Source: Clostridia bacterium (GTDB taxonomy: Bacteria > Bacillota > Clostridia > Oscillospirales > Acutalibacteraceae). Taken from it: 59,902 nt of DNA. Both the position numbers and the translations under genes were made by a program. The stretch lies in the NCBI GenBank assembly GCA_017461235.1, contig JAFTYU010000035.1, forward strand, positions 1 to 59,902, in the 5' to 3' direction. Shown piece by piece: positions 1-59,902 of this stretch (positions are counted from its first letter, which is position 1; each line of letters opens with the position of its first letter). The notes under the pieces were generated by a model that ran no database searches, was not told the DNA's origin, and was given only the letters and a program-made list of their open reading frames with translations.

Positions 1-284
1 ATTGATGTTATTCCCTCGTCAATTACAAGGTGTTTTACAGATGTATCAATCTCCACAGCCGTATCACAATAAACGCTTTCCGTTGCACGGGGATAAAGAT
101 CTTTTACTTCGCCTGTACCCGAAACAATCAACGTTCCGCTATCTTCGTGAAAATATGTTTCTATATTACTTTCAACAACGCTGTCCTCGTCTGTATTCTC
201 AACTGCACTTACAGGGAAAATTGAAACAAAAAGAATTGAAAATATAAGTATTACCGGTAAAAATTTTTTCAACATGTTTTTCAT
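1..284 (-). CDS. Exported protein, N-terminal part only (runs off the window)
   Basis: The start codon at 284 is preceded by a GGAG ribosome binding site. The visible 94 residues open with a clear signal peptide (MKNMLKKFLPVILIFS, hydrophobic core, then VSAVEN as likely cleavage region). The mature part contains ETYFHEDSGTLIVSGTGEV followed by DTSVKHLVIDEGITSI, which reads like the first strand-loop unit of BspA-type leucine-rich repeat surface proteins of Clostridia. That family call is an inference from one unit; the rest lies beyond base 1. It lies 18 bases downstream of the next gene on the same strand, so the two may be co-transcribed. Confidence 0.6.
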   Translation of the reverse strand, partial: MKNMLKKFLPVILIFSILFVSIFPVSAVENTDEDSVVESNIETYFHEDSGTLIVSGTGEVKDLYPRATESVYCDTAVEIDTSVKHLVIDEGITS

Positions 285-302
285 TATGTTTTCTCCTTTC
301 TT

Positions 303-2471
303 TTATGACCATTGTGCTACTAATATAAGTGTTTCACCTATTGGTGCCGTTCCTGCAAAAGAAGCGATACCGTTACTGTTAAAGGGTTTAAGATATTTTG
401 TATATCCCGTTGGTTGCGAACCTTCTTTATACCATCCCTTATCCAAACCATCAGCACTTTGATAATACCACTTATCTTCTTCCGGTATGTATAAATGACA
501 ACCGTTAAATGTTCCCGAAGCCAAATCAGCAGTAGTATACGCATTTACAGAATTTATATAGCCGGAGCAATTCCGCGCAGTTACCATTGGCTTTATACCG
601 GAAAGCTTGATTTTTGCACCATTTGCATCACAGAACACACGGTATTCATCCCAAGCAGCGTACATATAAAGATGGCTGCCTGCGTAAACTGTCTGAACAA
701 CTCTTCGCTGGTCTGAGTAAGTGTATTTTTTATACCCTGCCGGCTCAGACCCTTCTTCAAACCAACCGCGGTTGCCGTTACTGTCGATATAATACCATTT
801 ATTAAGCTCCGACCAGTAGGCATTCCAGCCTTCGAAGGTTCTGTCAGTTTTTGTGAAAGTATTTGGTGTAAGGGTTGCTCCCGTTCCGTAAACAACCTCC
901 TGCGCACTCATACTTCCCGTTCCGCCGTTTTTCAGGAAAGTGATATAGAACTTATTTGTGTCCTCCCATTGGGCACACATAAGAACGTGCTCTCCTGCGG
1001 CACCAGTTTGTGTTACCGCTAATTTATCCGCATACACAACCTTTTCATATCCGTCGGGTTGGCTGCCTTCTTTATACCAGCCTCTCGTACCGGCAGAATT
1101 TTCATAATACCATTTATCTTTTTCTGTACGGTATACGGTCCAACCCACAAAATTTTTGCCGGTCTGTCTTACTCGGAATTTATATAATTCTGTGGAAAGA
1201 CCACGGAACATTATTGAGCTTACATTGTCGTTATCAACACCGACATACGCACTGATATTTTCGTCAGGGCAGTACTCTATATGGTAAGTCTGGTTGGTTA
1301 TGTCAACGTAGCAGAAATTACGGTTTTGCTGGGACAACACACAATTGAAACCAAGCAACACCCTATCCTCGGTAAATATAATATTCTCTATTTCATAATA
1401 CTTTTTTTCATCGTCAGCAAGACCGTCTTTATTAACGCTAAAGGCGAGGGTTTTCTTATAATTACCGGACCAATCGAATATTCTTATCTTACTTTCTTTC
1501 TCTTCATCAAAAATTAGTGTATCACCAGGCTCATAACCCGCTTCACTCTTATAATCATACGCATAGGCATAGTAGATGTATTTATTATCACAATAAATGC
1601 CGCCTCTTGCCCAAGGGGAATCGGTAAGATACTCTTTGCTATCACCAATACATTTTATTAAATTAAAATCCCCATCCAGAATAGCCATATAATTTTTAAT
1701 TTTTGTTTCCTCAGCTTTAACAGCAACAACGTACTGGTTACGTGTTTTGTTATAGGCTATAGATGTAATCTGACAGGAAAGATTGTGTTCGGTAAAATTT
1801 ATGTTTGATGATTCACTTTGTAATTTCTCTGCGTCAATGGAATAAACCTTTTGACCATCATCTTTATAACAAGCAATTACGATTTCACCTGTATTCTCGT
1901 TATACGTCATATCATTGGCATGCTGCAAGGTACCTAATAGCCCGGAATTCATTGCAACAATTGAAAAACTGCCATCAGAATTTTTTTCTGCACAGACAAT
2001 AATTAAATCTATTTCCTTAACCACATTTTTTTTAACGGTTTTTTCTCCTTCTACTACTACTTCTTCAACGTTAGTTTTTGCAATAAAGGCGAAATAATAA
2101 TACACCCCATCGTAACAACCGCCCTGAAGTCCGAAGAAAACATCCGACGGATCATCCGGTTCTTCGAACAAACGCAAATCCTCTTTTACAACCAAATCAA
2201 CAAAGTCCGGCTCCGACATGTGCAAACCATTGAGAGTAATCGTAATATTATCATCGGGAAAAATATCATTATCTGATAGCGTAGCCAATACGTTCGGATC
2301 TATTGCCTCTGTTTCACCATCAGGAATAAAGAAGTCCACATCACTGTACTCGGTTTCCACTATCTGTGCATTATCGTCGGCATCAAGCCCTATAGATTCT
2401 GCGGAAGCGGAAACAGTTAAACAACATATAAAAATCAATGAAACAAAAAATATTTTTATAAGCTTTTTCAT
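303..2471 (-). CDS. Secreted protein with three C-terminal InlB/Flg_new-like repeats
   Basis: A 722-residue protein with a signal peptide (MKKLIKIFFVSLIFICCLTV, cleavage after SASA) behind a TAGGAG site. Residues from about 90 to 430 carry no domain I can name; the spacing of aromatic and GG motifs (FGLQGGCYDGVYYYFAF, WARGGIYCDNKYIYYAYAY) suggests a beta-propeller-like fold. From about residue 445 there are three modules of the Listeria-Bacteroides (InlB B / Flg_new) kind. Each has KWYY-x-S-x-G-x-(R/K)GW(Y/F)-x-EGS-x-P-x-GY and ends in a beta strand with AQW or AAW. Such modules are common in secreted adhesins of gut Firmicutes. No LPXTG anchor is visible, so the protein is probably released or held non-covalently. 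Confidence 0.7.
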   Translation of the reverse strand: MKKLIKIFFVSLIFICCLTVSASAESIGLDADDNAQIVETEYSDVDFFIPDGETEAIDPNVLATLSDNDIFPDDNITITLNGLHMSEPDFVDLVVKEDLRLFEEPDDPSDVFFGLQGGCYDGVYYYFAFIAKTNVEEVVVEGEKTVKKNVVKEIDLIIVCAEKNSDGSFSIVAMNSGLLGTLQHANDMTYNENTGEIVIACYKDDGQKVYSIDAEKLQSESSNINFTEHNLSCQITSIAYNKTRNQYVVAVKAEETKIKNYMAILDGDFNLIKCIGDSKEYLTDSPWARGGIYCDNKYIYYAYAYDYKSEAGYEPGDTLIFDEEKESKIRIFDWSGNYKKTLAFSVNKDGLADDEKKYYEIENIIFTEDRVLLGFNCVLSQQNRNFCYVDITNQTYHIEYCPDENISAYVGVDNDNVSSIMFRGLSTELYKFRVRQTGKNFVGWTVYRTEKDKWYYENSAGTRGWYKEGSQPDGYEKVVYADKLAVTQTGAAGEHVLMCAQWEDTNKFYITFLKNGGTGSMSAQEVVYGTGATLTPNTFTKTDRTFEGWNAYWSELNKWYYIDSNGNRGWFEEGSEPAGYKKYTYSDQRRVVQTVYAGSHLYMYAAWDEYRVFCDANGAKIKLSGIKPMVTARNCSGYINSVNAYTTADLASGTFNGCHLYIPEEDKWYYQSADGLDKGWYKEGSQPTGYTKYLKPFNSNGIASFAGTAPIGETLILVAQWS

Positions 2472-2840
2472 ATAAATTTCTCCTAATCTTCATATAACAC
2501 AAATTTCTTCCTAAAGCAAGTGCTTTATCTGTTTTTGTAACATAACCAAGGCTTAATTACAGAATAGTCGGAACAAAAATCAAAAGTCGGGTGCTTACCG
2601 AATGCTTTTAATGAAAAGTGACGTTTTCTGTATAACCTTTTACATTCTCTGACTTGCTGCGGAGTTGTGTTTTGCAATGTTTTATTACATCAGAATCACT
2701 CCTTGTTTTTGAGCTTCACTTATATATGACAATTTTCAGGAAAAATTTCACGTTTTTTTGAAAAAAATTAAAGTTTGTAACAACTAACAAAAATAACCTG
2801 GCTGTTTTGTGCAAAACGCCACAATTTTTTAACGCAAACA
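2472..2840. other. Gene-free stretch upstream of the repeat protein
   Basis: About 370 AT-rich bases hold no convincing reading frame. It must carry the promoter of the leftward gene starting at 2471, but no -35/-10 pair stands out. Its right edge is the terminator hairpin of the next operon. Confidence 0.5.
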
Positions 2841-2877
2841 AAAGAACTGACATTCACAAAAAGAATGTCAGTTCTTT
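2836..2877 (-). terminator. Rho-independent terminator of the acyltransferase operon
   Basis: A perfect 15-bp inverted repeat (arms 2841-2855 and 2863-2877, 7-base loop) sits ten bases past the stop of the leftward gene ending at 2887. On the minus strand it is followed by a TGTTTGCG run, so the U-tract is only fair, but the stem is strong. Confidence 0.8.
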
Positions 2878-2886
2878 GATTTTTAT

Positions 2887-3810
2887 TTATTTTACTATCT
2901 TTTCGCCGTCAAATACGATAATACCGTTACCGCTACCTGTTTTACCGCCATTTAAAACGTGTTGTTTGAAAGCGCGGCGCAAGGATGTATCTTCGGGCCA
3001 TTTTTTAGGTCTTCCGAAGCCTGCTTTATCAAAAATACGCCAAGCATCGCTAAACACGGCTTTTTCGCCTTGTTTTACAAGTTCAAAATCGTCTATGAAG
3101 CGACGGATATTTGATTTTTCCGGCAAAAACTCTTTATATCCATCCCACAAGAGCCATGAACCGCACTCAAAAATCATAAGACCGTCTTCACGGCGGTAAT
3201 CCTTGAAGAACTCATAAGCCTTTTTGTAAGAATCAAGACGGACCTCATCCGTAAGGGGCACACCCGATGAAGGAATGTGGAAACCTAATGTTTTATCTCC
3301 GCGTTTAATTGTAATTCCTGCGGAGGTTGTAAACTCGTCACAAACACCGAATGTAGAATATTCGTACTGGAATCTTCCTAAACAAAAACGTCTGAGAGCG
3401 TAGAAATCGGTATTCCATCCTGCAACAAAAGTACCGTAAACGTCTTTACAGTTAACGCACTCAACAAATTTATATTTCAAGTCCATAATTGTATTGCGGA
3501 AGAGTTCTTCACTAAGACCTGCTTCCTTATATCTTTCGTGCATAATTTCAGAAGCAATAACAAGAATAACAAAATCAAAAGTATAATGTTTTACGCCATG
3601 TCTCATAGCAACGAATTTTGTTTTTGTGAAAAGCTCACCGAAGCCGTGTGCTTCGGGATACATATATTCTTTAATTAAAGAATCCACCCTTGCACTGAAG
3701 CTTTTGCTGTTATCTATTTTTTTAGCAGTTTCACAGAAAACATCAAATGCCTCCTGCGGAATATCAAGTATTGTTAAAATCTCTTTAAAATGTTCGTTCA
3801 AATAAGCCAT
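2887..3810 (-). CDS. Acyltransferase-domain protein (NAT_N / GNAT-like C-terminal family)
   Basis: A 307-residue soluble protein with AAGGAG before the start. The first 130 residues are helical. The middle carries GRFQYEYSTFG, the type of GR-F/L-QFE motif I associate with the Clostridial family annotated as an acyltransferase-domain protein with an N-terminal helical NAT_N domain and a GNAT-like C-terminal domain. LGFHIPSSGVPL and FECGSWLL also fit. The substrate is unknown. It is the last gene of a three-gene leftward unit (ACT protein, UPF0210 protein, this), 13 bases after the preceding stop, followed by a terminator. The family call is from memory of the motif pattern, so treat it as probable. 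Confidence 0.55.
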   Translation of the reverse strand: MAYLNEHFKEILTILDIPQEAFDVFCETAKKIDNSKSFSARVDSLIKEYMYPEAHGFGELFTKTKFVAMRHGVKHYTFDFVILVIASEIMHERYKEAGLSEELFRNTIMDLKYKFVECVNCKDVYGTFVAGWNTDFYALRRFCLGRFQYEYSTFGVCDEFTTSAGITIKRGDKTLGFHIPSSGVPLTDEVRLDSYKKAYEFFKDYRREDGLMIFECGSWLLWDGYKEFLPEKSNIRRFIDDFELVKQGEKAVFSDAWRIFDKAGFGRPKKWPEDTSLRRAFKQHVLNGGKTGSGNGIIVFDGEKIVK

Positions 3811-3823
3811 TTTCTATCTCTCC

Positions 3824-5182
3824 TTAGTTTCTTAAACTGTTAAGCGGTGCAGGAATTCTGCCGCCACGAGCCACAAAATCAAAACTGCCTTCGTTGTGAA
3901 CGGGCATCACGGGCGCAGTACCCAGAAGACCGCCCATTTCAATAGAGTCACCAACGGTTTTACCCGGTGCAGGAATAATTCTGACAGCTGTAGTTTTGTT
4001 GTTAATCATACCGATTGCCGCTTCATCAGCGATTATCGCCGCAATGGTTTCTGCTGTAGTATCACCGGGCACGGCAATCATATCAAGACCCACCGAGCAA
4101 ACGCAAGTCATAGCCTCAAGCTTGTCAAGAGTGAGAACTCCTTTTTCTGCGGCGGCAATCATACCCTCGTCTTCCGATACAGGAATAAAAGCACCCGAAA
4201 GACCGCCAACACTCGAAGATGCCATTACGCCACCTTTTTTAACCGCATCATTAAGCATGGCAAGAGCGGCTGTTGTACCGTGTGTGCCGCAAACGCTGAC
4301 ACCGATTTCTTCAAGTATTCTTGCTACCGAGTCACCGATTGCAGGAGTGGGAGCAAGACTGAGATCAACAATGCCGAACTCTGCGCCCAATCTTTTTGAT
4401 GCTTCGCAGGCAATGAGCTGACCCATTCTTGTGATTTTAAATGCAGTTTTCTTTATAGTTTCCGCAACAACGTCAAAAGGCTCTCCCTTCACGCCCTTAA
4501 GTGCGTTATATACAACGCCGGGACCCGAAACGCCTACGTTTATTGCACATTCCGGCTCGCCCACACCGTGGAAAGCACCTGCCATAAAGGGGTTATCTTC
4601 AACAGCATTGCAGAAAACAACAAGCTTTGCACAGCCGAAGCCGTCATTATCGGCAGTGCGAAGTGCAGTCTTTTTGATGGTTTCGCCCATAAGCTTAACC
4701 GCATCCATATTTATACCGGCTTTTGTAGAGCCCACATTTACGGATGAACAAACAAAATCTGTTGTTGCAAGAGCCTCGGGAATGGAGTTTATCAAACGGC
4801 GGTCACCGATAGTAAAGCCCTTCTGAACAAGTGCGGAAAAACCGCCTATGAAATTTACTCCGCAGGTTTTTGCGGCATCATCCATTGCCTTTGCAAAAAT
4901 AGTGTAATCTTCCGTTTCGCAGCTTTCCGCCGCAATGGCAATAGGAGTTACGGAAATTCGTTTATTTATAATGGGGATTCCCATTTCTTTTTCGATATCT
5001 TCACCCGTTTTTACAAGGTTTTCTGCATATTTAGTAATTTTATCGTACATCTTACCTGCGCAGACTTTTGCATCGGGGTGCGCACAGTCACGCAAAGATA
5101 TACCCATGGTTATTGTTCGTATGTCAAGATGCTGGTCATCTATCATACTGAGTGTTTCAATAATTTCGTGTTGGTTAAGCAT
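3824..5182 (-). CDS. UPF0210 (PFL family, DUF711) protein
   Basis: A 452-residue protein matching the UPF0210 family end to end in length (usually about 450). Recognisable parts are the N-terminal [22 protein letters not shown] region, the [17 protein letters not shown] segment, the glycine-rich [10 protein letters not shown] motif and the C-terminal [19 protein letters not shown]. The fold is related to glycyl-radical barrels but there is no glycyl-radical motif, and the biochemical role of the family is not established. It lies 8 bases behind the ACT-domain gene. That pairing is conserved in many Firmicutes and suggests that the two products act together, the ACT protein perhaps as a ligand-sensing partner (inference). 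Confidence 0.9.
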
Positions 5183-5190
5183 ACTCCACC

Positions 5191-5460
5191 TCAGATTCTG
5201 TGCATTGCGTCAAAAATATCTTCACGCTGAATACGGATATTAACGCCTAAACGCTGACCCTCTTCTTCAAGAATATCAACGATTTGCGAATATTCAACAT
5301 TCGCCTCTTTCACGTCAACGAGCATATTCATAGTGAACATATTCTGCATAACAGTCTGACTGATGTCAAGTATATTCACGTTGATTTTCTGCAGAGCAAC
5401 GCATACGCCTGCCATAATGCCGACTTTATCTTTACCTACTACGGTTATAATTGCATTCAT
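5191..5460 (-). CDS. ACT-domain protein of the UPF0237 family
   Basis: An 89-residue single-domain ACT protein: [20 protein letters not shown] is the typical first strand and ligand loop (VGKDKVGI), and the second half has the usual beta-alpha-beta repeat ([10 protein letters not shown], then helix). A GGAGAAGGAG site precedes the start. ACT domains bind small ligands, often amino acids. The stand-alone UPF0237 form is usually encoded next to the UPF0210 gene, as here, and is likely its regulatory partner. First gene of the leftward unit that ends at 2887. Confidence 0.9.
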
Positions 5461-5535
5461 ACTGTTTCTCCTTCTCCGTTCAATACTGAATTATTTTAAC
5501 ATAACCCAAATAATAATACAATAATATTAACAAAA

Positions 5536-5571
5536 AAATACTTCGGCACATTTTATTGCACCGAAGTATTT
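5536..5571. terminator. Terminator hairpin after the PHP gene
   Basis: An 11-bp stem (arms 5536-5546 and 5561-5571) with a 14-base loop lies just past the stop at 5586. The A-run at its left end becomes the U-tract for leftward transcripts. Confidence 0.75.
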
Positions 5572-5585
5572 ATTATTTTACTATA

Positions 5586-7070
5586 TTATTTTATTGATTC
5601 CCAGATGTACTTGAAAATATCAAGTGAAGCAAGGAATTTTACAATTGTATCGGGGATAATGCTTGCTGCCCACCAGAAGTCATAAGTATCTTTAGTTTCA
5701 CTTTCGGGAGAACCCTCGTATTCAAGAATCATAGCCTGAGTATAAACAATACCGCCTTCACCGAAAACTTCTGCTCTGATGTATGTGCCGATATCATCTG
5801 AATATTCGTCAAGGTCGATTTCATCACCGTAAGCAACAGTCTTGCCGTTAGAAATCCAACGGATGCAAAGATCATCATCAACGTCAAGCTTGATTGAATC
5901 TTCATCATCATCAACAATAACCTGATTTATTACAGGAGCATCAACATCAAGGGGAGCCTCGTATTTTGCGTTGTAATCTTCAGCCTGTCTTGCAAGGATA
6001 TCTTCACCTATAGCAGCTGCATCTGCATCACCGTTTTCAACAAGGTACATTGCAATTTCATTAAGCTCTTCGTTGTTGCCAAGACATTTACTTGCAGCAA
6101 AAAATTCGCCTGCACTCATACAGTTATAAAGGTTATCAACTGTATTTTCGGGCATAATCATCAATGTGTAGCCTGTGTAAGCAGCAGAAACCCTGTGTGC
6201 GTCACTTGTAGCGATACCGAGAACATTTCTGCCTGTAGGAGTAAGGTCCATAAGCATTATGTCCCAGAGTTTTCTGTCGAAACGTGTTCTCGAGTCGCCC
6301 TTACTGTTCATATCGATACCGATACAAGACGGGTATTTGATAAGAAGGCTCTCAAACTTGTCGATATAATATGAATAACTGTCGTCATAAGCGTCACAGG
6401 TATATTCTTCATCACGTGCATTTGTGTATTCACCGGGATGGTTGATAACTGAAAGACCGCCTAACTCATCAACGGCTTTAATGGGTGTTTCGTAGTCGCT
6501 TGTGCCGCCAACAACACCGTGACCATAATCAACAAACCAAGTGTTTACGTGTGCATTGTTAAGAGAAGTTGGGTTCTGCTCGTTAGCATAGGGAACACGC
6601 ATCATATACTGACCTGTTGTACCGTCCTCGTATGTCTGGTAGTAATAGTCACCGCCATTTTCGGTAATGAGGTCATATCTGTCACCGTCAAAGGTTAATC
6701 CGCCGCCTTCTTCAAGAGCAACGAGTTCGGTGTTTGGCTTTTTGATTTCGAGGAAAGTTTTGATAGCGGGAATAACTTCCTGATATGTCCAACTGTAACT
6801 TGTAGTACCGTGGTCGGAAACCGCATAAATGTCAAAACCATAGTCGTAGTTGATTTCAAGCATTTCCTTAAGAGTGTTGTCACCGTCGGAAGCAGTTGTG
6901 TGTGTATGAAGGTCCGCTTTGTACTGATCCCATGACCAATCAACATTCTCATAGGGGTTTGTAATCTGGTAATCAACGTCTTCGCTTGCGGCAAAGCCCA
7001 CTGTTGCGAATGCGCCTGCAAGTATAGCAACCACACAAAGAATTGCTACAAACTTTTTGGTTTTTCTCAT
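5586..7070 (-). CDS. Secreted PHP-domain phosphoesterase
   Basis: A 494-residue protein with a signal peptide (about residues 1-28, ending FATVGFAASE) and then a PHP domain. Metal-ligand motifs are visible: DLHTHT (His55, His57), AVSDHGT (His87), VINHPGEYT and IATSDAHR, the usual order for PHP metal-dependent hydrolases. The C-terminal 100 residues include a short Ig-like strand region (ISNGKTVAYGDEIDLDEYSD) and an amphipathic tail (FWWAASIIPDTIVKFLASL) that may touch the membrane. An exported PHP enzyme would act outside the cell on phosphoesters; the substrate cannot be told from sequence. It stands alone between two terminators. Confidence 0.8.
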   Translation of the reverse strand: MRKTKKFVAILCVVAILAGAFATVGFAASEDVDYQITNPYENVDWSWDQYKADLHTHTTASDGDNTLKEMLEINYDYGFDIYAVSDHGTTSYSWTYQEVIPAIKTFLEIKKPNTELVALEEGGGLTFDGDRYDLITENGGDYYYQTYEDGTTGQYMMRVPYANEQNPTSLNNAHVNTWFVDYGHGVVGGTSDYETPIKAVDELGGLSVINHPGEYTNARDEEYTCDAYDDSYSYYIDKFESLLIKYPSCIGIDMNSKGDSRTRFDRKLWDIMLMDLTPTGRNVLGIATSDAHRVSAAYTGYTLMIMPENTVDNLYNCMSAGEFFAASKCLGNNEELNEIAMYLVENGDADAAAIGEDILARQAEDYNAKYEAPLDVDAPVINQVIVDDDEDSIKLDVDDDLCIRWISNGKTVAYGDEIDLDEYSDDIGTYIRAEVFGEGGIVYTQAMILEYEGSPESETKDTYDFWWAASIIPDTIVKFLASLDIFKYIWESIK

Positions 7071-7200
7071 AGAAAACCCACCTTTCTAAATATTGCAACA
7101 TTGCAGAGTTGCAAAGATACATATTATATTTTAATACAAACACTTACCAAATTCAACCATCAACTTCAATAAAAATACACATCAAAATATGTACAATATA

Positions 7201-7233
7201 AAAAAATCCCCGATGCAGCAATCGCATCGGGGA
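7201..7233 (-). terminator. Terminator of the ceramidase-like gene
   Basis: A 10-bp GC-rich stem (7207-7216 with 7224-7233, 7-base loop) is followed on the minus strand by at least six T. It lies 12 bases past the stop at 7245. Confidence 0.9.
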
Positions 7234-7244
7234 AAAACTATTCA

Positions 7245-8975
7245 TTAAGCATCAACACTTGCAAGAAGATTCATAAACTCATTAACAAATGTTGAACCTG
7301 CAGTTTTGCTGATAACGTTAACTTCTTCGTTTTCGCTGAGAAGTGAGTGATATTCGTTATCTCTGAGAACATAACCTGCCTGGTCGTTGCAAAGACCGAA
7401 GGTCATAACATTTTCGCAGGATGTGCAATCTGCAAGAGCAGGCATTTCCCATTCGCCTTTACCCCATGATGCATCGCCTGATGCAGGGCCGCCGAAGATA
7501 AGAATGGGGTCAAATTCACCGGGGCAAAGGAACACGCCTACAGTATTGCCGAGTTCCATATAACCGATTTCGGTAATCATATTGTAGGCTTCACCGTTTT
7601 TAACAATAACTGCATTAAGAACATCTTCACGTGCGGCAAGAGTAAGGATGCCGTTATCAACGTCAAGTGCAACTTCTGTCATAGTGATGTTAAGAACGGG
7701 ATCAAGTTTTTCATCGTTATCAATAGCGATAACCTTTTTACCGAGAATGTAGCCGTATTCTTTCATACGGTCGATACCGTTTTTATTTTCGTCTTCGTTT
7801 GCCTGATCCCAAAGGTCTGCGGCATCACCGATTGTTGTTGCTGCAACTGCATCAACACAGCCGTTGGGGCAAGAAATTACAACTCTGTTAGTTTCTTCAA
7901 CATTTGCGATAGAACCGCATTCTTTACAAAGATAGATATCTCTTGAAGTGATAGCAAGCTCGGCACCCTGAACGAATACTACGTTTGCACCAACCTCTTC
8001 ACGGATTGTCTTTTCAATGTAATAGGGATAGTCAGCTGTGAGTTCGTCAGGACCTGCACCGATACTTGTACAGTGGATACCTGCTTCAAGAATCCATGTT
8101 TCGCTTGTGCCGTCTTCGGGAACAAAGCGAAGTCTCTGGATTTCGGGATCAATAGTCTGAGGATCACGTTTATCTTTAATGTATTCAGAAACATCAGCTG
8201 CACCATAGTAAAGGTCGCCGTATTTCATATTTTTAACTGCGCGTTTCATAGCATAAACAGTTTTTGTGAAAAGATTTTCCATAAACTGCTCATTCTTCTG
8301 AACCTTCTGCTCGTCAAGAAGACCGCCTGTTGCAGCGTTACCGGTATTCATAATAAGAGCCTGTGCAAGAGGCACGTTCATACCGAGTGTATCGATACAG
8401 GAGTGCTGATGAAGAACAGAAACATTAACAGCGATAACATTGTTTTCTTCTGCAAATTCAGCCATTCTTGCACGGATTTCCTGAACGTCACCACGAGAAA
8501 GACCGAAACCGTCAATAACCGCCTGAATAACAACACCGCTTACACCGTCACTGATAGCGAACACACGTACGCGCTGGTCATCAAGAACCTCTGTGGGAAC
8601 ACGACCCTGAATGGGCTCGAGTGAACCTGCAAGGAAATAGTCGCCGTCCAAGGGGTCAATGCCTTCAAGAAGTGATGCGCCTGCGTAGCCAACCTGCCAC
8701 TGTGCGCCGTCAGCAACTTCACGGTCGAACTCTTCTTCGCCTGCATAGAAGTTTTCAGCCACATAATCTTCTGCTTCATTCCATTTATCCTCATAACCGG
8801 GCCAATATTTGTTAAGGTATGTGAGAATAAATGATAACAGCTTTTCTATTACCATTTCGAAAACATTTTCAACACTTGTTTCGGGGAGAGTGATATCTGC
8901 CGCAGAGGCAGGAACCGCAACTGCTGAAAATACAAGGATAAGGGACAGGATAACTGCCAATATCTTTTTAGACAT
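7245..8975 (-). CDS. Secreted protein resembling the neutral ceramidase N-terminal domain
   Basis: A 576-residue exported protein: signal peptide MSKKILAVILSLILVFSAVA with AXA cleavage (PASAAD), behind AAGGAGG. From residue 90 the order of motifs follows the neutral/alkaline ceramidase N-terminal fold: QVGYAGASLLEG near the start, LDDQRVRVFAISDGVSGVV, a helix with EIRARMAEFAEENN, then ISVLHQHS-like VNVSVLHQHSCIDT where ceramidases have a metal-binding THTHSGP. Near the C-terminus FLCPGEFDPILIFGG matches the LPGE-type segment. A CKECGSIANVEETNRVVISC insert has two paired cysteines that could bind zinc. The match is distant, so the enzyme activity is an inference; a lipid or peptide amidase is possible. 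Confidence 0.5.
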   Translation of the reverse strand: MSKKILAVILSLILVFSAVAVPASAADITLPETSVENVFEMVIEKLLSFILTYLNKYWPGYEDKWNEAEDYVAENFYAGEEEFDREVADGAQWQVGYAGASLLEGIDPLDGDYFLAGSLEPIQGRVPTEVLDDQRVRVFAISDGVSGVVIQAVIDGFGLSRGDVQEIRARMAEFAEENNVIAVNVSVLHQHSCIDTLGMNVPLAQALIMNTGNAATGGLLDEQKVQKNEQFMENLFTKTVYAMKRAVKNMKYGDLYYGAADVSEYIKDKRDPQTIDPEIQRLRFVPEDGTSETWILEAGIHCTSIGAGPDELTADYPYYIEKTIREEVGANVVFVQGAELAITSRDIYLCKECGSIANVEETNRVVISCPNGCVDAVAATTIGDAADLWDQANEDENKNGIDRMKEYGYILGKKVIAIDNDEKLDPVLNITMTEVALDVDNGILTLAAREDVLNAVIVKNGEAYNMITEIGYMELGNTVGVFLCPGEFDPILIFGGPASGDASWGKGEWEMPALADCTSCENVMTFGLCNDQAGYVLRDNEYHSLLSENEEVNVISKTAGSTFVNEFMNLLASVDA

Positions 8976-9041
8976 AGGGATTCCTCCTTTTAATTATACA
9001 CGCTAATTATATTACTTTTCTTTTGAATAATCAACATTTAT

Positions 9042-9818
9042 TTATGCCTGACTATTTTCTTTGGCATTTTTAACTAATTCTTCTTCAATAATTTTGTTGA
9101 TGTTGTTTGTTCCTTTGTGTCTGTAAGGATTGATTCTCAGGAAAATATACATACCAATAGCACCAATACAGTTAAGAATCGTATCTACCATAGTGTCCAT
9201 CAGGGCAAAACGCGACTCAAAACGAGCCTCATCAAGGGGTATAATCATAAACACCTTATCAACACTGCCTGCTTCCGCAATGGCTTTCTGCAAATCCCAA
9301 TGCTGTGCATCGCCGCCAAACCACTGGTCAAAGCTGAACTCGAAAATTTCCCAGCCCGAAGCAAAGGCGAAAGCAAGACCCATAGCCGCTATTGCCGCAA
9401 TGTTAGGCGCACAAACCGATTTGTCACGAATCTGCATAGCACATACTGCCTCATAACTTACATAAACACCGACAGCGCAACCCAATGCGTGAAGAACCTT
9501 GTCATAACAGGGCACGGAGTAGTAGAAATTAAGGAACGCACCGCCGAAGGATGCAAGGAAGAATACAAGAATCGACAAATTCTGGAACTTATGAGAGAAA
9601 AATCTCGGGAAAGTTTTCTTCGGGAACATCTGACAGATTTCATACGCGAGCATTCCCACAAGGTTAGCCGCCATCTGCGGCGGATTGTATGACGACAAGC
9701 CTTCTTTAACAAGACTGTAAATAATGCCGCCGATCATCAGAAGTCTTAATGACCACCAATATATCAATTCTGCTTTGCTTACGTCCTTGTAAACTCTTTT
9801 GAAATAATCTTTTACCAT
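9042..9818 (-). CDS. Integral membrane protein of the YjdF/DUF2238 type
   Basis: A 258-residue protein with about six membrane helices. I place the start at the ATG at 9818, which has AAAGGTG six bases upstream. A GTG at 9827 is in frame but lies inside that site. Typical YjdF/DUF2238 features are present: a conserved YDKVLHALGC segment (Asp and His in the membrane), SGWEIFEFSFDQW, and a final DTMVDTILNCIGA motif. The function of the family is not settled. It lies between the ceramidase-like gene and a divergent dCMP deaminase; no terminator is obvious at 9001-9041. Confidence 0.65.
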   Translation of the reverse strand: MVKDYFKRVYKDVSKAELIYWWSLRLLMIGGIIYSLVKEGLSSYNPPQMAANLVGMLAYEICQMFPKKTFPRFFSHKFQNLSILVFFLASFGGAFLNFYYSVPCYDKVLHALGCAVGVYVSYEAVCAMQIRDKSVCAPNIAAIAAMGLAFAFASGWEIFEFSFDQWFGGDAQHWDLQKAIAEAGSVDKVFMIIPLDEARFESRFALMDTMVDTILNCIGAIGMYIFLRINPYRHKGTNNINKIIEEELVKNAKENSQA

Positions 9819-9941
9819 ATCGGTCACCTTTTATAAGAAATATTTTATCATTCGCAACACATTTTTATCACATCAGTAAAAATATGTCAACCATTCAAGG
9901 CTTTTATAACATATTAATGTTATCATTTTTTTAAATTTATA

Positions 9942-9970
9942 TTGAAAAAACAAAGTTTTATATGTATAAT
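9942..9970 (+). promoter_or_regulatory. SigmaA-type promoter of the dCMP deaminase/aldolase unit
   Basis: TTGAAA (9942-9947), 17-base spacer, TATAAT (9965-9970), about 57 bases before the start codon at 10027. Confidence 0.85.
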
Positions 9971-10026
9971 GTAAAAAGTTGAAGTGCGTTTTATTGAACG
10001 CAGACTTTAATTCAGGAGGAACGGTT

Positions 10027-10527
10027 ATGGCTAAAAGGGAAGGCTACATCTCTTGGGATGAGTTTTTTATGGGCGCGGCTATGCTTTGCGCTAAACGAAG
10101 CAAAGACCCTAACACACAGGTCGGTGCCTGTATCGTCAATAACGAAAACAGGATTTTATCCGTAGGCTATAACGGCTTCCCTTCAGGCTGCGATGACGAC
10201 ACATTCCCTTGGGAACGCAGCGCGGACGACGCTTATGATACAAAATATCCTTACGTGTGCCACGCAGAGCTCAATGCAATTCTCAACTGCCGCGGCAGAA
10301 GTCTTGCAGGTAGCCGTATCTACGTTGCTCTTTTCCCCTGTAACGAATGTGCAAAAGCAATTATTCAGAGCGGTATTTCGGAAGTTGTTTACCTTTCCGA
10401 CAAATATGCCGACACTTCTTCCACAAGAGCGTCAAAGCGTATGTTTGACGCCGCAGGCGTAAAATATACACATCTCGTTCCCGAAAGCAAAGAGATTGTA
10501 CTCGACCTCAGGGAAGAAAACGTTTAG
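10027..10527 (+). CDS. Deoxycytidylate (dCMP) deaminase family protein
   Basis: A 166-residue zinc deaminase. The start at 10027 is set by AGGAGGA 6-12 bases upstream; an upstream ATG at 9979 is close to the promoter and lacks a site. Zinc ligands are visible: CHAELNAI (the H-A-E catalytic motif) and PCNECAKAI (the two cysteines). ISWDEFFMGAAMLCAKRSKDP and VGYNGFPSGCDDD are typical of dCMP deaminases, which turn dCMP into dUMP for thymidylate synthesis. A broader cytidine/deoxycytidylate specificity is possible. Followed after 33 bases by the aldolase gene on the same transcript. Confidence 0.88.
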   Translation: MAKREGYISWDEFFMGAAMLCAKRSKDPNTQVGACIVNNENRILSVGYNGFPSGCDDDTFPWERSADDAYDTKYPYVCHAELNAILNCRGRSLAGSRIYVALFPCNECAKAIIQSGISEVVYLSDKYADTSSTRASKRMFDAAGVKYTHLVPESKEIVLDLREENV

Positions 10528-10560
10528 TTAAAAAATTTTTAAAATATAGGAGTGTTTTAA

Positions 10561-11427
10561 ATGCCTTTAGTAAACGCAAAAGACATGCTCACAAAAGCAA
10601 AAGCAGGCCACTATGCAGTAGGCCAGTTCAACATCAATAACCTTGAATGGACAAAATCCATTCTCCTTACCGCACAGGAAATGAACTCTCCTGTTATCCT
10701 TGGTGTTTCCGAGGGTGCCGGTAAGTATATGTGCGGTTTCAAAACCGTTGCTGATATGGTTAAAGCAATGATTGACGAGCTTAAAATCACTGTTCCTGTT
10801 GCACTTCACCTTGACCACGGTTCATACGAAGGTGCAAAGGCTTGTATTGAAGCAGGCTTCTCATCAATTATGTTCGACGGTTCTCACTACCCCATCGACG
10901 AAAATATCGCAAAAACAAAAGAGCTCGTTGCTACTTGCGAAGAGTTAGGTCTTTCTCTTGAAGCAGAGGTTGGTTCTATCGGCGGTGAAGAAGACGGCGT
11001 TATCGGCGCAGGCGAATGTGCTGACCCCGACGAATGCAAAATGATCGCTGACCTTGGTGTTACAATGCTCGCAGCAGGTATCGGTAACATCCACGGCAAA
11101 TATCCTGAAAACTGGGCAGGTCTTTCTTTTGACACTCTTGCAGCTATTCAGGAAAAAACAGGTACAATGCCTCTCGTTCTCCACGGCGGCACAGGCATCC
11201 CTGCTGATATGATTAAAAAAGCTATCGACCTTGGTGTTTCCAAAATCAACGTTAACACAGAATGTCAGCTTGCTTTCCAGGAAGCTACAAGAAAATACAT
11301 TGAAGCAGGCAAAGACCTTGAAGGCAAAGGCTTCGACCCCAGAAAGCTTCTTGCTCCCGGCTGCGAAGCTATCAAAGAAACTGTTCGTGAAAAAATCGAA
11401 CTTTTCGGTTCTAAGGACAAGGCTTAA
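10561..11427 (+). CDS. fba: Class II fructose-1,6-bisphosphate aldolase
   Basis: A 288-residue zinc-dependent aldolase (ketose-bisphosphate aldolase family), full length for the short Firmicutes type. Visible motifs: VALHLDHGSYEGAKACIEAG (zinc ligand His in LDHG), IMFDGSHYP, LEAEVGSIGGEEDG (active-site Glu region), GNIHGKYPENWAGL, VLHGGTGIP and ISKINVNT-like VSKINVNTEC. It cleaves fructose-1,6-bisphosphate to DHAP and glyceraldehyde-3-phosphate in glycolysis; tagatose-bisphosphate activity cannot be excluded but the gene is not in a tagatose operon. Codon use is GC-richer and very regular, as expected of a highly expressed gene. Confidence 0.93.
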   Translation: MPLVNAKDMLTKAKAGHYAVGQFNINNLEWTKSILLTAQEMNSPVILGVSEGAGKYMCGFKTVADMVKAMIDELKITVPVALHLDHGSYEGAKACIEAGFSSIMFDGSHYPIDENIAKTKELVATCEELGLSLEAEVGSIGGEEDGVIGAGECADPDECKMIADLGVTMLAAGIGNIHGKYPENWAGLSFDTLAAIQEKTGTMPLVLHGGTGIPADMIKKAIDLGVSKINVNTECQLAFQEATRKYIEAGKDLEGKGFDPRKLLAPGCEAIKETVREKIELFGSKDKA

Positions 11428-11499
11428 TCTTAAAAAGCGGAGCCGTACCGTTCAGGTGCGGCTCAATCTATATTCAATCTATATAACAGGAGTACCATT

Positions 11500-12147
11500 A
11501 TGGCAGAAAACAAAAAAGCCGCAAATGACAAGACCAGGCAGATATTTAATATAGTTTTTGCCTGCATCGCTGTAGGTGCGGCAGTTGCAACGTTGCTTAT
11601 GACCCCCTTCGGCAAACGCCTTTTGGGTAAAAACGAGAAAGAAACAACAACCGCAATACAACAGGAGCAAACCGCTGTTTCCGAATCCACAACGCAAAAG
11701 CCGACAATTGCATCAACTGCTTCAAAGGAATATCCTTCCGTTTCAGTTCCCAAGCCCACCGAGCCACAGATAGATCTCTATAAAAACTATACTTTTTTTA
11801 TAGATAAAAGTGTGTTTGATTACACCGAAAATGAAGGTGTAACCACTCTCACCGGCAAGGAAAACAGCAATGTGATAATCACGGTTACTCCCTATAAATC
11901 TATAAGCTACACAAGTCTTTGCACTAAAACTGCAAAATCTCACCCTAAGGATGAAAAGCAGCCTGAATTAAACACAGAAAATCTGTATTCTGCATACCAT
12001 TCCGACACAAACGGCACAACAACCACCGTATATTGTGTTGACGACGGCAATGGTGGAAGTATAAGAATCAAATTAGAGCGCCCCACGGGTGCTGATGAGT
12101 ATGATAAACATTTTGAAATACTCGTGTCTATGTTTAAGGTTAAATAA
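11500..12147 (+). CDS. Single-pass membrane protein of unknown function
   Basis: A 215-residue protein with AGGAG before its ATG. Residues 1-17 are charged, 18-38 (FNIVFACIAVGAAVATLLM) form one membrane helix, residues 45-90 are a Thr/Ser/Pro-rich linker, and the remaining 120 residues form an exported beta-rich domain (ending YDKHFEILVSMFKVK). The topology suggests an anchored surface domain. I recognise no family. It is the last gene before a strong terminator and lies 72 bases after fba. Confidence 0.75.
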   Translation: MAENKKAANDKTRQIFNIVFACIAVGAAVATLLMTPFGKRLLGKNEKETTTAIQQEQTAVSESTTQKPTIASTASKEYPSVSVPKPTEPQIDLYKNYTFFIDKSVFDYTENEGVTTLTGKENSNVIITVTPYKSISYTSLCTKTAKSHPKDEKQPELNTENLYSAYHSDTNGTTTTVYCVDDGNGGSIRIKLERPTGADEYDKHFEILVSMFKVK

Positions 12148-12154
12148 AAAGGTT

Positions 12155-12194
12155 AAAAGACCGCCTTTCGCAGATTTGCGGAAGGCGGTCTTTT
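12155..12194. terminator. Bidirectional terminator between converging genes
   Basis: An 18-bp stem (12155-12172 with 12177-12194, one G-T wobble, 4-base loop) flanked by A-run and T-run, between the stop at 12147 (+) and the stop at 12198 (-). Confidence 0.93.
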
Positions 12195-12197
12195 ATT

Positions 12198-14396
12198 TTA
12201 TTTATTGTACTCAAACACTGTATCATATGTGCCGCTTTCAAACTCATATTCTTCATCGTCAAGATAAAGTGTGGCATGAGAGCCTGTGGGAATTGTGAAT
12301 GAGAATTTACACTCATTGCCGTTACCTGTATATTCCCAGGAAGACACAATCTCTCCGTTATCCGTAAGAATACGGGCTTTAGCGTAACCTAATTCTTTAA
12401 TGGGAAGGGGTCTGAAGATTATATGCTTATAACCGGGCTCATTGAAATCGCTGTCAATACCTGCAACGGTTGTGTAGAGCCAATCACCCACAGAGCCGTA
12501 TGCATAGTGGTTAAAGGAGTTCATTTCCGGAGTTGCAAAAGAGCCGTCTTCCTTCATACCGTCCCAACGTTCCCACATGGTTGTTGCACCCCTTGTTACA
12601 GGGAAAAGCCATGACGGGAAGCTTTCTTTAAGAAGTAATTTATACGCAAGATCGCTTCTGCCGAGCTTTGTGAGAGTATGAAGAAGGTAAGGTGTTCCTA
12701 CGAAGCCTGTCTTAAGGTGACCGCATTCTTCAATATCCTTAATAAGCTTTGAACCTTCACGGTTAATATCGTCAGTAATATCGAAATAAACTGCAAGTAC
12801 GTTTGCTGTCTGTGTTTCGTGCTCGGTTTTGCCTGTATTGAGATATTTTTTTCTGTACGCCTTGACAGACAAATCATAGAGTTCTTCAAAATAACTCATA
12901 TCTTCGCCGATAAGCTTGCCCATTTCAATGAAAAGGCGGTTTGAATATATAAGGTATGCAGAACCGATAAGATTTTTATCGGTAAGTCCGCCTGTTGCTT
13001 CGTTACCTGCGTCAAGTGAAAGCCAGTCGCCGAAATGGTGATCGTGTGTATCAAAAAGGCCGCGTTCACTACCCTTTGACTCCATAAAGAGTATCCATTT
13101 TTTCATTGACTCAAACTGGTCTTTGATTATTTGAGTATCTCCATAAGTTCTGTATACCCAATAAGGCACTATAACCGCAACATCGGCCCATGCAGACGAA
13201 CCGTGTGATTCCCAATCGTGCAAATCGGGAACAACGTCTGTAACTGCGCCGTTTGCACGCTGGTCTGCGGCAACATCGTGCATCCATTTTTTAAAGAATT
13301 TTTTTGTTCTGTAGTTTATTGATGCGGTGCGCGCAAAAACCTGTGCATCGCCTGTCCAGCCCAAACGCTCATCACGCTGATTGCAGTCTGTGGGTATATC
13401 AAGGAAATTACCTCTCTGACCCCAAACAATATTTTCATAAAGCTGCTGTACAAGCTCGTGTCCACAAGCAAAATAGCCCGTACGCTTCATATCGGAAAAT
13501 ACCACAATTGCCGTAAAATCATCGGGGTTGATATCATTTTTATCAAAGCCCTCAAGCTTAACGTAACGGAAGCCCTGATACGTGAAATGGGGTTTGTATG
13601 TATGCTCGTTACCGTCTGAAACAACTTTGATTTCTACCTTGGCACCACGCATATTATCAATATAGAAATTGCCGTATTTATCAAGAACCTCCGCGTGATA
13701 AAGGCGGTACTCTCCACCTTTTTTTGCAGGAACCTTCCACTCAACGTAACCGGTAAGATTCTGCCCGAAATCAAGAACAGTTTCGCCCTTGGGTGTTGTA
13801 ATAATCTCCGCAACACTGATGCGCGCCATTTCCCGCACTTCTTCGCCTTCCTGCGGAACGAGTATTTTTGTATCGATATCCCTGAGTTCTTTTACGGGGA
13901 ATTTTTCATCTGTATCGGCATTAAAGTCAACCGTCTCACCGTTGTAAACGTGGGAATAAAGAATATTGCTTTTTGAACACTCCCAGCTTGAATCCGTAGG
14001 AATAAAATCTTCTGTTCCATCCTCATATTCAATATGAAGTGCGGCAATAAGGGCATCTTCCCTGTCGGTAATACTCTCATAATGCTCATGGGGATTACCG
14101 TGATATCTTCTTCCGTTACCCAAAGCAATATCAAGAGTGTTACATTCTTCCATTAAACCTGTAACATCGTATTGCTGGTACTGAATACGCTTGCCGTAGC
14201 TTGTCCAACCGGGGGCAAAAATAAATTTACCGACTCTTGCACCGTTAAGGTATGCTTCGTAATAACCTAACGCTGAGCAAGTAAGTGTAGCTTTGAGTAT
14301 AGGTTTATCAATCCATACAACTTTATTGAAAACGGGACGGATATCACCCATATCAACATCTTGTCTTATAAAAAATGCGTCTTTGATTGTTTTCAT
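12198..14396 (-). CDS. Alpha-L-rhamnosidase, glycoside hydrolase family 78
   Basis: A 732-residue cytoplasmic enzyme (no signal peptide). The ATG at 14396 is chosen because CAGGAG lies 8 bases upstream. N-terminal carbohydrate-binding beta domains are seen in YYEAYLNGARVGKFIFAPGW and ALGNGRRYHGNP (bacterial rhamnosidase N domain). The (alpha/alpha)6 barrel carries the signature TDCNQRDERLGWTGDAQVF, which holds the general acid. The C-terminal beta domain ends with NGEIVSSWEY. It releases terminal rhamnose from plant glycosides or pectin (RG-I) fragments taken into the cell. It is transcribed divergently from rsmA and stands alone. Confidence 0.92.
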   Translation of the reverse strand: MKTIKDAFFIRQDVDMGDIRPVFNKVVWIDKPILKATLTCSALGYYEAYLNGARVGKFIFAPGWTSYGKRIQYQQYDVTGLMEECNTLDIALGNGRRYHGNPHEHYESITDREDALIAALHIEYEDGTEDFIPTDSSWECSKSNILYSHVYNGETVDFNADTDEKFPVKELRDIDTKILVPQEGEEVREMARISVAEIITTPKGETVLDFGQNLTGYVEWKVPAKKGGEYRLYHAEVLDKYGNFYIDNMRGAKVEIKVVSDGNEHTYKPHFTYQGFRYVKLEGFDKNDINPDDFTAIVVFSDMKRTGYFACGHELVQQLYENIVWGQRGNFLDIPTDCNQRDERLGWTGDAQVFARTASINYRTKKFFKKWMHDVAADQRANGAVTDVVPDLHDWESHGSSAWADVAVIVPYWVYRTYGDTQIIKDQFESMKKWILFMESKGSERGLFDTHDHHFGDWLSLDAGNEATGGLTDKNLIGSAYLIYSNRLFIEMGKLIGEDMSYFEELYDLSVKAYRKKYLNTGKTEHETQTANVLAVYFDITDDINREGSKLIKDIEECGHLKTGFVGTPYLLHTLTKLGRSDLAYKLLLKESFPSWLFPVTRGATTMWERWDGMKEDGSFATPEMNSFNHYAYGSVGDWLYTTVAGIDSDFNEPGYKHIIFRPLPIKELGYAKARILTDNGEIVSSWEYTGNGNECKFSFTIPTGSHATLYLDDEEYEFESGTYDTVFEYNK

Positions 14397-14414
14397 AATC
14401 AGCACTCCTGTCTG

Positions 14415-14443
14415 TTGACATATATTTTCCTAAAATATATAAT
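14415..14443 (+). promoter_or_regulatory. Consensus sigmaA promoter of rsmA
   Basis: TTGACA (14415-14420), 17-base spacer, TATAAT (14438-14443): both boxes match the consensus exactly. It lies in the divergent gap, about 50 bases before the rsmA start. Confidence 0.92.
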
Positions 14444-14491
14444 TAATATATCCCACTTGGGATTTATTTTCAATACCTTTCGGAGGCAATA

Positions 14492-15346
14492 ATGAAAAAT
14501 CTTTCCGATATAAACGTTATAAAATCAGTTATGGCACGTCATGGTGTAACCTTTAATAAGGGTCTGGGTCAAAACTTTCTTGTAGACCCTGATGTATGTC
14601 CTGCTATGGCGGAAGCCGCAAACCTTGACGAAAACACCTGCGTTATAGAAGTTGGTCCCGGTGTAGGCGTCCTTACCGCGGAACTCGCAAAAAGAGCCGG
14701 CAAGGTTTTAAGCTTTGAGGTTGATAACAGACTGCTGCCCGTGTTAAAAGAAACCCTGGCGGATTTTGACAATGTGGAAATCATCAACCAAGACGTTATG
14801 AAGGCAGACCTTAAAGAAATCATAAACGAAAAATGCAAAGGTATGGATATAGCCGTGTGCGCCAACCTGCCCTACTATATAACATCACCGATAATTATGC
14901 TTCTTCTCGAAAGCAGACTCCCTATTAAATCCGTCACCGTAATGGTGCAGAAAGAAGCGGCAGACAGGCTTTGCGCTGAAGTGGGCAGTCGTGACGGCGG
15001 AGCAGTTACGGTAGCAGTAAACTATTACGCAGAAAGTGAGAAGCTTTTCTTTGTACCGAGAGACTCATTCCTTCCTCCGCCGAAGGTTAACAGTGAAGTT
15101 ATTCAACTCACGGTACGAAATGCACCGCCCGTAAATGTAAAAAGTGAAGAAAACTTCTTTAAGCTTGTAAAAGCCGCATTCTCTCAAAGGCGAAAAACCG
15201 CAGAAAATTCCATAAGCGCCTGTACGGGAATACCCAAAGACATGGTAGCTCAAGCCCTTTCACAGGCAGGACTTGAAAAAACCGTCAGAGCCGAAAAATT
15301 GACTATGTCGGATTTCGCTGCGCTTTCGGACATACTTTTTGAATAA
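14492..15346 (+). CDS. rsmA: 16S rRNA (adenine1518/1519-N6)-dimethyltransferase RsmA
   Basis: A 284-residue protein starting after CGGAGG. SAM-binding motif I is VIEVGPGVGVLTAELAK; KGLGQNFLVDP precedes it as in all KsgA/RsmA proteins; motif IV is ANLPYYITSPI. The C-terminal helical domain has FSQRRKTAENS. It dimethylates two adjacent adenosines near the 3' end of 16S rRNA during 30S maturation. Full length for the family and probably monocistronic, since a 22-bp terminator follows directly. Confidence 0.95.
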   Translation: MKNLSDINVIKSVMARHGVTFNKGLGQNFLVDPDVCPAMAEAANLDENTCVIEVGPGVGVLTAELAKRAGKVLSFEVDNRLLPVLKETLADFDNVEIINQDVMKADLKEIINEKCKGMDIAVCANLPYYITSPIIMLLLESRLPIKSVTVMVQKEAADRLCAEVGSRDGGAVTVAVNYYAESEKLFFVPRDSFLPPPKVNSEVIQLTVRNAPPVNVKSEENFFKLVKAAFSQRRKTAENSISACTGIPKDMVAQALSQAGLEKTVRAEKLTMSDFAALSDILFE

Positions 15347-15350
15347 TTAT

Positions 15351-15398
15351 AAAAAACGGCTGTAAAAAACTTTTGAAAGTTTTTTACAGCCGTTTTTT
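15351..15398. terminator. Bidirectional terminator with 22-bp stem
   Basis: Arms 15351-15372 and 15377-15398 around a TTGA loop, with A6 and T6 ends. It serves rsmA on the plus strand and touches the stop codon of the dockerin gene on the minus strand. Confidence 0.93.
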
Positions 15399-16762
15399 CA
15401 GTTGAATGTTTCTATAAGAGTTTCCAGAATTATTTTGTCGGTCGTGTCAATTTTTCCGTCATTGTTCAAATCCGCTTTTGCTTTTTCAAGTTGGGATATA
15501 TCTTCTTTTTTCATCATCTTATTAAATGCGAAAATATCAAGGGCATCAACACAATAATCACCGTTAAAATCACCGCGTATGCCGTCAAATATTTTATATC
15601 CGCCATCCAAGGATTGATTGACAATCTGCGTATAATCCTGCAAATTTACTGTATTGTCTTCATTAAATTCGGCGCCTTTCTGCTCAATGTCGCTCAAAAA
15701 ATCAAGTTCGTTGATGTATCTTTCCGATATCATAACGTCAAGCACATCGCACACGCTGTCTCCGTTAATGTCACCCTTGACACACAAAAGGAAATCCGCC
15801 GTGCTTTCGCCGTTTTTCAACTCAACAACAGTTCCCGTTCCCCAAAATCTCAATGTATTGTGAGATGGAGTCACCGTATAATCGGCATTGCTTTCGAAAA
15901 GCATATTGCTTTTATTTACGAGATATTTGTCTGTGTATAAATATTGTTCTTCAAGATCAGGTATAACGCTTTCGTTATAACCAAGGAACATACCGCCTGC
16001 CGATGTCACCGCCGCAACAGGAGCACTGTTCACGGGAGCAACCGCAAAACTCTCTGACGTGAAAACATTTTCTCCCACATTTAAAACATTCCTGCCAAAA
16101 ACCGTAAAGGGCGTCTGAGAAGGCTCTTTAAAATCAAGGGAACGCACCGTTACACCCTCAATATTTTCAGGTATAAACACAACTTCATCCTGTGTTTTAA
16201 TTGATGTTACGGTAACACTCTCCTGTATTGAATATTCAAAATTATTCGTATCATCTGTATCGGTCTCCTTAAAGCCGACAGGTGTTTTTTTATAAATATC
16301 GTTTTCTTCGTCGTTATCGTCTGTTATAAATTCTTTCACATAGATTTTTATATCATTGGCACTTTTACGGGATGTTTTTGCTCCGAGCACAAACTCACAC
16401 ACCGCAGTTTTTGCTGTTTTGCTAACACCCGTGTGGGAAACAAACGCACCCACACAACCCGAGCCGTCGGCAAGAGTCCCGAAAACCCAGACTCCCGGAA
16501 AATTGTCAGTTTTCTCCCCTTCTGCAGAAGGAGTTCCTGATGCGGCGCCTTCTTTTAATTCATATAGTTGGGTATCATACTCAAGCACCGTAAATAGAGA
16601 AACAAGCTTTTCTATGTTGTGCGCATAAATCACAACGCGTATTTCTCCATCGGCAGTTTCACTCATCTGCGCACTTACGGGGATATCTGTCTGCGCAAAT
16701 GCAGTAGTATTCAGGGATATAACAATGATAATAACAGAAAGAATGACTGCAAGTTTTTTCAT
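15398..16762 (-). CDS. Secreted protein with dockerin-type repeats
   Basis: A 454-residue protein. I choose the ATG at 16762 (MKKLAVILSVIIIVISLNTT, a signal peptide) because AAGGGGG precedes it; the frame stays open upstream into the RNase P terminator. Residues 30-150 (PVSAQMSETADGEIRVVIY, LEYDTQLYELKEG) resemble a cohesin-like beta sandwich. The C-terminal part has dockerin calcium-loop units: GDINGDSVCDVLDV, GDFNGDYCVDALDI and ADLNNDGKIDTTDK. Dockerins bind cohesins to assemble extracellular complexes, so this may be a scaffold-associated protein. The only transcription signals directly upstream are those of rnpB. Confidence 0.75.
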   Translation of the reverse strand: MKKLAVILSVIIIVISLNTTAFAQTDIPVSAQMSETADGEIRVVIYAHNIEKLVSLFTVLEYDTQLYELKEGAASGTPSAEGEKTDNFPGVWVFGTLADGSGCVGAFVSHTGVSKTAKTAVCEFVLGAKTSRKSANDIKIYVKEFITDDNDEENDIYKKTPVGFKETDTDDTNNFEYSIQESVTVTSIKTQDEVVFIPENIEGVTVRSLDFKEPSQTPFTVFGRNVLNVGENVFTSESFAVAPVNSAPVAAVTSAGGMFLGYNESVIPDLEEQYLYTDKYLVNKSNMLFESNADYTVTPSHNTLRFWGTGTVVELKNGESTADFLLCVKGDINGDSVCDVLDVMISERYINELDFLSDIEQKGAEFNEDNTVNLQDYTQIVNQSLDGGYKIFDGIRGDFNGDYCVDALDIFAFNKMMKKEDISQLEKAKADLNNDGKIDTTDKIILETLIETFN

Positions 16763-16781
16763 AATATCCCCCTTCCTATAT

Positions 16782-16812
16782 AAAAAATTGCAAGAGCATG
16801 GGACCCTTGCAA
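16782..16812 (-). terminator. Terminator of the RNase P RNA gene
   Basis: A 7-bp stem (TTGCAAG/CTTGCAA, 16788-16794 and 16806-16812) with an 11-base loop, followed on the minus strand by six T. It sits only 20 bases before the start codon of the downstream gene. Confidence 0.75.
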
Positions 16813-16826
16813 ACCTTTGACACAAT

Positions 16827-17170
16827 ATTCGGTAAAACTGTAAGCCGGGTTCTGTCGTTTAAGGCAATCATCTATCTACACCTTGCGTTGCCGCAAGGTT
16901 CAAGCCACCCTTCGGGGTTGCAAAAAATCGCTGTCCGGCTGACTCCCCTGTCGGTGTTGCATCGGGTAGGGTTTACATGGCCGTGATGTCTCCACCACGC
17001 CGGTGAGCTCTTACCTCGCCTTTCCACCCTTACCGAAAAATCGGCGGTATATCTCTGTTGCACTTTCCCTAAGGTTACCCTCGGCGGCCGTTAGCCGTTA
17101 CCCTGCCGTGTGATGCCCGGACTTTCCTCGTCTGTGCAAAGCACATCCGCAACTGCCCATTTTACCGAAT
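16827..17170 (-). ncRNA. rnpB: RNase P RNA, bacterial type A
   Basis: About 344 nt on the minus strand. Conserved blocks are present in the right order: GAGGAAAGTCCGGGC near the 5' end, AGGGTGGAAAGGCG-type core, GTAAACCCTACC, and the 3' block GACAGAACCCGGCTTA. The two ends pair as helix P1 (5' ATTCGGTAAAA with 3' TTTTACCGAAT), which fixes the boundaries to within a few bases. It is the catalytic RNA that trims tRNA 5' leaders. Expressed from its own promoter at 17176-17204, divergent from gltX. Confidence 0.96.
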
Positions 17171-17175
17171 GATTT

Positions 17176-17204
17176 ATTCTACATTAAATTTGAAGTTTAG
17201 TCAA
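17176..17204 (-). promoter_or_regulatory. Promoter of rnpB
   Basis: On the minus strand TTGACT (17204-17199), 17-base spacer, TAGAAT (17181-17176), ending about 6 bases before the inferred RNA 5' end. Confidence 0.85.
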
Positions 17205-17219
17205 GTTTTTATATATAAA
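17190..17219 (+). promoter_or_regulatory. Possible gltX promoter overlapping the rnpB promoter
   Basis: TTGAAG (17190-17195), 18-base spacer, TATAAA (17214-17219) on the plus strand, about 100 bases before gltX. The -35 box lies inside the opposing rnpB promoter spacer. Weaker match than the rnpB promoter. Confidence 0.45.
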
Positions 17220-17322
17220 GTATATTAATACAAAAAAATTTGCCCAAAACTATTGATACTTTCACGTTTTTCTGCGATAATAAGATGTCAAATTATTGAT
17301 TAATAAATTGGAGTTTTATAAT

Positions 17323-18981
17323 ATGAATTACGATTGCAATATGCTTGCCGATTTACTTTTCCCTCATATTACGGGAACTGTTGCCGAGCTGGAAGAAAAA
17401 TATCCCGAAAGGAAGCTTAAAGATGGGGCGCGTGTTACACGTTTTGCACCAAGTCCCACAGGCTATCTGCACATCGGCGGTCTTTTCGGTGCACTTGTTG
17501 ACGTGCTTACCGCAAAGGCTACAAACGGCATTTCATATCTTCGTATTGAAGATACTGATAAAAAGCGCGAAATTGATGACGGTGTTTCCGCAATAATCAA
17601 CGGGTTTGATTCCTTTGGTATTGAGTTTGACGAAGGTGTTACAGGGTTCAACCGTGAAAAAGGCGATTACGGCCCCTACACACAAAGCAAACGATCTGAA
17701 ATATATCAGACCGTTGCAAAAGAATTAGTTAAGAAAGGGCTTGCTTACCCTTGCTTCTGTACTGCCGAAGAGCTCTCCGCTATCCGTGAAGAACAGGAAA
17801 AAGGCGATGCTCTTATATGGGGTTATTTCGGTAAATGGGCAAAATGCCGTGACCTTTCTTTTGAAGAAATTGAGAAAAATATCAAAGCAGGCAAACCCTA
17901 TGTACTGCGTTTTCGCTCCGACGGTCAGGAAGATAAACGAATTTTCTTCGACGATATTATCCGCGGTAAAATTGAAATGCCGGAAAATATCATTGATGAA
18001 GTTCTTTTGAAATCCGACGGTATTCCCACGTATCATTTTGCCCACGCCTGTGACGACCATTTTATGAGAACAACTCACGTCATCCGCGGCGAAGAATGGA
18101 TTTCATCCGTGCCCAAACACATTGCTCTTTTCAAGGCTTGCGGTTTCCGCGTTCCCAAATATGCCCACACACCACAGGTTATGAAAATTGATGAAGACGA
18201 CGGCACAAAGCGCAAGCTTTCAAAGCGTAAAGACCCCGAAGCCGCAGTCAGCTACTTTGCAGAAGAAGGCTTCCCCAAAGAAAGCCTTATTGAATATCTT
18301 CTCACCTTGCTCAACTCCAATTTTGAAGACTGGCGCAGAGCGAACCCGCGCGAAGATGCTTTCAGCTTTCCCTTTAACCTTAAAAAGATGAGCCCCAGCG
18401 GTTGCCTTTTTGACCTTGTCAAATTAAACGACGTCAGCAAAAACACCGTTTCGGTAATGGACGCAGACACGGTTTACGGCTATATCGCAGATTGGTCGAA
18501 AAAATACGATGAAGATTTCTTCAAGGTATTCACCGCCGACCCCAAACGCTCACGTGATATTGTAAATATTGACCGCGAAAGTCCTAAGCCCCGTAAAGAT
18601 ATCGCAAAATGGAGCGAAGTCAAAGAGTATTTCGCGTATATGTTTGAAGAATATTACACCCCGTCTTTTGAGCTTCCCGAAAATATTGCAAATGAAGATG
18701 CAAAGGCAATTCTTCAAAAATATGCGGAAGTTTATGATGAAAACGACGATAAAGACGTTTGGTTCTCAAAAATCAAAGATTTATGCGAGCCATTAGGCTT
18801 TACACCCAACGTAAAAGAATACAAAAAGAATCCGGAGCTTTTCAAAGGTCACGTAGGTGATGTCTCAACGGTTATCCGTCTTGCCGTTACGGGCAGAAAA
18901 AACACGCCCGACCTTTGCTCTATTATGAAGCTTTTGGGAAAAGATACAGTTAAATCACGAATCGATAACATTATCGTTTAA
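17323..18981 (+). CDS. gltX: Glutamyl-tRNA synthetase
   Basis: A 552-residue class I aminoacyl-tRNA synthetase. The ATG at 17323 has TTGGAG nine bases upstream. HIGH motif: [20 protein letters not shown]-type motif: [12 protein letters not shown]. It carries the 35-residue N-terminal extension ([22 protein letters not shown]) seen in a subgroup of Clostridial GltX proteins. It charges tRNA-Glu. Because glnS follows directly, it need not be a non-discriminating enzyme that also charges tRNA-Gln. The 13-base gap to glnS indicates one transcript. Confidence 0.93.
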
Positions 18982-18994
18982 GGAGATAATCACT

Positions 18995-20656
18995 ATGGAT
19001 GAAATAATCTTAGAAAATTCATCAAACTTTATACACGACATTATTGATGAAGAATTACGTGAAGGAGTTAATACCAAAGTTCAGACCCGTTTTCCGCCTG
19101 AACCCAACGGCTATCTTCATATCGGTCACGCCAAGGCAATATGCATTGATTTCACAACTGCTATGAAATACGGCGGTGTATGCAACCTTCGCCTTGATGA
19201 CACTAATCCCGCAAAGGAAGATATTGAATACGTTGAGTCTATTAAAGAAGATATTGAATGGCTCGGATTTAAATGGGATAAATGCCTTTACGCATCAAGC
19301 TACTTTGACTTTCTTTATGAGTGTGCAATAAAGCTCATAAAAGACGGCAAGGCATACGTTGATGACCTTACCGCAGAAGAAATGCGTGAATACCGCGGTA
19401 CTCTTACAGAGCCCGGCAAAAACAGTCCCTACCGTGACAGAAGTGTTGAAGAAAATCTCGACCTTTTCAAGCGTATGACTGACGGCGAGTTCCCCGATGG
19501 TGCAAAAGTTCTTCGTGCAAAAATCGATATGGCGTCACCCAATATGAATATGCGTGACCCTGCCATTTACAGAATTATGCACACATCTCATCACCAGACA
19601 GGTGATAAATGGTGCGTTTACCCCATTTACGACTTTGCACATCCCCTTTCAGATGCACGCGAAGGTGTAACATACTCACTCTGCTCACTTGAGTTTGAAA
19701 ACCACAGACCCCTTTACAATTGGTTCATTGAGCAGATCGGTTTTGAAGAACCACCCAGACAGATTGAGTTCGCAAGACTTAACCTTAACTACTGTATCAC
19801 AAGCAAAAGAAGAAATATCCGCCTTGTTACGGACAATCTCGTAAGCGGCTGGGATGACCCGCGTATGGCTACCATCTGCGGTATGAGAAGACGCGGTTAT
19901 CCGGCAAAAGCTCTGCGTACATTCATTGAAAAAGTCGGTGTTTCAAAAGCGTACAGCGTTGTTGATTACGGTCTTCTTGAGGCTTGCGTGCGTGATGAAC
20001 TGAACGTTAACGCACCCCGTGCTATGGCAGTTCTCGATCCCCTTAAGGTGGTTATTGACAACTATCCCGACGGTCAGACAGAAGAAATCGAAGTTGAAGT
20101 TCATCCCGACAAGCCCGAGCTCGGCAAAAAGACAGTTACCTTCGGCAAAGAAATTTTTGTTGAACGCAACGACTTTATGGCTGAACCCGTTAAAAAATAT
20201 TTCAGACTCTTCCCCGGTAACGAAGTTCGTCTTAAAGGTGCATACTTCATCACCTGTAACTCCTACGAGACTGACGAAGACGGTAATGTGACCGTTCTCC
20301 ATTGTACCTATGACCCCGAAACCAAGGGCGGCAATGCTCCCGACGGCAGAAAGGTCAAGGGCACAATCCACTGGGCGGGCCCCAAAGCATTCAAAGCTGA
20401 AGTAAGACTTTACGACAGACTTTTCAACGTAGAAGACCCTGCCGGTGTTCCCGATGATGAATTTGTTAACGCAATCAACCCCGAATCCCTTGTCGTTCTC
20501 ACAGATTGCCTTATAGAAGAAAGCATAAAGGATGCTAAACCCCTTGATTCATTCCAGTTTATGAGAAACGGTTATTTCTGTGCAGATAAAGATTCTACTC
20601 CTGAAAAACCCATATTTAACCGTACCGTTCAACTTAATTCCTCTTGGAAGAAATAA
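18995..20656 (+). CDS. glnS: Glutaminyl-tRNA synthetase
   Basis: A 553-residue enzyme with [16 protein letters not shown] (HIGH motif with the [10 protein letters not shown] form diagnostic of GlnRS) and [10 protein letters not shown] at the KMSKS position. [20 protein letters not shown] is also GlnRS-specific. The C-terminal beta-barrel anticodon-binding domains are complete ([17 protein letters not shown]-like stretch), matching the roughly 550 residues of the family. It charges tRNA-Gln directly. In Firmicutes most species use the GatCAB amidotransferase instead, so this gene was probably acquired in this lineage. An AAGGAG site lies before the ATG. Confidence 0.95.
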
Positions 20657-20677
20657 TAAAGCGAAAGGTTGTTTCTT

Positions 20678-21382
20678 ATGAAATACGTTTATAAAATCGT
20701 AGCCGCTTTATGCGCGATTGCGATTATTGTCATTGCAATATGCACACCTATTCTCAGTATCAGTATTGAATCTTTTCTCCCGGCAGGCTTGCTCACCATA
20801 GGCGCACTTTTAAAGAACGACTCCGCCTTGGAGCTTCTTGAAAAATATGATGGTGCGATGCCGTCAACCGTGGGTGAGAAAATTTCTGTTCTTAATCTTA
20901 TCTCGCCAAACGCAAACTCCATAGCTGAAACTCTCAGCAATCTCAGTTCCGAAGAATCTGCTGAAGCCACTATGGAAGCACTTAAACCCATCCTTCCTGC
21001 GCTTATCGTATTCGTTGTTGTTTTTGCTCTTATTCTCATTTTCGCAATCGCAATTATAATTACTGCTTTTGCATCCAAAAACAACAGAAACGTTATCTAT
21101 CTGAGTGTTGCAGGTTGCGGTCTTACCCTTATGCTTTTTGAAAGCTTTGAAGGTGTTGCGGCTCCGTTCCTCAGCGAACAAATCACACTTGCAGATATTG
21201 CAGGTAGCGAGTGGATTTCTCTTATCGGTTCGATATCCGGATTGGAATTGACATCTACGCTCTGGCTCATTCCCCTTGTATTTGTCTGCATAATCATCTG
21301 GACTGTTCTTTATAACGCAACTCTCCCCGAGAAGGAAAAAATTGAGAGAAAAAAGATGTTAGGAGAATTTGACGAGATATGA
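20678..21382 (+). CDS. Four-helix membrane protein of unknown function
   Basis: A 234-residue protein. The ATG at 20678 is preceded by GAAAGG at 9 bases; a TTG at 20669 in frame is too close to that site. Hydrophobic helices lie near residues 5-30, 108-135, 143-165 and 195-220, with a polar exported loop of about 60 residues (residues 40-100). The short tail (EKEKIERKKMLGEFDEI) is cytoplasmic. No family recognised. It follows glnS after 21 bases and overlaps the next gene by 4 bases (ATGA), so it is probably translationally coupled to it. Confidence 0.7.
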   Translation: MKYVYKIVAALCAIAIIVIAICTPILSISIESFLPAGLLTIGALLKNDSALELLEKYDGAMPSTVGEKISVLNLISPNANSIAETLSNLSSEESAEATMEALKPILPALIVFVVVFALILIFAIAIIITAFASKNNRNVIYLSVAGCGLTLMLFESFEGVAAPFLSEQITLADIAGSEWISLIGSISGLELTSTLWLIPLVFVCIIIWTVLYNATLPEKEKIERKKMLGEFDEI

Positions 21383-21831
21383 TTTACGATAAAGTTGAAA
21401 ATATGGGCATTTATTTTAACAATCTCCCTAACTTTGAAAAAGTCCCTGCAGAGTACAGAAAATTTATAGAATCCCCCTTCAACGAAGGAAGGATTGATAT
21501 TGACGGTGACAATCTCTGGTGCAACGTCGCATCATACGAAGTTAACCCCGACAACCCCTTGAAATATGAAGCACACAAAGAATATGCCGATGTTCAGATA
21601 ATGGTTGACGGCGAAGAGCTTTTTGGTTGGGCTAACACCAATGAGTGTATCATTACCGAAGATTTTAAAGAAGGTTGCGACATCGCTTTTATGGATGCCC
21701 CCAACGGTCAGTTTTTTGCTTTGAGAAAGGGCTATTTTGCAGTATTCTTCCCCGAAGACGCTCACGCACCCTGCAGAAAAAGTGAAAACGCAGACACTGC
21801 ACATAAGCTTGTGTTTAAAGTAAAATTATAA
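21379..21831 (+). CDS. YhcH/YjgK/YiaL family protein
   Basis: A 150-residue cupin-like protein of the DUF386 family. Motifs: MIYDKVENMGIYFNNLP at the start, YEAHKEYADVQIMVDGEE (His and Glu at the usual metal site), and FFPEDAHAPCRK near the end. Members are linked to sialic acid and other sugar catabolism (E. coli NanQ is an anomerase). Here it is coupled to a membrane protein and not to sugar genes, so its substrate is open. Length matches the family. Confidence 0.88.
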   Translation: MIYDKVENMGIYFNNLPNFEKVPAEYRKFIESPFNEGRIDIDGDNLWCNVASYEVNPDNPLKYEAHKEYADVQIMVDGEELFGWANTNECIITEDFKEGCDIAFMDAPNGQFFALRKGYFAVFFPEDAHAPCRKSENADTAHKLVFKVKL

Positions 21832-21836
21832 AATAC

Positions 21837-21862
21837 AACCCCGACACTTTTGTGTCGGGGTT
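21837..21862. terminator. Bidirectional terminator
   Basis: An 11-bp stem (21837-21847 with 21852-21862, TTTT loop) between the stop of the YhcH gene and the stop of the sensor kinase gene. Confidence 0.88.
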
Positions 21863-21867
21863 ATCTT

Positions 21868-23190
21868 TTAATATGGCAAAGAAACCACAATATTGAAAAC
21901 AGAGTCCTCATATTTGATAAGCATATCTCCCTTATGCTTATCAACGGTTCTCTTGATACTTTTAAGTCCGAGACCGTGATTTTTTTCGTCCTTTTTAGTG
22001 GAAACATAAACACCCGCTCTACGTTTGGGTTCTTCGGATGACGAGTTTTTAACCGATATTATAAGCTCGTTATTACAGTCGTGAAGCTTAACGTAAATAT
22101 ATCTGTCCTTAGGATTTTCGATTTTAACACAGGCTTCAACGGCGTTATCCAATGCATTACCAATGATAGTACATATATCCATTGCAGGAATAGTTTTGTT
22201 TTTCAACGGGGTAACGTCAAACTGTGTGGATATTAAGTTTTTCTGTGCATACAATAGTTTTTCGTTAAGGACCGCATCAACTGCACTGTTACGGCTCATA
22301 GAAATATAGGTAGCCTCCTCAACGGCATCGTTCATTTTTTCAAGATATTCCAAGAGTTCATCCGACGTTCCGTTTTCGGCGATACCTTTAAGACACAGAA
22401 TATGATTTTTTAAATCGTGGCGTAATTCTCTTGTGTGATTATAGCTTTCTTCAATACGCTTGTACGATTGCTTTTCAAGTCGCATCTGTGTACTGAGAAT
22501 GTCCGCATTTCTTTGCATTTCCAACTGATTATGTAGTTTTGAAAACAACATAAACACAAGTAGATTTATAAAAACAAGACCTATTGTTGATACTATAATA
22601 TATGTATAAATCTCCTCGCCCGGTTGCACTAAATCAAAATAATACTGATAAACGGTAAGAGTACCCAAAGTGGTAACGGGCACCGTCATAAGCAAAAGCC
22701 AGTATCTTAAAGGTACTGATTTGTTTTTTGATTTTGTAAAAAGACCCAAAAGAATTATGAACGCCAGCATAAACAAGTTGGGTAATTCAATTGCTAAAAT
22801 TCTGTAAAAGAAACTCTGTTCATCAATACCGGGAATTTGATTGATAAAAAATGAAAAAGCGAAATACGAAAGTAATTTAGAAAGAGCAACAAAAAGAGAG
22901 TAAACTATACAAAAAAGTGCTTTCAATCGTTTTTGACCGTCATAAATAACCAAGGCTATTATGAAAATCATAATCATCTGAACAGCCGTTTTAATATTGC
23001 CCGTTTGCCCTGTTTCCTGAAGTGCAAGGAGTACACCTGCGCTTAAAACAAAAGCCACAACTTTCGGTAGTTTACTTTTATAGCGTTCATCAAAAAACGC
23101 ATTCATTAAAAGGAAAGCAAAAAGTATATCAACCGTTGACGAAAAAAGCCTTATGAGATAGAACAACGTTGTTTCAATAAATTGTAACAT
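21868..23190 (-). CDS. AgrC-like sensor histidine kinase (GHKL type)
   Basis: A 440-residue kinase. Six membrane helices cover about residues 5-210, with no large outside domain. Then comes a dimerisation/H-box with YNHTRELRHDLKNHIL (phosphorylated His in RHD), the N-box IIGNALDNAVEAC and a C-terminal G-box (KNHGLGLKSIKRTVDKHKGD). This is the class that senses peptides in agr, com and fsr systems. The ATG at 23190 has AAAAGGTG upstream; an in-frame GTG at 23199 overlaps the regulator's TGA. Last gene of a four-gene leftward unit; no AgrD-like peptide gene is visible beside it. Confidence 0.9.
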   Translation of the reverse strand: MLQFIETTLFYLIRLFSSTVDILFAFLLMNAFFDERYKSKLPKVVAFVLSAGVLLALQETGQTGNIKTAVQMIMIFIIALVIYDGQKRLKALFCIVYSLFVALSKLLSYFAFSFFINQIPGIDEQSFFYRILAIELPNLFMLAFIILLGLFTKSKNKSVPLRYWLLLMTVPVTTLGTLTVYQYYFDLVQPGEEIYTYIIVSTIGLVFINLLVFMLFSKLHNQLEMQRNADILSTQMRLEKQSYKRIEESYNHTRELRHDLKNHILCLKGIAENGTSDELLEYLEKMNDAVEEATYISMSRNSAVDAVLNEKLLYAQKNLISTQFDVTPLKNKTIPAMDICTIIGNALDNAVEACVKIENPKDRYIYVKLHDCNNELIISVKNSSSEEPKRRAGVYVSTKKDEKNHGLGLKSIKRTVDKHKGDMLIKYEDSVFNIVVSLPY

Positions 23191-23195
23191 ATCAA

Positions 23196-23906
23196 TCACC
23201 TTTTAGACCACAAATACGCTTCTCTTACAGCATTTGCTCGGCTTTTACTCACGGGAAGTATTGCACCTGAATTAAGCACAGTTTCTTCCTTAGTTAATGA
23301 CTTGATTTTTGTAGCATTAACAAGAAAACTTTGATGAATACGAAGAAAATCCTTTTGATCAAGTTCTTTTTCTATTTCATCCAATTTCCCGTAAAATGAT
23401 ATTTCCTCGTTTTTGGTATGTACTTTTATTAACCGTAGTTTACTTTCAAAATACAGGATTTCGTCAAGGGGTATTTTCTTTGCAAGGGATGGCGTCTGAA
23501 TTGTATAAAAGTCTGTTGTCTGTTTTTTCAACTCCCCTAAACATTCACCGAAAATGTGGTCAAACGCATTTTCAAGTTCAGTTTTGAGGATATATCTGAA
23601 AGCCTTTGCCTCATATCCTGAAAAAACGTACTCAGCAGAGGATGTTACAAAAACGATAAGGGAGTTCACACCCTCATCCCGAAGACCCTTGGCACAGTCC
23701 ACACCATTTATTGTTCTCATTTTAATATCAAGAAAAATTATATCAAAGGAAGCAGGGTTCTGCCTACAATACTCGAGAAGGTCTGCACCGTCACCAAAGA
23801 CACCTATACGTGCCTCCATATCGTATTTAGCAAGACAATGACGAGTTCTTTTTTCTAAATAATCGCAGATATTCTTTTCATCATCACAAATTGCAATACT
23901 GAGCAT
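23196..23906 (-). CDS. LytTR-family response regulator (AgrA-like)
   Basis: A 236-residue regulator starting after AGGAGGTG. The receiver domain (residues 1-120) has the acidic pair ICDDEK, phospho-acceptor in IIFLDIKM, and the conserved T/S and K (VFVTSSAEY, AFRYILK). The LytTR DNA-binding domain follows (about 135-235) with KKIPLDEILYFES, the FYGKLDEIEKEL segment and FLRIHQSFLVNATKIKSL. It pairs with the adjacent kinase. Such regulators bind direct repeats upstream of target promoters; I could not find a convincing repeat pair here. Preceded by 64 bases behind a membrane protein gene. Confidence 0.92.
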   Translation of the reverse strand: MLSIAICDDEKNICDYLEKRTRHCLAKYDMEARIGVFGDGADLLEYCRQNPASFDIIFLDIKMRTINGVDCAKGLRDEGVNSLIVFVTSSAEYVFSGYEAKAFRYILKTELENAFDHIFGECLGELKKQTTDFYTIQTPSLAKKIPLDEILYFESKLRLIKVHTKNEEISFYGKLDEIEKELDQKDFLRIHQSFLVNATKIKSLTKEETVLNSGAILPVSKSRANAVREAYLWSKR

Positions 23907-23970
23907 TTCCCCACCTCCTGAAGTTTATATTTCTATATTACTACAATGATATATATTTTTCAATTGTGTT

Positions 23971-24882
23971 TTAAAATCCTGACAGCACAAAAGAGTACAT
24001 CATATATGAGCCGAGAATTGACATACCCACAGCTAAAAGAACCAATGGGTTAAAAAGCTGACGGGGATTTGAAGTTTTAATTGCTTTCACTATACAAAGT
24101 ACAGAAAGCGCAATTGTTATACCAATGGGCAGAATTATTATCATCCCGGAAAGGGTTAATAAGAATGAAGCATACCAGAAAACCATAAACACAACATTTA
24201 TGATTTCATATATTATTGATAAGCTTTCCACAGAATATGTTACACCATCCAACAGATCCCAAATCATTCTGCCGGCAACGAAAGTGCCATAAAAACAAAT
24301 TGATGAAATTGCTAAACTTCTTGCGGGATTTTCAAGTCTCCAGCGGGATAATTTTTCGTAGTGTTTGTCATTATCTCTGTAAAGCTGATAAACTGCAACG
24401 GAAACGAGCAAGCCCAAAAGGAAAACCATCAACACGTCAAACTCATATATAATACTGTACTTGTCGCTCCAACCATCGTAATTAACGGTATATGTGAGTT
24501 TTTCGGTTACAGCCGCTGCAAAGCTACCGAAAGGTAAGCCCAGGGTTTTAGCAAACGAGAAAAATGAGCGGAACGTTGTTCCAGATGTTTCATCAACCCA
24601 ATAATAGAAAATAGCCGAAACAAGGGAGCCCATATTTATTATAAACGCAGGGTAATAAAGGAATTTCAGATCATTGGCTTTTGAAACAAGGGCTATAAAT
24701 GTCATACCCGCCATGAACATTATCGGAAATATTGTAAGAATAATTTTTGATAACAGATTTTCAATCGGCAATTGTTCCCAAGTTGCTATACTTGTCATTA
24801 ACAGACCCACGGATAAAACAAGACACCCTGCAAACACGCCTATAAGTACTTGTAAAATTTTATATTTCTTTAAAGTCTTCAT
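23971..24882 (-). CDS. Polytopic membrane protein, unknown
   Basis: A 303-residue protein with about seven hydrophobic helices. The ATG at 24882 is chosen since AAAGGAG precedes it by 7 bases. No transporter signature or catalytic motif is visible. The gene lies 14 bases behind another small membrane protein gene and 64 bases before the LytTR regulator, so these four genes probably form one unit. The position is compatible with a peptide export or immunity role, but nothing in the sequence shows this. Confidence 0.7.
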   Translation of the reverse strand: MKTLKKYKILQVLIGVFAGCLVLSVGLLMTSIATWEQLPIENLLSKIILTIFPIMFMAGMTFIALVSKANDLKFLYYPAFIINMGSLVSAIFYYWVDETSGTTFRSFFSFAKTLGLPFGSFAAAVTEKLTYTVNYDGWSDKYSIIYEFDVLMVFLLGLLVSVAVYQLYRDNDKHYEKLSRWRLENPARSLAISSICFYGTFVAGRMIWDLLDGVTYSVESLSIIYEIINVVFMVFWYASFLLTLSGMIIILPIGITIALSVLCIVKAIKTSNPRQLFNPLVLLAVGMSILGSYMMYSFVLSGF

Positions 24883-24896
24883 AAAATCAACTCCTT

Positions 24897-25241
24897 TTAA
24901 GGCATAAAGTAAATTATCCATCCTAACGGATAACAAATATTAAGTAAAATATTTATTATTACTAACGGATGCAAAAATACTTTTGGATTTTTATCTTTTA
25001 TTGCAATTACAATGCACCAGATTACTGTTATCCAAAACCAGATGCCTGAAAAAACAGCTGCTATCCAACTAATAATACCCATTACATAAGCTAAAACGTC
25101 ATAAATACAATAGTAAATATTCCCATCAAGCTCCCAGAAAATTGAGGTTAGTATTATCAATAAAATACTTACACCGTAAAATACCAATGTCGATATCCCA
25201 AAAAGCTTATAATTATCAAAATACGTGAATTTTTGTTTCAT
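24897..25241 (-). CDS. Small three-helix membrane protein, unknown
   Basis: A 114-residue protein starting at 25241 behind GAGGGG. Hydrophobic helices at about residues 14-36, 48-80 and 88-110 (FLHPLVIINILLNICYPLGW). The pattern NPKVFLHPLVIINI resembles NPRQLFNPLVLLAV in the next gene, so the two may be distant relatives. First gene of the unit that ends with the sensor kinase. Confidence 0.65.
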   Translation of the reverse strand: MKQKFTYFDNYKLFGISTLVFYGVSILLIILTSIFWELDGNIYYCIYDVLAYVMGIISWIAAVFSGIWFWITVIWCIVIAIKDKNPKVFLHPLVIINILLNICYPLGWIIYFMP

Positions 25242-25460
25242 ATTTACATCCCCTCTCTGTGATTTCATAATAACAAACGGGATTAAAAATGTGGGTAATT
25301 TGTAATTTTTGTTCCTGTTTTTGTAATTTTTGGGTTGATTTTCTATCCAACAGAAGAATAACAGAAAGAGAACTACCCACCACCGAAAGAAAAGAGTTTG
25401 TTACTCGCTTGAAACTTTTATTTATAACATAAAGTAATGTTAAGTCCTCTTGCGGTACCC

Positions 25461-25587
25461 AAAATCGTTGGTCGCTCCTGTTCGTCGCTAACGATTTTGA
25501 CCGCTACGCCAACTCACACTCCCTGTATCCGCCGCCAGCGGCGGTCGTGTTCCTTGCCCCTCCCTATTCGGTAAAGCCGAACAGGGA
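25461..25587. repeat. Three intergenic hairpins in the divergent gap
   Basis: The gap 25242-25680 (about 440 bases) holds three inverted repeats: a 9-bp stem with a 20-base loop (25461-25469/25490-25498), a 7-bp all-GC stem (25529-25535/25538-25544) and a 10-bp interrupted stem (25561-25571/25577-25587). The stretch is GC-rich against AT-rich flanks and has no reading frame. None is followed by a U-tract, so they are unlikely to be ordinary terminators. Confidence 0.6.
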
Positions 25588-25621
25588 TGATAACAATCTA
25601 TCTCGCAACAATAATTATTCG

Positions 25622-25650
25622 TTGCAAATATATATTTCCTATGTTAAAAT
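25622..25650 (+). promoter_or_regulatory. Promoter of uxaC
   Basis: TTGCAA (25622-25627), 17-base spacer, TAAAAT (25645-25650), 30 bases before the start codon; GGAGG at 25668-25672. Confidence 0.7.
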
Positions 25651-25680
25651 AAAGCCATAAACTTTTCGGAGGATAAATAT

Positions 25681-27078
25681 ATGAAAAAATTCATGGATAA
25701 AGATTTTCTTCTTTCAACCGAAACCGCTAAAAAGCTCTATGCAGCTTGCGAAAATACACCTATTTTCGACTGGCATTGCCACCTTCAACCCAAGGAAATT
25801 TATGAAAATAAAGAGCCTTCGGATATTGCGTATTTATGGCTCGCCGGTGACCACTATAAATGGAGAGGTATGCGCTCCTGCGGTATAAGTGAAGAATATA
25901 TTACAGGTGATAAAACACCATACGAAAAATTCAAGGCTTGGGCGAGTGCTATGCCCAATCTTATAGGTAACCCCCTTTATCATTGGACACACCTTGAATT
26001 ACAGAGATATTTTGACATTTACGAGCCCCTTTCCCCTGCAACCTGTGACGAAATATGGGAAAAGGCAAATGCTAAAATAAAAGCAGGTGGCTTTACTCCC
26101 CGTGAGCTTATTGAAAAAAGCAATGTTTCATACGTTTGCACAACGGATGACGCCGCAGACACTCTCGAATACCACAAGCTTCTTGCAGAAGATAAGACTT
26201 TTAAATGCAAGGTTCTCCCTGCATTTCGTCCCGACAAGGCTTTAGGCATCGAACTCCCCGGTTACAATGAATGGGTTCTTGCTCTCGAAAACGTAATGGG
26301 CAAAAAGGTTGAAAGCTTCACCGAGCTTAAAGCCGCCATGCTTTCAAGAATCGAATTCTTCAAAGAAATGGGTTGCCGCGCTTCCGACCACGCTTTCACC
26401 TACGTGCCCTATAACAGAGCCGATGAAGACGAACTCAACGCCATATATGCAAAACGTCTCTCAGGAGCAGAGCTTACAACTGATGAAGTTGATAAATACA
26501 AAACCGAGCTTATGCTTTTCCTTGCGGGTCAATACAATCGTCTTGGCTGGGGTATGGAAATCCATATCGGTGCAATGCGTAACAACAACGGCATAATGTT
26601 CAAAAAACTCGGCCCCGACACAGGTTACGACTCTGTTGCCGACTATGAGATAGCCGTGAATCTCTCAAGACTTCTTGATGCTATGCTCTGTGGTGCAGGT
26701 CTTCCCAGAACAGTTCTCTTTACACTCAATCCCAAGGACAACTACGTTCTCGGTACAATGCTCGGTAACTTCCAGAGTGACGAGGCAGAATCAAAAATTC
26801 AATTCGGCTCCGCCTGGTGGTTTAATGATAACTATGATGGTATGCGTACACAGATGCAGACACTTATGAATCTGGGTGTTATTTCCAAATTCGTAGGCAT
26901 GATTACTGACTCAAGAAGCTTCCTGTCATACCCCCGTCACGAGTATTTCCGCAGAATTCTCTGTGAACTTTTAGGTGACCTTGTTGAAGAAGGCAAGTAT
27001 CCCGATGACATTGAGTTCTTAAGCAAGGTTGTTCAGGACGTTTCATTTAATAATGCAGTTAAATATTTTGGAGTATAA
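25681..27078 (+). CDS. uxaC: Glucuronate isomerase
   Basis: A 465-residue member of the amidohydrolase-like UxaC family, full length. Key motifs: FMDKDFLLSTETAKKLY at the N-terminus, PIFDWHCHLQPKEIYENK (metal-binding HCH), WKWRGMRSCG-like YKWRGMRSCG, and the C-terminal GMITDSRSFLSYPRHEYFRRILC. It interconverts D-glucuronate with D-fructuronate (and galacturonate with tagaturonate), the entry step of hexuronate use. It shares a transcript with the downstream glycosidase (5-base gap). No uxaB/uxuA/kdgK genes are in view. Confidence 0.95.
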   Translation: MKKFMDKDFLLSTETAKKLYAACENTPIFDWHCHLQPKEIYENKEPSDIAYLWLAGDHYKWRGMRSCGISEEYITGDKTPYEKFKAWASAMPNLIGNPLYHWTHLELQRYFDIYEPLSPATCDEIWEKANAKIKAGGFTPRELIEKSNVSYVCTTDDAADTLEYHKLLAEDKTFKCKVLPAFRPDKALGIELPGYNEWVLALENVMGKKVESFTELKAAMLSRIEFFKEMGCRASDHAFTYVPYNRADEDELNAIYAKRLSGAELTTDEVDKYKTELMLFLAGQYNRLGWGMEIHIGAMRNNNGIMFKKLGPDTGYDSVADYEIAVNLSRLLDAMLCGAGLPRTVLFTLNPKDNYVLGTMLGNFQSDEAESKIQFGSAWWFNDNYDGMRTQMQTLMNLGVISKFVGMITDSRSFLSYPRHEYFRRILCELLGDLVEEGKYPDDIEFLSKVVQDVSFNNAVKYFGV

Positions 27079-27083
27079 TTTTT

Positions 27084-28616
27084 ATGGCAGGTATATTCAG
27101 ACAAAACACTGAAATCACATACGATGATAAAGATTTAATGGAAGAGAATTCCTTTATCGGTGCCGAACCCGATATGACTCCCATTCCAAAATTTGAGGAT
27201 ATAAGAAACAAGCTCCCGCAACCCTTGTGGGATAATCATAAAGATTATCTTGACTGCTATTGGAAAGCATGGGAAATCGCCTTCGGTAACCTTTATATGC
27301 CTACTAAAGAAAACGGTTTTGTTAGCCGTTATATTGATGCAGCTTTTAACGGTTGTATTTTTATGTGGGATTCGGCTTTTATGCTTATGTTCGGAAAATA
27401 TGCCGACAGAATTTTTAAGTTCCAGGAAACTTTTGATAACTTTTATGCCCATCAGCACGTTGACGGTTTTATTTGCCGTCAGATTGACGAGGAGGACGGT
27501 AAAGACATTTTCCCCCGTCACGACCCCTCATCAACAGGTCCCGAGGTTATGGCTTGGTGCGAATGGGATTATTTCCTTAACTTCGGTGATAAAGAAAGAC
27601 TTGCAAGGGTTTACCCTTGCCTTATTGCGTATCATCAATGGATGCAGGAGCATTTCACTTGGCGCGACGGCACATATTTCTCTTCAGGTTACGGTTGCGG
27701 AATGGATAACTGCCCCAGACTTGATGAAAAATACCACGTTTGTTACAGTCACGGTCATATGATATGGGTTGATGCATGTATGCAGGAGCTTAACGCTTGC
27801 AATATACTTATAAAAATGTCTGAAATTCTTGGACGTGATGAGTTCGTTCCCGAGCTTGTTGAAGAAAGGGACAGACTCTATAAAGTTATCAATGAAAAGC
27901 TCTGGGATGAAAACACCAAGTTTTACTATGACCTTCGTAATGACGATACCTTTAACGGTGTAAAACACATCGGTGCTTTCTGGTCACTCCTTGCAAAATG
28001 CGTTCCGCCAGAGCGCAGCGAGAGCTTTATTGCGCACCTTAATAACGAAAATGAATTCAAAACAGTACACCGTGTGCCTACACTCTCAAAAGACCACGAA
28101 GAATATAATCCCCGTGGCGGTTATTGGTGCGGTTCAGTATGGGCTCCCACAAACTATATGGTTCTTAAAGGTCTTGACGCTTACGGAAAATACGAGCTTT
28201 CTTACGAAATCGCCTGTTCACATCTCGACGCTGTAGTTGATGTTTTCAAGGATACAAATACTCTTTTTGAAAATTACGCTCCCGAGTTTTTTGACGGCAA
28301 GGCACATAGAGGCAGCTCTTCTCAACCTGATTTCGTAGGTTGGACGGGTCTTTCGCCCATATCGATTATGTTTGAATATGTGTTCGGTATAAAACCCGAT
28401 GCGGCAAACAATAAAATCACCTGGCACGTTAACCTTACCGATAAACACGGTATTGAAAAATATCCCTTCGGTACAGATGGTGAGCTCACTCTTATCTGTG
28501 ACAAGCGCGAAAATGCTGATGATGAACCCGTTATTACATTTGAATCAAACATCCCCGTAACTGTTGAGATTATATGGGGCAACGATGAAAAGAAAAGTAA
28601 AACAATCACAAAATAA
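27084..28616 (+). CDS. MGH1-like/trehalase-clan glycoside hydrolase
   Basis: A 510-residue cytoplasmic protein with an (alpha/alpha)6-barrel look. CIFMWDSAFMLMFGKYADR and GFICRQIDEEDG are characteristic of MGH1-like (mannosylglycerate hydrolase) and GH63/GH37-related proteins, where the Asp in MWDSAF is a likely catalytic acid. The C-terminal half has YWCGSVWAPTNYMVLKGL and a helix with ENYAPEFFDGKAHRGSS, containing the family's second acidic region. The exact substrate is unknown. Being downstream of uxaC in one operon, it may trim a glucuronate- or galacturonate-containing oligosaccharide (inference). Confidence 0.78.
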   Translation: MAGIFRQNTEITYDDKDLMEENSFIGAEPDMTPIPKFEDIRNKLPQPLWDNHKDYLDCYWKAWEIAFGNLYMPTKENGFVSRYIDAAFNGCIFMWDSAFMLMFGKYADRIFKFQETFDNFYAHQHVDGFICRQIDEEDGKDIFPRHDPSSTGPEVMAWCEWDYFLNFGDKERLARVYPCLIAYHQWMQEHFTWRDGTYFSSGYGCGMDNCPRLDEKYHVCYSHGHMIWVDACMQELNACNILIKMSEILGRDEFVPELVEERDRLYKVINEKLWDENTKFYYDLRNDDTFNGVKHIGAFWSLLAKCVPPERSESFIAHLNNENEFKTVHRVPTLSKDHEEYNPRGGYWCGSVWAPTNYMVLKGLDAYGKYELSYEIACSHLDAVVDVFKDTNTLFENYAPEFFDGKAHRGSSSQPDFVGWTGLSPISIMFEYVFGIKPDAANNKITWHVNLTDKHGIEKYPFGTDGELTLICDKRENADDEPVITFESNIPVTVEIIWGNDEKKSKTITK

Positions 28617-28658
28617 AAAACAGGACTTTGGCTGATGATAACCAAAGTCCTGTTTTTT
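28615..28658. terminator. Bidirectional terminator with 17-bp stem
   Basis: Arms 28615-28631 and 28642-28658 around a 10-base loop with A6/T6 ends, between the converging glycosidase and symporter genes. Confidence 0.93.
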
Positions 28659-30087
28659 ATTTCCAATAATCCACATCGTGTGGTAAATCGATATTTTTTG
28701 CTTTAAACACGGGAACCTTACCCTGTTTTCGTTGTTTGTCGTAATCTTTAAGTGCTCTGAAAGCATATTTACCCAGAATTAATATTACGGGCATATTGAT
28801 TATTGTCATAGCGCCCATGAGAACATCCGCCACGTTCCACAACAAATCTGCACTGAGACCTGCGCCAACAAAAATCAACAAGGATGCAATGACATAATAA
28901 ATTCTCATAAACGTCTTGCTCGGGATCTTGCCCATAATAAAAATAATACATTTGTCAACGTAATAAAGGTTGCCGAGCAACGTGGTAAATGCAAACAAAA
29001 TCATTGCAACTGTAATAAATATTGGTCCGAACGCTCCTAAAGCACTACTCAATGCCGCCTGAACATAGGGAGCACCGGAAAGCTCCGCGGAAGGCTCTAC
29101 ACCGGAGCACATACACATAAACGCACTTGCAGAACAAACAAGAATTGTATCAATAAAAACGGAAAGAACCTGCACAAGACCCTGCTTAACGGGATGAGCA
29201 ACTTCTGCAGAAGCGGAAGCGTTTGGTGCAGAACCAACACCTGCTTCGTTACTGAAAAGACCGCGTTTTATACCGAACATTACGCAAGAACCGCTAAAAC
29301 CGCCAAAAATGGCTTCTATATTAAATGCCTCTGAAAAAATCGTTTTAAAAACGTCAGGCAAGACTTTAATATTAAGAGCAACAATAACGAGTGCCACAAG
29401 TATATATGCAACACCCATAACAGGCACAAGAAAGCTTGTAACCCTTATGATTCTTGAACCACCGCCGATTAAGCAGTAGCACACAATAGCGGCTATAATA
29501 AATCCTATTATCCACGGTGTTTTTTCAGCATCATAAAAACCATAGGATGAAAATGTTGACTGCAGGTTATATGAAGCGAGCATATTGAAGCCTATACCGT
29601 ATGTAAGAATAAGACAGACCGAAAAAATTATTGCAAGGGCCTTATTCTTAAGAGCACCCTGAATATAATATGCAGGCCCACCACAGCATCCCTCGGGTGT
29701 TCTCTTTTTATAAATCTGTGCAAGAGTACTTTCCACAAACGCAGATGCACTGCCTATAATTGCAATAAGCCACATCCAGAAAACCGATCCGAAACCACCC
29801 AGACACAAAGCTGTAGAGACTCCGATAATATTGCCTGTACCTACACGTGAGGCGGTAGAAACCATGAGTGCCTGAAAAGATGAAACACCCTTTCCGTCAG
29901 CAGGCTTTTCGGTCACACAGCGTATTTGCTCTTTAAAAAGCCTGAACTGCACAAACCTTGTACGGATAGTGAAATAAATACCGCCCACAACAAGAAGTAT
30001 AACCAAAATATAACTGTACAAAGCATCGGTTACCGACGTGGTCGCCGATTCAAATATTTCTAAAACTTTATGTGCCACACTAAACAC
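28657..30087 (-). CDS. Alanine/glycine:cation symporter (AGCS family)
   Basis: A membrane protein of up to 476 residues with 10-11 helices. AGCS signatures: TRFVQFRLFKEQIR after the first helix, ASRVGTGNIIGVSTALCLGG (the sodium-site loop), RGLFSNEAGVGSAPNASA, and TTLLGNLYYVDKC. It imports alanine or glycine with sodium. Two GTG starts are possible (30087 and 30078); AAGGGTG six bases before 30078 favours the shorter form. It follows the exonuclease-phosphatase gene with a gap of 2-11 bases. Confidence 0.93.
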   Translation of the reverse strand: MFSVAHKVLEIFESATTSVTDALYSYILVILLVVGGIYFTIRTRFVQFRLFKEQIRCVTEKPADGKGVSSFQALMVSTASRVGTGNIIGVSTALCLGGFGSVFWMWLIAIIGSASAFVESTLAQIYKKRTPEGCCGGPAYYIQGALKNKALAIIFSVCLILTYGIGFNMLASYNLQSTFSSYGFYDAEKTPWIIGFIIAAIVCYCLIGGGSRIIRVTSFLVPVMGVAYILVALVIVALNIKVLPDVFKTIFSEAFNIEAIFGGFSGSCVMFGIKRGLFSNEAGVGSAPNASASAEVAHPVKQGLVQVLSVFIDTILVCSASAFMCMCSGVEPSAELSGAPYVQAALSSALGAFGPIFITVAMILFAFTTLLGNLYYVDKCIIFIMGKIPSKTFMRIYYVIASLLIFVGAGLSADLLWNVADVLMGAMTIINMPVILILGKYAFRALKDYDKQRKQGKVPVFKAKNIDLPHDVDYWK

Positions 30088-30089
30088 CC

Positions 30090-30995
30090 TTATTTATTGA
30101 GAGAAAATTCTAAAACTATAGGACAATGGTCGCTGGAATATGTACCGTTGTGTATACCCGAAAGGACATTATAACTGTTGACCTTTATACCCTTTTCAGA
30201 GACCATAGAATAATCAATTCTTTTATATTTTTCAGGATTTCCCCAACCCTGATACGTATGCGAATCGGATGTGTTTTCTGTCGCATACTTCGCATCGTCA
30301 AAATTCTCGGTCACACTGATATATGTCTGAGAGCCTTCTTCTGCATTAAAGTCGCCCATAATTACGGAAGGCAGTGACCCGAACTCTGCAATTTTATCAA
30401 GAACAACTTTTATTCCGTTTATTCGTGCCTCATCGCTAACGTGACTGAGATGTGTGTTGAAAACAACAAAATCTTCCCCCGTGGTATTATCGCTTAAGAT
30501 AACGTAACTGCACACGCGGTTATATTGTGCGCCCCATGATTTACTCATAATCTCGGGAGTTTCTGAAAGCCAGAAAGAACCTTTATCAACCAATTTGTAA
30601 AGAGCTGTGTTGTAAAAAATCGGACAACCCTCCGAATTAAATGCATCGTCACGGTACGTAATAACCGAATCATATCCCTTTAAAGTATCGATAAGGTAGG
30701 CATAATGCCACTTGGTAGCCTCCTGGAAACCTATTATGCCTGGTTTTTCATTTTCTATATCGTCAATGATTAAATCGGCACGGTAGAACCAACTTTTTTT
30801 GCCTAAATCCGTGGGACTTATGCATCTTAAGTTGTAACTCATCATTTTTATGTTACCGTTATTTTCAACGTTAATCTCAACCTGCGTCCTGTTATCCTTA
30901 TAATGGGGATAATACCACACAAAACTGATACCAAACACTATAATAAGAGTCAATAAAACTGATATCAACGATATTACTGTTTTTCTCTTTTTCAT
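30090..30995 (-). CDS. Membrane-anchored endonuclease/exonuclease/phosphatase family protein
   Basis: A 301-residue protein. Residues 8-28 form one membrane helix, then the EEP domain: MSYNLRC (first strand Asn), GFQEAT (catalytic Glu), SDHCPIVLEF at the end (catalytic Asp-His) and VIMGDFNAEEG (Asp/Asn metal ligands). All conserved active-site positions are present. The family includes nucleases, sphingomyelinases and inositol phosphatases; the outside location suggests action on nucleic acid or phospholipid in the medium. The start overlaps the preceding lipoprotein stop by 4 bases. Confidence 0.85.
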   Translation of the reverse strand: MKKRKTVISLISVLLTLIIVFGISFVWYYPHYKDNRTQVEINVENNGNIKMMSYNLRCISPTDLGKKSWFYRADLIIDDIENEKPGIIGFQEATKWHYAYLIDTLKGYDSVITYRDDAFNSEGCPIFYNTALYKLVDKGSFWLSETPEIMSKSWGAQYNRVCSYVILSDNTTGEDFVVFNTHLSHVSDEARINGIKVVLDKIAEFGSLPSVIMGDFNAEEGSQTYISVTENFDDAKYATENTSDSHTYQGWGNPEKYKRIDYSMVSEKGIKVNSYNVLSGIHNGTYSSDHCPIVLEFSLNK

Positions 30996-31603
30996 TTTAT
31001 CTCCTGACTGAAATTGAAGCCTGTTCCGTTACACTTGGGACATTCAATCTTTTCTTCTTTTCCACCGCTTGTTTTTGGCTCTTCAACCGTGTACCCCCAA
31101 CCCTGACAGCTTACGCAAGAAAAATTTTGGTCTATTTCAGTTTGCAGGTCAATATCCGTATTAACTAATAAGCCTTCGTCGGTGTATGAAAACAGCTGAA
31201 GTCCCCAATAATAGTAATCAGGGTCACTTTCGCGAGTGACGTCAAAAGCGATGACAATAGCTCCTTTATATTCACCGAGCCATGTTCCTTCAACTTGGTA
31301 ATCACTTTCTGTGAACTGCTCTAAAATCATTTTTTCAAACTCATCAGAAGACTCAATAACGCAGGCTGCAACTTCTTCTGCGGTAGCAGAATTAATCATT
31401 TTTTCAGTCAACGTCTCTGCCATTTCAAGTTCTTCCTGATGTTTTTTCTCTTCAGGGGTGAGAATTTTCTGAGTTGTGCTCACTTCGCCGGCTTCTGTTG
31501 ATTTTTCTGTGTTATCGTTATTACCCTGCTTTACACCTGAACAGGATGACAACACAATAATGCAAGCTAAAATTAACGCTGAAAGCATACTGAATTTTTT
31601 CAT
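30992..31603 (-). CDS. Lipoprotein with DnaJ-like CxxCxGxG pairs
   Basis: A 203-residue lipoprotein: signal MKKFSMLSALILACIIVLSSC with the lipobox Cys at residue 21, then a Ser/Thr-rich linker. A helix with TEKMINSATAEEVAAC leads into a beta-rich domain. The C-terminus carries CVSCQGWG and CPKCNGTG, the two zinc half-sites of a DnaJ-type zinc finger, with a 20-residue spacer. Such a zinc ribbon on a surface lipoprotein is uncommon; it could mediate protein contacts. Preceded by AAAAGGTGATG and coupled to the next gene. Confidence 0.75.
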   Translation of the reverse strand: MKKFSMLSALILACIIVLSSCSGVKQGNNDNTEKSTEAGEVSTTQKILTPEEKKHQEELEMAETLTEKMINSATAEEVAACVIESSDEFEKMILEQFTESDYQVEGTWLGEYKGAIVIAFDVTRESDPDYYYWGLQLFSYTDEGLLVNTDIDLQTEIDQNFSCVSCQGWGYTVEEPKTSGGKEEKIECPKCNGTGFNFSQEIK

Positions 31604-31633
31604 AATAACATCACCTTTTTAATTGTACCACGG

Positions 31634-34600
31634 TTAAAAATCAGAAACCTGAAGCATACCGTAGGCATACCATTGACCTATTTTAAACATGGAATCGCCA
31701 CAGTAATGAGCTCCGTCATATTCACTATTTTCGTTGTTGTTTTCATATTTTGATTTACATGTTGATGTATCAATCCATATGGAGTTTGCGAGCTTGGTTG
31801 TTGAAGACGTGCTGTTCTGATACAGACCTGCAGATGTTTTCCCTATAATGTTTTTTGTTGTTGCCGCAGGAACGTACCATAGAGATGCATTATTCGTCTT
31901 ATGTGTATTTACAGTATCGGAATACACCCAGCCGTTATATGTCTGATCGGCGCTTAATAAAGGATTGTAGAAAGTATTACTGTTATATGCCGCAATACCT
32001 CCGTCAACAAATCCTATATGAGCATCAGCATCCCTTGACTCAAATGCCGAACGCACCTTGTTCACAAGGATATTCTGCAGATCCCCGTATTGGTTTGCCC
32101 AGGCCTCAAATCCGGAGTCACTTTCGCCCTGATGCCACATAAACGACCTGATATTGACATTGTCCGCACCATGCATTGCAGAAATCTCGTTAAGGGCGTT
32201 GTTCACATAGGCAATCATATTATCTGCAAGATAGCCGCCCAGGTCATTATAAATGTTCTCGGCATTGGATGCATTATTATAATTACTTTCGTATAACCAG
32301 TTACCGCCAAGGAACGTGCCTGCCGCGGTATATTTAATAATATACCATTTTTCATCTTTTGTTTCTTCGTTTGTAGCAAGATAGTAAGAAAGACCTACTT
32401 CAGGACCGAACCAGAGGTCTGCCTGACCGCCTATACCCAAACGGAAGGTTTCAAAGGCATTGTTGGAATAATACGTTCTCCAGTTCGACAAACCATCAGC
32501 ACTGTTAATGTTGTTGTATTTAATTTTTATGTTTGAAAAATCCGTATCCCCGACTGATGCTTTAACCGCATCAGTCAAAGGGCTTGCGCCGTAAGCATTG
32601 GATTGGCCGCAAAGGATAATGACGTTTGCTGTTTTTTCTTTTAGCTCCATTGTTTCCCTCATACTCAGATAAACAGGTGCAGTAGCTGTTATTTTCTGTT
32701 GTTTTAACATCTCAATATCTTTACTGTCAATAACTTCATCACCGTTTAAATCACACACATATTTCTGAATTGTGGAAAGACCTCTTGTATTATTAATTGC
32801 CTTTTCCACAGCGCTGATATCATCGGCAGTAAAGGGCACTCCGTCAAAATCGAAGTCACCTTTAAGATAAACGCTCATATTTATCTGATGACCGTTAACC
32901 AATTTTTCGAGAAGTGAACAGTCGATAACATCCAATGCTCCGTCACCGTCAATATCGGCATTGTAATAATCCGAATCACTAAAAGCATCGCCTGAAAGCA
33001 CCATATTTACAAGCTGCTGATAGTCGTTTGAATCTATAACCTCATCTTCAACAATGTCACCGATATCAACCAAAGAGTAGGCCGCATTTTCGGATGCAAT
33101 TACTTTATATTCACCGCTTTTATCAAACACGGGGCAAGATCCCTGAGCATTGGTTTTCTGTCCCCAAAGCTGTTCTGTAGTTGCACTCTGCAACAAATAT
33201 GCTACTTCGCCCGATGCAAATTCTTCTATAGTTTTGCAGATTGAAGTGCCGGCAGCATCTGCGGTTGTACTGCCTTTTGCGGCATTACCACTACCGTTCT
33301 GTGAAACGCCAGAGCCGTCTTTTGCACAATCAGCAAGGTAATAGCAACCGGAAAGCTTTGTTGAAGATGTAGCATAACCGGCAAAACCGCCGCAATAATT
33401 GTTAACTGCACTTGCAACGCCTGCATTGTAGCAATTCTTAACCGTACCGCTTGTGTAGCCAACTGCACCGCCAATATATGAATTACCCGATGCAACAGTA
33501 CAATATGTATAACAGTTTTCGATAGCGCCTGCATTATGACCGCAAAGACCGCCTATATATTCGTTACCGCTGAAATAGGAATTGTCAACACCTGTTTTTT
33601 CTACAGTTGCACCTGAACCCATGTAACCGAACAATCCGGCATAAGACTTCGTGGAATCATTTATATACAAACCGTTAACGGTGTAACCCTGACCGTCAAA
33701 CATACCATTATATTGGTATGTGGCGTTACCTATGGGCTCCCACACTCTTAAATCTGATTTGCTTGCGTTGAGCATTCCGTAAGAAGATAACACATCTGTA
33801 TTGTCTGTAATATCGCAAAGAAGGACGGCATTTGCGCTGTTATCCCCTGCGTTTACATTAGCGCTGAACCAATGAAGTTCGCCTGCGTTTGAAATCTCAT
33901 AAACATTGTCCTTGGTACCGTCGTTGTTGAGATCATATTTATCTGTTGTAAGAGCAGGAACCTGATATTTACCGCAATTGTTACAAAAACCGTTAGTATA
34001 ACCTACGTTACACGGGTCTGCAGGGTTTGTAGCAACTGCTTTGAAATTGTTTCTTATAGTATCAACATTACCTGTTGTAATGTAGTAAGCGTAAGAATAG
34101 GGACTGTAACTCTTGAATGTAAAGGTATCAACCGCCGCGATGTAAGATGTGGGACTCTCCGTTGCGGGTGAAACCGTTGTAGAAAGGTTTCTGTTGAAAA
34201 CACCTGTAAACATATTTGTCTGACCGGGGCAGTAAAGACCGATGCCGAAGCTGTCTGCATCGTCACCGATATATGCCGCCCAGTTTTCGTTACAGTAGAA
34301 GTTCTGGTTGGCACCTTCAGTATCACCCCAGAAAACGAGAGAGCTTTCAGTAGTCTTTGTGTTACTGTCAGACCAGGGTTCACCGCCTGAATAATAAACG
34401 AATGTGTTGAGGGGCTCTACGCAATAGAAGGCAGGAAGCTCCTGTGTGGTAGTTGCCGAAGGATAGCCTGAATAGTCAACGAATCTGCAGGTTGCTCTCA
34501 TCAGACCGTCTTCAAGAGTGTACCATGCTTCCATATAAGAAGGTGTAATGTGCTCTGCGGTTTTACCCCAGTCAAGAGGGCGGCATTTAACGTAAATTTC

Positions 34601-36301
34601 ATTGTCTGTTACTTTCAGGTCAACGATTTTACTTGCCTCGTTGTGAACGTTACCACCCTGAACCGGGTTATAGTTCCACGGAACACCGTTATAATCACCG
34701 GGCTCGTAAGGATATGAGCCTGTACCGTAATATGACTGCTGAACAAGTCGTCCTGTATCGTTACAGTTGATAAGGTTAACGTTACTACTTGTATTGTAAC
34801 GCCATGAAGACGTACCGACCTTTGATTTAAAGTCAACCTCGGTTATTTTGGAAGTACCGTATTTGCTTACGGATGACATAACTCCATTAGTTAAATCTTC
34901 AAGGTAAGTAAGGGCGCCGCCCCAATGCAAATCAATACCTATTTTGTAATCCGTGCTTGAAAGATAAACCATATTATCGGGAATGGTAGCATTGGATGTT
35001 GTAACCGATTTCAGAGAGAAATCCATAAAGTCAACATCAAGACCTGTGAAAGATATTGAAGTTATCTGTGTCTGTGTTGTGCCGTCAAGGAAACCGTCAA
35101 TATAACCTTCAAAAACTCCGTCTTCGGACGGCTCAAGGAAAAACTCCTCGGCTGTTTCACCCATAAGCATTATTCCCTTTACATATGCATCAGAAGAATA
35201 ATGTATTTCATAGCGGTTGAAGGCGGAAACAGTTTTGCCGAACGTGTATTTATAATTAGCCGTGGGAACAGTAATTGCACTGCCGTTAACAGTAACCGAA
35301 ACATTCTCGGATTCCTTTACGTTTACGGTGAATTCAGCAGATTTGTCACCATAAGTAACTGTTATAGTCTGAGCTCCTGTTGTTTCAAGAACCTGTGGTG
35401 AACAATAGAAGCCGGATTCAAGAATTTCGGTAGTGCCGTCAGGATATTTAACAGAAATGGCAAGACCGCTCGTATTAAGCTTTTCGCCCAGACAGTAGTT
35501 AAGCTTATGGGGTAGGGAAGCAATTTCCAGCTCACCCAACAAAAGCGGTTCCCATTTTGAATACAAGCTATAACTGCTTGATGCAATATCGGTATCTTCA
35601 GTAATTCTGTCACCTGTGCCGTCAGGACCTGTGTACCATCCTGCAAAAACAAGCCCATCTCTTTCGGGTTGCGGAAGTGTACCATAAGTACCGCCCGAAG
35701 AATATGTATATGTCTTTCTGAAAACGATGTTTTGTGAATATTCATAAACTTCCGATTCACAAATTCTTATATCGGAAACCGTTGCATAGCTTCCTGTGGT
35801 GTTATTATCAAATCTTATCTGAATAAACGCCGCATTTGACGGTGTGGTAAAACTCCACATGTTATGACCGTATTGGGTCGCTAAGGCACTTTCGTGAGAA
35901 ATAAACGTATCCAAAGAATCAAAATAGAAAACAAAGGACTCAAAATTTGTAACAGTTCCGTTTGCGTTGTATTCAAAGATGTAAGTTGTATCGGGTTCAA
36001 CGGGCATAGAATAATAGCCTGTGTTTGAACCCATTGAGTGAGCGGTATATATCTCACTCGTAGAATCATTCGTAAGAGTAAAACTACCCGCAGAAATATC
36101 GTGGGTTATTGTGCCCCCTGTAAGATTCGGACTTATAACGCCTGAATTTACATGGTTTGCCCATTGCTCAAAAACAAACAGATTGTCGAACGCAAGTTCA
36201 TAAACATCTGACGCCGCAAAAGCAACGGGATTCAAAAAGCTTATTGCAAGTAAAATTGTACTGATTAATATTACAGCAATCTTTTTCAGGATTTTTTTCA
36301 T
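31634..36301 (-). CDS. Large secreted multidomain SASA-type carbohydrate esterase with dockerin repeats
   Basis: A 1555-residue protein. In order: signal peptide (1-29, ending PVAFAA); a carbohydrate-binding-like beta domain (about 30-190); one InlB-type repeat (PERDGLVFAGWYTGPDGTG); an Ig-like domain (GLAISVKYPDGTTEI); an unassigned region of about 350 residues with SLVFWGDTEGANQNF; GLUG-type repeats (about 850-1010; FDGQGYTVNGLYI, GGLCGHNAGAIENCY); dockerin-like calcium loops (DIDGDGALDVIDC, DFDFDGVPFTADD, DLNGDEVIDSKDI); and a C-terminal SASA/CE esterase with VIILCGQSNAYG (nucleophile Ser) and MWHQGESDSG. It probably deacetylates plant or host glycans at the cell surface and may join a cohesin scaffold. 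Confidence 0.85.
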   Translation of the reverse strand: MKKILKKIAVILISTILLAISFLNPVAFAASDVYELAFDNLFVFEQWANHVNSGVISPNLTGGTITHDISAGSFTLTNDSTSEIYTAHSMGSNTGYYSMPVEPDTTYIFEYNANGTVTNFESFVFYFDSLDTFISHESALATQYGHNMWSFTTPSNAAFIQIRFDNNTTGSYATVSDIRICESEVYEYSQNIVFRKTYTYSSGGTYGTLPQPERDGLVFAGWYTGPDGTGDRITEDTDIASSSYSLYSKWEPLLLGELEIASLPHKLNYCLGEKLNTSGLAISVKYPDGTTEILESGFYCSPQVLETTGAQTITVTYGDKSAEFTVNVKESENVSVTVNGSAITVPTANYKYTFGKTVSAFNRYEIHYSSDAYVKGIMLMGETAEEFFLEPSEDGVFEGYIDGFLDGTTQTQITSISFTGLDVDFMDFSLKSVTTSNATIPDNMVYLSSTDYKIGIDLHWGGALTYLEDLTNGVMSSVSKYGTSKITEVDFKSKVGTSSWRYNTSSNVNLINCNDTGRLVQQSYYGTGSYPYEPGDYNGVPWNYNPVQGGNVHNEASKIVDLKVTDNEIYVKCRPLDWGKTAEHITPSYMEAWYTLEDGLMRATCRFVDYSGYPSATTTQELPAFYCVEPLNTFVYYSGGEPWSDSNTKTTESSLVFWGDTEGANQNFYCNENWAAYIGDDADSFGIGLYCPGQTNMFTGVFNRNLSTTVSPATESPTSYIAAVDTFTFKSYSPYSYAYYITTGNVDTIRNNFKAVATNPADPCNVGYTNGFCNNCGKYQVPALTTDKYDLNNDGTKDNVYEISNAGELHWFSANVNAGDNSANAVLLCDITDNTDVLSSYGMLNASKSDLRVWEPIGNATYQYNGMFDGQGYTVNGLYINDSTKSYAGLFGYMGSGATVEKTGVDNSYFSGNEYIGGLCGHNAGAIENCYTYCTVASGNSYIGGAVGYTSGTVKNCYNAGVASAVNNYCGGFAGYATSSTKLSGCYYLADCAKDGSGVSQNGSGNAAKGSTTADAAGTSICKTIEEFASGEVAYLLQSATTEQLWGQKTNAQGSCPVFDKSGEYKVIASENAAYSLVDIGDIVEDEVIDSNDYQQLVNMVLSGDAFSDSDYYNADIDGDGALDVIDCSLLEKLVNGHQINMSVYLKGDFDFDGVPFTADDISAVEKAINNTRGLSTIQKYVCDLNGDEVIDSKDIEMLKQQKITATAPVYLSMRETMELKEKTANVIILCGQSNAYGASPLTDAVKASVGDTDFSNIKIKYNNINSADGLSNWRTYYSNNAFETFRLGIGGQADLWFGPEVGLSYYLATNEETKDEKWYIIKYTAAGTFLGGNWLYESNYNNASNAENIYNDLGGYLADNMIAYVNNALNEISAMHGADNVNIRSFMWHQGESDSGFEAWANQYGDLQNILVNKVRSAFESRDADAHIGFVDGGIAAYNSNTFYNPLLSADQTYNGWVYSDTVNTHKTNNASLWYVPAATTKNIIGKTSAGLYQNSTSSTTKLANSIWIDTSTCKSKYENNNENSEYDGAHYCGDSMFKIGQWYAYGMLQVSDF

Positions 36302-36500
36302 ATAAAACCGCCCTTTTCAATCTTTGCGCATACCAATGTTATTTTACTATATAAGAGAAAATATTGCAATATGTGATTTCAGGGCATGTCCCGGTACGGC
36401 AGCTTAAATTTTTTATCATCTGAAATCCATATTTTAATTCTTTAATTGAACTTTTTATATTAAAATCACAGCAATAATTTTAAAAAATCGTATGGAAAGT

Positions 36501-36529
36501 TTGAAAAAACATTTCAAATATGATATAAT
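36501..36529 (+). promoter_or_regulatory. Consensus promoter of the DUF2798 gene
   Basis: TTGAAA (36501-36506), 17-base spacer, TATAAT (36524-36529). The predicted start near 36536 gives a 110-base leader that includes the structured element. The rest of the gap 36302-36500 is AT-rich and shows nothing else. Confidence 0.88.
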
Positions 36530-36556
36530 ATACAAAAATAAATATAGAAATAAACG

Positions 36557-36621
36557 ACACATGTAGCATCTCAGGATGTGTAAATCTGATTACGGTACGG
36601 ATTTGCAGGCATGTGTTTTTT
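36557..36621 (+). promoter_or_regulatory. Structured leader: three-way junction closed by a terminator-like stem
   Basis: P1 (ACACATG 36557-36563 with CATGTGT 36610-36616) encloses P2 (36567-36570/36575-36578, TCAG loop) and P3 (36582-36588/36598-36604, one G-T pair, 9-base loop), followed directly by a T-run (36616-36621). The ribosome binding site lies 12 bases further on. The layout fits a riboswitch or attenuator, but it does not match any aptamer consensus that I can recall. Confidence 0.5.
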
Positions 36622-36645
36622 GTTTTGCCAAAAAGGAGATTTATT

Positions 36646-37230
36646 ATGCCAAGAAATCAATTTCAAAGAATGGTTTTTGCTTTCATAACTGTTGTAATTA
36701 CCGTTCACGCTTATGTATTTTACAGTCTTTATGTTATTCACGGTGAAATGTTTATGCAAATCACGGGTGAAAGCGGAGTTATTGCCGCAATCAACAAAAT
36801 GGGAGGCGTTCCCGTTTTTGGTACACCTGTTCCTATATGGGCAGTTGTGGTTATTGAGTTTGTACTTGCCTACACTCTTGAGAACCTTCTTGGGTCGCCG
36901 CTCTCTTTCAAGCTTGCTTGTAAAAATTTCGACCCCCGCACAACCCATCCTGTTCTTTTCGAAACAGCAATTATCTGTGCAACAGTCGGAATTATGTGCC
37001 CCGTTATGAGCTTTATCGCTGCATTCCTTTATTATAACTATCAGGCAGGCTTCAATATGTGGACGCTTCTTGCAGATTGGCTCAAGCTCGTATGCTTCAA
37101 CTTCCCGTTTGCATTCTTCACACAGCTTTTCTTCATTCAGCCTGCCGTAAGAAAGATATTCAAAACAATCTTTGCTAAAGATATTAAAAACAGAGTGAAG
37201 CTTGAAGAAAAATCTTCTGTAAACAACTGA
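36646..37230 (+). CDS. DUF2798 membrane protein
   Basis: A 194-residue protein with AAAAGGAG before the ATG at 36646. It opens with MPRNQFQRMVFAFITVVITV, the typical DUF2798 N-terminus, continues with HAYVFYSLYVIHG and has four to five helices; two DUF2798-like units appear (about residues 5-75 and 95-180, second unit with VMSFIAAFLYY). The family has no known biochemical role. It has its own promoter, a structured leader and its own terminator, so it is a one-gene regulated unit. Confidence 0.8.
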   Translation: MPRNQFQRMVFAFITVVITVHAYVFYSLYVIHGEMFMQITGESGVIAAINKMGGVPVFGTPVPIWAVVVIEFVLAYTLENLLGSPLSFKLACKNFDPRTTHPVLFETAIICATVGIMCPVMSFIAAFLYYNYQAGFNMWTLLADWLKLVCFNFPFAFFTQLFFIQPAVRKIFKTIFAKDIKNRVKLEEKSSVNN

Positions 37231-37242
37231 AAAAGATAGCTT

Positions 37243-37278
37243 AAACGGAGACTCTTCATAAAAAACCAGTCTCCGTTT
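37243..37278 (+). terminator. Terminator of the DUF2798 gene
   Basis: An 11-bp stem (37243-37253 with 37268-37278) with a 14-base loop and a short T-run, 13 bases past the stop. Confidence 0.8.
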
Positions 37279-37444
37279 TACTATATTCATACACCCGATT
37301 GAATTTCAGGATTGATAACATCGGTGATACGCTATTAAGAATTGTTAATGGTGAGTATAAGAAAAAATAAATATCAAAACCATTTCATATAATTCTAAGC
37401 ACAAAGCCAAATGTGATAATAATTTTGACGAAAGGACCTCAAAT

Positions 37445-37729
37445 ATGTATAAACCTAAACCAATTGATACAAAAGATATTAAACTTCCGGAAGAGCTTCT
37501 CGCTCTGACTGAAAAAATTGCTGAAAACGTTCATGATGTGTGGGCACAGGGACGAATTTCCGATGGATGGACGTACGGAGAAATTAAAGATCCCGGGAAG
37601 AAAACGACGCCGCTTCTCATACCTTATGATGAATTACCTGACAGTGAAAAAGCGTATGACCGTAATACTGCCTTAGAAACGTTGAAGCTGATTGTTAAAC
37701 TGGGTTATTCAATCAAAAAATCTGAATAA
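37445..37729 (+). CDS. Stand-alone RyR-domain protein
   Basis: A 94-residue protein that is essentially one RyR domain: YKPKPIDTKDIKLPEELLAL, then ENVHDVWAQGRISDGWTYGE, LIPYDELPDSEKAYDRNTA and TLKLIVKLGY, all hallmark segments of the repeats first named in ryanodine receptors. Bacterial copies are small soluble proteins of unknown role, sometimes near defence or phage genes. GAAAGGACC precedes the start. It is not obviously co-transcribed with its neighbours and marks the left edge of the accessory region. Confidence 0.88.
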   Translation: MYKPKPIDTKDIKLPEELLALTEKIAENVHDVWAQGRISDGWTYGEIKDPGKKTTPLLIPYDELPDSEKAYDRNTALETLKLIVKLGYSIKKSE

Positions 37730-37988
37730 ACCCCTTCCTGTTCTACATTTAATCATATGATATACTTCAATCATTGAAAGACAAAAGAGATATACCGTAC
37801 AAAAAATGTAAAATTGTCCAAAACAACGACTCCGTGCAAAAGTAACTACTAATGGCAACATATACTTTTTTGAGCCGTAGTATTACAATTTCATTAAACT
37901 ATTTTACAAAAAACATTAAAACCACTATGTGAGGAATTTTTTGTAAACAAAAATGACAATCAGTTCTACAATTAAATAATTTTCATTT

Positions 37989-38025
37989 AAGAGAACCGGA
38001 TTTCTTGCTCCGGTTCTCTTTTTTT
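37989..38025 (+). terminator. Orphan rho-independent terminator
   Basis: A 12-bp stem (37989-38000 with 38009-38020, 8-base loop) followed by at least five T. It is 260 bases past the RyR stop, so it may end a separate small RNA. Confidence 0.8.
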
Positions 38026-38102
38026 CTCCCCCCCTCAAAGCGGCTTTTTTAAATCGTGGTATATATAATATATCGATTACGAGAAATGACGGAGAACACA
38101 TT

Positions 38103-38239
38103 ATGGTTGAAATGCCCGAACTTATGAAATCTTATAAAGAAACAATGTTGGCGAAGGGATAATCATATCGGCAACAGATTCCGGATAAACAAAGATACTT
38201 GAAATTAAATTTGAAGATGTCGGTGTTGAAAATATATAG
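38103..38239 (+). pseudogene. Degraded short gene fragment
   Basis: An ATG at 38103 reads MVEMPELMKSYKETMLAKG and stops. In the next frame the text continues as IISATDSG, stop, then TKILEIKFEDVGVENI, stop. The three pieces look like one former protein broken by a frameshift and a nonsense codon. The parent family is not recognised. Confidence 0.35.
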
Positions 38240-38533
38240 GGAATTGGTTGAGAAATGTTGTGTGAAAATTTTTATATAACTTTTTATTTATCGAATAAAT
38301 GCCTTTCCCCCCCTTGAAAGTCCACATATAAAAACATGATATCATAAATACACAAAAACTATGTATTTGAGGAGGTGCTTCTTTGTCCTAAGGAATAAAA
38401 CACAAAAAAGAAGGGATGTGGTATTTGGCAACACTGCTCTGGCAAAGCAATCAATAACCAAGTTTTCATTTTCGCAATGCATAAAATGATTTAATTAAAA
38501 ACAAACATGAATATTTGAAAGGGTTTTTTTGTT

Positions 38534-38803
38534 ATGAAGAATAATTATCAGACTATTAATGCAACAAAAACAATGTATGGCAGTAAACAGGTTGACCTTG
38601 ACGGTGGCACCTGGCACGGTGGCAGACAAGGCGACCTTGACGGTGGCACCTGGCACGGTGGCAGACAGGGCGACCTTGATGGTGGCACCTGGCACGGTGG
38701 CAGACAAGGCGACCTTGACGGTGGCACCTGGCACGGTGGCAGACAGGGTGACCTTGACGGTGGCACCTGGCATGCGGAGTATAATTCTTTGAATTCTGAA
38801 TAA
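38534..38803 (+). CDS. Repeat precursor peptide with DLDGGTWHGGRQG units
   Basis: An 89-residue peptide. Residues 1-19 (MKNNYQTINATKTMYGSKQ) look like a leader; residues 20-71 are four 13-residue units, first V-DLDGGTWHGGRQ and then G-DLDGGTWHGGRQ; residues 72-80 repeat the first nine residues; AEYNSLNSE ends it. AAAGGG lies 10 bases before the ATG. All base differences between units (Gln, Asp, Gly and His codons) are silent, so the peptide is under selection. The shape (leader plus repeated cores) is that of a multi-core RiPP precursor or a poly-modifier; HGG at each unit end could be exposed by cleavage. First gene of the nine-gene cluster, 49 bases before the next. No family recognised. 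Confidence 0.85.
   Translation: MKNNYQTINATKTMYGSKQVDLDGGTWHGGRQGDLDGGTWHGGRQGDLDGGTWHGGRQGDLDGGTWHGGRQGDLDGGTWHAEYNSLNSE
38591..38773 (+). repeat. 39-bp coding tandem repeat, 4.7 copies
   Basis: Units at 38591, 38630, 38669, 38708 and 38747 (last one 27 bases). The unit has 26 G/C in 39 bases, much richer than its AT-rich surroundings. Since 39 is a multiple of three, other frames on both strands are also open, which is a by-product. Confidence 0.95.
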
Positions 38804-38852
38804 TAAGAACTTGCGACGTTGGTCGCTTATTAATGAATAAGGGGGTTGTTGT

Positions 38853-39239
38853 ATGTTGTACCTTATATTAATTCCGATAATTGCTATAGGAATAACTTTC
38901 GCTATTAAAATTCAATCATTAAAAGAGCCGAATAACTTCGTTTTCAATTATGCGGCTAAAACGAAATTTGAAAACAAAGAACACTCCTATAAATTTAACA
39001 TTCAAAAATATAGTTCGGGGTATAGGTGTTACATTGAACAAATCCCTTCTTTTCGAGGCAGGGCAACCAATAACTATATACCGCATTATTGGGTGGAAAA
39101 TTCAACGGGTAAACACTACATTTGTTGGACCGGTAAAATAACGTATTCAGAGCAGGCAAAGACTCTTTGTCGTAATTGGGCTGATGCAACACAAATGTTT
39201 ATTGATACCGGTAAGCCTGCACCGGGATTTGAAAGGTAG
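38853..39239 (+). CDS. Membrane-anchored YICW protein (candidate E2-like)
   Basis: A 128-residue protein behind AAGGGGG. Residues 1-20 (MLYLILIPIIAIGITFAIKI) form a membrane anchor; the rest is soluble. Its domain shares with the proteins at 39496 and 39858 a pattern of YRCYIEQIP (central strand), a histidine (PHYWVEN), then HYICW (Cys91), and a helix WADATQMFIDTG. A His followed by a conserved Cys and a helix is the arrangement of ubiquitin-conjugating E2-type active sites, and an E1-like gene lies downstream. E2-like function is therefore an inference from motif and context; it is not a direct family match. Confidence 0.6.
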   Translation: MLYLILIPIIAIGITFAIKIQSLKEPNNFVFNYAAKTKFENKEHSYKFNIQKYSSGYRCYIEQIPSFRGRATNNYIPHYWVENSTGKHYICWTGKITYSEQAKTLCRNWADATQMFIDTGKPAPGFER

Positions 39240-39250
39240 GATACTATTGT

Positions 39251-39493
39251 ATGGAAACATTTGAGATTATTATAACCATCATATGCTTGATTGCATATAC
39301 GATTTTCGCAGTATGGGCAATTAGTAAATGCAAAAAGTTATCTACCGGCATTGCGAGTACCATATGCTTAGCTGCCGGAAGTGCCGGTATATACTTTGCC
39401 GCCTCTGTTGTAGCTGTAGTTTTAATTTGGCTATTAAAGGCTTTATTAGTTATTGGCGCGATAGCATTGGTACTGTATTTAATTGGAGGCTAA
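39251..39493 (+). CDS. Small two-helix membrane protein
   Basis: An 80-residue protein with helices at about 5-25 (IIITIICLIAYTIFAVWAI) and 35-78 (glycine/alanine-rich, possibly two passes). AGGAT lies upstream, and the next gene starts two bases after its stop. No known family. Together with the anchor of the preceding protein it suggests that part of the system works at the membrane. Confidence 0.6.
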   Translation: METFEIIITIICLIAYTIFAVWAISKCKKLSTGIASTICLAAGSAGIYFAASVVAVVLIWLLKALLVIGAIALVLYLIGG

Positions 39494-39495
39494 TA

Positions 39496-39861
39496 GTGAA
39501 ATACGAGCATAATTTTTATACTACAAGGGATAAGTTATTGGACATAGAGTTTCTTTTTTTAGATTTGGGTGCAGAGATTGGCTGGAGAGGGTATGTTCTG
39601 TCAGAGATAAACTATAAACAATTTTCTTCAAAAAGATCTGATGTTTATACGGACACGCATTTATACATCGATGAAAATCAGCACAGATATATTGATGCAG
39701 ATAAAGATTATCCATACATTTGCTGGACCAAGCCGATATTTAATTTAGATACAATGCATGAATTGGCAGCTATGTGGGCTGAAATTACATCATATTACAT
39801 TCGTCATGGCGGAGATTTTGCTTTTATTCAGAAAAAGTTAAAAGGAGCAGGTGTCATATGA
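39496..39861 (+). CDS. YICW protein, second copy (candidate E2-like)
   Basis: A 121-residue soluble protein starting with GTG at 39496, set by GGAGG six bases upstream. It aligns closely with the product of the next gene: YEHNFYTTRDKLLDIEFLF against YEFNMYRTSDKFLDIKFLF, then IGWRGYVLSEINY against SDWRAYILTDINY. It has THLYIDE, YPYICW (Cys76) and the helix WAEITSYYIRHGGDF. The conserved Cys and upstream His are the candidate active site. It overlaps the next gene by four bases. Function inferred only from context. Confidence 0.65.
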   Translation: MKYEHNFYTTRDKLLDIEFLFLDLGAEIGWRGYVLSEINYKQFSSKRSDVYTDTHLYIDENQHRYIDADKDYPYICWTKPIFNLDTMHELAAMWAEITSYYIRHGGDFAFIQKKLKGAGVI

Positions 39862-40265
39862 TGAGATACGAATTCAATATGTATCGAACATCTGATAAGT
39901 TTTTGGATATCAAGTTTTTGTTTGTTGAAATAGCTCCATCAGATTGGCGAGCATATATTTTGACAGATATTAATTACCAAAGAATATCGCAGGAACGTTC
40001 AGATTCTATTACGGTTATACATAGATTAACTGAATATGATGAATCTATAAGAACAAAGATTTTTACTTTTATAAGAAACAACAATATTCCTTATTGCAAA
40101 CAAACAATTCATTATATTTGTTGGTCATCTGTTGTGAAGAATCTTGAAAGTATGAGAGAAGTTGCAAAAACATGGTCAGAGATAACATCATACTACATTC
40201 AACACGGTGGATCTTTCGAAACAATTCAACCCAGACTTAAAGCAAGAGGGATAGTAACATTATGA
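39858..40265 (+). CDS. YICW protein, third copy (candidate E2-like)
   Basis: A 135-residue paralogue of the preceding protein, with a longer insert before the Cys motif: VIHRLTEYDESI, then IHYICW (Cys88), and the helix WSEITSYYIQHGGSF. The two paralogues lie back to back with ATGA overlaps on both sides, which implies equal dosage. If they are E2-like, one may have a different partner or substrate. They could also be a new enzyme family unrelated to E2; structure prediction would decide. Confidence 0.65.
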   Translation: MMRYEFNMYRTSDKFLDIKFLFVEIAPSDWRAYILTDINYQRISQERSDSITVIHRLTEYDESIRTKIFTFIRNNNIPYCKQTIHYICWSSVVKNLESMREVAKTWSEITSYYIQHGGSFETIQPRLKARGIVTL

Positions 40266-41752
40266 GAAAAATTATGAAGCTTATTAAGGAGATTTTAAAA
40301 ATGAAGTGTAATACCGATAAAAGAAATGTATCATCTAATGAACCATGGATCTTTACCGCTGAGGTTTATGATGAAATCAAGAGAACCATAGGTCGTAGAA
40401 AGCCGGAACAAGGCGGTATCCTTGGCTCTAGTGACGGCAAACACATTGATCATTACTATTTTGACAAAACCGCAAACCGCTCTTCTGCAAGCTATACCAT
40501 GGATACGAAGGCATTAAATGAAGTGATTCATAACTGGAATGATAATGGCGTCCAGTTGGTAGGCATTATCCATTCGCATCCTCAGGGCGTAAATCGACCT
40601 TCGTCAGGCGATATGGAAACAGCAAAGCACATTATCGAAACCATCGATGTTCAGGGTAGGTTTTTTACACCTATAGTACAAGTATCTCCTAAGCTTACTG
40701 GAGAAATCAAGATTTACCCTTACACATTTGAGCAAACAGTCGAAATGAAACCTCAGTCTATGGAAATTGAAGAAAGCGCGGTGGATAAAATCAAAGAACG
40801 TCATTTGAGAGCACTTGATAAAAAAGCTCCGAACCGTTTTAAACGAATTGAATCTATTTTCCCCGAAAATCTTATGAAAAAAAAGGTTGTAATTTGTTTC
40901 GGATGTGGTGGTTCCGGGCCGTTCATTGAAACCCTTGCCCGTTGTGGAGTTGAAACTTTTGTAAATGTCGATGGAGATATCGTTGAAGATACAAACATTG
41001 CAACCCAGGGTGCCTATATTCATGAAATCGGAAAATATAAAGTGGATGTTCTCGAAGAAAGGATCCGCAATATCAACCCTTTGGCGCGTGTTGTAAGCAT
41101 TAATCGTTATTTAGATGAGAATATGACTGATGACGAGTTTGCACTCATTACCGGAATCAAGAATTACAATTACGAAGATGTATTGCTTCTAGGGTGCACA
41201 GATAATTTCTATGCTCAAGATCGATGTGCGCAGTTGGCACTCAAATTCGGTGTACCATACTTGGCGGCACAGATTTTTGAAAAAGGCAGAGGTCATGAAG
41301 TAATTTTTTCTTATCCGGGTGTTACAAAAGCTTGCCCCAGATGTATGCTGGAGAGCAGGTATAAAAAGTTTTTGACATCATCGCAAAACGCAACCGGTTC
41401 ATCTTCAGGAGCGGCAGTATGCGTAACAGACTATCTTAATTCCATTAAAGCATATATGGCAATCTACATTCTCTGTTACAACGAACAGCAAACACCGTTT
41501 TATCATCTTCTTGATAAGTTTGCCGACAGAAACTATTTGATGACAAGGTGTTCCGATGAACTCCAAGCACCTGCATTTGAACCGATAGCAGAGTTGGAAT
41601 CTAAAGAAACGGACCTTACCTTTCCGTTTATGACTGTAGCTATCGAGCAAACAGTAGAAAAAGACTGCCCCCTTTGTTATGGAACAGGAGACATCAGTAT
41701 AATTAAGAATAGAATCCCGGATACGAGATATCTACCTAATATAAGTATTTAA
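40262..41752 (+). CDS. JAB/JAMM peptidase fused to a ThiF/E1-like adenylation domain
   Basis: Up to 496 residues; an inner ATG at 40301 with AAGGAG may be the main start. The N-terminal JAB domain has the complete JAMM zinc motif: Glu49 in PEQGGILG, then HSHPQGVNRPSSGD (His104, His106, Ser114, Asp117). From about residue 205 a ThiF/E1 domain follows: VVICFGCGGSGPF (nucleotide loop), NVDGDIVEDTNIATQ, LLLGCTDN, CPRC (358-361) and CPLC (469-472) as a four-Cys zinc site, and Cys387 (GAAVCVTDY) as a possible thiol carrier. JAB removes or trims ubiquitin-like modifiers and ThiF adenylates C-terminal carboxylates, so one protein could both process and activate the repeat peptide (inference). Confidence 0.85.
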   Translation: MRKIMKLIKEILKMKCNTDKRNVSSNEPWIFTAEVYDEIKRTIGRRKPEQGGILGSSDGKHIDHYYFDKTANRSSASYTMDTKALNEVIHNWNDNGVQLVGIIHSHPQGVNRPSSGDMETAKHIIETIDVQGRFFTPIVQVSPKLTGEIKIYPYTFEQTVEMKPQSMEIEESAVDKIKERHLRALDKKAPNRFKRIESIFPENLMKKKVVICFGCGGSGPFIETLARCGVETFVNVDGDIVEDTNIATQGAYIHEIGKYKVDVLEERIRNINPLARVVSINRYLDENMTDDEFALITGIKNYNYEDVLLLGCTDNFYAQDRCAQLALKFGVPYLAAQIFEKGRGHEVIFSYPGVTKACPRCMLESRYKKFLTSSQNATGSSSGAAVCVTDYLNSIKAYMAIYILCYNEQQTPFYHLLDKFADRNYLMTRCSDELQAPAFEPIAELESKETDLTFPFMTVAIEQTVEKDCPLCYGTGDISIIKNRIPDTRYLPNISI

Positions 41753-41779
41753 CATTATAACTCGAAAGGACTTGGCAAT

Positions 41780-43228
41780 ATGTTTAATTGGAAAAGACTT
41801 TGTTCTAATGAAAACAGTTTTGAAGAACTTCACGATGAACTCAAAGCAGGCAATGGATTATATATTCTTGACAACGTCAAGATGCCTGAAACCTGTGGTG
41901 ACTGTGTTTGCACTATTGAATTCAAATATTACTCTGAAAATCGAATTGTTCTGTCTTGCTCCGGTGCGCCCGTTGACTATTTAGGCACTGATACTCAGAT
42001 TGCAGAATGGTTAACTACTGGTACAAAGGAGTTTGGCAACTTTGATGAGGTTAAAACATTTCTTTCCAAATTCAAAAGTGATAGATGTTTAAACTCAGAA
42101 GATGACATTATCCCGGTAAGCGTTGTGGAGAATGGTACATCGGCAGAAGTTGCTAAACCCAGACCTAAAGTTAAATATGACAAGGACAATCTCACCGTGC
42201 CCGAATCCAATAAAAAATATATTGTCATTGATAAGGATAAACTTATTCTTGAACTAAACGATGAGATTTTTGGTCAAGAAGAAAACATTGCGAAAATCGC
42301 ACACTTAGTGTGCAATCATCTTGCTACCAAACATAAATCAAGACCTTTGTCCGTCTTCATTTATGGACCGACCGGAATCGGTAAGTCTGCTGTTATTGAA
42401 GCTTTGGTTGCTGCTATAAACAGGCAAATTGATAAGGATAAAGCTTTTGCATACAGACCTGTTGATTGCACGCAGTTTCAGGATAGAGCCGATATTTCAA
42501 GGCTGACCGGTGCTGCTCCTGGTTATGTAGGTTTTGATGAGCCCGGCGTTTTTGCAATTCTTGAAGATAACCCAAATACCGTCTTCGTTTTCGAGGAAAT
42601 AGAAAAAGCAGCCAACAATGCCACTGAGGTAATTATGCAGGCAATGGAAACCGGAAAACAGGAAACCAACGGAAAAACACTCAAAAGCGGAGAGAATTAT
42701 TACGATCTTTCCAATTGTATTATTTTCTTCACCAGCAATATCGAGATAAATGAAAAGAAAAACATCGGCTTCGCATTTCCCGTTAACCACGACAGAAAAG
42801 ATGCACAAGCGAAAGCCATTTGCAGCACTAATATTGCGAGAATCATCGGAAAAGAAACTAAAGAAGCAAAAGTTAAACTTGCAGGTACAGGCAAATTCAG
42901 AAGAGAAGTAATTGGCAGAATGAACGCAATAATCAAGTTCAATGCAATTACAGGTGATGCCATAAAGGATGTTGCTGCAAAATGCATTAGCAATCTCGCA
43001 GAAAAAGATCATTATCTCTACGTAACTGAAATTGAAACCGGTGTGCTTCAAGAGTTCTTAAACGTGACCGCAGGAGAAGTCGAAAACTTTGGAGTTCGTG
43101 CGGTACGTGATGAAGCGCAATACTATTTTTCTGATGCGTTAAGAGTATACTCGCATACTCATGCGGACTATGCCCATATTAAGATAACGGGAACTCTTGA
43201 TAATGTTGTGATCGTGGAAAGCGAATGA
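41780..43228 (+). CDS. Single-ring Clp-type AAA+ unfoldase
   Basis: A 482-residue protein behind AAAGGA. Residues 1-150 form an N-terminal domain with DCVCTIEFKYYSENRIVLSC; it resembles no standard Clp N domain. Residues 155-480 match the second AAA+ ring (D2) of ClpA/ClpB: Walker A GPTGIGKS (196-203), pore loop GAAPGYVGFDEPG, Walker B VFVFEEIEKA, sensor FFTSN. NIGFAF (IGF, 329-331) falls at the position of the ClpA IGL loop that docks to ClpP. The D1 ring is absent. It is therefore a ClpP partner, most likely of the ClpP encoded next. The private N domain probably recognises this system's substrate. Confidence 0.88.
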   Translation: MFNWKRLCSNENSFEELHDELKAGNGLYILDNVKMPETCGDCVCTIEFKYYSENRIVLSCSGAPVDYLGTDTQIAEWLTTGTKEFGNFDEVKTFLSKFKSDRCLNSEDDIIPVSVVENGTSAEVAKPRPKVKYDKDNLTVPESNKKYIVIDKDKLILELNDEIFGQEENIAKIAHLVCNHLATKHKSRPLSVFIYGPTGIGKSAVIEALVAAINRQIDKDKAFAYRPVDCTQFQDRADISRLTGAAPGYVGFDEPGVFAILEDNPNTVFVFEEIEKAANNATEVIMQAMETGKQETNGKTLKSGENYYDLSNCIIFFTSNIEINEKKNIGFAFPVNHDRKDAQAKAICSTNIARIIGKETKEAKVKLAGTGKFRREVIGRMNAIIKFNAITGDAIKDVAAKCISNLAEKDHYLYVTEIETGVLQEFLNVTAGEVENFGVRAVRDEAQYYFSDALRVYSHTHADYAHIKITGTLDNVVIVESE

Positions 43229-43314
43229 TGTAAATACACTTTATTCCCTTCTCCCCTGTGCGATTATATAAAAGTAAAATTACAAACACATAATAAACGG
43301 AGGAAATCCCTTAT

Positions 43315-43893
43315 ATGAATACAATTGTTAAGAGCAGCCATGGTATTACGCTGATTCCTGTAACAAGCAAATTGCTTGCGGAACGTAAAATTTTTATCGA
43401 AGATGAAATCACACCGGCATCAGCATGCGAAACAGTCAGAGCCCTTATGCTTCTTGTAAAAGAAGATCCTGACAAGCCAATTGATATTTATATTAATTCG
43501 CCCGGCGGACGGGTCGATGCGGGCTTAATGATTTACGATACGCTAAAAGGTATGAAAACAGAAGTTAATTTGCACTGCATCGGAATGGCTGCATCTATGG
43601 CAGCGGTCATTCTTGCCGGTGGTAAAAAAGGCCATCGCTTTATCCTGCCGCACAGCAAGACCATGATACATGAGCCATTAATTTCAGGCGGCGTCGGAGG
43701 TAGTGCAACCTCAATTCAACGCACAGCAGAATCAATTATGGAAACAAAACGACTCACTGTAGAATTGCTTGCCAAAGACACAGGTAAAAAAGAAAAAGAT
43801 ATTGAATCCGCTGTCGCGTTTGATAATTATATGAATGCAGAAGAAGCCATCGCATTTGGTATTTGCGATAGCATAGAGTATGAGCTTGTATAA
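43315..43893 (+). CDS. ClpP-family serine peptidase
   Basis: A 192-residue ClpP with the whole triad: Ser94 in GMAASMAAV, His119 in MIHEP and Asp170 in FDNYMNAEEA. INSPGGRVDAG is the oxyanion region. GGATSIQ-like GGSATSIQRTAESI forms the handle helix. Length and motifs match active ClpP, not the inactive ClpR forms. GGAGG precedes the ATG. Its place between a Clp ATPase and a TraG-like ATPase indicates a dedicated copy and not the housekeeping clpP, which normally stands near clpX or tig. The N-terminal loop sequence differs from house ClpP, as expected for a private partner. Confidence 0.92.
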   Translation: MNTIVKSSHGITLIPVTSKLLAERKIFIEDEITPASACETVRALMLLVKEDPDKPIDIYINSPGGRVDAGLMIYDTLKGMKTEVNLHCIGMAASMAAVILAGGKKGHRFILPHSKTMIHEPLISGGVGGSATSIQRTAESIMETKRLTVELLAKDTGKKEKDIESAVAFDNYMNAEEAIAFGICDSIEYELV

Positions 43894-43904
43894 GGAGAAA
43901 AAAG

Positions 43905-45197
43905 ATGGATAAAGTAATACTCGCAAAGAACGTGGTTCTGGATGGAGGCTTGGGTTCAAGCCGTCCCAATGACAATCAAATGATTTTCGGTGGTTCCGGC
44001 TCAGGAAAATCCATGTCGATATTTCTTCCGACCTTGTATAACATAAGGGACAGTAGCTTTATAGGTACTTTTGCGAAAAGAGGCGTTGTATCTAGTGGTG
44101 TGGCTTATTTTAAGAAGCAAGGGTACAAGAATTATGTTTGTAATTTAGCTAATCCTGAAAAAGATGATTTTCTCCCTGACCCACTGGATTACGTTACATC
44201 CGATGATGATGTTCAAGAACTTGCTCGCCAGATAGCCAATGGGAATCCGGCATATCAACACTCGGTAAAATTTGATCCTTTTTGGAGAGAAGCCTGTGAA
44301 GCACTGCTAATCGGTTTAATTTATTATGTTCTGATGACTGCAGAGCATCCTTGCATGAAGAAAGTAATCGATCTCTTTTATTCACTTAAAATCAGGGAAG
44401 ACGGCAAAGCAATAACTACAACTTTAGACAGGCAAATTGAATTTCTTGAGACTAACGCACCTGATTCAATTGCAGCGAGAAAGCTGGGCTCCTTCCGTCA
44501 GCTGCCTTACGCTACGGCAACATGCGTAAGAGATGACCTTGAAAAAGCCATTCAGAATATGTTTCCCGTATCTATTCAGGCGGCAATGTCAGATGAAGCA
44601 TACATTGATTTTGAAAAATTCGCAACAGAGAAATCTGCTATGTTTATCATCACAAGCCCGGTAAGAACTTCCCAATATGGTTTCGCAAATCTGTTATTCT
44701 CAATTGCTATTCGTCAGTTAATGGAGTTTGCTGAGAGACGAGAAGACAACCGTCTTCCCAGACACGTAAAATTACTTTTCGATGATTTCAGCTGCGGATT
44801 CCCTATTATGAACTACGAAAAAGCCATTTCCACCTTTAGGGCTGCGGGTATCTCTTCTATGATGCTTTGTCAATCCCTGTCACAGTTGGACGCAACATAT
44901 GGACCTGATAACAGCACGGTCATTCTTGATAACTGCAGTACACTCGTTTATCTTCCCGGTGGCATGAATAAAAAAACTTGCTCGTATGTCAGTGAAATGA
45001 TCAACTTGCCTTTGGATGAAATTATGTTTATGGAGATGGGCAATGTAGTTGTGTTCCGATCCGGCAAGCAGCCTGTTATTGCTCCTCGATATGACACTCC
45101 CGGTGATCCGCTTTATCAAAAATTTATTTCCTGCGGAACGACCAAAAAGAAAAAGCAAAAGAAGGAGAGAGAAGCATCAAATACTGTTTCTCGCTAA
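43905..45197 (+). CDS. VirD4/TraG-like ATPase without membrane anchor
   Basis: A 430-residue ATPase of the type IV coupling protein class. Walker A: MIFGGSGSGKSMS (Lys35); Walker B: KLLFDDF (about 289-295); the motifs IGTFAKRG and SMMLCQSLSQLDATYG are typical of TraG/VirD4. Unlike conjugation proteins it lacks the N-terminal membrane helices, and no relaxase or mating genes are near. It starts 12 bases after clpP with AAGGAG. In this context it may pump a peptide or protein substrate; a leftover from a conjugative element is the other possibility. Confidence 0.82.
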   Translation: MDKVILAKNVVLDGGLGSSRPNDNQMIFGGSGSGKSMSIFLPTLYNIRDSSFIGTFAKRGVVSSGVAYFKKQGYKNYVCNLANPEKDDFLPDPLDYVTSDDDVQELARQIANGNPAYQHSVKFDPFWREACEALLIGLIYYVLMTAEHPCMKKVIDLFYSLKIREDGKAITTTLDRQIEFLETNAPDSIAARKLGSFRQLPYATATCVRDDLEKAIQNMFPVSIQAAMSDEAYIDFEKFATEKSAMFIITSPVRTSQYGFANLLFSIAIRQLMEFAERREDNRLPRHVKLLFDDFSCGFPIMNYEKAISTFRAAGISSMMLCQSLSQLDATYGPDNSTVILDNCSTLVYLPGGMNKKTCSYVSEMINLPLDEIMFMEMGNVVVFRSGKQPVIAPRYDTPGDPLYQKFISCGTTKKKKQKKEREASNTVSR

Positions 45198-45209
45198 GCG
45201 ATTTCAGTT

Positions 45210-45410
45210 ATGAATAACACAAAGCATAATGTATTTGTCAAGCATCTTAAATTGACATTGCAGGAAAATTTCAAACCAAAAGCACAACCAATAACCTCGC
45301 TTGATGATTTATTTGCGGAAGATGACGAAGATGTATGTAACGATGAGATAACGAAGGAACTGGAAAAAATGTTTGATGAGCTGTTTAGCCCATCAGACGA
45401 CAATAATTAA
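45210..45410 (+). CDS. Small acidic protein at the end of the cluster
   Basis: A 66-residue protein with a basic first half (HNVFVKHLKLTLQENFKPKAQ) and a very acidic second half (LFAEDDEDVCNDEITKEL, ELFSPSDDNN). It follows the TraG-like gene by 12 bases but has only a poor ribosome binding site. It could be an adaptor or assembly factor of the ATPase; no family recognised. Confidence 0.5.
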   Translation: MNNTKHNVFVKHLKLTLQENFKPKAQPITSLDDLFAEDDEDVCNDEITKELEKMFDELFSPSDDNN

Positions 45411-45522
45411 AGCAGCATGACAAAACACAGAAAGTTACAAATATTCGGCATAATATCAATATAGCGCATTTTGTTTTCACCACACTTTGAACGCGTAAAA
45501 CAATTGATTGAATTCTTTGAAG
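45411..45522. other. Short AT-rich spacer before the hairpin array
   Basis: No open frame or clear signal; together with the array and tRNA fragments the gene-free stretch runs from 45411 to 45924. Confidence 0.5.
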
Positions 45523-45705
45523 AATGCGAAGCATTGTATATCATCAATTCCACAGGAATTGCATATCATCACGGCAACGCCGTGAATATCATCATTGCGA
45601 AAGCAATTTAATACACGCTACGCGTGATGATATACAGCCTGACGGCTGATGAGATAAAACGATAGCTCTGCTATCGTTGATGATATGCCATTGCTTTCGC
45701 AATGG
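45523..45705. repeat. Nested array of eight hairpins with mirrored spacers
   Basis: Eight short stems: 45523-45535, 45546-45560, 45571-45583, 45594-45607, 45614-45626, 45635-45648, 45658-45678 (9 bp) and 45688-45705 (7 bp). The three left spacers contain ATATCATC; the three right spacers contain its reverse complement (GATGATAT, once GATGAGAT). The spacers can thus pair with each other to form a tree-like fold with hairpins on each level. No coding content. Confidence 0.9.
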
Positions 45706-45708
45706 ATA

Positions 45709-45742
45709 AAAAAAGAACTAAGCTTTCGCTTAGTTCTTTTTT
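45709..45742. terminator. Strong bidirectional terminator
   Basis: A 15-bp stem (45709-45723 with 45728-45742, TTTC loop) with A6/T6 ends. It can end the nine-gene operon on the plus strand and the tRNA-like remnant on the minus strand. Confidence 0.88.
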
Positions 45743-45761
45743 GGTGGGAGCGGGTGGATTC
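45741..45761 (-). repeat. 21-bp copy of the tRNA-Tyr 3' end (att-like)
   Basis: The 21 bases 45741-45761 recur exactly at 45924-45944, where they are the 3' end (with CCA) of tRNA-Tyr. Between the copies lie further small hairpins (45761-45773, 45781-45793, about 45814-45841) and a T-arm-like piece at 45853-45868. This looks like an integration scar or a broken tRNA copy. Confidence 0.75.
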
Positions 45762-45885
45762 ACGCTCCGCGTGAAGTTCGTTCGCTACGCGAACCGTCGC
45801 ATTTTATGTCCCTCGCGTCTCCGCCAAGGCGAACCGACGCGAGATGGACAACGTGGTTCGAATCCACCATATACACTATTCAAAC

Positions 45886-45917
45886 AAAAGAAAAACAGAC
45901 ACCCTGTTGGATGTCTG
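45886..45917 (-). terminator. Terminator of the tRNA transcript
   Basis: A 9-bp stem (45896-45904 with 45909-45917, TGTT loop) followed by a T-rich run on the minus strand, 7 bases past the tRNA-Tyr CCA. Confidence 0.8.
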
Positions 45918-45924
45918 CTTTTCT

Positions 45925-46009
45925 TGGTGGGAGCGGGTGGATTCGAACCACCGAAGGCGGTGCCAACAGATTTACAGTCTGCCCCCTTTGGCCACTCGGG
46001 AACACTCCC
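45925..46009 (-). tRNA. tRNA-Tyr (GTA)
   Basis: A long-variable-arm tRNA of 85 nt including encoded CCA. Acceptor stem GGGAGTG/CGCTCCC (one G-T pair), anticodon stem and loop with GACTGTAAATC (anticodon GTA), class II variable arm, T-arm GGTGGTTCGAATCCACC. Transcribed leftward together with the tRNA-Thr just upstream. Confidence 0.95.
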
Positions 46010-46040
46010 ACATATTCTTTTATTCAATTGTGAATAAAAA

Positions 46041-46116
46041 TGGAGCTGGTGGACGGACTCGAACCCCCGACCTGCTGATTACAAATCAGCTGCTCTACCA
46101 ACTGAGCTACACCAGC
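46041..46116 (-). tRNA. tRNA-Thr (TGT)
   Basis: 76 nt including encoded CCA. Acceptor stem GCTGGTG/CACCAGC is perfect; anticodon arm GCTGATTTGTAATCAGC gives anticodon TGT. The T-stem GGGGG/CCGTC contains a G-G mismatch and one G-T pair, which is unusual. It is the first gene of the leftward tRNA pair. Confidence 0.92.
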
Positions 46117-46228
46117 GTCTCAACGCTTGACTACTATATCATAAATATTTGTGTATGTCAAGAGAATTTTTTAATTTTTTTATAAATTGTTTTGGTAATA
46201 AAACATTCAGAAAAATACTTTCCAAAAC

Positions 46229-46259
46229 AAACTCGCCCAAGCTCTCCCTGAGCGAGTTT
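46229..46259 (-). terminator. Terminator after pflA
   Basis: An 8-bp stem (46229-46236 with 46252-46259) with a loop of 15 bases, just past the pflA stop; TTTGTTTT follows on the minus strand. Confidence 0.7.
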
Positions 46260-46264
46260 ATAGT

Positions 46265-47008
46265 TTATTTTCTTACTCTTTTTATTCCTTCAAGAATAAG
46301 CTTCTTCGCATCCGCCGCTTTCTGAAACGGCAGAGAATCCATTCCTTCAAGGGGATATTCTATTCCCATAGCCTTGTATTTAGTTATACCCATGGTGTGA
46401 TACGGTATCACGTCAAGTGCCTTAAGATTTTTCAATCCACCTATGAATTCACCTAAACCAACAAGGTCATCTGCATCGTCGCTATAGCCTTCCACCACAA
46501 CATGCCTTATCCACACGGGAACCTTCTTTTGTTCAAGGTATTTTGCAAACTCAAGTATATGGGCATTATCTTTCCCGGTAAGGCTCTTATGCTTTTCGCT
46601 ATTTATTTGCTTTATATCCAGCATAACAAGGTCAGTAAAACTCATAAGCTCGTCAAGTTTTTTAATGTACGCCGTATTTTCCGGGTTATATGTAACCCCT
46701 GATGTATCAATGCAGGTGTGAATACCTCCCGATTTCGCTTTTTTAAAAAGTTCAGTCAAAAAATCAACCTGCAACAAAGGTTCACCGCCGGAAACGGTTA
46801 TACCGCCCTTTGAATAAAAAGAACGATTTTTATTAAACTCACTCAACACTTCATCAACCGTTATGCTTTCCCCTTTGCCTGTTTCCCATGTATCGGGATT
46901 ATGGCAATAAAGGCATCGCATAGGACAGCCCTGCAAAAAAAGCACATATCTTATTCCCGGGCCGTCCACCGTGCCGAAGCTCTCTTTAGAATGGATATAT
47001 CCTGTCAT
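46265..47008 (-). CDS. pflA: Pyruvate formate-lyase activating enzyme
   Basis: A 247-residue radical SAM enzyme. The cluster motif is LFLQGCPMRCLYCHNPDTW (Cx3CxxC), with the SAM-binding GGEPLLQ following, and the pattern MLDIKQINSEKHKSLTG and PYHTMG typical of PflA. It abstracts a hydrogen to install the glycyl radical. Here the target glycine lies in a separate small protein encoded 2 bases upstream, so coupling of translation would give the activase and its substrate together. No separate ribosome binding site is visible. Confidence 0.95.
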   Translation of the reverse strand: MTGYIHSKESFGTVDGPGIRYVLFLQGCPMRCLYCHNPDTWETGKGESITVDEVLSEFNKNRSFYSKGGITVSGGEPLLQVDFLTELFKKAKSGGIHTCIDTSGVTYNPENTAYIKKLDELMSFTDLVMLDIKQINSEKHKSLTGKDNAHILEFAKYLEQKKVPVWIRHVVVEGYSDDADDLVGLGEFIGGLKNLKALDVIPYHTMGITKYKAMGIEYPLEGMDSLPFQKAADAKKLILEGIKRVRK

Positions 47009-47010
47009 TT

Positions 47011-47253
47011 TTATATTTTATCGTGGAAAGTTCTTGAGATAACTTCGTCCTGCTGTTCTTTTGTAAGTTTTACAAAGTTCACAGCATAACCGCTCACGCG
47101 AACCGTAAGCTGGGGATACTTTTCGGGATGTTCCTGGGCATCAAGCAAAGTTTCTTTTGAAAACACATTTACGTTAAGGTGATGTCCGCCCTTTTGAACA
47201 TAGCCGTCAAGAAGAGAAACAAGGTTATCTATCTGATTCTGTGTTGCTGCCAT
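47011..47253 (-). CDS. Separate glycyl-radical subunit of pyruvate formate-lyase
   Basis: An 80-residue protein equal to the last 70-80 residues of ordinary PFL. It contains [20 protein letters not shown] and [11 protein letters not shown], the radical-bearing motif (Gly in RVSGYAV), then [18 protein letters not shown]. It has its own AGGAGG and ATG. It resembles E. coli GrcA (YfiD), which repairs oxygen-cut PFL, but here the main enzyme lacks this domain, so the small protein should be an obligate second subunit. Confidence 0.9.
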
Positions 47254-47285
47254 AATAGCATCCTCCTGTATTATTTGAAATTTAG

Positions 47286-49382
47286 TTATTCGTCTGTGTC
47301 AAGACCTTCAAAAAGCGTGGGTGTACCGCAAGCACCATTACTGCAATCCAGGTCAATTTCAATGTCGCCCGCGAAAATACGGTCGTCCTTACCTAAAGCA
47401 CCGGGTATGATTGAGAAGGTGTTTGAGATACCGTCCTGTGCATCAATGAAGGGTAATTTTGCAACAGAAGCAAGTGAAGCAACCGCACCGTGACTGTCAC
47501 GGCGGTGCATAGGATTGGCACCGGGGGCAAAAGCCTCACCTTTTTTACGTCCGTCGGGAGTTGCGCCTGTATTTTTACCGTAAACAACGTTTGATGTGAT
47601 TGTCAGAATTGATGTTGTCGGAATACCGTCCCTGTACGTGTGATTTTTCTTGATATGGGTCATAAATCTATGAACTATATCATAAGCAATTCCGTCAACT
47701 CTGTCATCATCGTTGCCGTATTTGGGGAAATCGCCCTCAACTTCATAATCAACTACAAGACCGCTTTCATCACGTATGGTTTTAACCTTGGCATATTTAA
47801 TTGCGGAAAGTGAGTCTGCCACAACGGAAAGACCTGCTATACCCGTTGCGAACCAACGCGTTACTTTCTTATCGTGAAGAGCCATCTGAAGCTTTTCGTA
47901 GCAGTACTTATCGTGCATATAGTGAATAATATTAAGGGTATTCACATATACACCTGCAAGCCATTCCATCATAGCATCGTATCTCTTCATAACCTCGTCA
48001 TAATCGAGATATTCTGATGTTATGGGCCTGTATTCGGGTGCAACCTGTTTGCCTGAAATTTCATCCACACCGCCGTTTATAGCGTAAAGAAGGCACTTTG
48101 CAAGGTTTGCTCTTGCTCCGAAGAACTGCATCTCCTTGCCGACAACCATAGATGAAACACAGCAAGCGATTGCATAATCGTCACCGTGATGGAAACGCAT
48201 AAGGTCATCATTCTCGTACTGTACGGATGAAGTTTCAATAGAAATCTTCGCACAGAAACGCTTGAAGTTTTCGGGAAGTCTTAAAGACCAAAGAACCGTA
48301 AGGTTGGGTTCAGGTGCTGCACCGAGATTTTCCAACGTATGGAGATAACGATATGACATTTTTGTTACCATATGGCGGCCATCTATAGCAACACCGCCGA
48401 TAGACTCTGTAACCCACTGGGGGTCGCCTGAGAAAAGTTGGTTATACTCGGGTGTTCTTGCAAACTTTATAAGACGGAGTTTCATAATGAAATGGTCAAT
48501 CATTTCCTGAAGCTCTTTTTCTGTATAAACACCGTTTTTAAGGTCACGTTCTGCGTAAATATCAAGGAAGGTTGAAGTTCTTCCAAGAGACATTGCCGCG
48601 CCGTTCTGCTCCTTAACTGCGGCAAGATAACCGAAATATAGCCACTGGATGGCTTCTTTTGTATCTTTAGCCGGAAGTGAAATATCAAAACCGTAGCTCA
48701 TTGCCATTTCTTTAAGCTGCTGAAGGGCTCGGATCTGCTCGGAAATTTCTTCACGTTCCTGAATAACCTGTGAATACATTGCAGAACGGGTAGTTTCCTT
48801 CTGCTCTAATTTATCGGCAATAAGTCTGTCAACACCGTAAAGAGCTACACGACGGTAATCACCTATAATTCTGCCTCTGCCGTAAGCATCAGGAAGACCT
48901 GTGATAATGTGACTTGATCTGCATGCACGCATTTCAGGAGTATAAGCATCAAAAACACCTGCGTTATGAGTTTTTCTGTGTATTGTAAAGAACTCTTTAA
49001 TCTCAGGGTCAAGCTCATAGCCGTTGTCCTTGCAAGCCTTCTCCGCCATACGGATACCGCCGTAGGGCATAAGCGCGCGTTTAAAGGGTTTATCTGTCTG
49101 AAAACCTACGATACGCTCTTTTTCTTTATTAAGATACCCGGGCGCATGAGAAGTAATGGTTGAGATGGTTTTTGTATCCATATCAAGCACACCGCCGGCT
49201 TCCCTCTCCTGCTTTGATAAATCAAGCACCTGCTCCCACAAATCTATTGTATCCTGTGTGGGCCCTTCAAGGAAACTTTCGTCACCGTCATAGGGTGTAT
49301 AATTATGTTTTATAAAGCTTCGTACATTTATTTCTTTTTTCCAGGTTCCGCCTTCAAAACCTTTCCAATTTTCAAAATCCAT
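47286..49382 (-). CDS. pflB: Pyruvate formate-lyase, catalytic chain lacking the glycyl-radical domain
   Basis: A 698-residue formate C-acetyltransferase. Signature pieces: the tandem active-site cysteines (Cys407-Cys408) in [46 protein letters not shown] and [22 protein letters not shown]. The chain ends at [19 protein letters not shown], well before the RVSGYA segment of normal 750-residue enzymes. A proper stop and a 32-base gap separate it from the small radical subunit. It splits pyruvate plus CoA into acetyl-CoA and formate in mixed-acid fermentation. First gene of the operon with the radical subunit and pflA. Confidence 0.95.
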
Positions 49383-49520
49383 GCTATTCTGCTCCTTTTT
49401 TCTGTTACGATGTTATTATAACACCGATCATGCCAATAATCAACAAACTACCGATAAAATATAAGTGGAAAATAGCGGTGCAATTAGAATATTTTTGGTT
49501 AGTTTCACACAAAAACAAAA

Positions 49521-49558
49521 AGACTTTTTCAGAATATAACAATATATCCGAAAAAGCC
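49521..49558 (-). terminator. Terminator of the metF operon
   Basis: An imperfect stem of about 16 bp (49521-49538 with 49543-49558) followed on the minus strand by a T-rich run, 9 bases past the stop at 49567. Confidence 0.75.
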
Positions 49559-49566
49559 CTTATTTG

Positions 49567-49932
49567 TTATTTTTTATACCTGATATAATGATGTTTTATA
49601 GCCGCAAAGGTTTCGTCGCTTATAACATGCTCGATTTTACAAGCATCTTTGTCTGCAGTTTCTTCACTTATACCCAATGCCACAAGGGCACCCATAAGAA
49701 TTGTGTGACGCTCATATATGTTTTTGGCAATAGCCAGACCGCTCTGATTCAGAGTGATATAACCGTTACCGTCAACAGCAATATGACCATCTTTTTTCAG
49801 CAAGCCCACAGCCCTGCTGACGCTTGGCTTTGAATAACCCATATATTCGCAAATATCAATAGAACGTACATTTTCCGTTTTTTGTGAAAGAACATAGATT
49901 GATTCAAGATACATTTCGCCTGATTCCTGCAC
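49567..49932 (-). CDS. DtxR/MntR-family metal-dependent regulator
   Basis: A 121-residue regulator with a GTG start and GAGGTG upstream. It has an N-terminal winged helix (SIDICEYMGYSKPSVSRAVG) and the metal-binding dimerisation region RHTILMGALVALGISEETADKDACKIEHVIS, where His, Asp/Cys and Glu ligands of the DtxR type are seen. It lacks the C-terminal SH3-like domain, as in MntR. Probably controls manganese or iron transport. The pairing with metF (4-base gap) is probably only co-transcription. Confidence 0.88.
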   Translation of the reverse strand: MQESGEMYLESIYVLSQKTENVRSIDICEYMGYSKPSVSRAVGLLKKDGHIAVDGNGYITLNQSGLAIAKNIYERHTILMGALVALGISEETADKDACKIEHVISDETFAAIKHHYIRYKK

Positions 49933-49936
49933 GATA

Positions 49937-50815
49937 TCACCTCTTTATAATATCAGATAAATTACCCTGTATAAGTTTCGCAACGTCGGGTTTGTTCATG
50001 GAGTAAACGTGAACGTTGGTTATGTTATTAGCATATAAATCTATAATCTGGTCCGTGGCGTAGGCAATACCCGCCTGCTTCATTGCAAGGGGCTCCGACC
50101 CGAATTTATCCACAAGACTTTTGAACCTTTGGGGCATAAAAGAACCCGATAGCTTAACGGCTCGCTCAACCTGATTTGCGTTTGTTATGGGCATTATTCC
50201 GGGTATTACGGGCACAGTAATGCCTGCTTCGCGGATTTTGTAAAGAAAATTATACAAAAGATTGTTGTCAAAAAACATCTGTGTCGTCAGAAAATCACAG
50301 CCTGCATCGACCTTTTCCTTAAGTCTTTTGATATCCTCTTTCTGATTGGGGCTCTCCGGATGTATTTCAGGATAGCACGCACCGCCTATACAAAAATCGG
50401 GGTTGATGCTTTTCAACTCATAAATAAGGTCAACGGCAAAATTATAGTCCCACTTGCTTCTGTCATCGTTAACCATACTTTCGGGAATATCCCCTCTTAA
50501 TGCCATTACATTACTTATACCGGCTTTTTTTATTTCACGTATTTTTTCACGGACAGTTTCCTTTGTGGAAGAAACACACGTGAGATGAGCCAACGTGGGT
50601 ACGCCGTACATATCCTTGATATTTTTAGCAATATCAAGCGTATATTTGCTCGTACCGCCGCCTGCACCGTATGTAACGCTCATAAACGATGGTTTGAGCT
50701 TCGCGATTTCTTCCGTGGCAGCCTTCACGCTTTCAAATCCTGTTTCTGTTTTAGGCGGAAAGACCTCAAAAGACAACGACAGACTCTCAGATTTAAGTAT
50801 GTCGGCGATTTTCAT
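49937..50815 (-). CDS. metF: 5,10-methylenetetrahydrofolate reductase
   Basis: A 292-residue TIM-barrel flavoenzyme. MetF motifs: LSFEVFPPKTE, SVTYGAGGG, LAHLTCV, VMALRGDIPE, GGACYPEIHPES and DFLTTQMFFDN. It reduces methylene-THF to methyl-THF for methionine synthesis or the Wood-Ljungdahl pathway. The ATG at 50815 fits the family N-terminus; upstream sequence in frame from 50878 reads like non-coding DNA. The ribosome binding site is weak. Confidence 0.95.
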   Translation of the reverse strand: MKIADILKSESLSLSFEVFPPKTETGFESVKAATEEIAKLKPSFMSVTYGAGGGTSKYTLDIAKNIKDMYGVPTLAHLTCVSSTKETVREKIREIKKAGISNVMALRGDIPESMVNDDRSKWDYNFAVDLIYELKSINPDFCIGGACYPEIHPESPNQKEDIKRLKEKVDAGCDFLTTQMFFDNNLLYNFLYKIREAGITVPVIPGIMPITNANQVERAVKLSGSFMPQRFKSLVDKFGSEPLAMKQAGIAYATDQIIDLYANNITNVHVYSMNKPDVAKLIQGNLSDIIKR

Positions 50816-51023
50816 TTCAGCACCATATCCTTCGGAACATATTATATACATTATATTCCTTATCTTACAGGAAATCAAGAAGTAAGTTTTCTATGCTTTT
50901 TCGAGAGAATTACTCGGCTTGAATTTATTTTCATCATTCTTCTTTCTTTTTACGATGCATAATTATAATTATATTAACCAATTGTAAACAATAGTAAAAA
51001 CAGGATATTTTTTCAAAAAACTC

Positions 51024-51052
51024 TTGATTATTAGGGCAAAAAGGGGTATCAT
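51024..51052 (+). promoter_or_regulatory. Promoter of groES-groEL
   Basis: TTGATT (51024-51029), 17-base spacer, TATCAT (51047-51052), immediately upstream of the CIRCE operator. Confidence 0.85.
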
Positions 51053-51056
51053 GTAT

Positions 51057-51083
51057 TTAGCACTCGACATCTCAGAGTGCTAA
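51057..51083 (+). promoter_or_regulatory. CIRCE operator (HrcA site)
   Basis: TTAGCACTC, nine bases, GAGTGCTAA: an exact match to the CIRCE consensus. It covers the expected transcription start and lies 48 bases before groES, so the operon is repressed by HrcA and induced by heat. Confidence 0.98.
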
Positions 51084-51416
<333 letters not shown>

Positions 51417-51434
51417 ATTTTTTCTAAACTTTAA

Positions 51435-53093
<1,659 letters not shown>

Positions 53094-53110
53094 TAACGCT
53101 CAAACAAATC

Positions 53111-53145
53111 AACGCCCTCGCATTCATAATGAATGTGAGGGCGTT
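53111..53145. terminator. Bidirectional terminator after groEL
   Basis: A 16-bp stem (53111-53126 with 53130-53145, one G-T pair, 3-base loop) between groEL and the converging RCC1 gene; followed by TTTC on the plus strand. Confidence 0.85.
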
Positions 53146-53160
53146 TTCGTTATAGAAAAA

Positions 53161-54243
53161 TCAATAATCCTTAATATTTCCGCATTGTGTACATTTTTTA
53201 GTTAACAAACCTTTAAACTTACCACCGCAATACTGACAAACTCCCATGATTCTTCTCTCGTACAACTCGCGTTTTTTTGCACGTTCAGCAATCTTAGTTT
53301 GTCTTTCAACATCAAGATTTTCATAGTTATCAAACAATTTGCATCCTACTATTTTAAAAAGTCTTTCGAATTGTTCCGTATACATACCGCTAAGTTCATT
53401 AACAGTCGAAATCAATGTACCGTTTTTCCTTACACCAATCGTTTGAATTGCTCCTGCAGAAATCTCAATAACATCCAAATCACTCCAATGCGCCACATCA
53501 CATTGACCGCCATACACATCTGCCGGACCTTTGAAAACTGTGGAAACGACACGTCCATCACTTGCCAGACCGACAGCATGCCTTGCACCCGCTGAAACTC
53601 TTTCTATGCCACACCACTCTGAAACATCACACTGACCAGCTTCGTTATCGCCAACGGCAACTACACTACCGTCCGCTTTAACACCTACACTAAACAATGC
53701 ACCTGCTGAAACATGCACAATATCAGTCCAATCAGACACACTACATTGTCCTTTATCATTTTTTCCTGCTGCAAGAACGGTACCGTCTCTTTTCAACCCC
53801 AAAAGATGTCCTCTTCCCATTGAAATTTGAACAATATCCTTCCAATTAGACGAAAGGAATATTCCATCACAGTCATACAAAACCACTGTTCCGTCTTTTT
53901 TTAGTCCCGCTACAGAAGTGTTTCCTCCACCGGAAATAGCAATTATATCATGCCATCCGGGAATACATACCGAACTTTTTCGCTCCCAAGTGAAAAAACC
54001 ATTAATCAAACTTGAAGCCATAACCGTACCGTCATCACAAAGGCCAAAAGTGGCATAATCTGCTGATGCCACCGAAACAACATTCGAAAGATAACCAACT
54101 TTCTTTCTTGTTGCGTCATTGTAAGCCAATGCATCCACAGAACCATCCGAAAAAAGAAATGATGTTGTACGTGCATCAATCAAATTGCGTTGTTCTAACA
54201 AAGAATTCTTTTCTCTAAGTTCTTTTGCTGAAATATTACTCAT
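53161..54243 (-). CDS. RCC1-repeat protein with C-terminal zinc ribbon
   Basis: A 360-residue soluble protein. About six RCC1-type blades are seen, each of the pattern VSAGALFSVGVKADGSVVAVG, DNEAGQCDVSEW, which makes a beta-propeller of the kind in bacterial RCC1 proteins. The last 30 residues have CQYCGG and CTQCGN, a four-Cys zinc ribbon. Role unknown; such proteins are common in gut Clostridia and are probably scaffolds. It is the last gene of the leftward ABC-transporter unit (23-base gap). Confidence 0.85.
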   Translation of the reverse strand: MSNISAKELREKNSLLEQRNLIDARTTSFLFSDGSVDALAYNDATRKKVGYLSNVVSVASADYATFGLCDDGTVMASSLINGFFTWERKSSVCIPGWHDIIAISGGGNTSVAGLKKDGTVVLYDCDGIFLSSNWKDIVQISMGRGHLLGLKRDGTVLAAGKNDKGQCSVSDWTDIVHVSAGALFSVGVKADGSVVAVGDNEAGQCDVSEWCGIERVSAGARHAVGLASDGRVVSTVFKGPADVYGGQCDVAHWSDLDVIEISAGAIQTIGVRKNGTLISTVNELSGMYTEQFERLFKIVGCKLFDNYENLDVERQTKIAERAKKRELYERRIMGVCQYCGGKFKGLLTKKCTQCGNIKDY

Positions 54244-54266
54244 AATTTATGTTCCTTTCATCCTCA

Positions 54267-55304
54267 CTAATTTAATCTCTGTGAGGTCTTTTTATCAAAA
54301 ACATGTAAACATTCTACACAAACACTGCATAGCACACTATCTCCGACATTGATTTTTTCCACAACACAGCTTGGCTTCGATACAATCAACATATCTTTAC
54401 CCCCGTAATCAATGGCAACTAAAATGTCTTTACCCAACAACTCAATTGACGATACAATGCCGGTGCAATCCTTTGATGTACTGTTATCAATATTTATGTG
54501 TTCCGGACGCACACCAACTTTTACATTTTGATGTGCAATTACACTGCCTGATAATTTTTCCGCAAATTCTTTACTGACAAAATTCATTTTGGGGCTACCG
54601 ATAAATTTTGCAACAAAAACATTATTAGGCTTGTTATAAATATTCTCCGGTGTATCAAACTGTTGTACTTTACCACTTTTCATAACTATGATTCTGTCGC
54701 CCATAGTCAACGCCTCAATTTGGTCATGTGTAACATATAAAAACACCGTTTTTAATTCATTGTGCAGTTTTTTCAATTCAACGCGAGTATATTCCCTTAA
54801 ATCTGCATCTAAATTTGACAGTGGTTCATCAAAAAGGAATATTTGGGGTTCTCGTATGATTGCTCGACCTATAGCAACTCTTTGACATTGCCCACCTGAA
54901 AGAGTTCCGGGCTTTCTTTTTAACAATTCTTTCAGATCAAGCATCTCAGCAACTTTTTCAACCTTTATTTTTATTTCCTTTTTTGGAATCTTATGAAGTT
55001 TTAAAGGGAATGCTATGTTATCAAAAACAGTCATATGGGGATAAAGTGCATAATTTTGAAACACCATTGAAATATCCCGTTTTTTAGGTTGAAAACTTGT
55101 AACATCCACATCATTAACAAGAATCTGGCCAGACGTTGTTTGTTCAAGACCTGCAATCACTCTCAACAATGTAGATTTACCACAACCGGAAGGTCCCACT
55201 ATAACGATAAATTCATTTTCATTTGAATTAAATGTTACATCATAAAGTGCTTGAAAATTATTTTCAAATACTTTATTAATGTTAGAAACACTTATATTAG
55301 CCAT
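54267..55304 (-). CDS. Sugar ABC transporter ATPase (MsmK/UgpC type)
   Basis: A 345-residue ATPase. Walker A GPSGCGKS, Q-loop VFQNYALYPHM, signature LSGGQCQRVAIGRAI, Walker B IFLFDEPLSNLD, H-loop YVTHDQ. The C-terminal 110 residues are an OB-like regulatory domain (KVGVRPEHINI). It powers the permeases encoded upstream. Having a dedicated ATPase in the operon is notable since many Firmicutes share one MsmK among several sugar importers. Only one base separates it from the binding-protein gene. Confidence 0.93.
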   Translation of the reverse strand: MANISVSNINKVFENNFQALYDVTFNSNENEFIVIVGPSGCGKSTLLRVIAGLEQTTSGQILVNDVDVTSFQPKKRDISMVFQNYALYPHMTVFDNIAFPLKLHKIPKKEIKIKVEKVAEMLDLKELLKRKPGTLSGGQCQRVAIGRAIIREPQIFLFDEPLSNLDADLREYTRVELKKLHNELKTVFLYVTHDQIEALTMGDRIIVMKSGKVQQFDTPENIYNKPNNVFVAKFIGSPKMNFVSKEFAEKLSGSVIAHQNVKVGVRPEHINIDNSTSKDCTGIVSSIELLGKDILVAIDYGGKDMLIVSKPSCVVEKINVGDSVLCSVCVECLHVFDKKTSQRLN

Positions 55305-55305
55305 C

Positions 55306-56952
55306 TCATTGCCCTAAATCTATGTATATTTTCACAAGTTCTTCATATCTTTTCACGCCGATATCATCAAGAGTTTTCACATATTCATCCCACTCATCAT
55401 CGTCATGTATATCTTTATTGCCGAGAATAAAGTCTGAATAACCTGTTTCTACATGATTTTTAACAAGTTTACATAATTCTGAATACTCTATTGCCTCCTG
55501 TGATTCTGCTCCTGCCCAGACTAATGCCGGCCATCCCAGATCCACTGAGTAAGGACGATATTCTAAATTAGCAAGATATGTTGCGAGATAGTTGTTTGTT
55601 CCAAGCTCATTAACATCCATATGACCTAAATCTTCTTCTGTAAGAGCATAGTTGACACCTTTACCAGACCAGCAGAAATTCGTTTTCTGTTCAACTTCAT
55701 CAGAATGAACAACAATTTTTCCTTTACCATCTGCAGATTCACCTTTCTCATAGCTCCAGTGTTCGTTTTCAATACCGCCATTAATAGCCCACAATCTGCC
55801 TTCTTCACTATACCAATAATCTAACCATTTGGCCGCAATTTCAGGGTATTCACATGCAGTTGTTATAGCGTTTTTGAGAGCAATTGAATTTTCTCCTGTT
55901 GCCGATGTAATTGTGCGAACACCATCAGGACCCTCAAGCGGAGGGATTGCTACATAATCTGAATAATCTAAATTATCTCCACCGTAAAGCTCTACAACTG
56001 ATGAAGCACTTACACCTGTTGCAACACCAACAGTAACCTCAGACGCTTTTCCACTCGTATAATTATATCTCGTTTTATCATCTATAGTAAAAGATTGATC
56101 TGAAAAGCAACCATTGCTATAAAGATCTGCTACATATTTTATTGCTTCTCTGAATTCATCTGTGTTATAAGCAAATTTAATCTGATTGTTTTCATCTAAA
56201 TAGCAACCATAACCCTCACTGGCAGATCTGCTCGGCACAAAAGCACCCGCTAAATTATAAACACCGTCAACACCATTCACACCCATAAACGGTATTTCAT
56301 CAGTTTTATCTCCGTTGCCGTTCATATCATTATCTCTGAAGAACATAAGCATTTCTTTGAATTCTTCCGTTGTATCAGGCATACCCTTACCTGTTTCTTG
56401 TTTATAGGTTTCGAGCCACTGTTTGTTTACCCAAAGTTTCTGTGTAAAAGCACTTATGTTATATGATTCAGTAAACAGCGTGTAGATATGACCGTCACTG
56501 CTTGTAATACTTTTTTTCAACGCTGCGTCATTATCTAAAATGCTTTTTACATTGGGACAATGCTCTTCGATAAGGTCATCAAGAGGAATAATTGCATTAT
56601 ATTCTGCACATATCTCAACTTCAGCAGTAGCAAAGTCATACAAATATATATCAGGATATTCCCCACTCATTACAGATGTCTGAAAAGCATCTGCCCAACC
56701 TGATGACGGAACATTTATCCAATGAATAGTTACCCCTGAATATTCCTCGTACCATTCAGATTGGTAATTAGTGCTATAATCCTCGATATCCGATGAAAGT
56801 ATTGCCCACACCGTAAGCTCTACAGGCTCATCAACTATAGGAAATTCTCCTGCATCTGAATACCCTGTTTGTGTTTTTTCGCTATTGTTATTACATGAAC
56901 ACAAGGAAACACAGATAACAATTGCCATTAACAAACTAACTATTTTCTTCAT
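55306..56952 (-). CDS. Sugar ABC transporter substrate-binding lipoprotein
   Basis: A 548-residue extracellular solute-binding protein (LipO/YtcQ-like, family 1). The start at 56952 has AAGGAG; it begins with a lipoprotein signal (MKKIVSLLMAIVICVSLCSC). The mature part has VELTVWAILSSDIEDYS, WLETYKQETGKGMPDTTEEF and DMNGNGDKTDEIPFMG, typical of LplA/YtcQ proteins for complex oligosaccharides. The reading frame continues upstream for 81 codons into a second lipoprotein signal (see next entry). It works with the two permeases that follow in order upstream. Confidence 0.92.
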   Translation of the reverse strand: MKKIVSLLMAIVICVSLCSCNNNSEKTQTGYSDAGEFPIVDEPVELTVWAILSSDIEDYSTNYQSEWYEEYSGVTIHWINVPSSGWADAFQTSVMSGEYPDIYLYDFATAEVEICAEYNAIIPLDDLIEEHCPNVKSILDNDAALKKSITSSDGHIYTLFTESYNISAFTQKLWVNKQWLETYKQETGKGMPDTTEEFKEMLMFFRDNDMNGNGDKTDEIPFMGVNGVDGVYNLAGAFVPSRSASEGYGCYLDENNQIKFAYNTDEFREAIKYVADLYSNGCFSDQSFTIDDKTRYNYTSGKASEVTVGVATGVSASSVVELYGGDNLDYSDYVAIPPLEGPDGVRTITSATGENSIALKNAITTACEYPEIAAKWLDYWYSEEGRLWAINGGIENEHWSYEKGESADGKGKIVVHSDEVEQKTNFCWSGKGVNYALTEEDLGHMDVNELGTNNYLATYLANLEYRPYSVDLGWPALVWAGAESQEAIEYSELCKLVKNHVETGYSDFILGNKDIHDDDEWDEYVKTLDDIGVKRYEELVKIYIDLGQ

Positions 56953-57195
56953 AGTAAATTCTCCTTTAATTTTTATTAACCATGCCAATATAGTTTTTTT
57001 CCTTCGCATCATTTTTATAATCACCGTAACTAATGCAAGTTCCAAAACAACTAAACCGACATAATTTCCGTAATTAATTTCTTCGACAACATCAGAATAC
57101 TGCTTAATTTCTGCTAAATCATTCTTCTGCTCACAGGAACAAAACAAACAAATAATAACTATTGAAACTAATATCAACGACAACTTACGTTTCAA
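56953..57195 (-). CDS. In-frame upstream lipoprotein-like segment
   Basis: From a TTG at 57195, with GAGGTG in range, 81 codons run without a stop into the binding-protein gene. They encode a second lipoprotein signal (MKRKLSLILVSIVIICLFCSC), a polar stretch and a membrane helix (VGLVVLELALVTVIIKMM). It may be a small lipoprotein gene that lost its stop, or a real N-terminal extension. The inner start has the better ribosome binding site, so I keep them apart. Confidence 0.4.
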
Positions 57196-57219
57196 AACAA
57201 CACCTCATTTTAAACTTTG

Positions 57220-58119
57220 CTACAGTTTGGATTTCCCTGTAATATCACCTTTTTGTATATGTTTTTTTGAGATCGCAAACATTAACATTACCGGCAATGA
57301 AGAAAACACGATTAACGAATAATCAATTAATTGCTTGCGTTGTGCAGATATTTCATCAATATTTGAGGAAAAAACCCCTGACTCCAATGTGGTTTGATTT
57401 TTTATAAGAATATTGTTTAAAAAATTTGCTAACGGCAACTTTTCCAAATCTGTTATGTAAATCATCGAATTAAAATATGAGTTCCAGTAAGAAACAGCAA
57501 AAAATAATGCAATTACCATCAAAAAAGAGGTTGACATCGGTAACGCTACTTTTAGCAAAAAACGCCAATGACCGCATCCATCCATTTGTGCAGCATCATA
57601 TAAGCTTTTTGGAATCTTGTTGGCAAAATGTGCTTTAGTTAAAAATATGTTATAAACAGAAATACACGAAGGTAGAATTAAAGACCACATACTGTTGAGT
57701 AGCCCTAATTTTTTCACTACTAAATAAGTTGGTATCATCCCACCGTTAAAATATAAGGTTATCACAAACAAAACAGTTATAAAATTTTTACTTTTAAATT
57801 CGTCTCTCGACAGCGTATATCCCGTTAACACCGTTACCGATAATGATACAACTGTGCCTACAGATGTATATAACAAAGAATTTAAAAAACCCCGTATAAT
57901 TGTTTTATCCTGCAAAATTGCCTTATACCCCTCAAAAGATATTGAATTCGGCATCAATGACAACCCGTCTCTCATACTGGGAGTACTTATTGATGAAACC
58001 ACCACATACGCAATCGGATACATGAATACCACAAAAAACAAAATAAGCAAAGCTGTACAAAAAGTCAAAAATATGATGTCTGAAACCGATTTTTTTCTAT
58101 GTTTTTTTAATCTATTCAC
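57220..58119 (-). CDS. Sugar ABC transporter permease (YtcP/LplC type)
   Basis: A 299-residue permease with six helices, starting with GTG behind AAAGGA. The EAA loop is in KSLYDAAQMDGCGHWRFLLKVALP. Segments YPIAYVVVSSIS and FNGGMIPTYLVVKKLGLLN are typical of LplC. It overlaps the other permease gene by eight bases. Confidence 0.93.
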   Translation of the reverse strand: MNRLKKHRKKSVSDIIFLTFCTALLILFFVVFMYPIAYVVVSSISTPSMRDGLSLMPNSISFEGYKAILQDKTIIRGFLNSLLYTSVGTVVSLSVTVLTGYTLSRDEFKSKNFITVLFVITLYFNGGMIPTYLVVKKLGLLNSMWSLILPSCISVYNIFLTKAHFANKIPKSLYDAAQMDGCGHWRFLLKVALPMSTSFLMVIALFFAVSYWNSYFNSMIYITDLEKLPLANFLNNILIKNQTTLESGVFSSNIDEISAQRKQLIDYSLIVFSSLPVMLMFAISKKHIQKGDITGKSKL

Positions 58120-59041
58120 AAATCCTTTCCCACTTTCGAGTAATTTTTTTCACAATCATTAGCATCATAAAATTAACAATTGATGACATTATACCAATTG
58201 CCATTGCTAATGAGTACTGCGGCATTATACCTTTAAAAGCAATTTCATATGTATAAGTAGATATCACTTCAGAATATTGCAGATTAAAATTGTTTTGCAA
58301 CAACAAAACCTTTTCATAGTTATTGCTGAACATCGCTCCGCATTTAAAAACAAAATTAACTGCAAATATAGGCAAAATATTAGGCAAATCGATATATCTT
58401 ATTTTTTGAAATATACTTGCACCATCCATTTCCGCAGCTTCGTGTTGAGAAACAGAAACCTCTGAAAGAGCAGAAATATATATAATCGCACTATACCCCG
58501 CATTCTGCCACGCACCACTCCAAACATATATGCTTCTAAACAATTCCCCTTTAGTTAAATAGTTAGTCGCATCATTGCCCAAGAGTGATGAGAATTCATT
58601 TATTATGCCATCCACACTTAAAAAACGTGTAACTAAACCGCAAACAACTACCAGCGAAATAAAATGTGGTACTATAGACACAGTTTGAACAATATTTTTA
58701 ACTTTTTTTATTGGACAATAGTTGATACATAAAGCAAAAACCACAGGTATGGGAGTAAGAACTAAATCATATAGATTCAATAGAATTGTGTTTTTTAACA
58801 ACTTACCAAAATCATAATATTCTAAAAAACTTTTAAAATATTTTAAACCGACCCAATCCGCTTCCCAGATATTTTGCAAAATGTGATAATCCTTGAATGC
58901 AATTTGTAATCCGTAAAGTGGAATGTAACTAAAAACAATTAAAATAACTAATGGAATTCCCAACATTAAAAATAATGACGTGTTTTGTCTTAGGTCATAG
59001 TTTAAATTTTTAAAGATACTATTTTTTTTAGAAAACTTCAT
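58112..59041 (-). CDS. Sugar ABC transporter permease (YteP/LplB type)
   Basis: A 309-residue permease with six helices. PLYGLQIAFKDYHILQNIW near the start and WVGLKYFKSFL are LplB-like; the EAA loop is HEAAEMDGASIFQKIRYIDLP. First gene of the leftward transporter operon, facing the XRE regulator gene across a 115-base gap that should carry both promoters. Confidence 0.94.
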   Translation of the reverse strand: MKFSKKNSIFKNLNYDLRQNTSLFLMLGIPLVILIVFSYIPLYGLQIAFKDYHILQNIWEADWVGLKYFKSFLEYYDFGKLLKNTILLNLYDLVLTPIPVVFALCINYCPIKKVKNIVQTVSIVPHFISLVVVCGLVTRFLSVDGIINEFSSLLGNDATNYLTKGELFRSIYVWSGAWQNAGYSAIIYISALSEVSVSQHEAAEMDGASIFQKIRYIDLPNILPIFAVNFVFKCGAMFSNNYEKVLLLQNNFNLQYSEVISTYTYEIAFKGIMPQYSLAMAIGIMSSIVNFMMLMIVKKITRKWERICE

Positions 59042-59118
59042 ACAACCCCACCATCTCTAACCCACAACAATGTTATCACTATAAATATAATTTGTCAATT
59101 CTATAAATGTAATTTTTT

Positions 59119-59132
59119 ATCGCTTTAGCGAT
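59119..59132. promoter_or_regulatory. Palindrome in the divergent promoter region
   Basis: ATCGCT-TT-AGCGAT, between the permease start and the XRE start. Position and symmetry fit an operator for the XRE regulator; no second copy was seen. Confidence 0.4.
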
Positions 59133-59156
59133 TATCATAATATAGAGGTGACAATT

Positions 59157-59450
59157 ATGGATATAGGTAAAAGAATCATTATTTTGCGTGAGAAAAAAAA
59201 CATAAGCACAAACAAACTGGCAAATATTTCTGGCATTTCACAAAGTTATTTGCGAGATGTTGAAAATAATGTAAAAAATCCTACTATCGAAATGTTATCC
59301 TATATTTGCTATGGTTTAGGTATCTCTTTACAAGAATTTTTCAATGAAACAACTCCTGAAATTTCTCCGTTCCTTTATTCTGCAATTCAACTTTTATCCG
59401 AAGAGGAACAAATCAAGCTATCGGAATTCATCATTACTATAAAAAAATAA
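59157..59450 (+). CDS. XRE-family transcriptional regulator
   Basis: A 97-residue regulator, ATG at 59157 with GAGGTG upstream. Helix-turn-helix: MDIGKRIIILREKKNIST, then NISGISQSYLRDVENNVKNP and MLSYICYGLGISLQEFFNE, a Cro/CI-type domain. The C-terminal 30 residues are short and helical, with no ligand domain. It probably controls the divergent sugar transporter operon. Confidence 0.9.
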   Translation: MDIGKRIIILREKKNISTNKLANISGISQSYLRDVENNVKNPTIEMLSYICYGLGISLQEFFNETTPEISPFLYSAIQLLSEEEQIKLSEFIITIKK

Positions 59451-59484
59451 CCCCCTGGGCACACCGCAAGTTGTAACCTAGGAT

Positions 59485-59502
59485 GGCGGAATGTATTAAT
59501 AA
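59485..59502 (+). repeat. 18-bp direct copy of the groEL 3' end
   Basis: Identical to 53079-53096, the last four codons and two stops of groEL. It has no open frame in front of it. A terminator follows at once, as would be expected of the original groEL downstream sequence. Confidence 0.85.
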
Positions 59503-59504
59503 AT

Positions 59505-59542
59505 AAAAAAATCACCACGCCGTTTTGGCGTGGTGATTTTTT
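59505..59542. terminator. Strong bidirectional terminator
   Basis: A 16- to 17-bp stem (59505-59521 with 59527-59542, GTTTT loop) with A6 and T6 ends, three bases after the groEL-end copy. Confidence 0.92.
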
Positions 59543-59579
59543 GTCATATTACGGGTCACAGGTTTTGCGCTACACACGA

Positions 59580-59747
59580 TCATTTGAGTATATTCAACTC
59601 ATTGTGACCAATATACATTTCTTCCGTATCAATCTGTACTTGTTTTAATGTTTCGGCAGCTTTGGTGTTCTCTACAAGGGGCAACACGTCGGTAATGGTG
59701 TTAAATAATTTACCGTACATCTTCCACAACAATTCTTTTTCAGTCAT
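59580..59747 (-). CDS. Small protein, unknown
   Basis: A 55-residue helical protein (MTEKELLWKMYGKLFNTITD, then EMYIGHNELNILK). The ATG at 59747 has only a weak GGTGATG site; an upstream start at 59783 in frame would add 12 residues. No family recognised. Confidence 0.5.
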   Translation of the reverse strand: MTEKELLWKMYGKLFNTITDVLPLVENTKAAETLKQVQIDTEEMYIGHNELNILK

Positions 59748-59772
59748 AACATCACCCAAAAATAATAAACAT

Positions 59773-59796
59773 CCACCCGCCAAGCGGGTGGTTTTT
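59773..59796 (+). terminator. Hairpin with T-run near the window end
   Basis: An 8-bp GC-rich stem (59773-59780 with 59784-59791, CAA loop) followed by TTTTT. The last 100 bases hold more small inverted repeats (around 59837-59850 and 59882-59893) and no gene that I can see. Confidence 0.5.
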
Positions 59797-59902
59797 CATA
59801 TGCGGGCATAGCCCTATGCTCTTCGCGTATGCGTAAACGCATAAGTACGGTCTGCCAGTTGCGTAAGATTGTTACTTGCTACCCGTAAACGGGCCGTATC
59901 CA

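Follow-up and report, generated by a model that had tools for sequence, protein, structure and literature searches.

The window analysed here, the whole 59,902-nucleotide stretch of a Clostridia bacterium contig, carries at 38534-45410 a run of genes that raises an unusual question: could a peptide built from 13-residue units stand in for the folded modifier of a ubiquitin-like pathway? The ORF list of the window places ten + strand ORFs in this interval; the earlier note was right that they form a cluster read in one direction, and its count of nine genes was one too low. The genes, together with an upstream neighbour, are as follows:

37445..37729, + strand: RyR-domain protein, upstream of the cluster; membership uncertain
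38534..38803, + strand: gene for the 89-aa repeat peptide, a proposed modifier precursor with units GGRQGDLDGGTWH
38853..39239, + strand: YICW protein 1, an accessory copy whose N-terminus carries a hydrophobic segment
39251..39493, + strand: small membrane protein, 80 aa; accessory
39496..39861, + strand: YICW protein 2, starting at GTG; candidate E2-like protein for transfer
39858..40265, + strand: YICW protein 3; H55 and C88 invariant
40262..41752, + strand: JAB-E1 (ThiF) fusion, a JAMM protease joined to an adenylating enzyme, with a CxxC...CxxC pair
41780..43228, + strand: Clp unfoldase with a single ClpA/ClpC D2-like AAA domain and an N-terminal domain of its own; aromatic-VG pore loop and GF loop
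43315..43893, + strand: dedicated ClpP; accessory
43905..45197, + strand: VirD4/TraG-like ATPase, starting almost at the Walker A motif; accessory
45210..45410, + strand: small acidic protein; accessory

The intergenic gaps, in cluster order, are 49, 11, 2, -4, -4, 27, 86, 11 and 12 nt, both -4 gaps being ATGA overlaps. Pfam identifies ThiF (8.3e-19) and Prok-JAB (3.4e-9) in the fusion, AAA_2 (6.7e-18) in the ClpA-D2-like ATPase, CLP_protease (2.1e-56) in ClpP and T4SS-DNA_transf (3.8e-30) in the TraG-like protein; the YICW and membrane proteins give matches only below the curated cut-offs, and the peptide and the acidic protein give no Pfam match. A structured RNA was rejected as an explanation, since Rfam finds only two tRNAs in 36300-46300.

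The core order of peptide, YICW, JAB-E1 and one-AAA Clp unfoldase recurs in other genera with JAB-E1 identities of 34-66%, and in L059 and L020 four genes spanning about 3.5 kb make up the core. Of the 14 JAB-E1 loci, 12 have the peptide; of the two without it, one is a remnant (L053) and the other is contig-cut and rearranged (L049). A homologue of the RyR-domain protein adjoins the partial cluster in L049. Wherever the contig runs past JAB-E1 the order peptide-YICW-JAB-E1-Clp is kept (10 of 10 loci), the remaining two of the 12 peptide loci being cut and outside this count. Because the only misses are a remnant and a cut locus, the peptide and the enzymes are neither without co-occurrence elsewhere nor a patchwork unique to this genome, and the proposal that they form one conserved unit is borne out. 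The cluster occurs in a few gut bacteria. Searches for JAB-E1 across the order and the phylum gave 1 of 394 and 1 of 398, in each case the window's own. Plasmids give no JAB-E1 match and phages two, both MoeB-type; among the viral contigs the JAB-E1 profile finds none in one search and the L059 contig alone in another. Two further JAB-E1 matches were set aside, a 231-aa ThiF-type ORF without JAB (G016) and a short remnant (G282). The neighbouring genes across loci include type I R-M, LeoA/LeoB, NERD-helicase, WYL and TIR genes, and these neighbourhoods look like defence islands.

The peptide gene bears the marks of coding constraint. In the window it contains a 39-bp array of 4.6 copies with 95% matches (TRF), and among its four full units the codon pairs that differ comprise 13 synonymous and 0 non-synonymous differences. 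The array of L009 likewise has 51 synonymous and 0 non-synonymous unit-to-unit codon changes, and in three other arrays the changes are not all synonymous. The peptide genes have ribosome sites and share the motif GGRQG[DE]L..GT[WF][HCR], single or repeated. Across loci the units are 13 or 15 residues long and number one to five per peptide, the N-terminal part is variable, and whole peptides are as short as 22 aa; the shortest stop exactly at W/F-H/C/R, not at GG. A hairpin with z <= -2 lies between the peptide and YICW genes at all 6 loci whose peptide has one or two units and at none of the 6 with at least three units or several peptide genes, related loci being included in the counts. A search of the viral contigs with a degenerate DNA pattern encoding the peptide matched a single stretch, on the contig that bears the enzymes, JAB-E1 included. 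Weak peptide matches were rejected in G088, G192 and G262, as was a second match in G106: they have no motif, and the fetched stretches contain no other component.

In the fusion, JAB (47-125) lies N-terminal to ThiF (205-420), and the active sites of both are intact. The JAMM residues E49/H104/S105/H106/S114/D117 and the E1 residues G214/G216/D239/N245/Q249/K260/D314 are invariant in nine sequences, near-duplicates included, and likewise in the four of A5. The matches include BubCD, a JAB-E1 protein with solved structures, in an alignment that spans the JAB-E1 junction (4.3e-4), and, for the E1 part, MccB (1.2e-11) and PaaA (3.5e-9).

All 17 YICW proteins beside JAB-E1 have a His and Cys pair (H55, C88), and all three stand-alone homologues have lost both residues; the genomes of the latter, G158 and G239, give no JAB-E1 match. 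A candidate catalytic Cys with a conserved His upstream is an E2-type feature, and a transfer role for YICW would fit a pair kept beside JAB-E1 and lost elsewhere. The model of YICW protein 3 (mean pLDDT 89.7) has strands followed by two C-terminal helices; its top fold matches include no E2 relatives and do not confirm an E2 fold. The YICW profile yields two chance-level matches against PDB sequences, and PHROGs one weak YICW match (0.0056). Kinship between YICW and the N-domain of the unfoldase was rejected (hhalign probability 0.3%). The small membrane protein accompanies YICW protein 1, and does so even where JAB-E1 is lacking, in L050, L051 and L052.

The unfoldase has the features of a ClpP partner such as ClpA, ClpC or ClpX, an aromatic-VG pore loop and an [ILMFV]G[FL] ClpP loop, the latter being KKNIGFAFP in the window; the VG and GF are invariant in eight sequences, and the forms [GS][YF]VG and [ILMF]GF occur. 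It is not ClpA or ClpC proper, having one AAA domain instead of two and a score of 101.7 bits where the curated cut-off is 993. The window's ClpP has S94/H119/D170, which correspond to the catalytic triad of the family, and is 44% identical to the genome's other ClpP. The ClpP, TraG-like and acidic trio occurs at only 3 of 12 loci (the window, L014 and L015; several other contigs are cut) and is therefore accessory, as is the membrane protein. The private Clp protease of the earlier note is upheld in part: the ATPase has conserved pore and GF loops, with which a link to Clp is consistent, and ClpP itself is an optional addition. A translocation role for the TraG-like protein found no support. 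This protein scores 202.2 bits, below the 250-bit cut-off of NF045973 (CD1115-type VirD4 coupling protein), and is one of the accessory genes.

Taken together, the gene order, the coding constraint on the peptide, the intact JAMM and E1 ATP sites, the YICW His and Cys and the unfoldase loops support a conjugation reading. We regard it as evenly balanced whether the cluster encodes conjugation machinery that is associated with defence and operates in the manner of a bacterial ubiquitin pathway, with a ~13-residue peptide replacing the beta-grasp modifier and feeding Clp proteolysis. More tentatively, and with less than an even chance of being right, the peptide, single or in polyubiquitin-like repeats, may be a covalent modifier with a non-glycine C-terminus, attached by JAB-E1 and YICW and read by the dedicated single-ring Clp unfoldase, which would amount to ubiquitin-type degradation in which the modifier is not long enough to fold. 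The JAB domain would trim the precursor or take the tag off, the E1 (ThiF) domain would activate the peptide by adenylating its C-terminus, and a YICW protein would accept it on the invariant Cys and hand it to a target. The unfoldase, with its own or the housekeeping ClpP, would then destroy or remodel tagged proteins, and the system may serve defence against phage or mobile elements. Excess peptide could be obtained by repeating the units or, where the peptide gene has just one or two, through the stable hairpin that follows it. We infer the conjugation itself, the cut site, the targets and the defence role.

Several known systems come close to this scheme. In the Pup-proteasome pathway a small unfolded protein tag also brings proteins to an AAA unfoldase and protease, but Pup has ~60 residues and its ligase is glutamine-synthetase-like, not E1/JAB. 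MccB, of the microcin C7 pathway, and PaaA adenylate, by ThiF-type chemistry, a short peptide that ends in a residue other than Gly, and both resemble the window's E1 part in sequence; we know of no JAB or Clp partner in either pathway. The Bub systems (type 6e of Iyer et al. 2006) are likewise operon-borne with JAB fused ahead of E1, and BubCD matches across the junction. According to section 14 of the type 6e description (PMC1779556), the type 6e modifiers occur as repeats of one to three beta-grasp domains of 70-75 residues, in contrast to the 13-residue units here, and that section names no Clp unfoldase for type 6e, whereas one is part of the core here. Pfam, which can miss divergent beta-grasp domains, finds none among the ten window proteins. 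CBASS type II Cap2/Cap3 and Bil, from defence operons, resemble this scheme in combining E1 and JAB with transfer through a Cys, and the protein on which Cap2 acts is not of the beta-grasp type (PMC10097602); the window's cluster differs in having no cyclase or ubiquitin-like protein (Pfam, NCBIfam and PADLOC find no CD-NTase among its ten proteins) and in fusing E1 to JAB, not to E2. No published description of this gene set was found among titles and the opening lines of abstracts, preprints and most subscription papers lying outside that scope.

Chance adjacency, or a peptide ORF that is untranslated, is very improbable: the trio does switch sides, lying downstream in the window and upstream in L009 and L010, but the core order is conserved across the range of JAB-E1 identities, on which ground chance adjacency of the core genes was rejected, and the peptide's motif, synonymous changes and ribosome sites speak for translation. 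RiPP synthesis, in which ThiF would adenylate the peptide as MccB and PaaA do, JAB would separate the repeats and YICW would bind or modify the peptide, would account for those two E1 matches, for a short gene with repeated cores and, at six loci, a hairpin ahead of the enzyme genes, and for the non-Gly C-termini. We consider it unlikely nonetheless, because Pfam detects neither an exporter nor an additional RiPP enzyme in the cluster's ten genes, the neighbourhoods resemble defence islands, and the core includes an unfoldase with pore and ClpP-type loops, for which we know of no role in known RiPP routes.

It is also doubtful that a larger partner is what the E1 conjugates, as Cap2 does with the cyclase in CBASS, leaving the peptide as a regulator only, be it an inhibitor, sensor or pseudo-substrate of JAB-E1 or the unfoldase. 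That Cap2 conjugates a protein without a ubiquitin fold (PMC10097602) would favour this, as would the peptide's variable N-terminal part and unit number; however, the four-gene cores leave no small protein as modifier except YICW, and the exact C-terminal ends of the short peptides (L011/L019, L016, L017, L022 and L059) suggest use of this terminus.

If the peptide is indeed the conjugated modifier, ubiquitin-type chemistry would not need a folded modifier, and a peptide much shorter than either ubiquitin or Pup, encoded as a polyubiquitin-like repeat array, would suffice. As a protein tag it would be unusually small, should experiments confirm it, and bacteria would gain a route of tag-directed Clp proteolysis made from E1 and JAB parts.

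The repeat peptide and the enzymes are linked, as the earlier note had proposed from the window: a peptide ORF precedes the first YICW gene, in the same orientation, in 12/12 loci (the window, L013-L022 and L059, with the near-duplicates L013/L015 and L020/L021 included), and in 12/14 when the rearranged locus L049 and the remnant L053 complete the 14 JAB-E1 loci. The unfoldase gene follows JAB-E1 in all ten loci whose contigs continue past it. Within the window the ten + strand ORFs sit where they were first described, with ATGA overlaps or short gaps, and domain searches agree with the protein types assigned to them: Prok-JAB plus ThiF in a single protein, a ClpA/ClpC D2-like AAA protein, ClpP and a VirD4-like ATPase. 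Neither domain searches nor PADLOC matched the peptide, the three YICW proteins, the membrane protein or the acidic protein to a curated family. The accessory genes vary between loci: the window, L013, L014 and L015 each have YICW 1, the membrane protein and three copies of the YICW gene, and the ClpP-TraG-acidic trio is downstream in the window, upstream in L014 and L015 and absent from the sequence examined of L018-L022 and L059, a count limited by the cut contigs of L013, L016 and L017. The source genome has one other clear ClpP, 44% identical to that of the cluster, and a weak third match (3.2e-5); no second JAB-E1 was found there.

Across nine JAB-E1 sequences, with which L059 agrees, the JAMM residues E49, H104, S105, H106, S114 and D117 are invariant, as are the E1 residues G214, G216, D239, N245, Q249, K260 and D314, with roles assigned from what is known of the families; the only invariant cysteines are C358, C361, C469 and C472. 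The best relatives of solved structure are UBA5, TcdA, MccB and ThiF. BubCD matched the five-sequence profile A1 across the JAB-E1 junction (4.3e-4), and was not among the matches of the nine-sequence profile A4 at a cut-off of 1e-4. The unfoldase is nearest to ClpC and has an N-terminal domain of its own; its pore-loop VG and ClpP-loop GF are invariant in eight sequences, within the motifs [GS][YF]VG and [ILMF]GF in those inspected.

The peptide units are as follows.
Window, L017 and L022: GGRQGDLDGGTWH
L009: GGRQGDLNEQGDGWH
L011: GGRQGDLPEGTFC
L018: GGRQGDLDGGTWC
L059: GGRQGELPPGTFR
L020 and L012: diverged unit, ...SLPPGTFRNS

A ribosome site precedes nine of the ten peptide ORFs compared, as well as that of L059, the exception being L016, whose start is uncertain; the smallest ORF encodes 22 aa. 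Pairwise codon differences between units (synonymous/non-synonymous) are 13/0 in the window, 51/0 in L009, 6/8 in L010, 6/4 in L018 and 1/1 in L011. JAMM enzymes usually cut after GG, and the peptide could be processed in that way, or it could be cut before GG, leaving a WH, FC or FR end. The peptides of L011, L016, L017, L022 and L059 end precisely at the final H, C or R, and a short tail is present in the arrays of L009, L010, L018 and the window; because the short peptides have exact ends, we favor, from sequence, a cut before GG. L016 also holds a second peptide-like ORF (205-432), YGARQGDLEDDT joined to a C-terminal hydrophobic segment.

A stable hairpin separates the peptide and YICW genes in 6/6 loci with one or two units, whereas it is found in 0/6 loci with at least three units or several peptide ORFs, a contrast of about four versus four when relatives are counted once. 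The z values are:
One or two units: L017 -4.02, L019 -2.07, L020 -4.41, L021 -4.07, L022 -3.54, L059 -3.99
At least three units or several ORFs: window -1.58, L009 0.68, L010 0.48, L013 0.68, L016 0.95 and 0.31, L018 0.76

The stems are unlike one another in sequence. From this split we infer two routes to peptide in excess of enzyme, which would fit something that is consumed; if the peptide were instead a RiPP precursor, the identical dosage pattern would be expected.

At 1e-15, JAB-E1 matches occurred in 7/300 family genomes, five of them full-length (own, G106, G292, G111 and G123); the G282 match is a remnant and that of G016, an unrelated ThiF-type ORF, was rejected. The YICW profile returned the same five genomes plus G158, G196 and G239 at about 1e-7 to 1e-9. 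A peptide query at 0.01 recovered four of the five (own, G106, G292 and G111) and missed the divergent G123 peptide; three further matches were set aside as chance hits. Draws at order level (1/394) and phylum level (1/398) returned only the source genome. The genome_contigs scan gave L013-L022, labeled Clostridia, Ruminococcaceae, Oscillospiraceae, Massiliimalia and, for one 6.4-kb contig, a Bacteroidales bin; L059 came from a viral_contigs scan starting from the unfoldase. Four contigs carry two handles (L009=L015, L010=L014, L011=L019, L012=L021). The contig-cut L049 holds a rearranged partial cluster (7543-8652, - strand): the contig ends in the C-terminus of JAB-E1, and the other pieces are an ORF resembling the unfoldase N-domain, one YICW protein and a fragment from the C-terminus of the unfoldase. 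L050, L051 and L052 (G158 and G239) carry YICW 1-like and membrane protein pairs without JAB-E1, the YICW 1-like proteins having lost both His and Cys; these pairs are a separate two-gene module.

The cluster is rare and patchy, and such a spread is consistent with mobility. In G251, a genome from the same genus, the right-flank pfl genes are present and the cluster is missing. Conjugation-type ATPase and Replic_Relax genes also occur on L020 and L059. PADLOC was given ten neighbors picked as defense-like, so its defense matches yield no rate. Genes in the neighborhoods include:
Window, 37445-37729, upstream of the cluster: RyR-domain protein (PF02026, 1.4e-35)
L020: type I methylase and specificity genes
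L059: HsdR
L009: cytosine methylase, ABC-3C
L022: LeoA/LeoB, NERD-helicase, WYL
L017: WYL
L049: tubulin-TIR, RyR
L011: NB-ARC-TPR, without a PADLOC match

The L049 RyR homologue is 65% identical to that of the window and adjoins the tubulin-TIR protein and the partial cluster.

A 1053-aa protein near the L010 cluster (13669-16827, - strand) matches eukaryotic-type RNA-dependent RNA polymerase (PF05183, 2.2e-13), and the mobile contig of L059 encodes a putative amidoligase (14787-15752; PF12224, 1.9e-71). Just 3' of the window cluster, at 45540-45740, are, by eye, several distinct perfect palindromes with similar TGATGATAT-like spacers. A 19-bp piece of the tRNA-Tyr 3' end is duplicated about 180 bp apart (45743-45761 and 45926-45944), resembling the outcome of an integration event; no copy lies on the opposite side of the cluster within the window.

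Among known systems, Iyer 2006 (PMC1779556) reports operons of type 6e in which JAB-E1 is accompanied by RWD-like proteins and by between one and three beta-grasp domains, and PMC13373217 names Bub. CBASS Cap2 (PMC10097602) shows that such enzymes can accept a partner without a ubiquitin fold, and Cap2 needed a C-terminal Gly or Ala, which is evidence against a peptide ending in His, Cys or Arg. No description of this gene set was found in the titles and abstract openings searched, where coverage of preprints and subscription papers was limited. The proposed mechanism as a whole may with about equal likelihood be right or wrong. The cluster is a new variant of the bacterial ubiquitin-like operons, and its peptide, if a modifier, would be unlike any modifier known to us.
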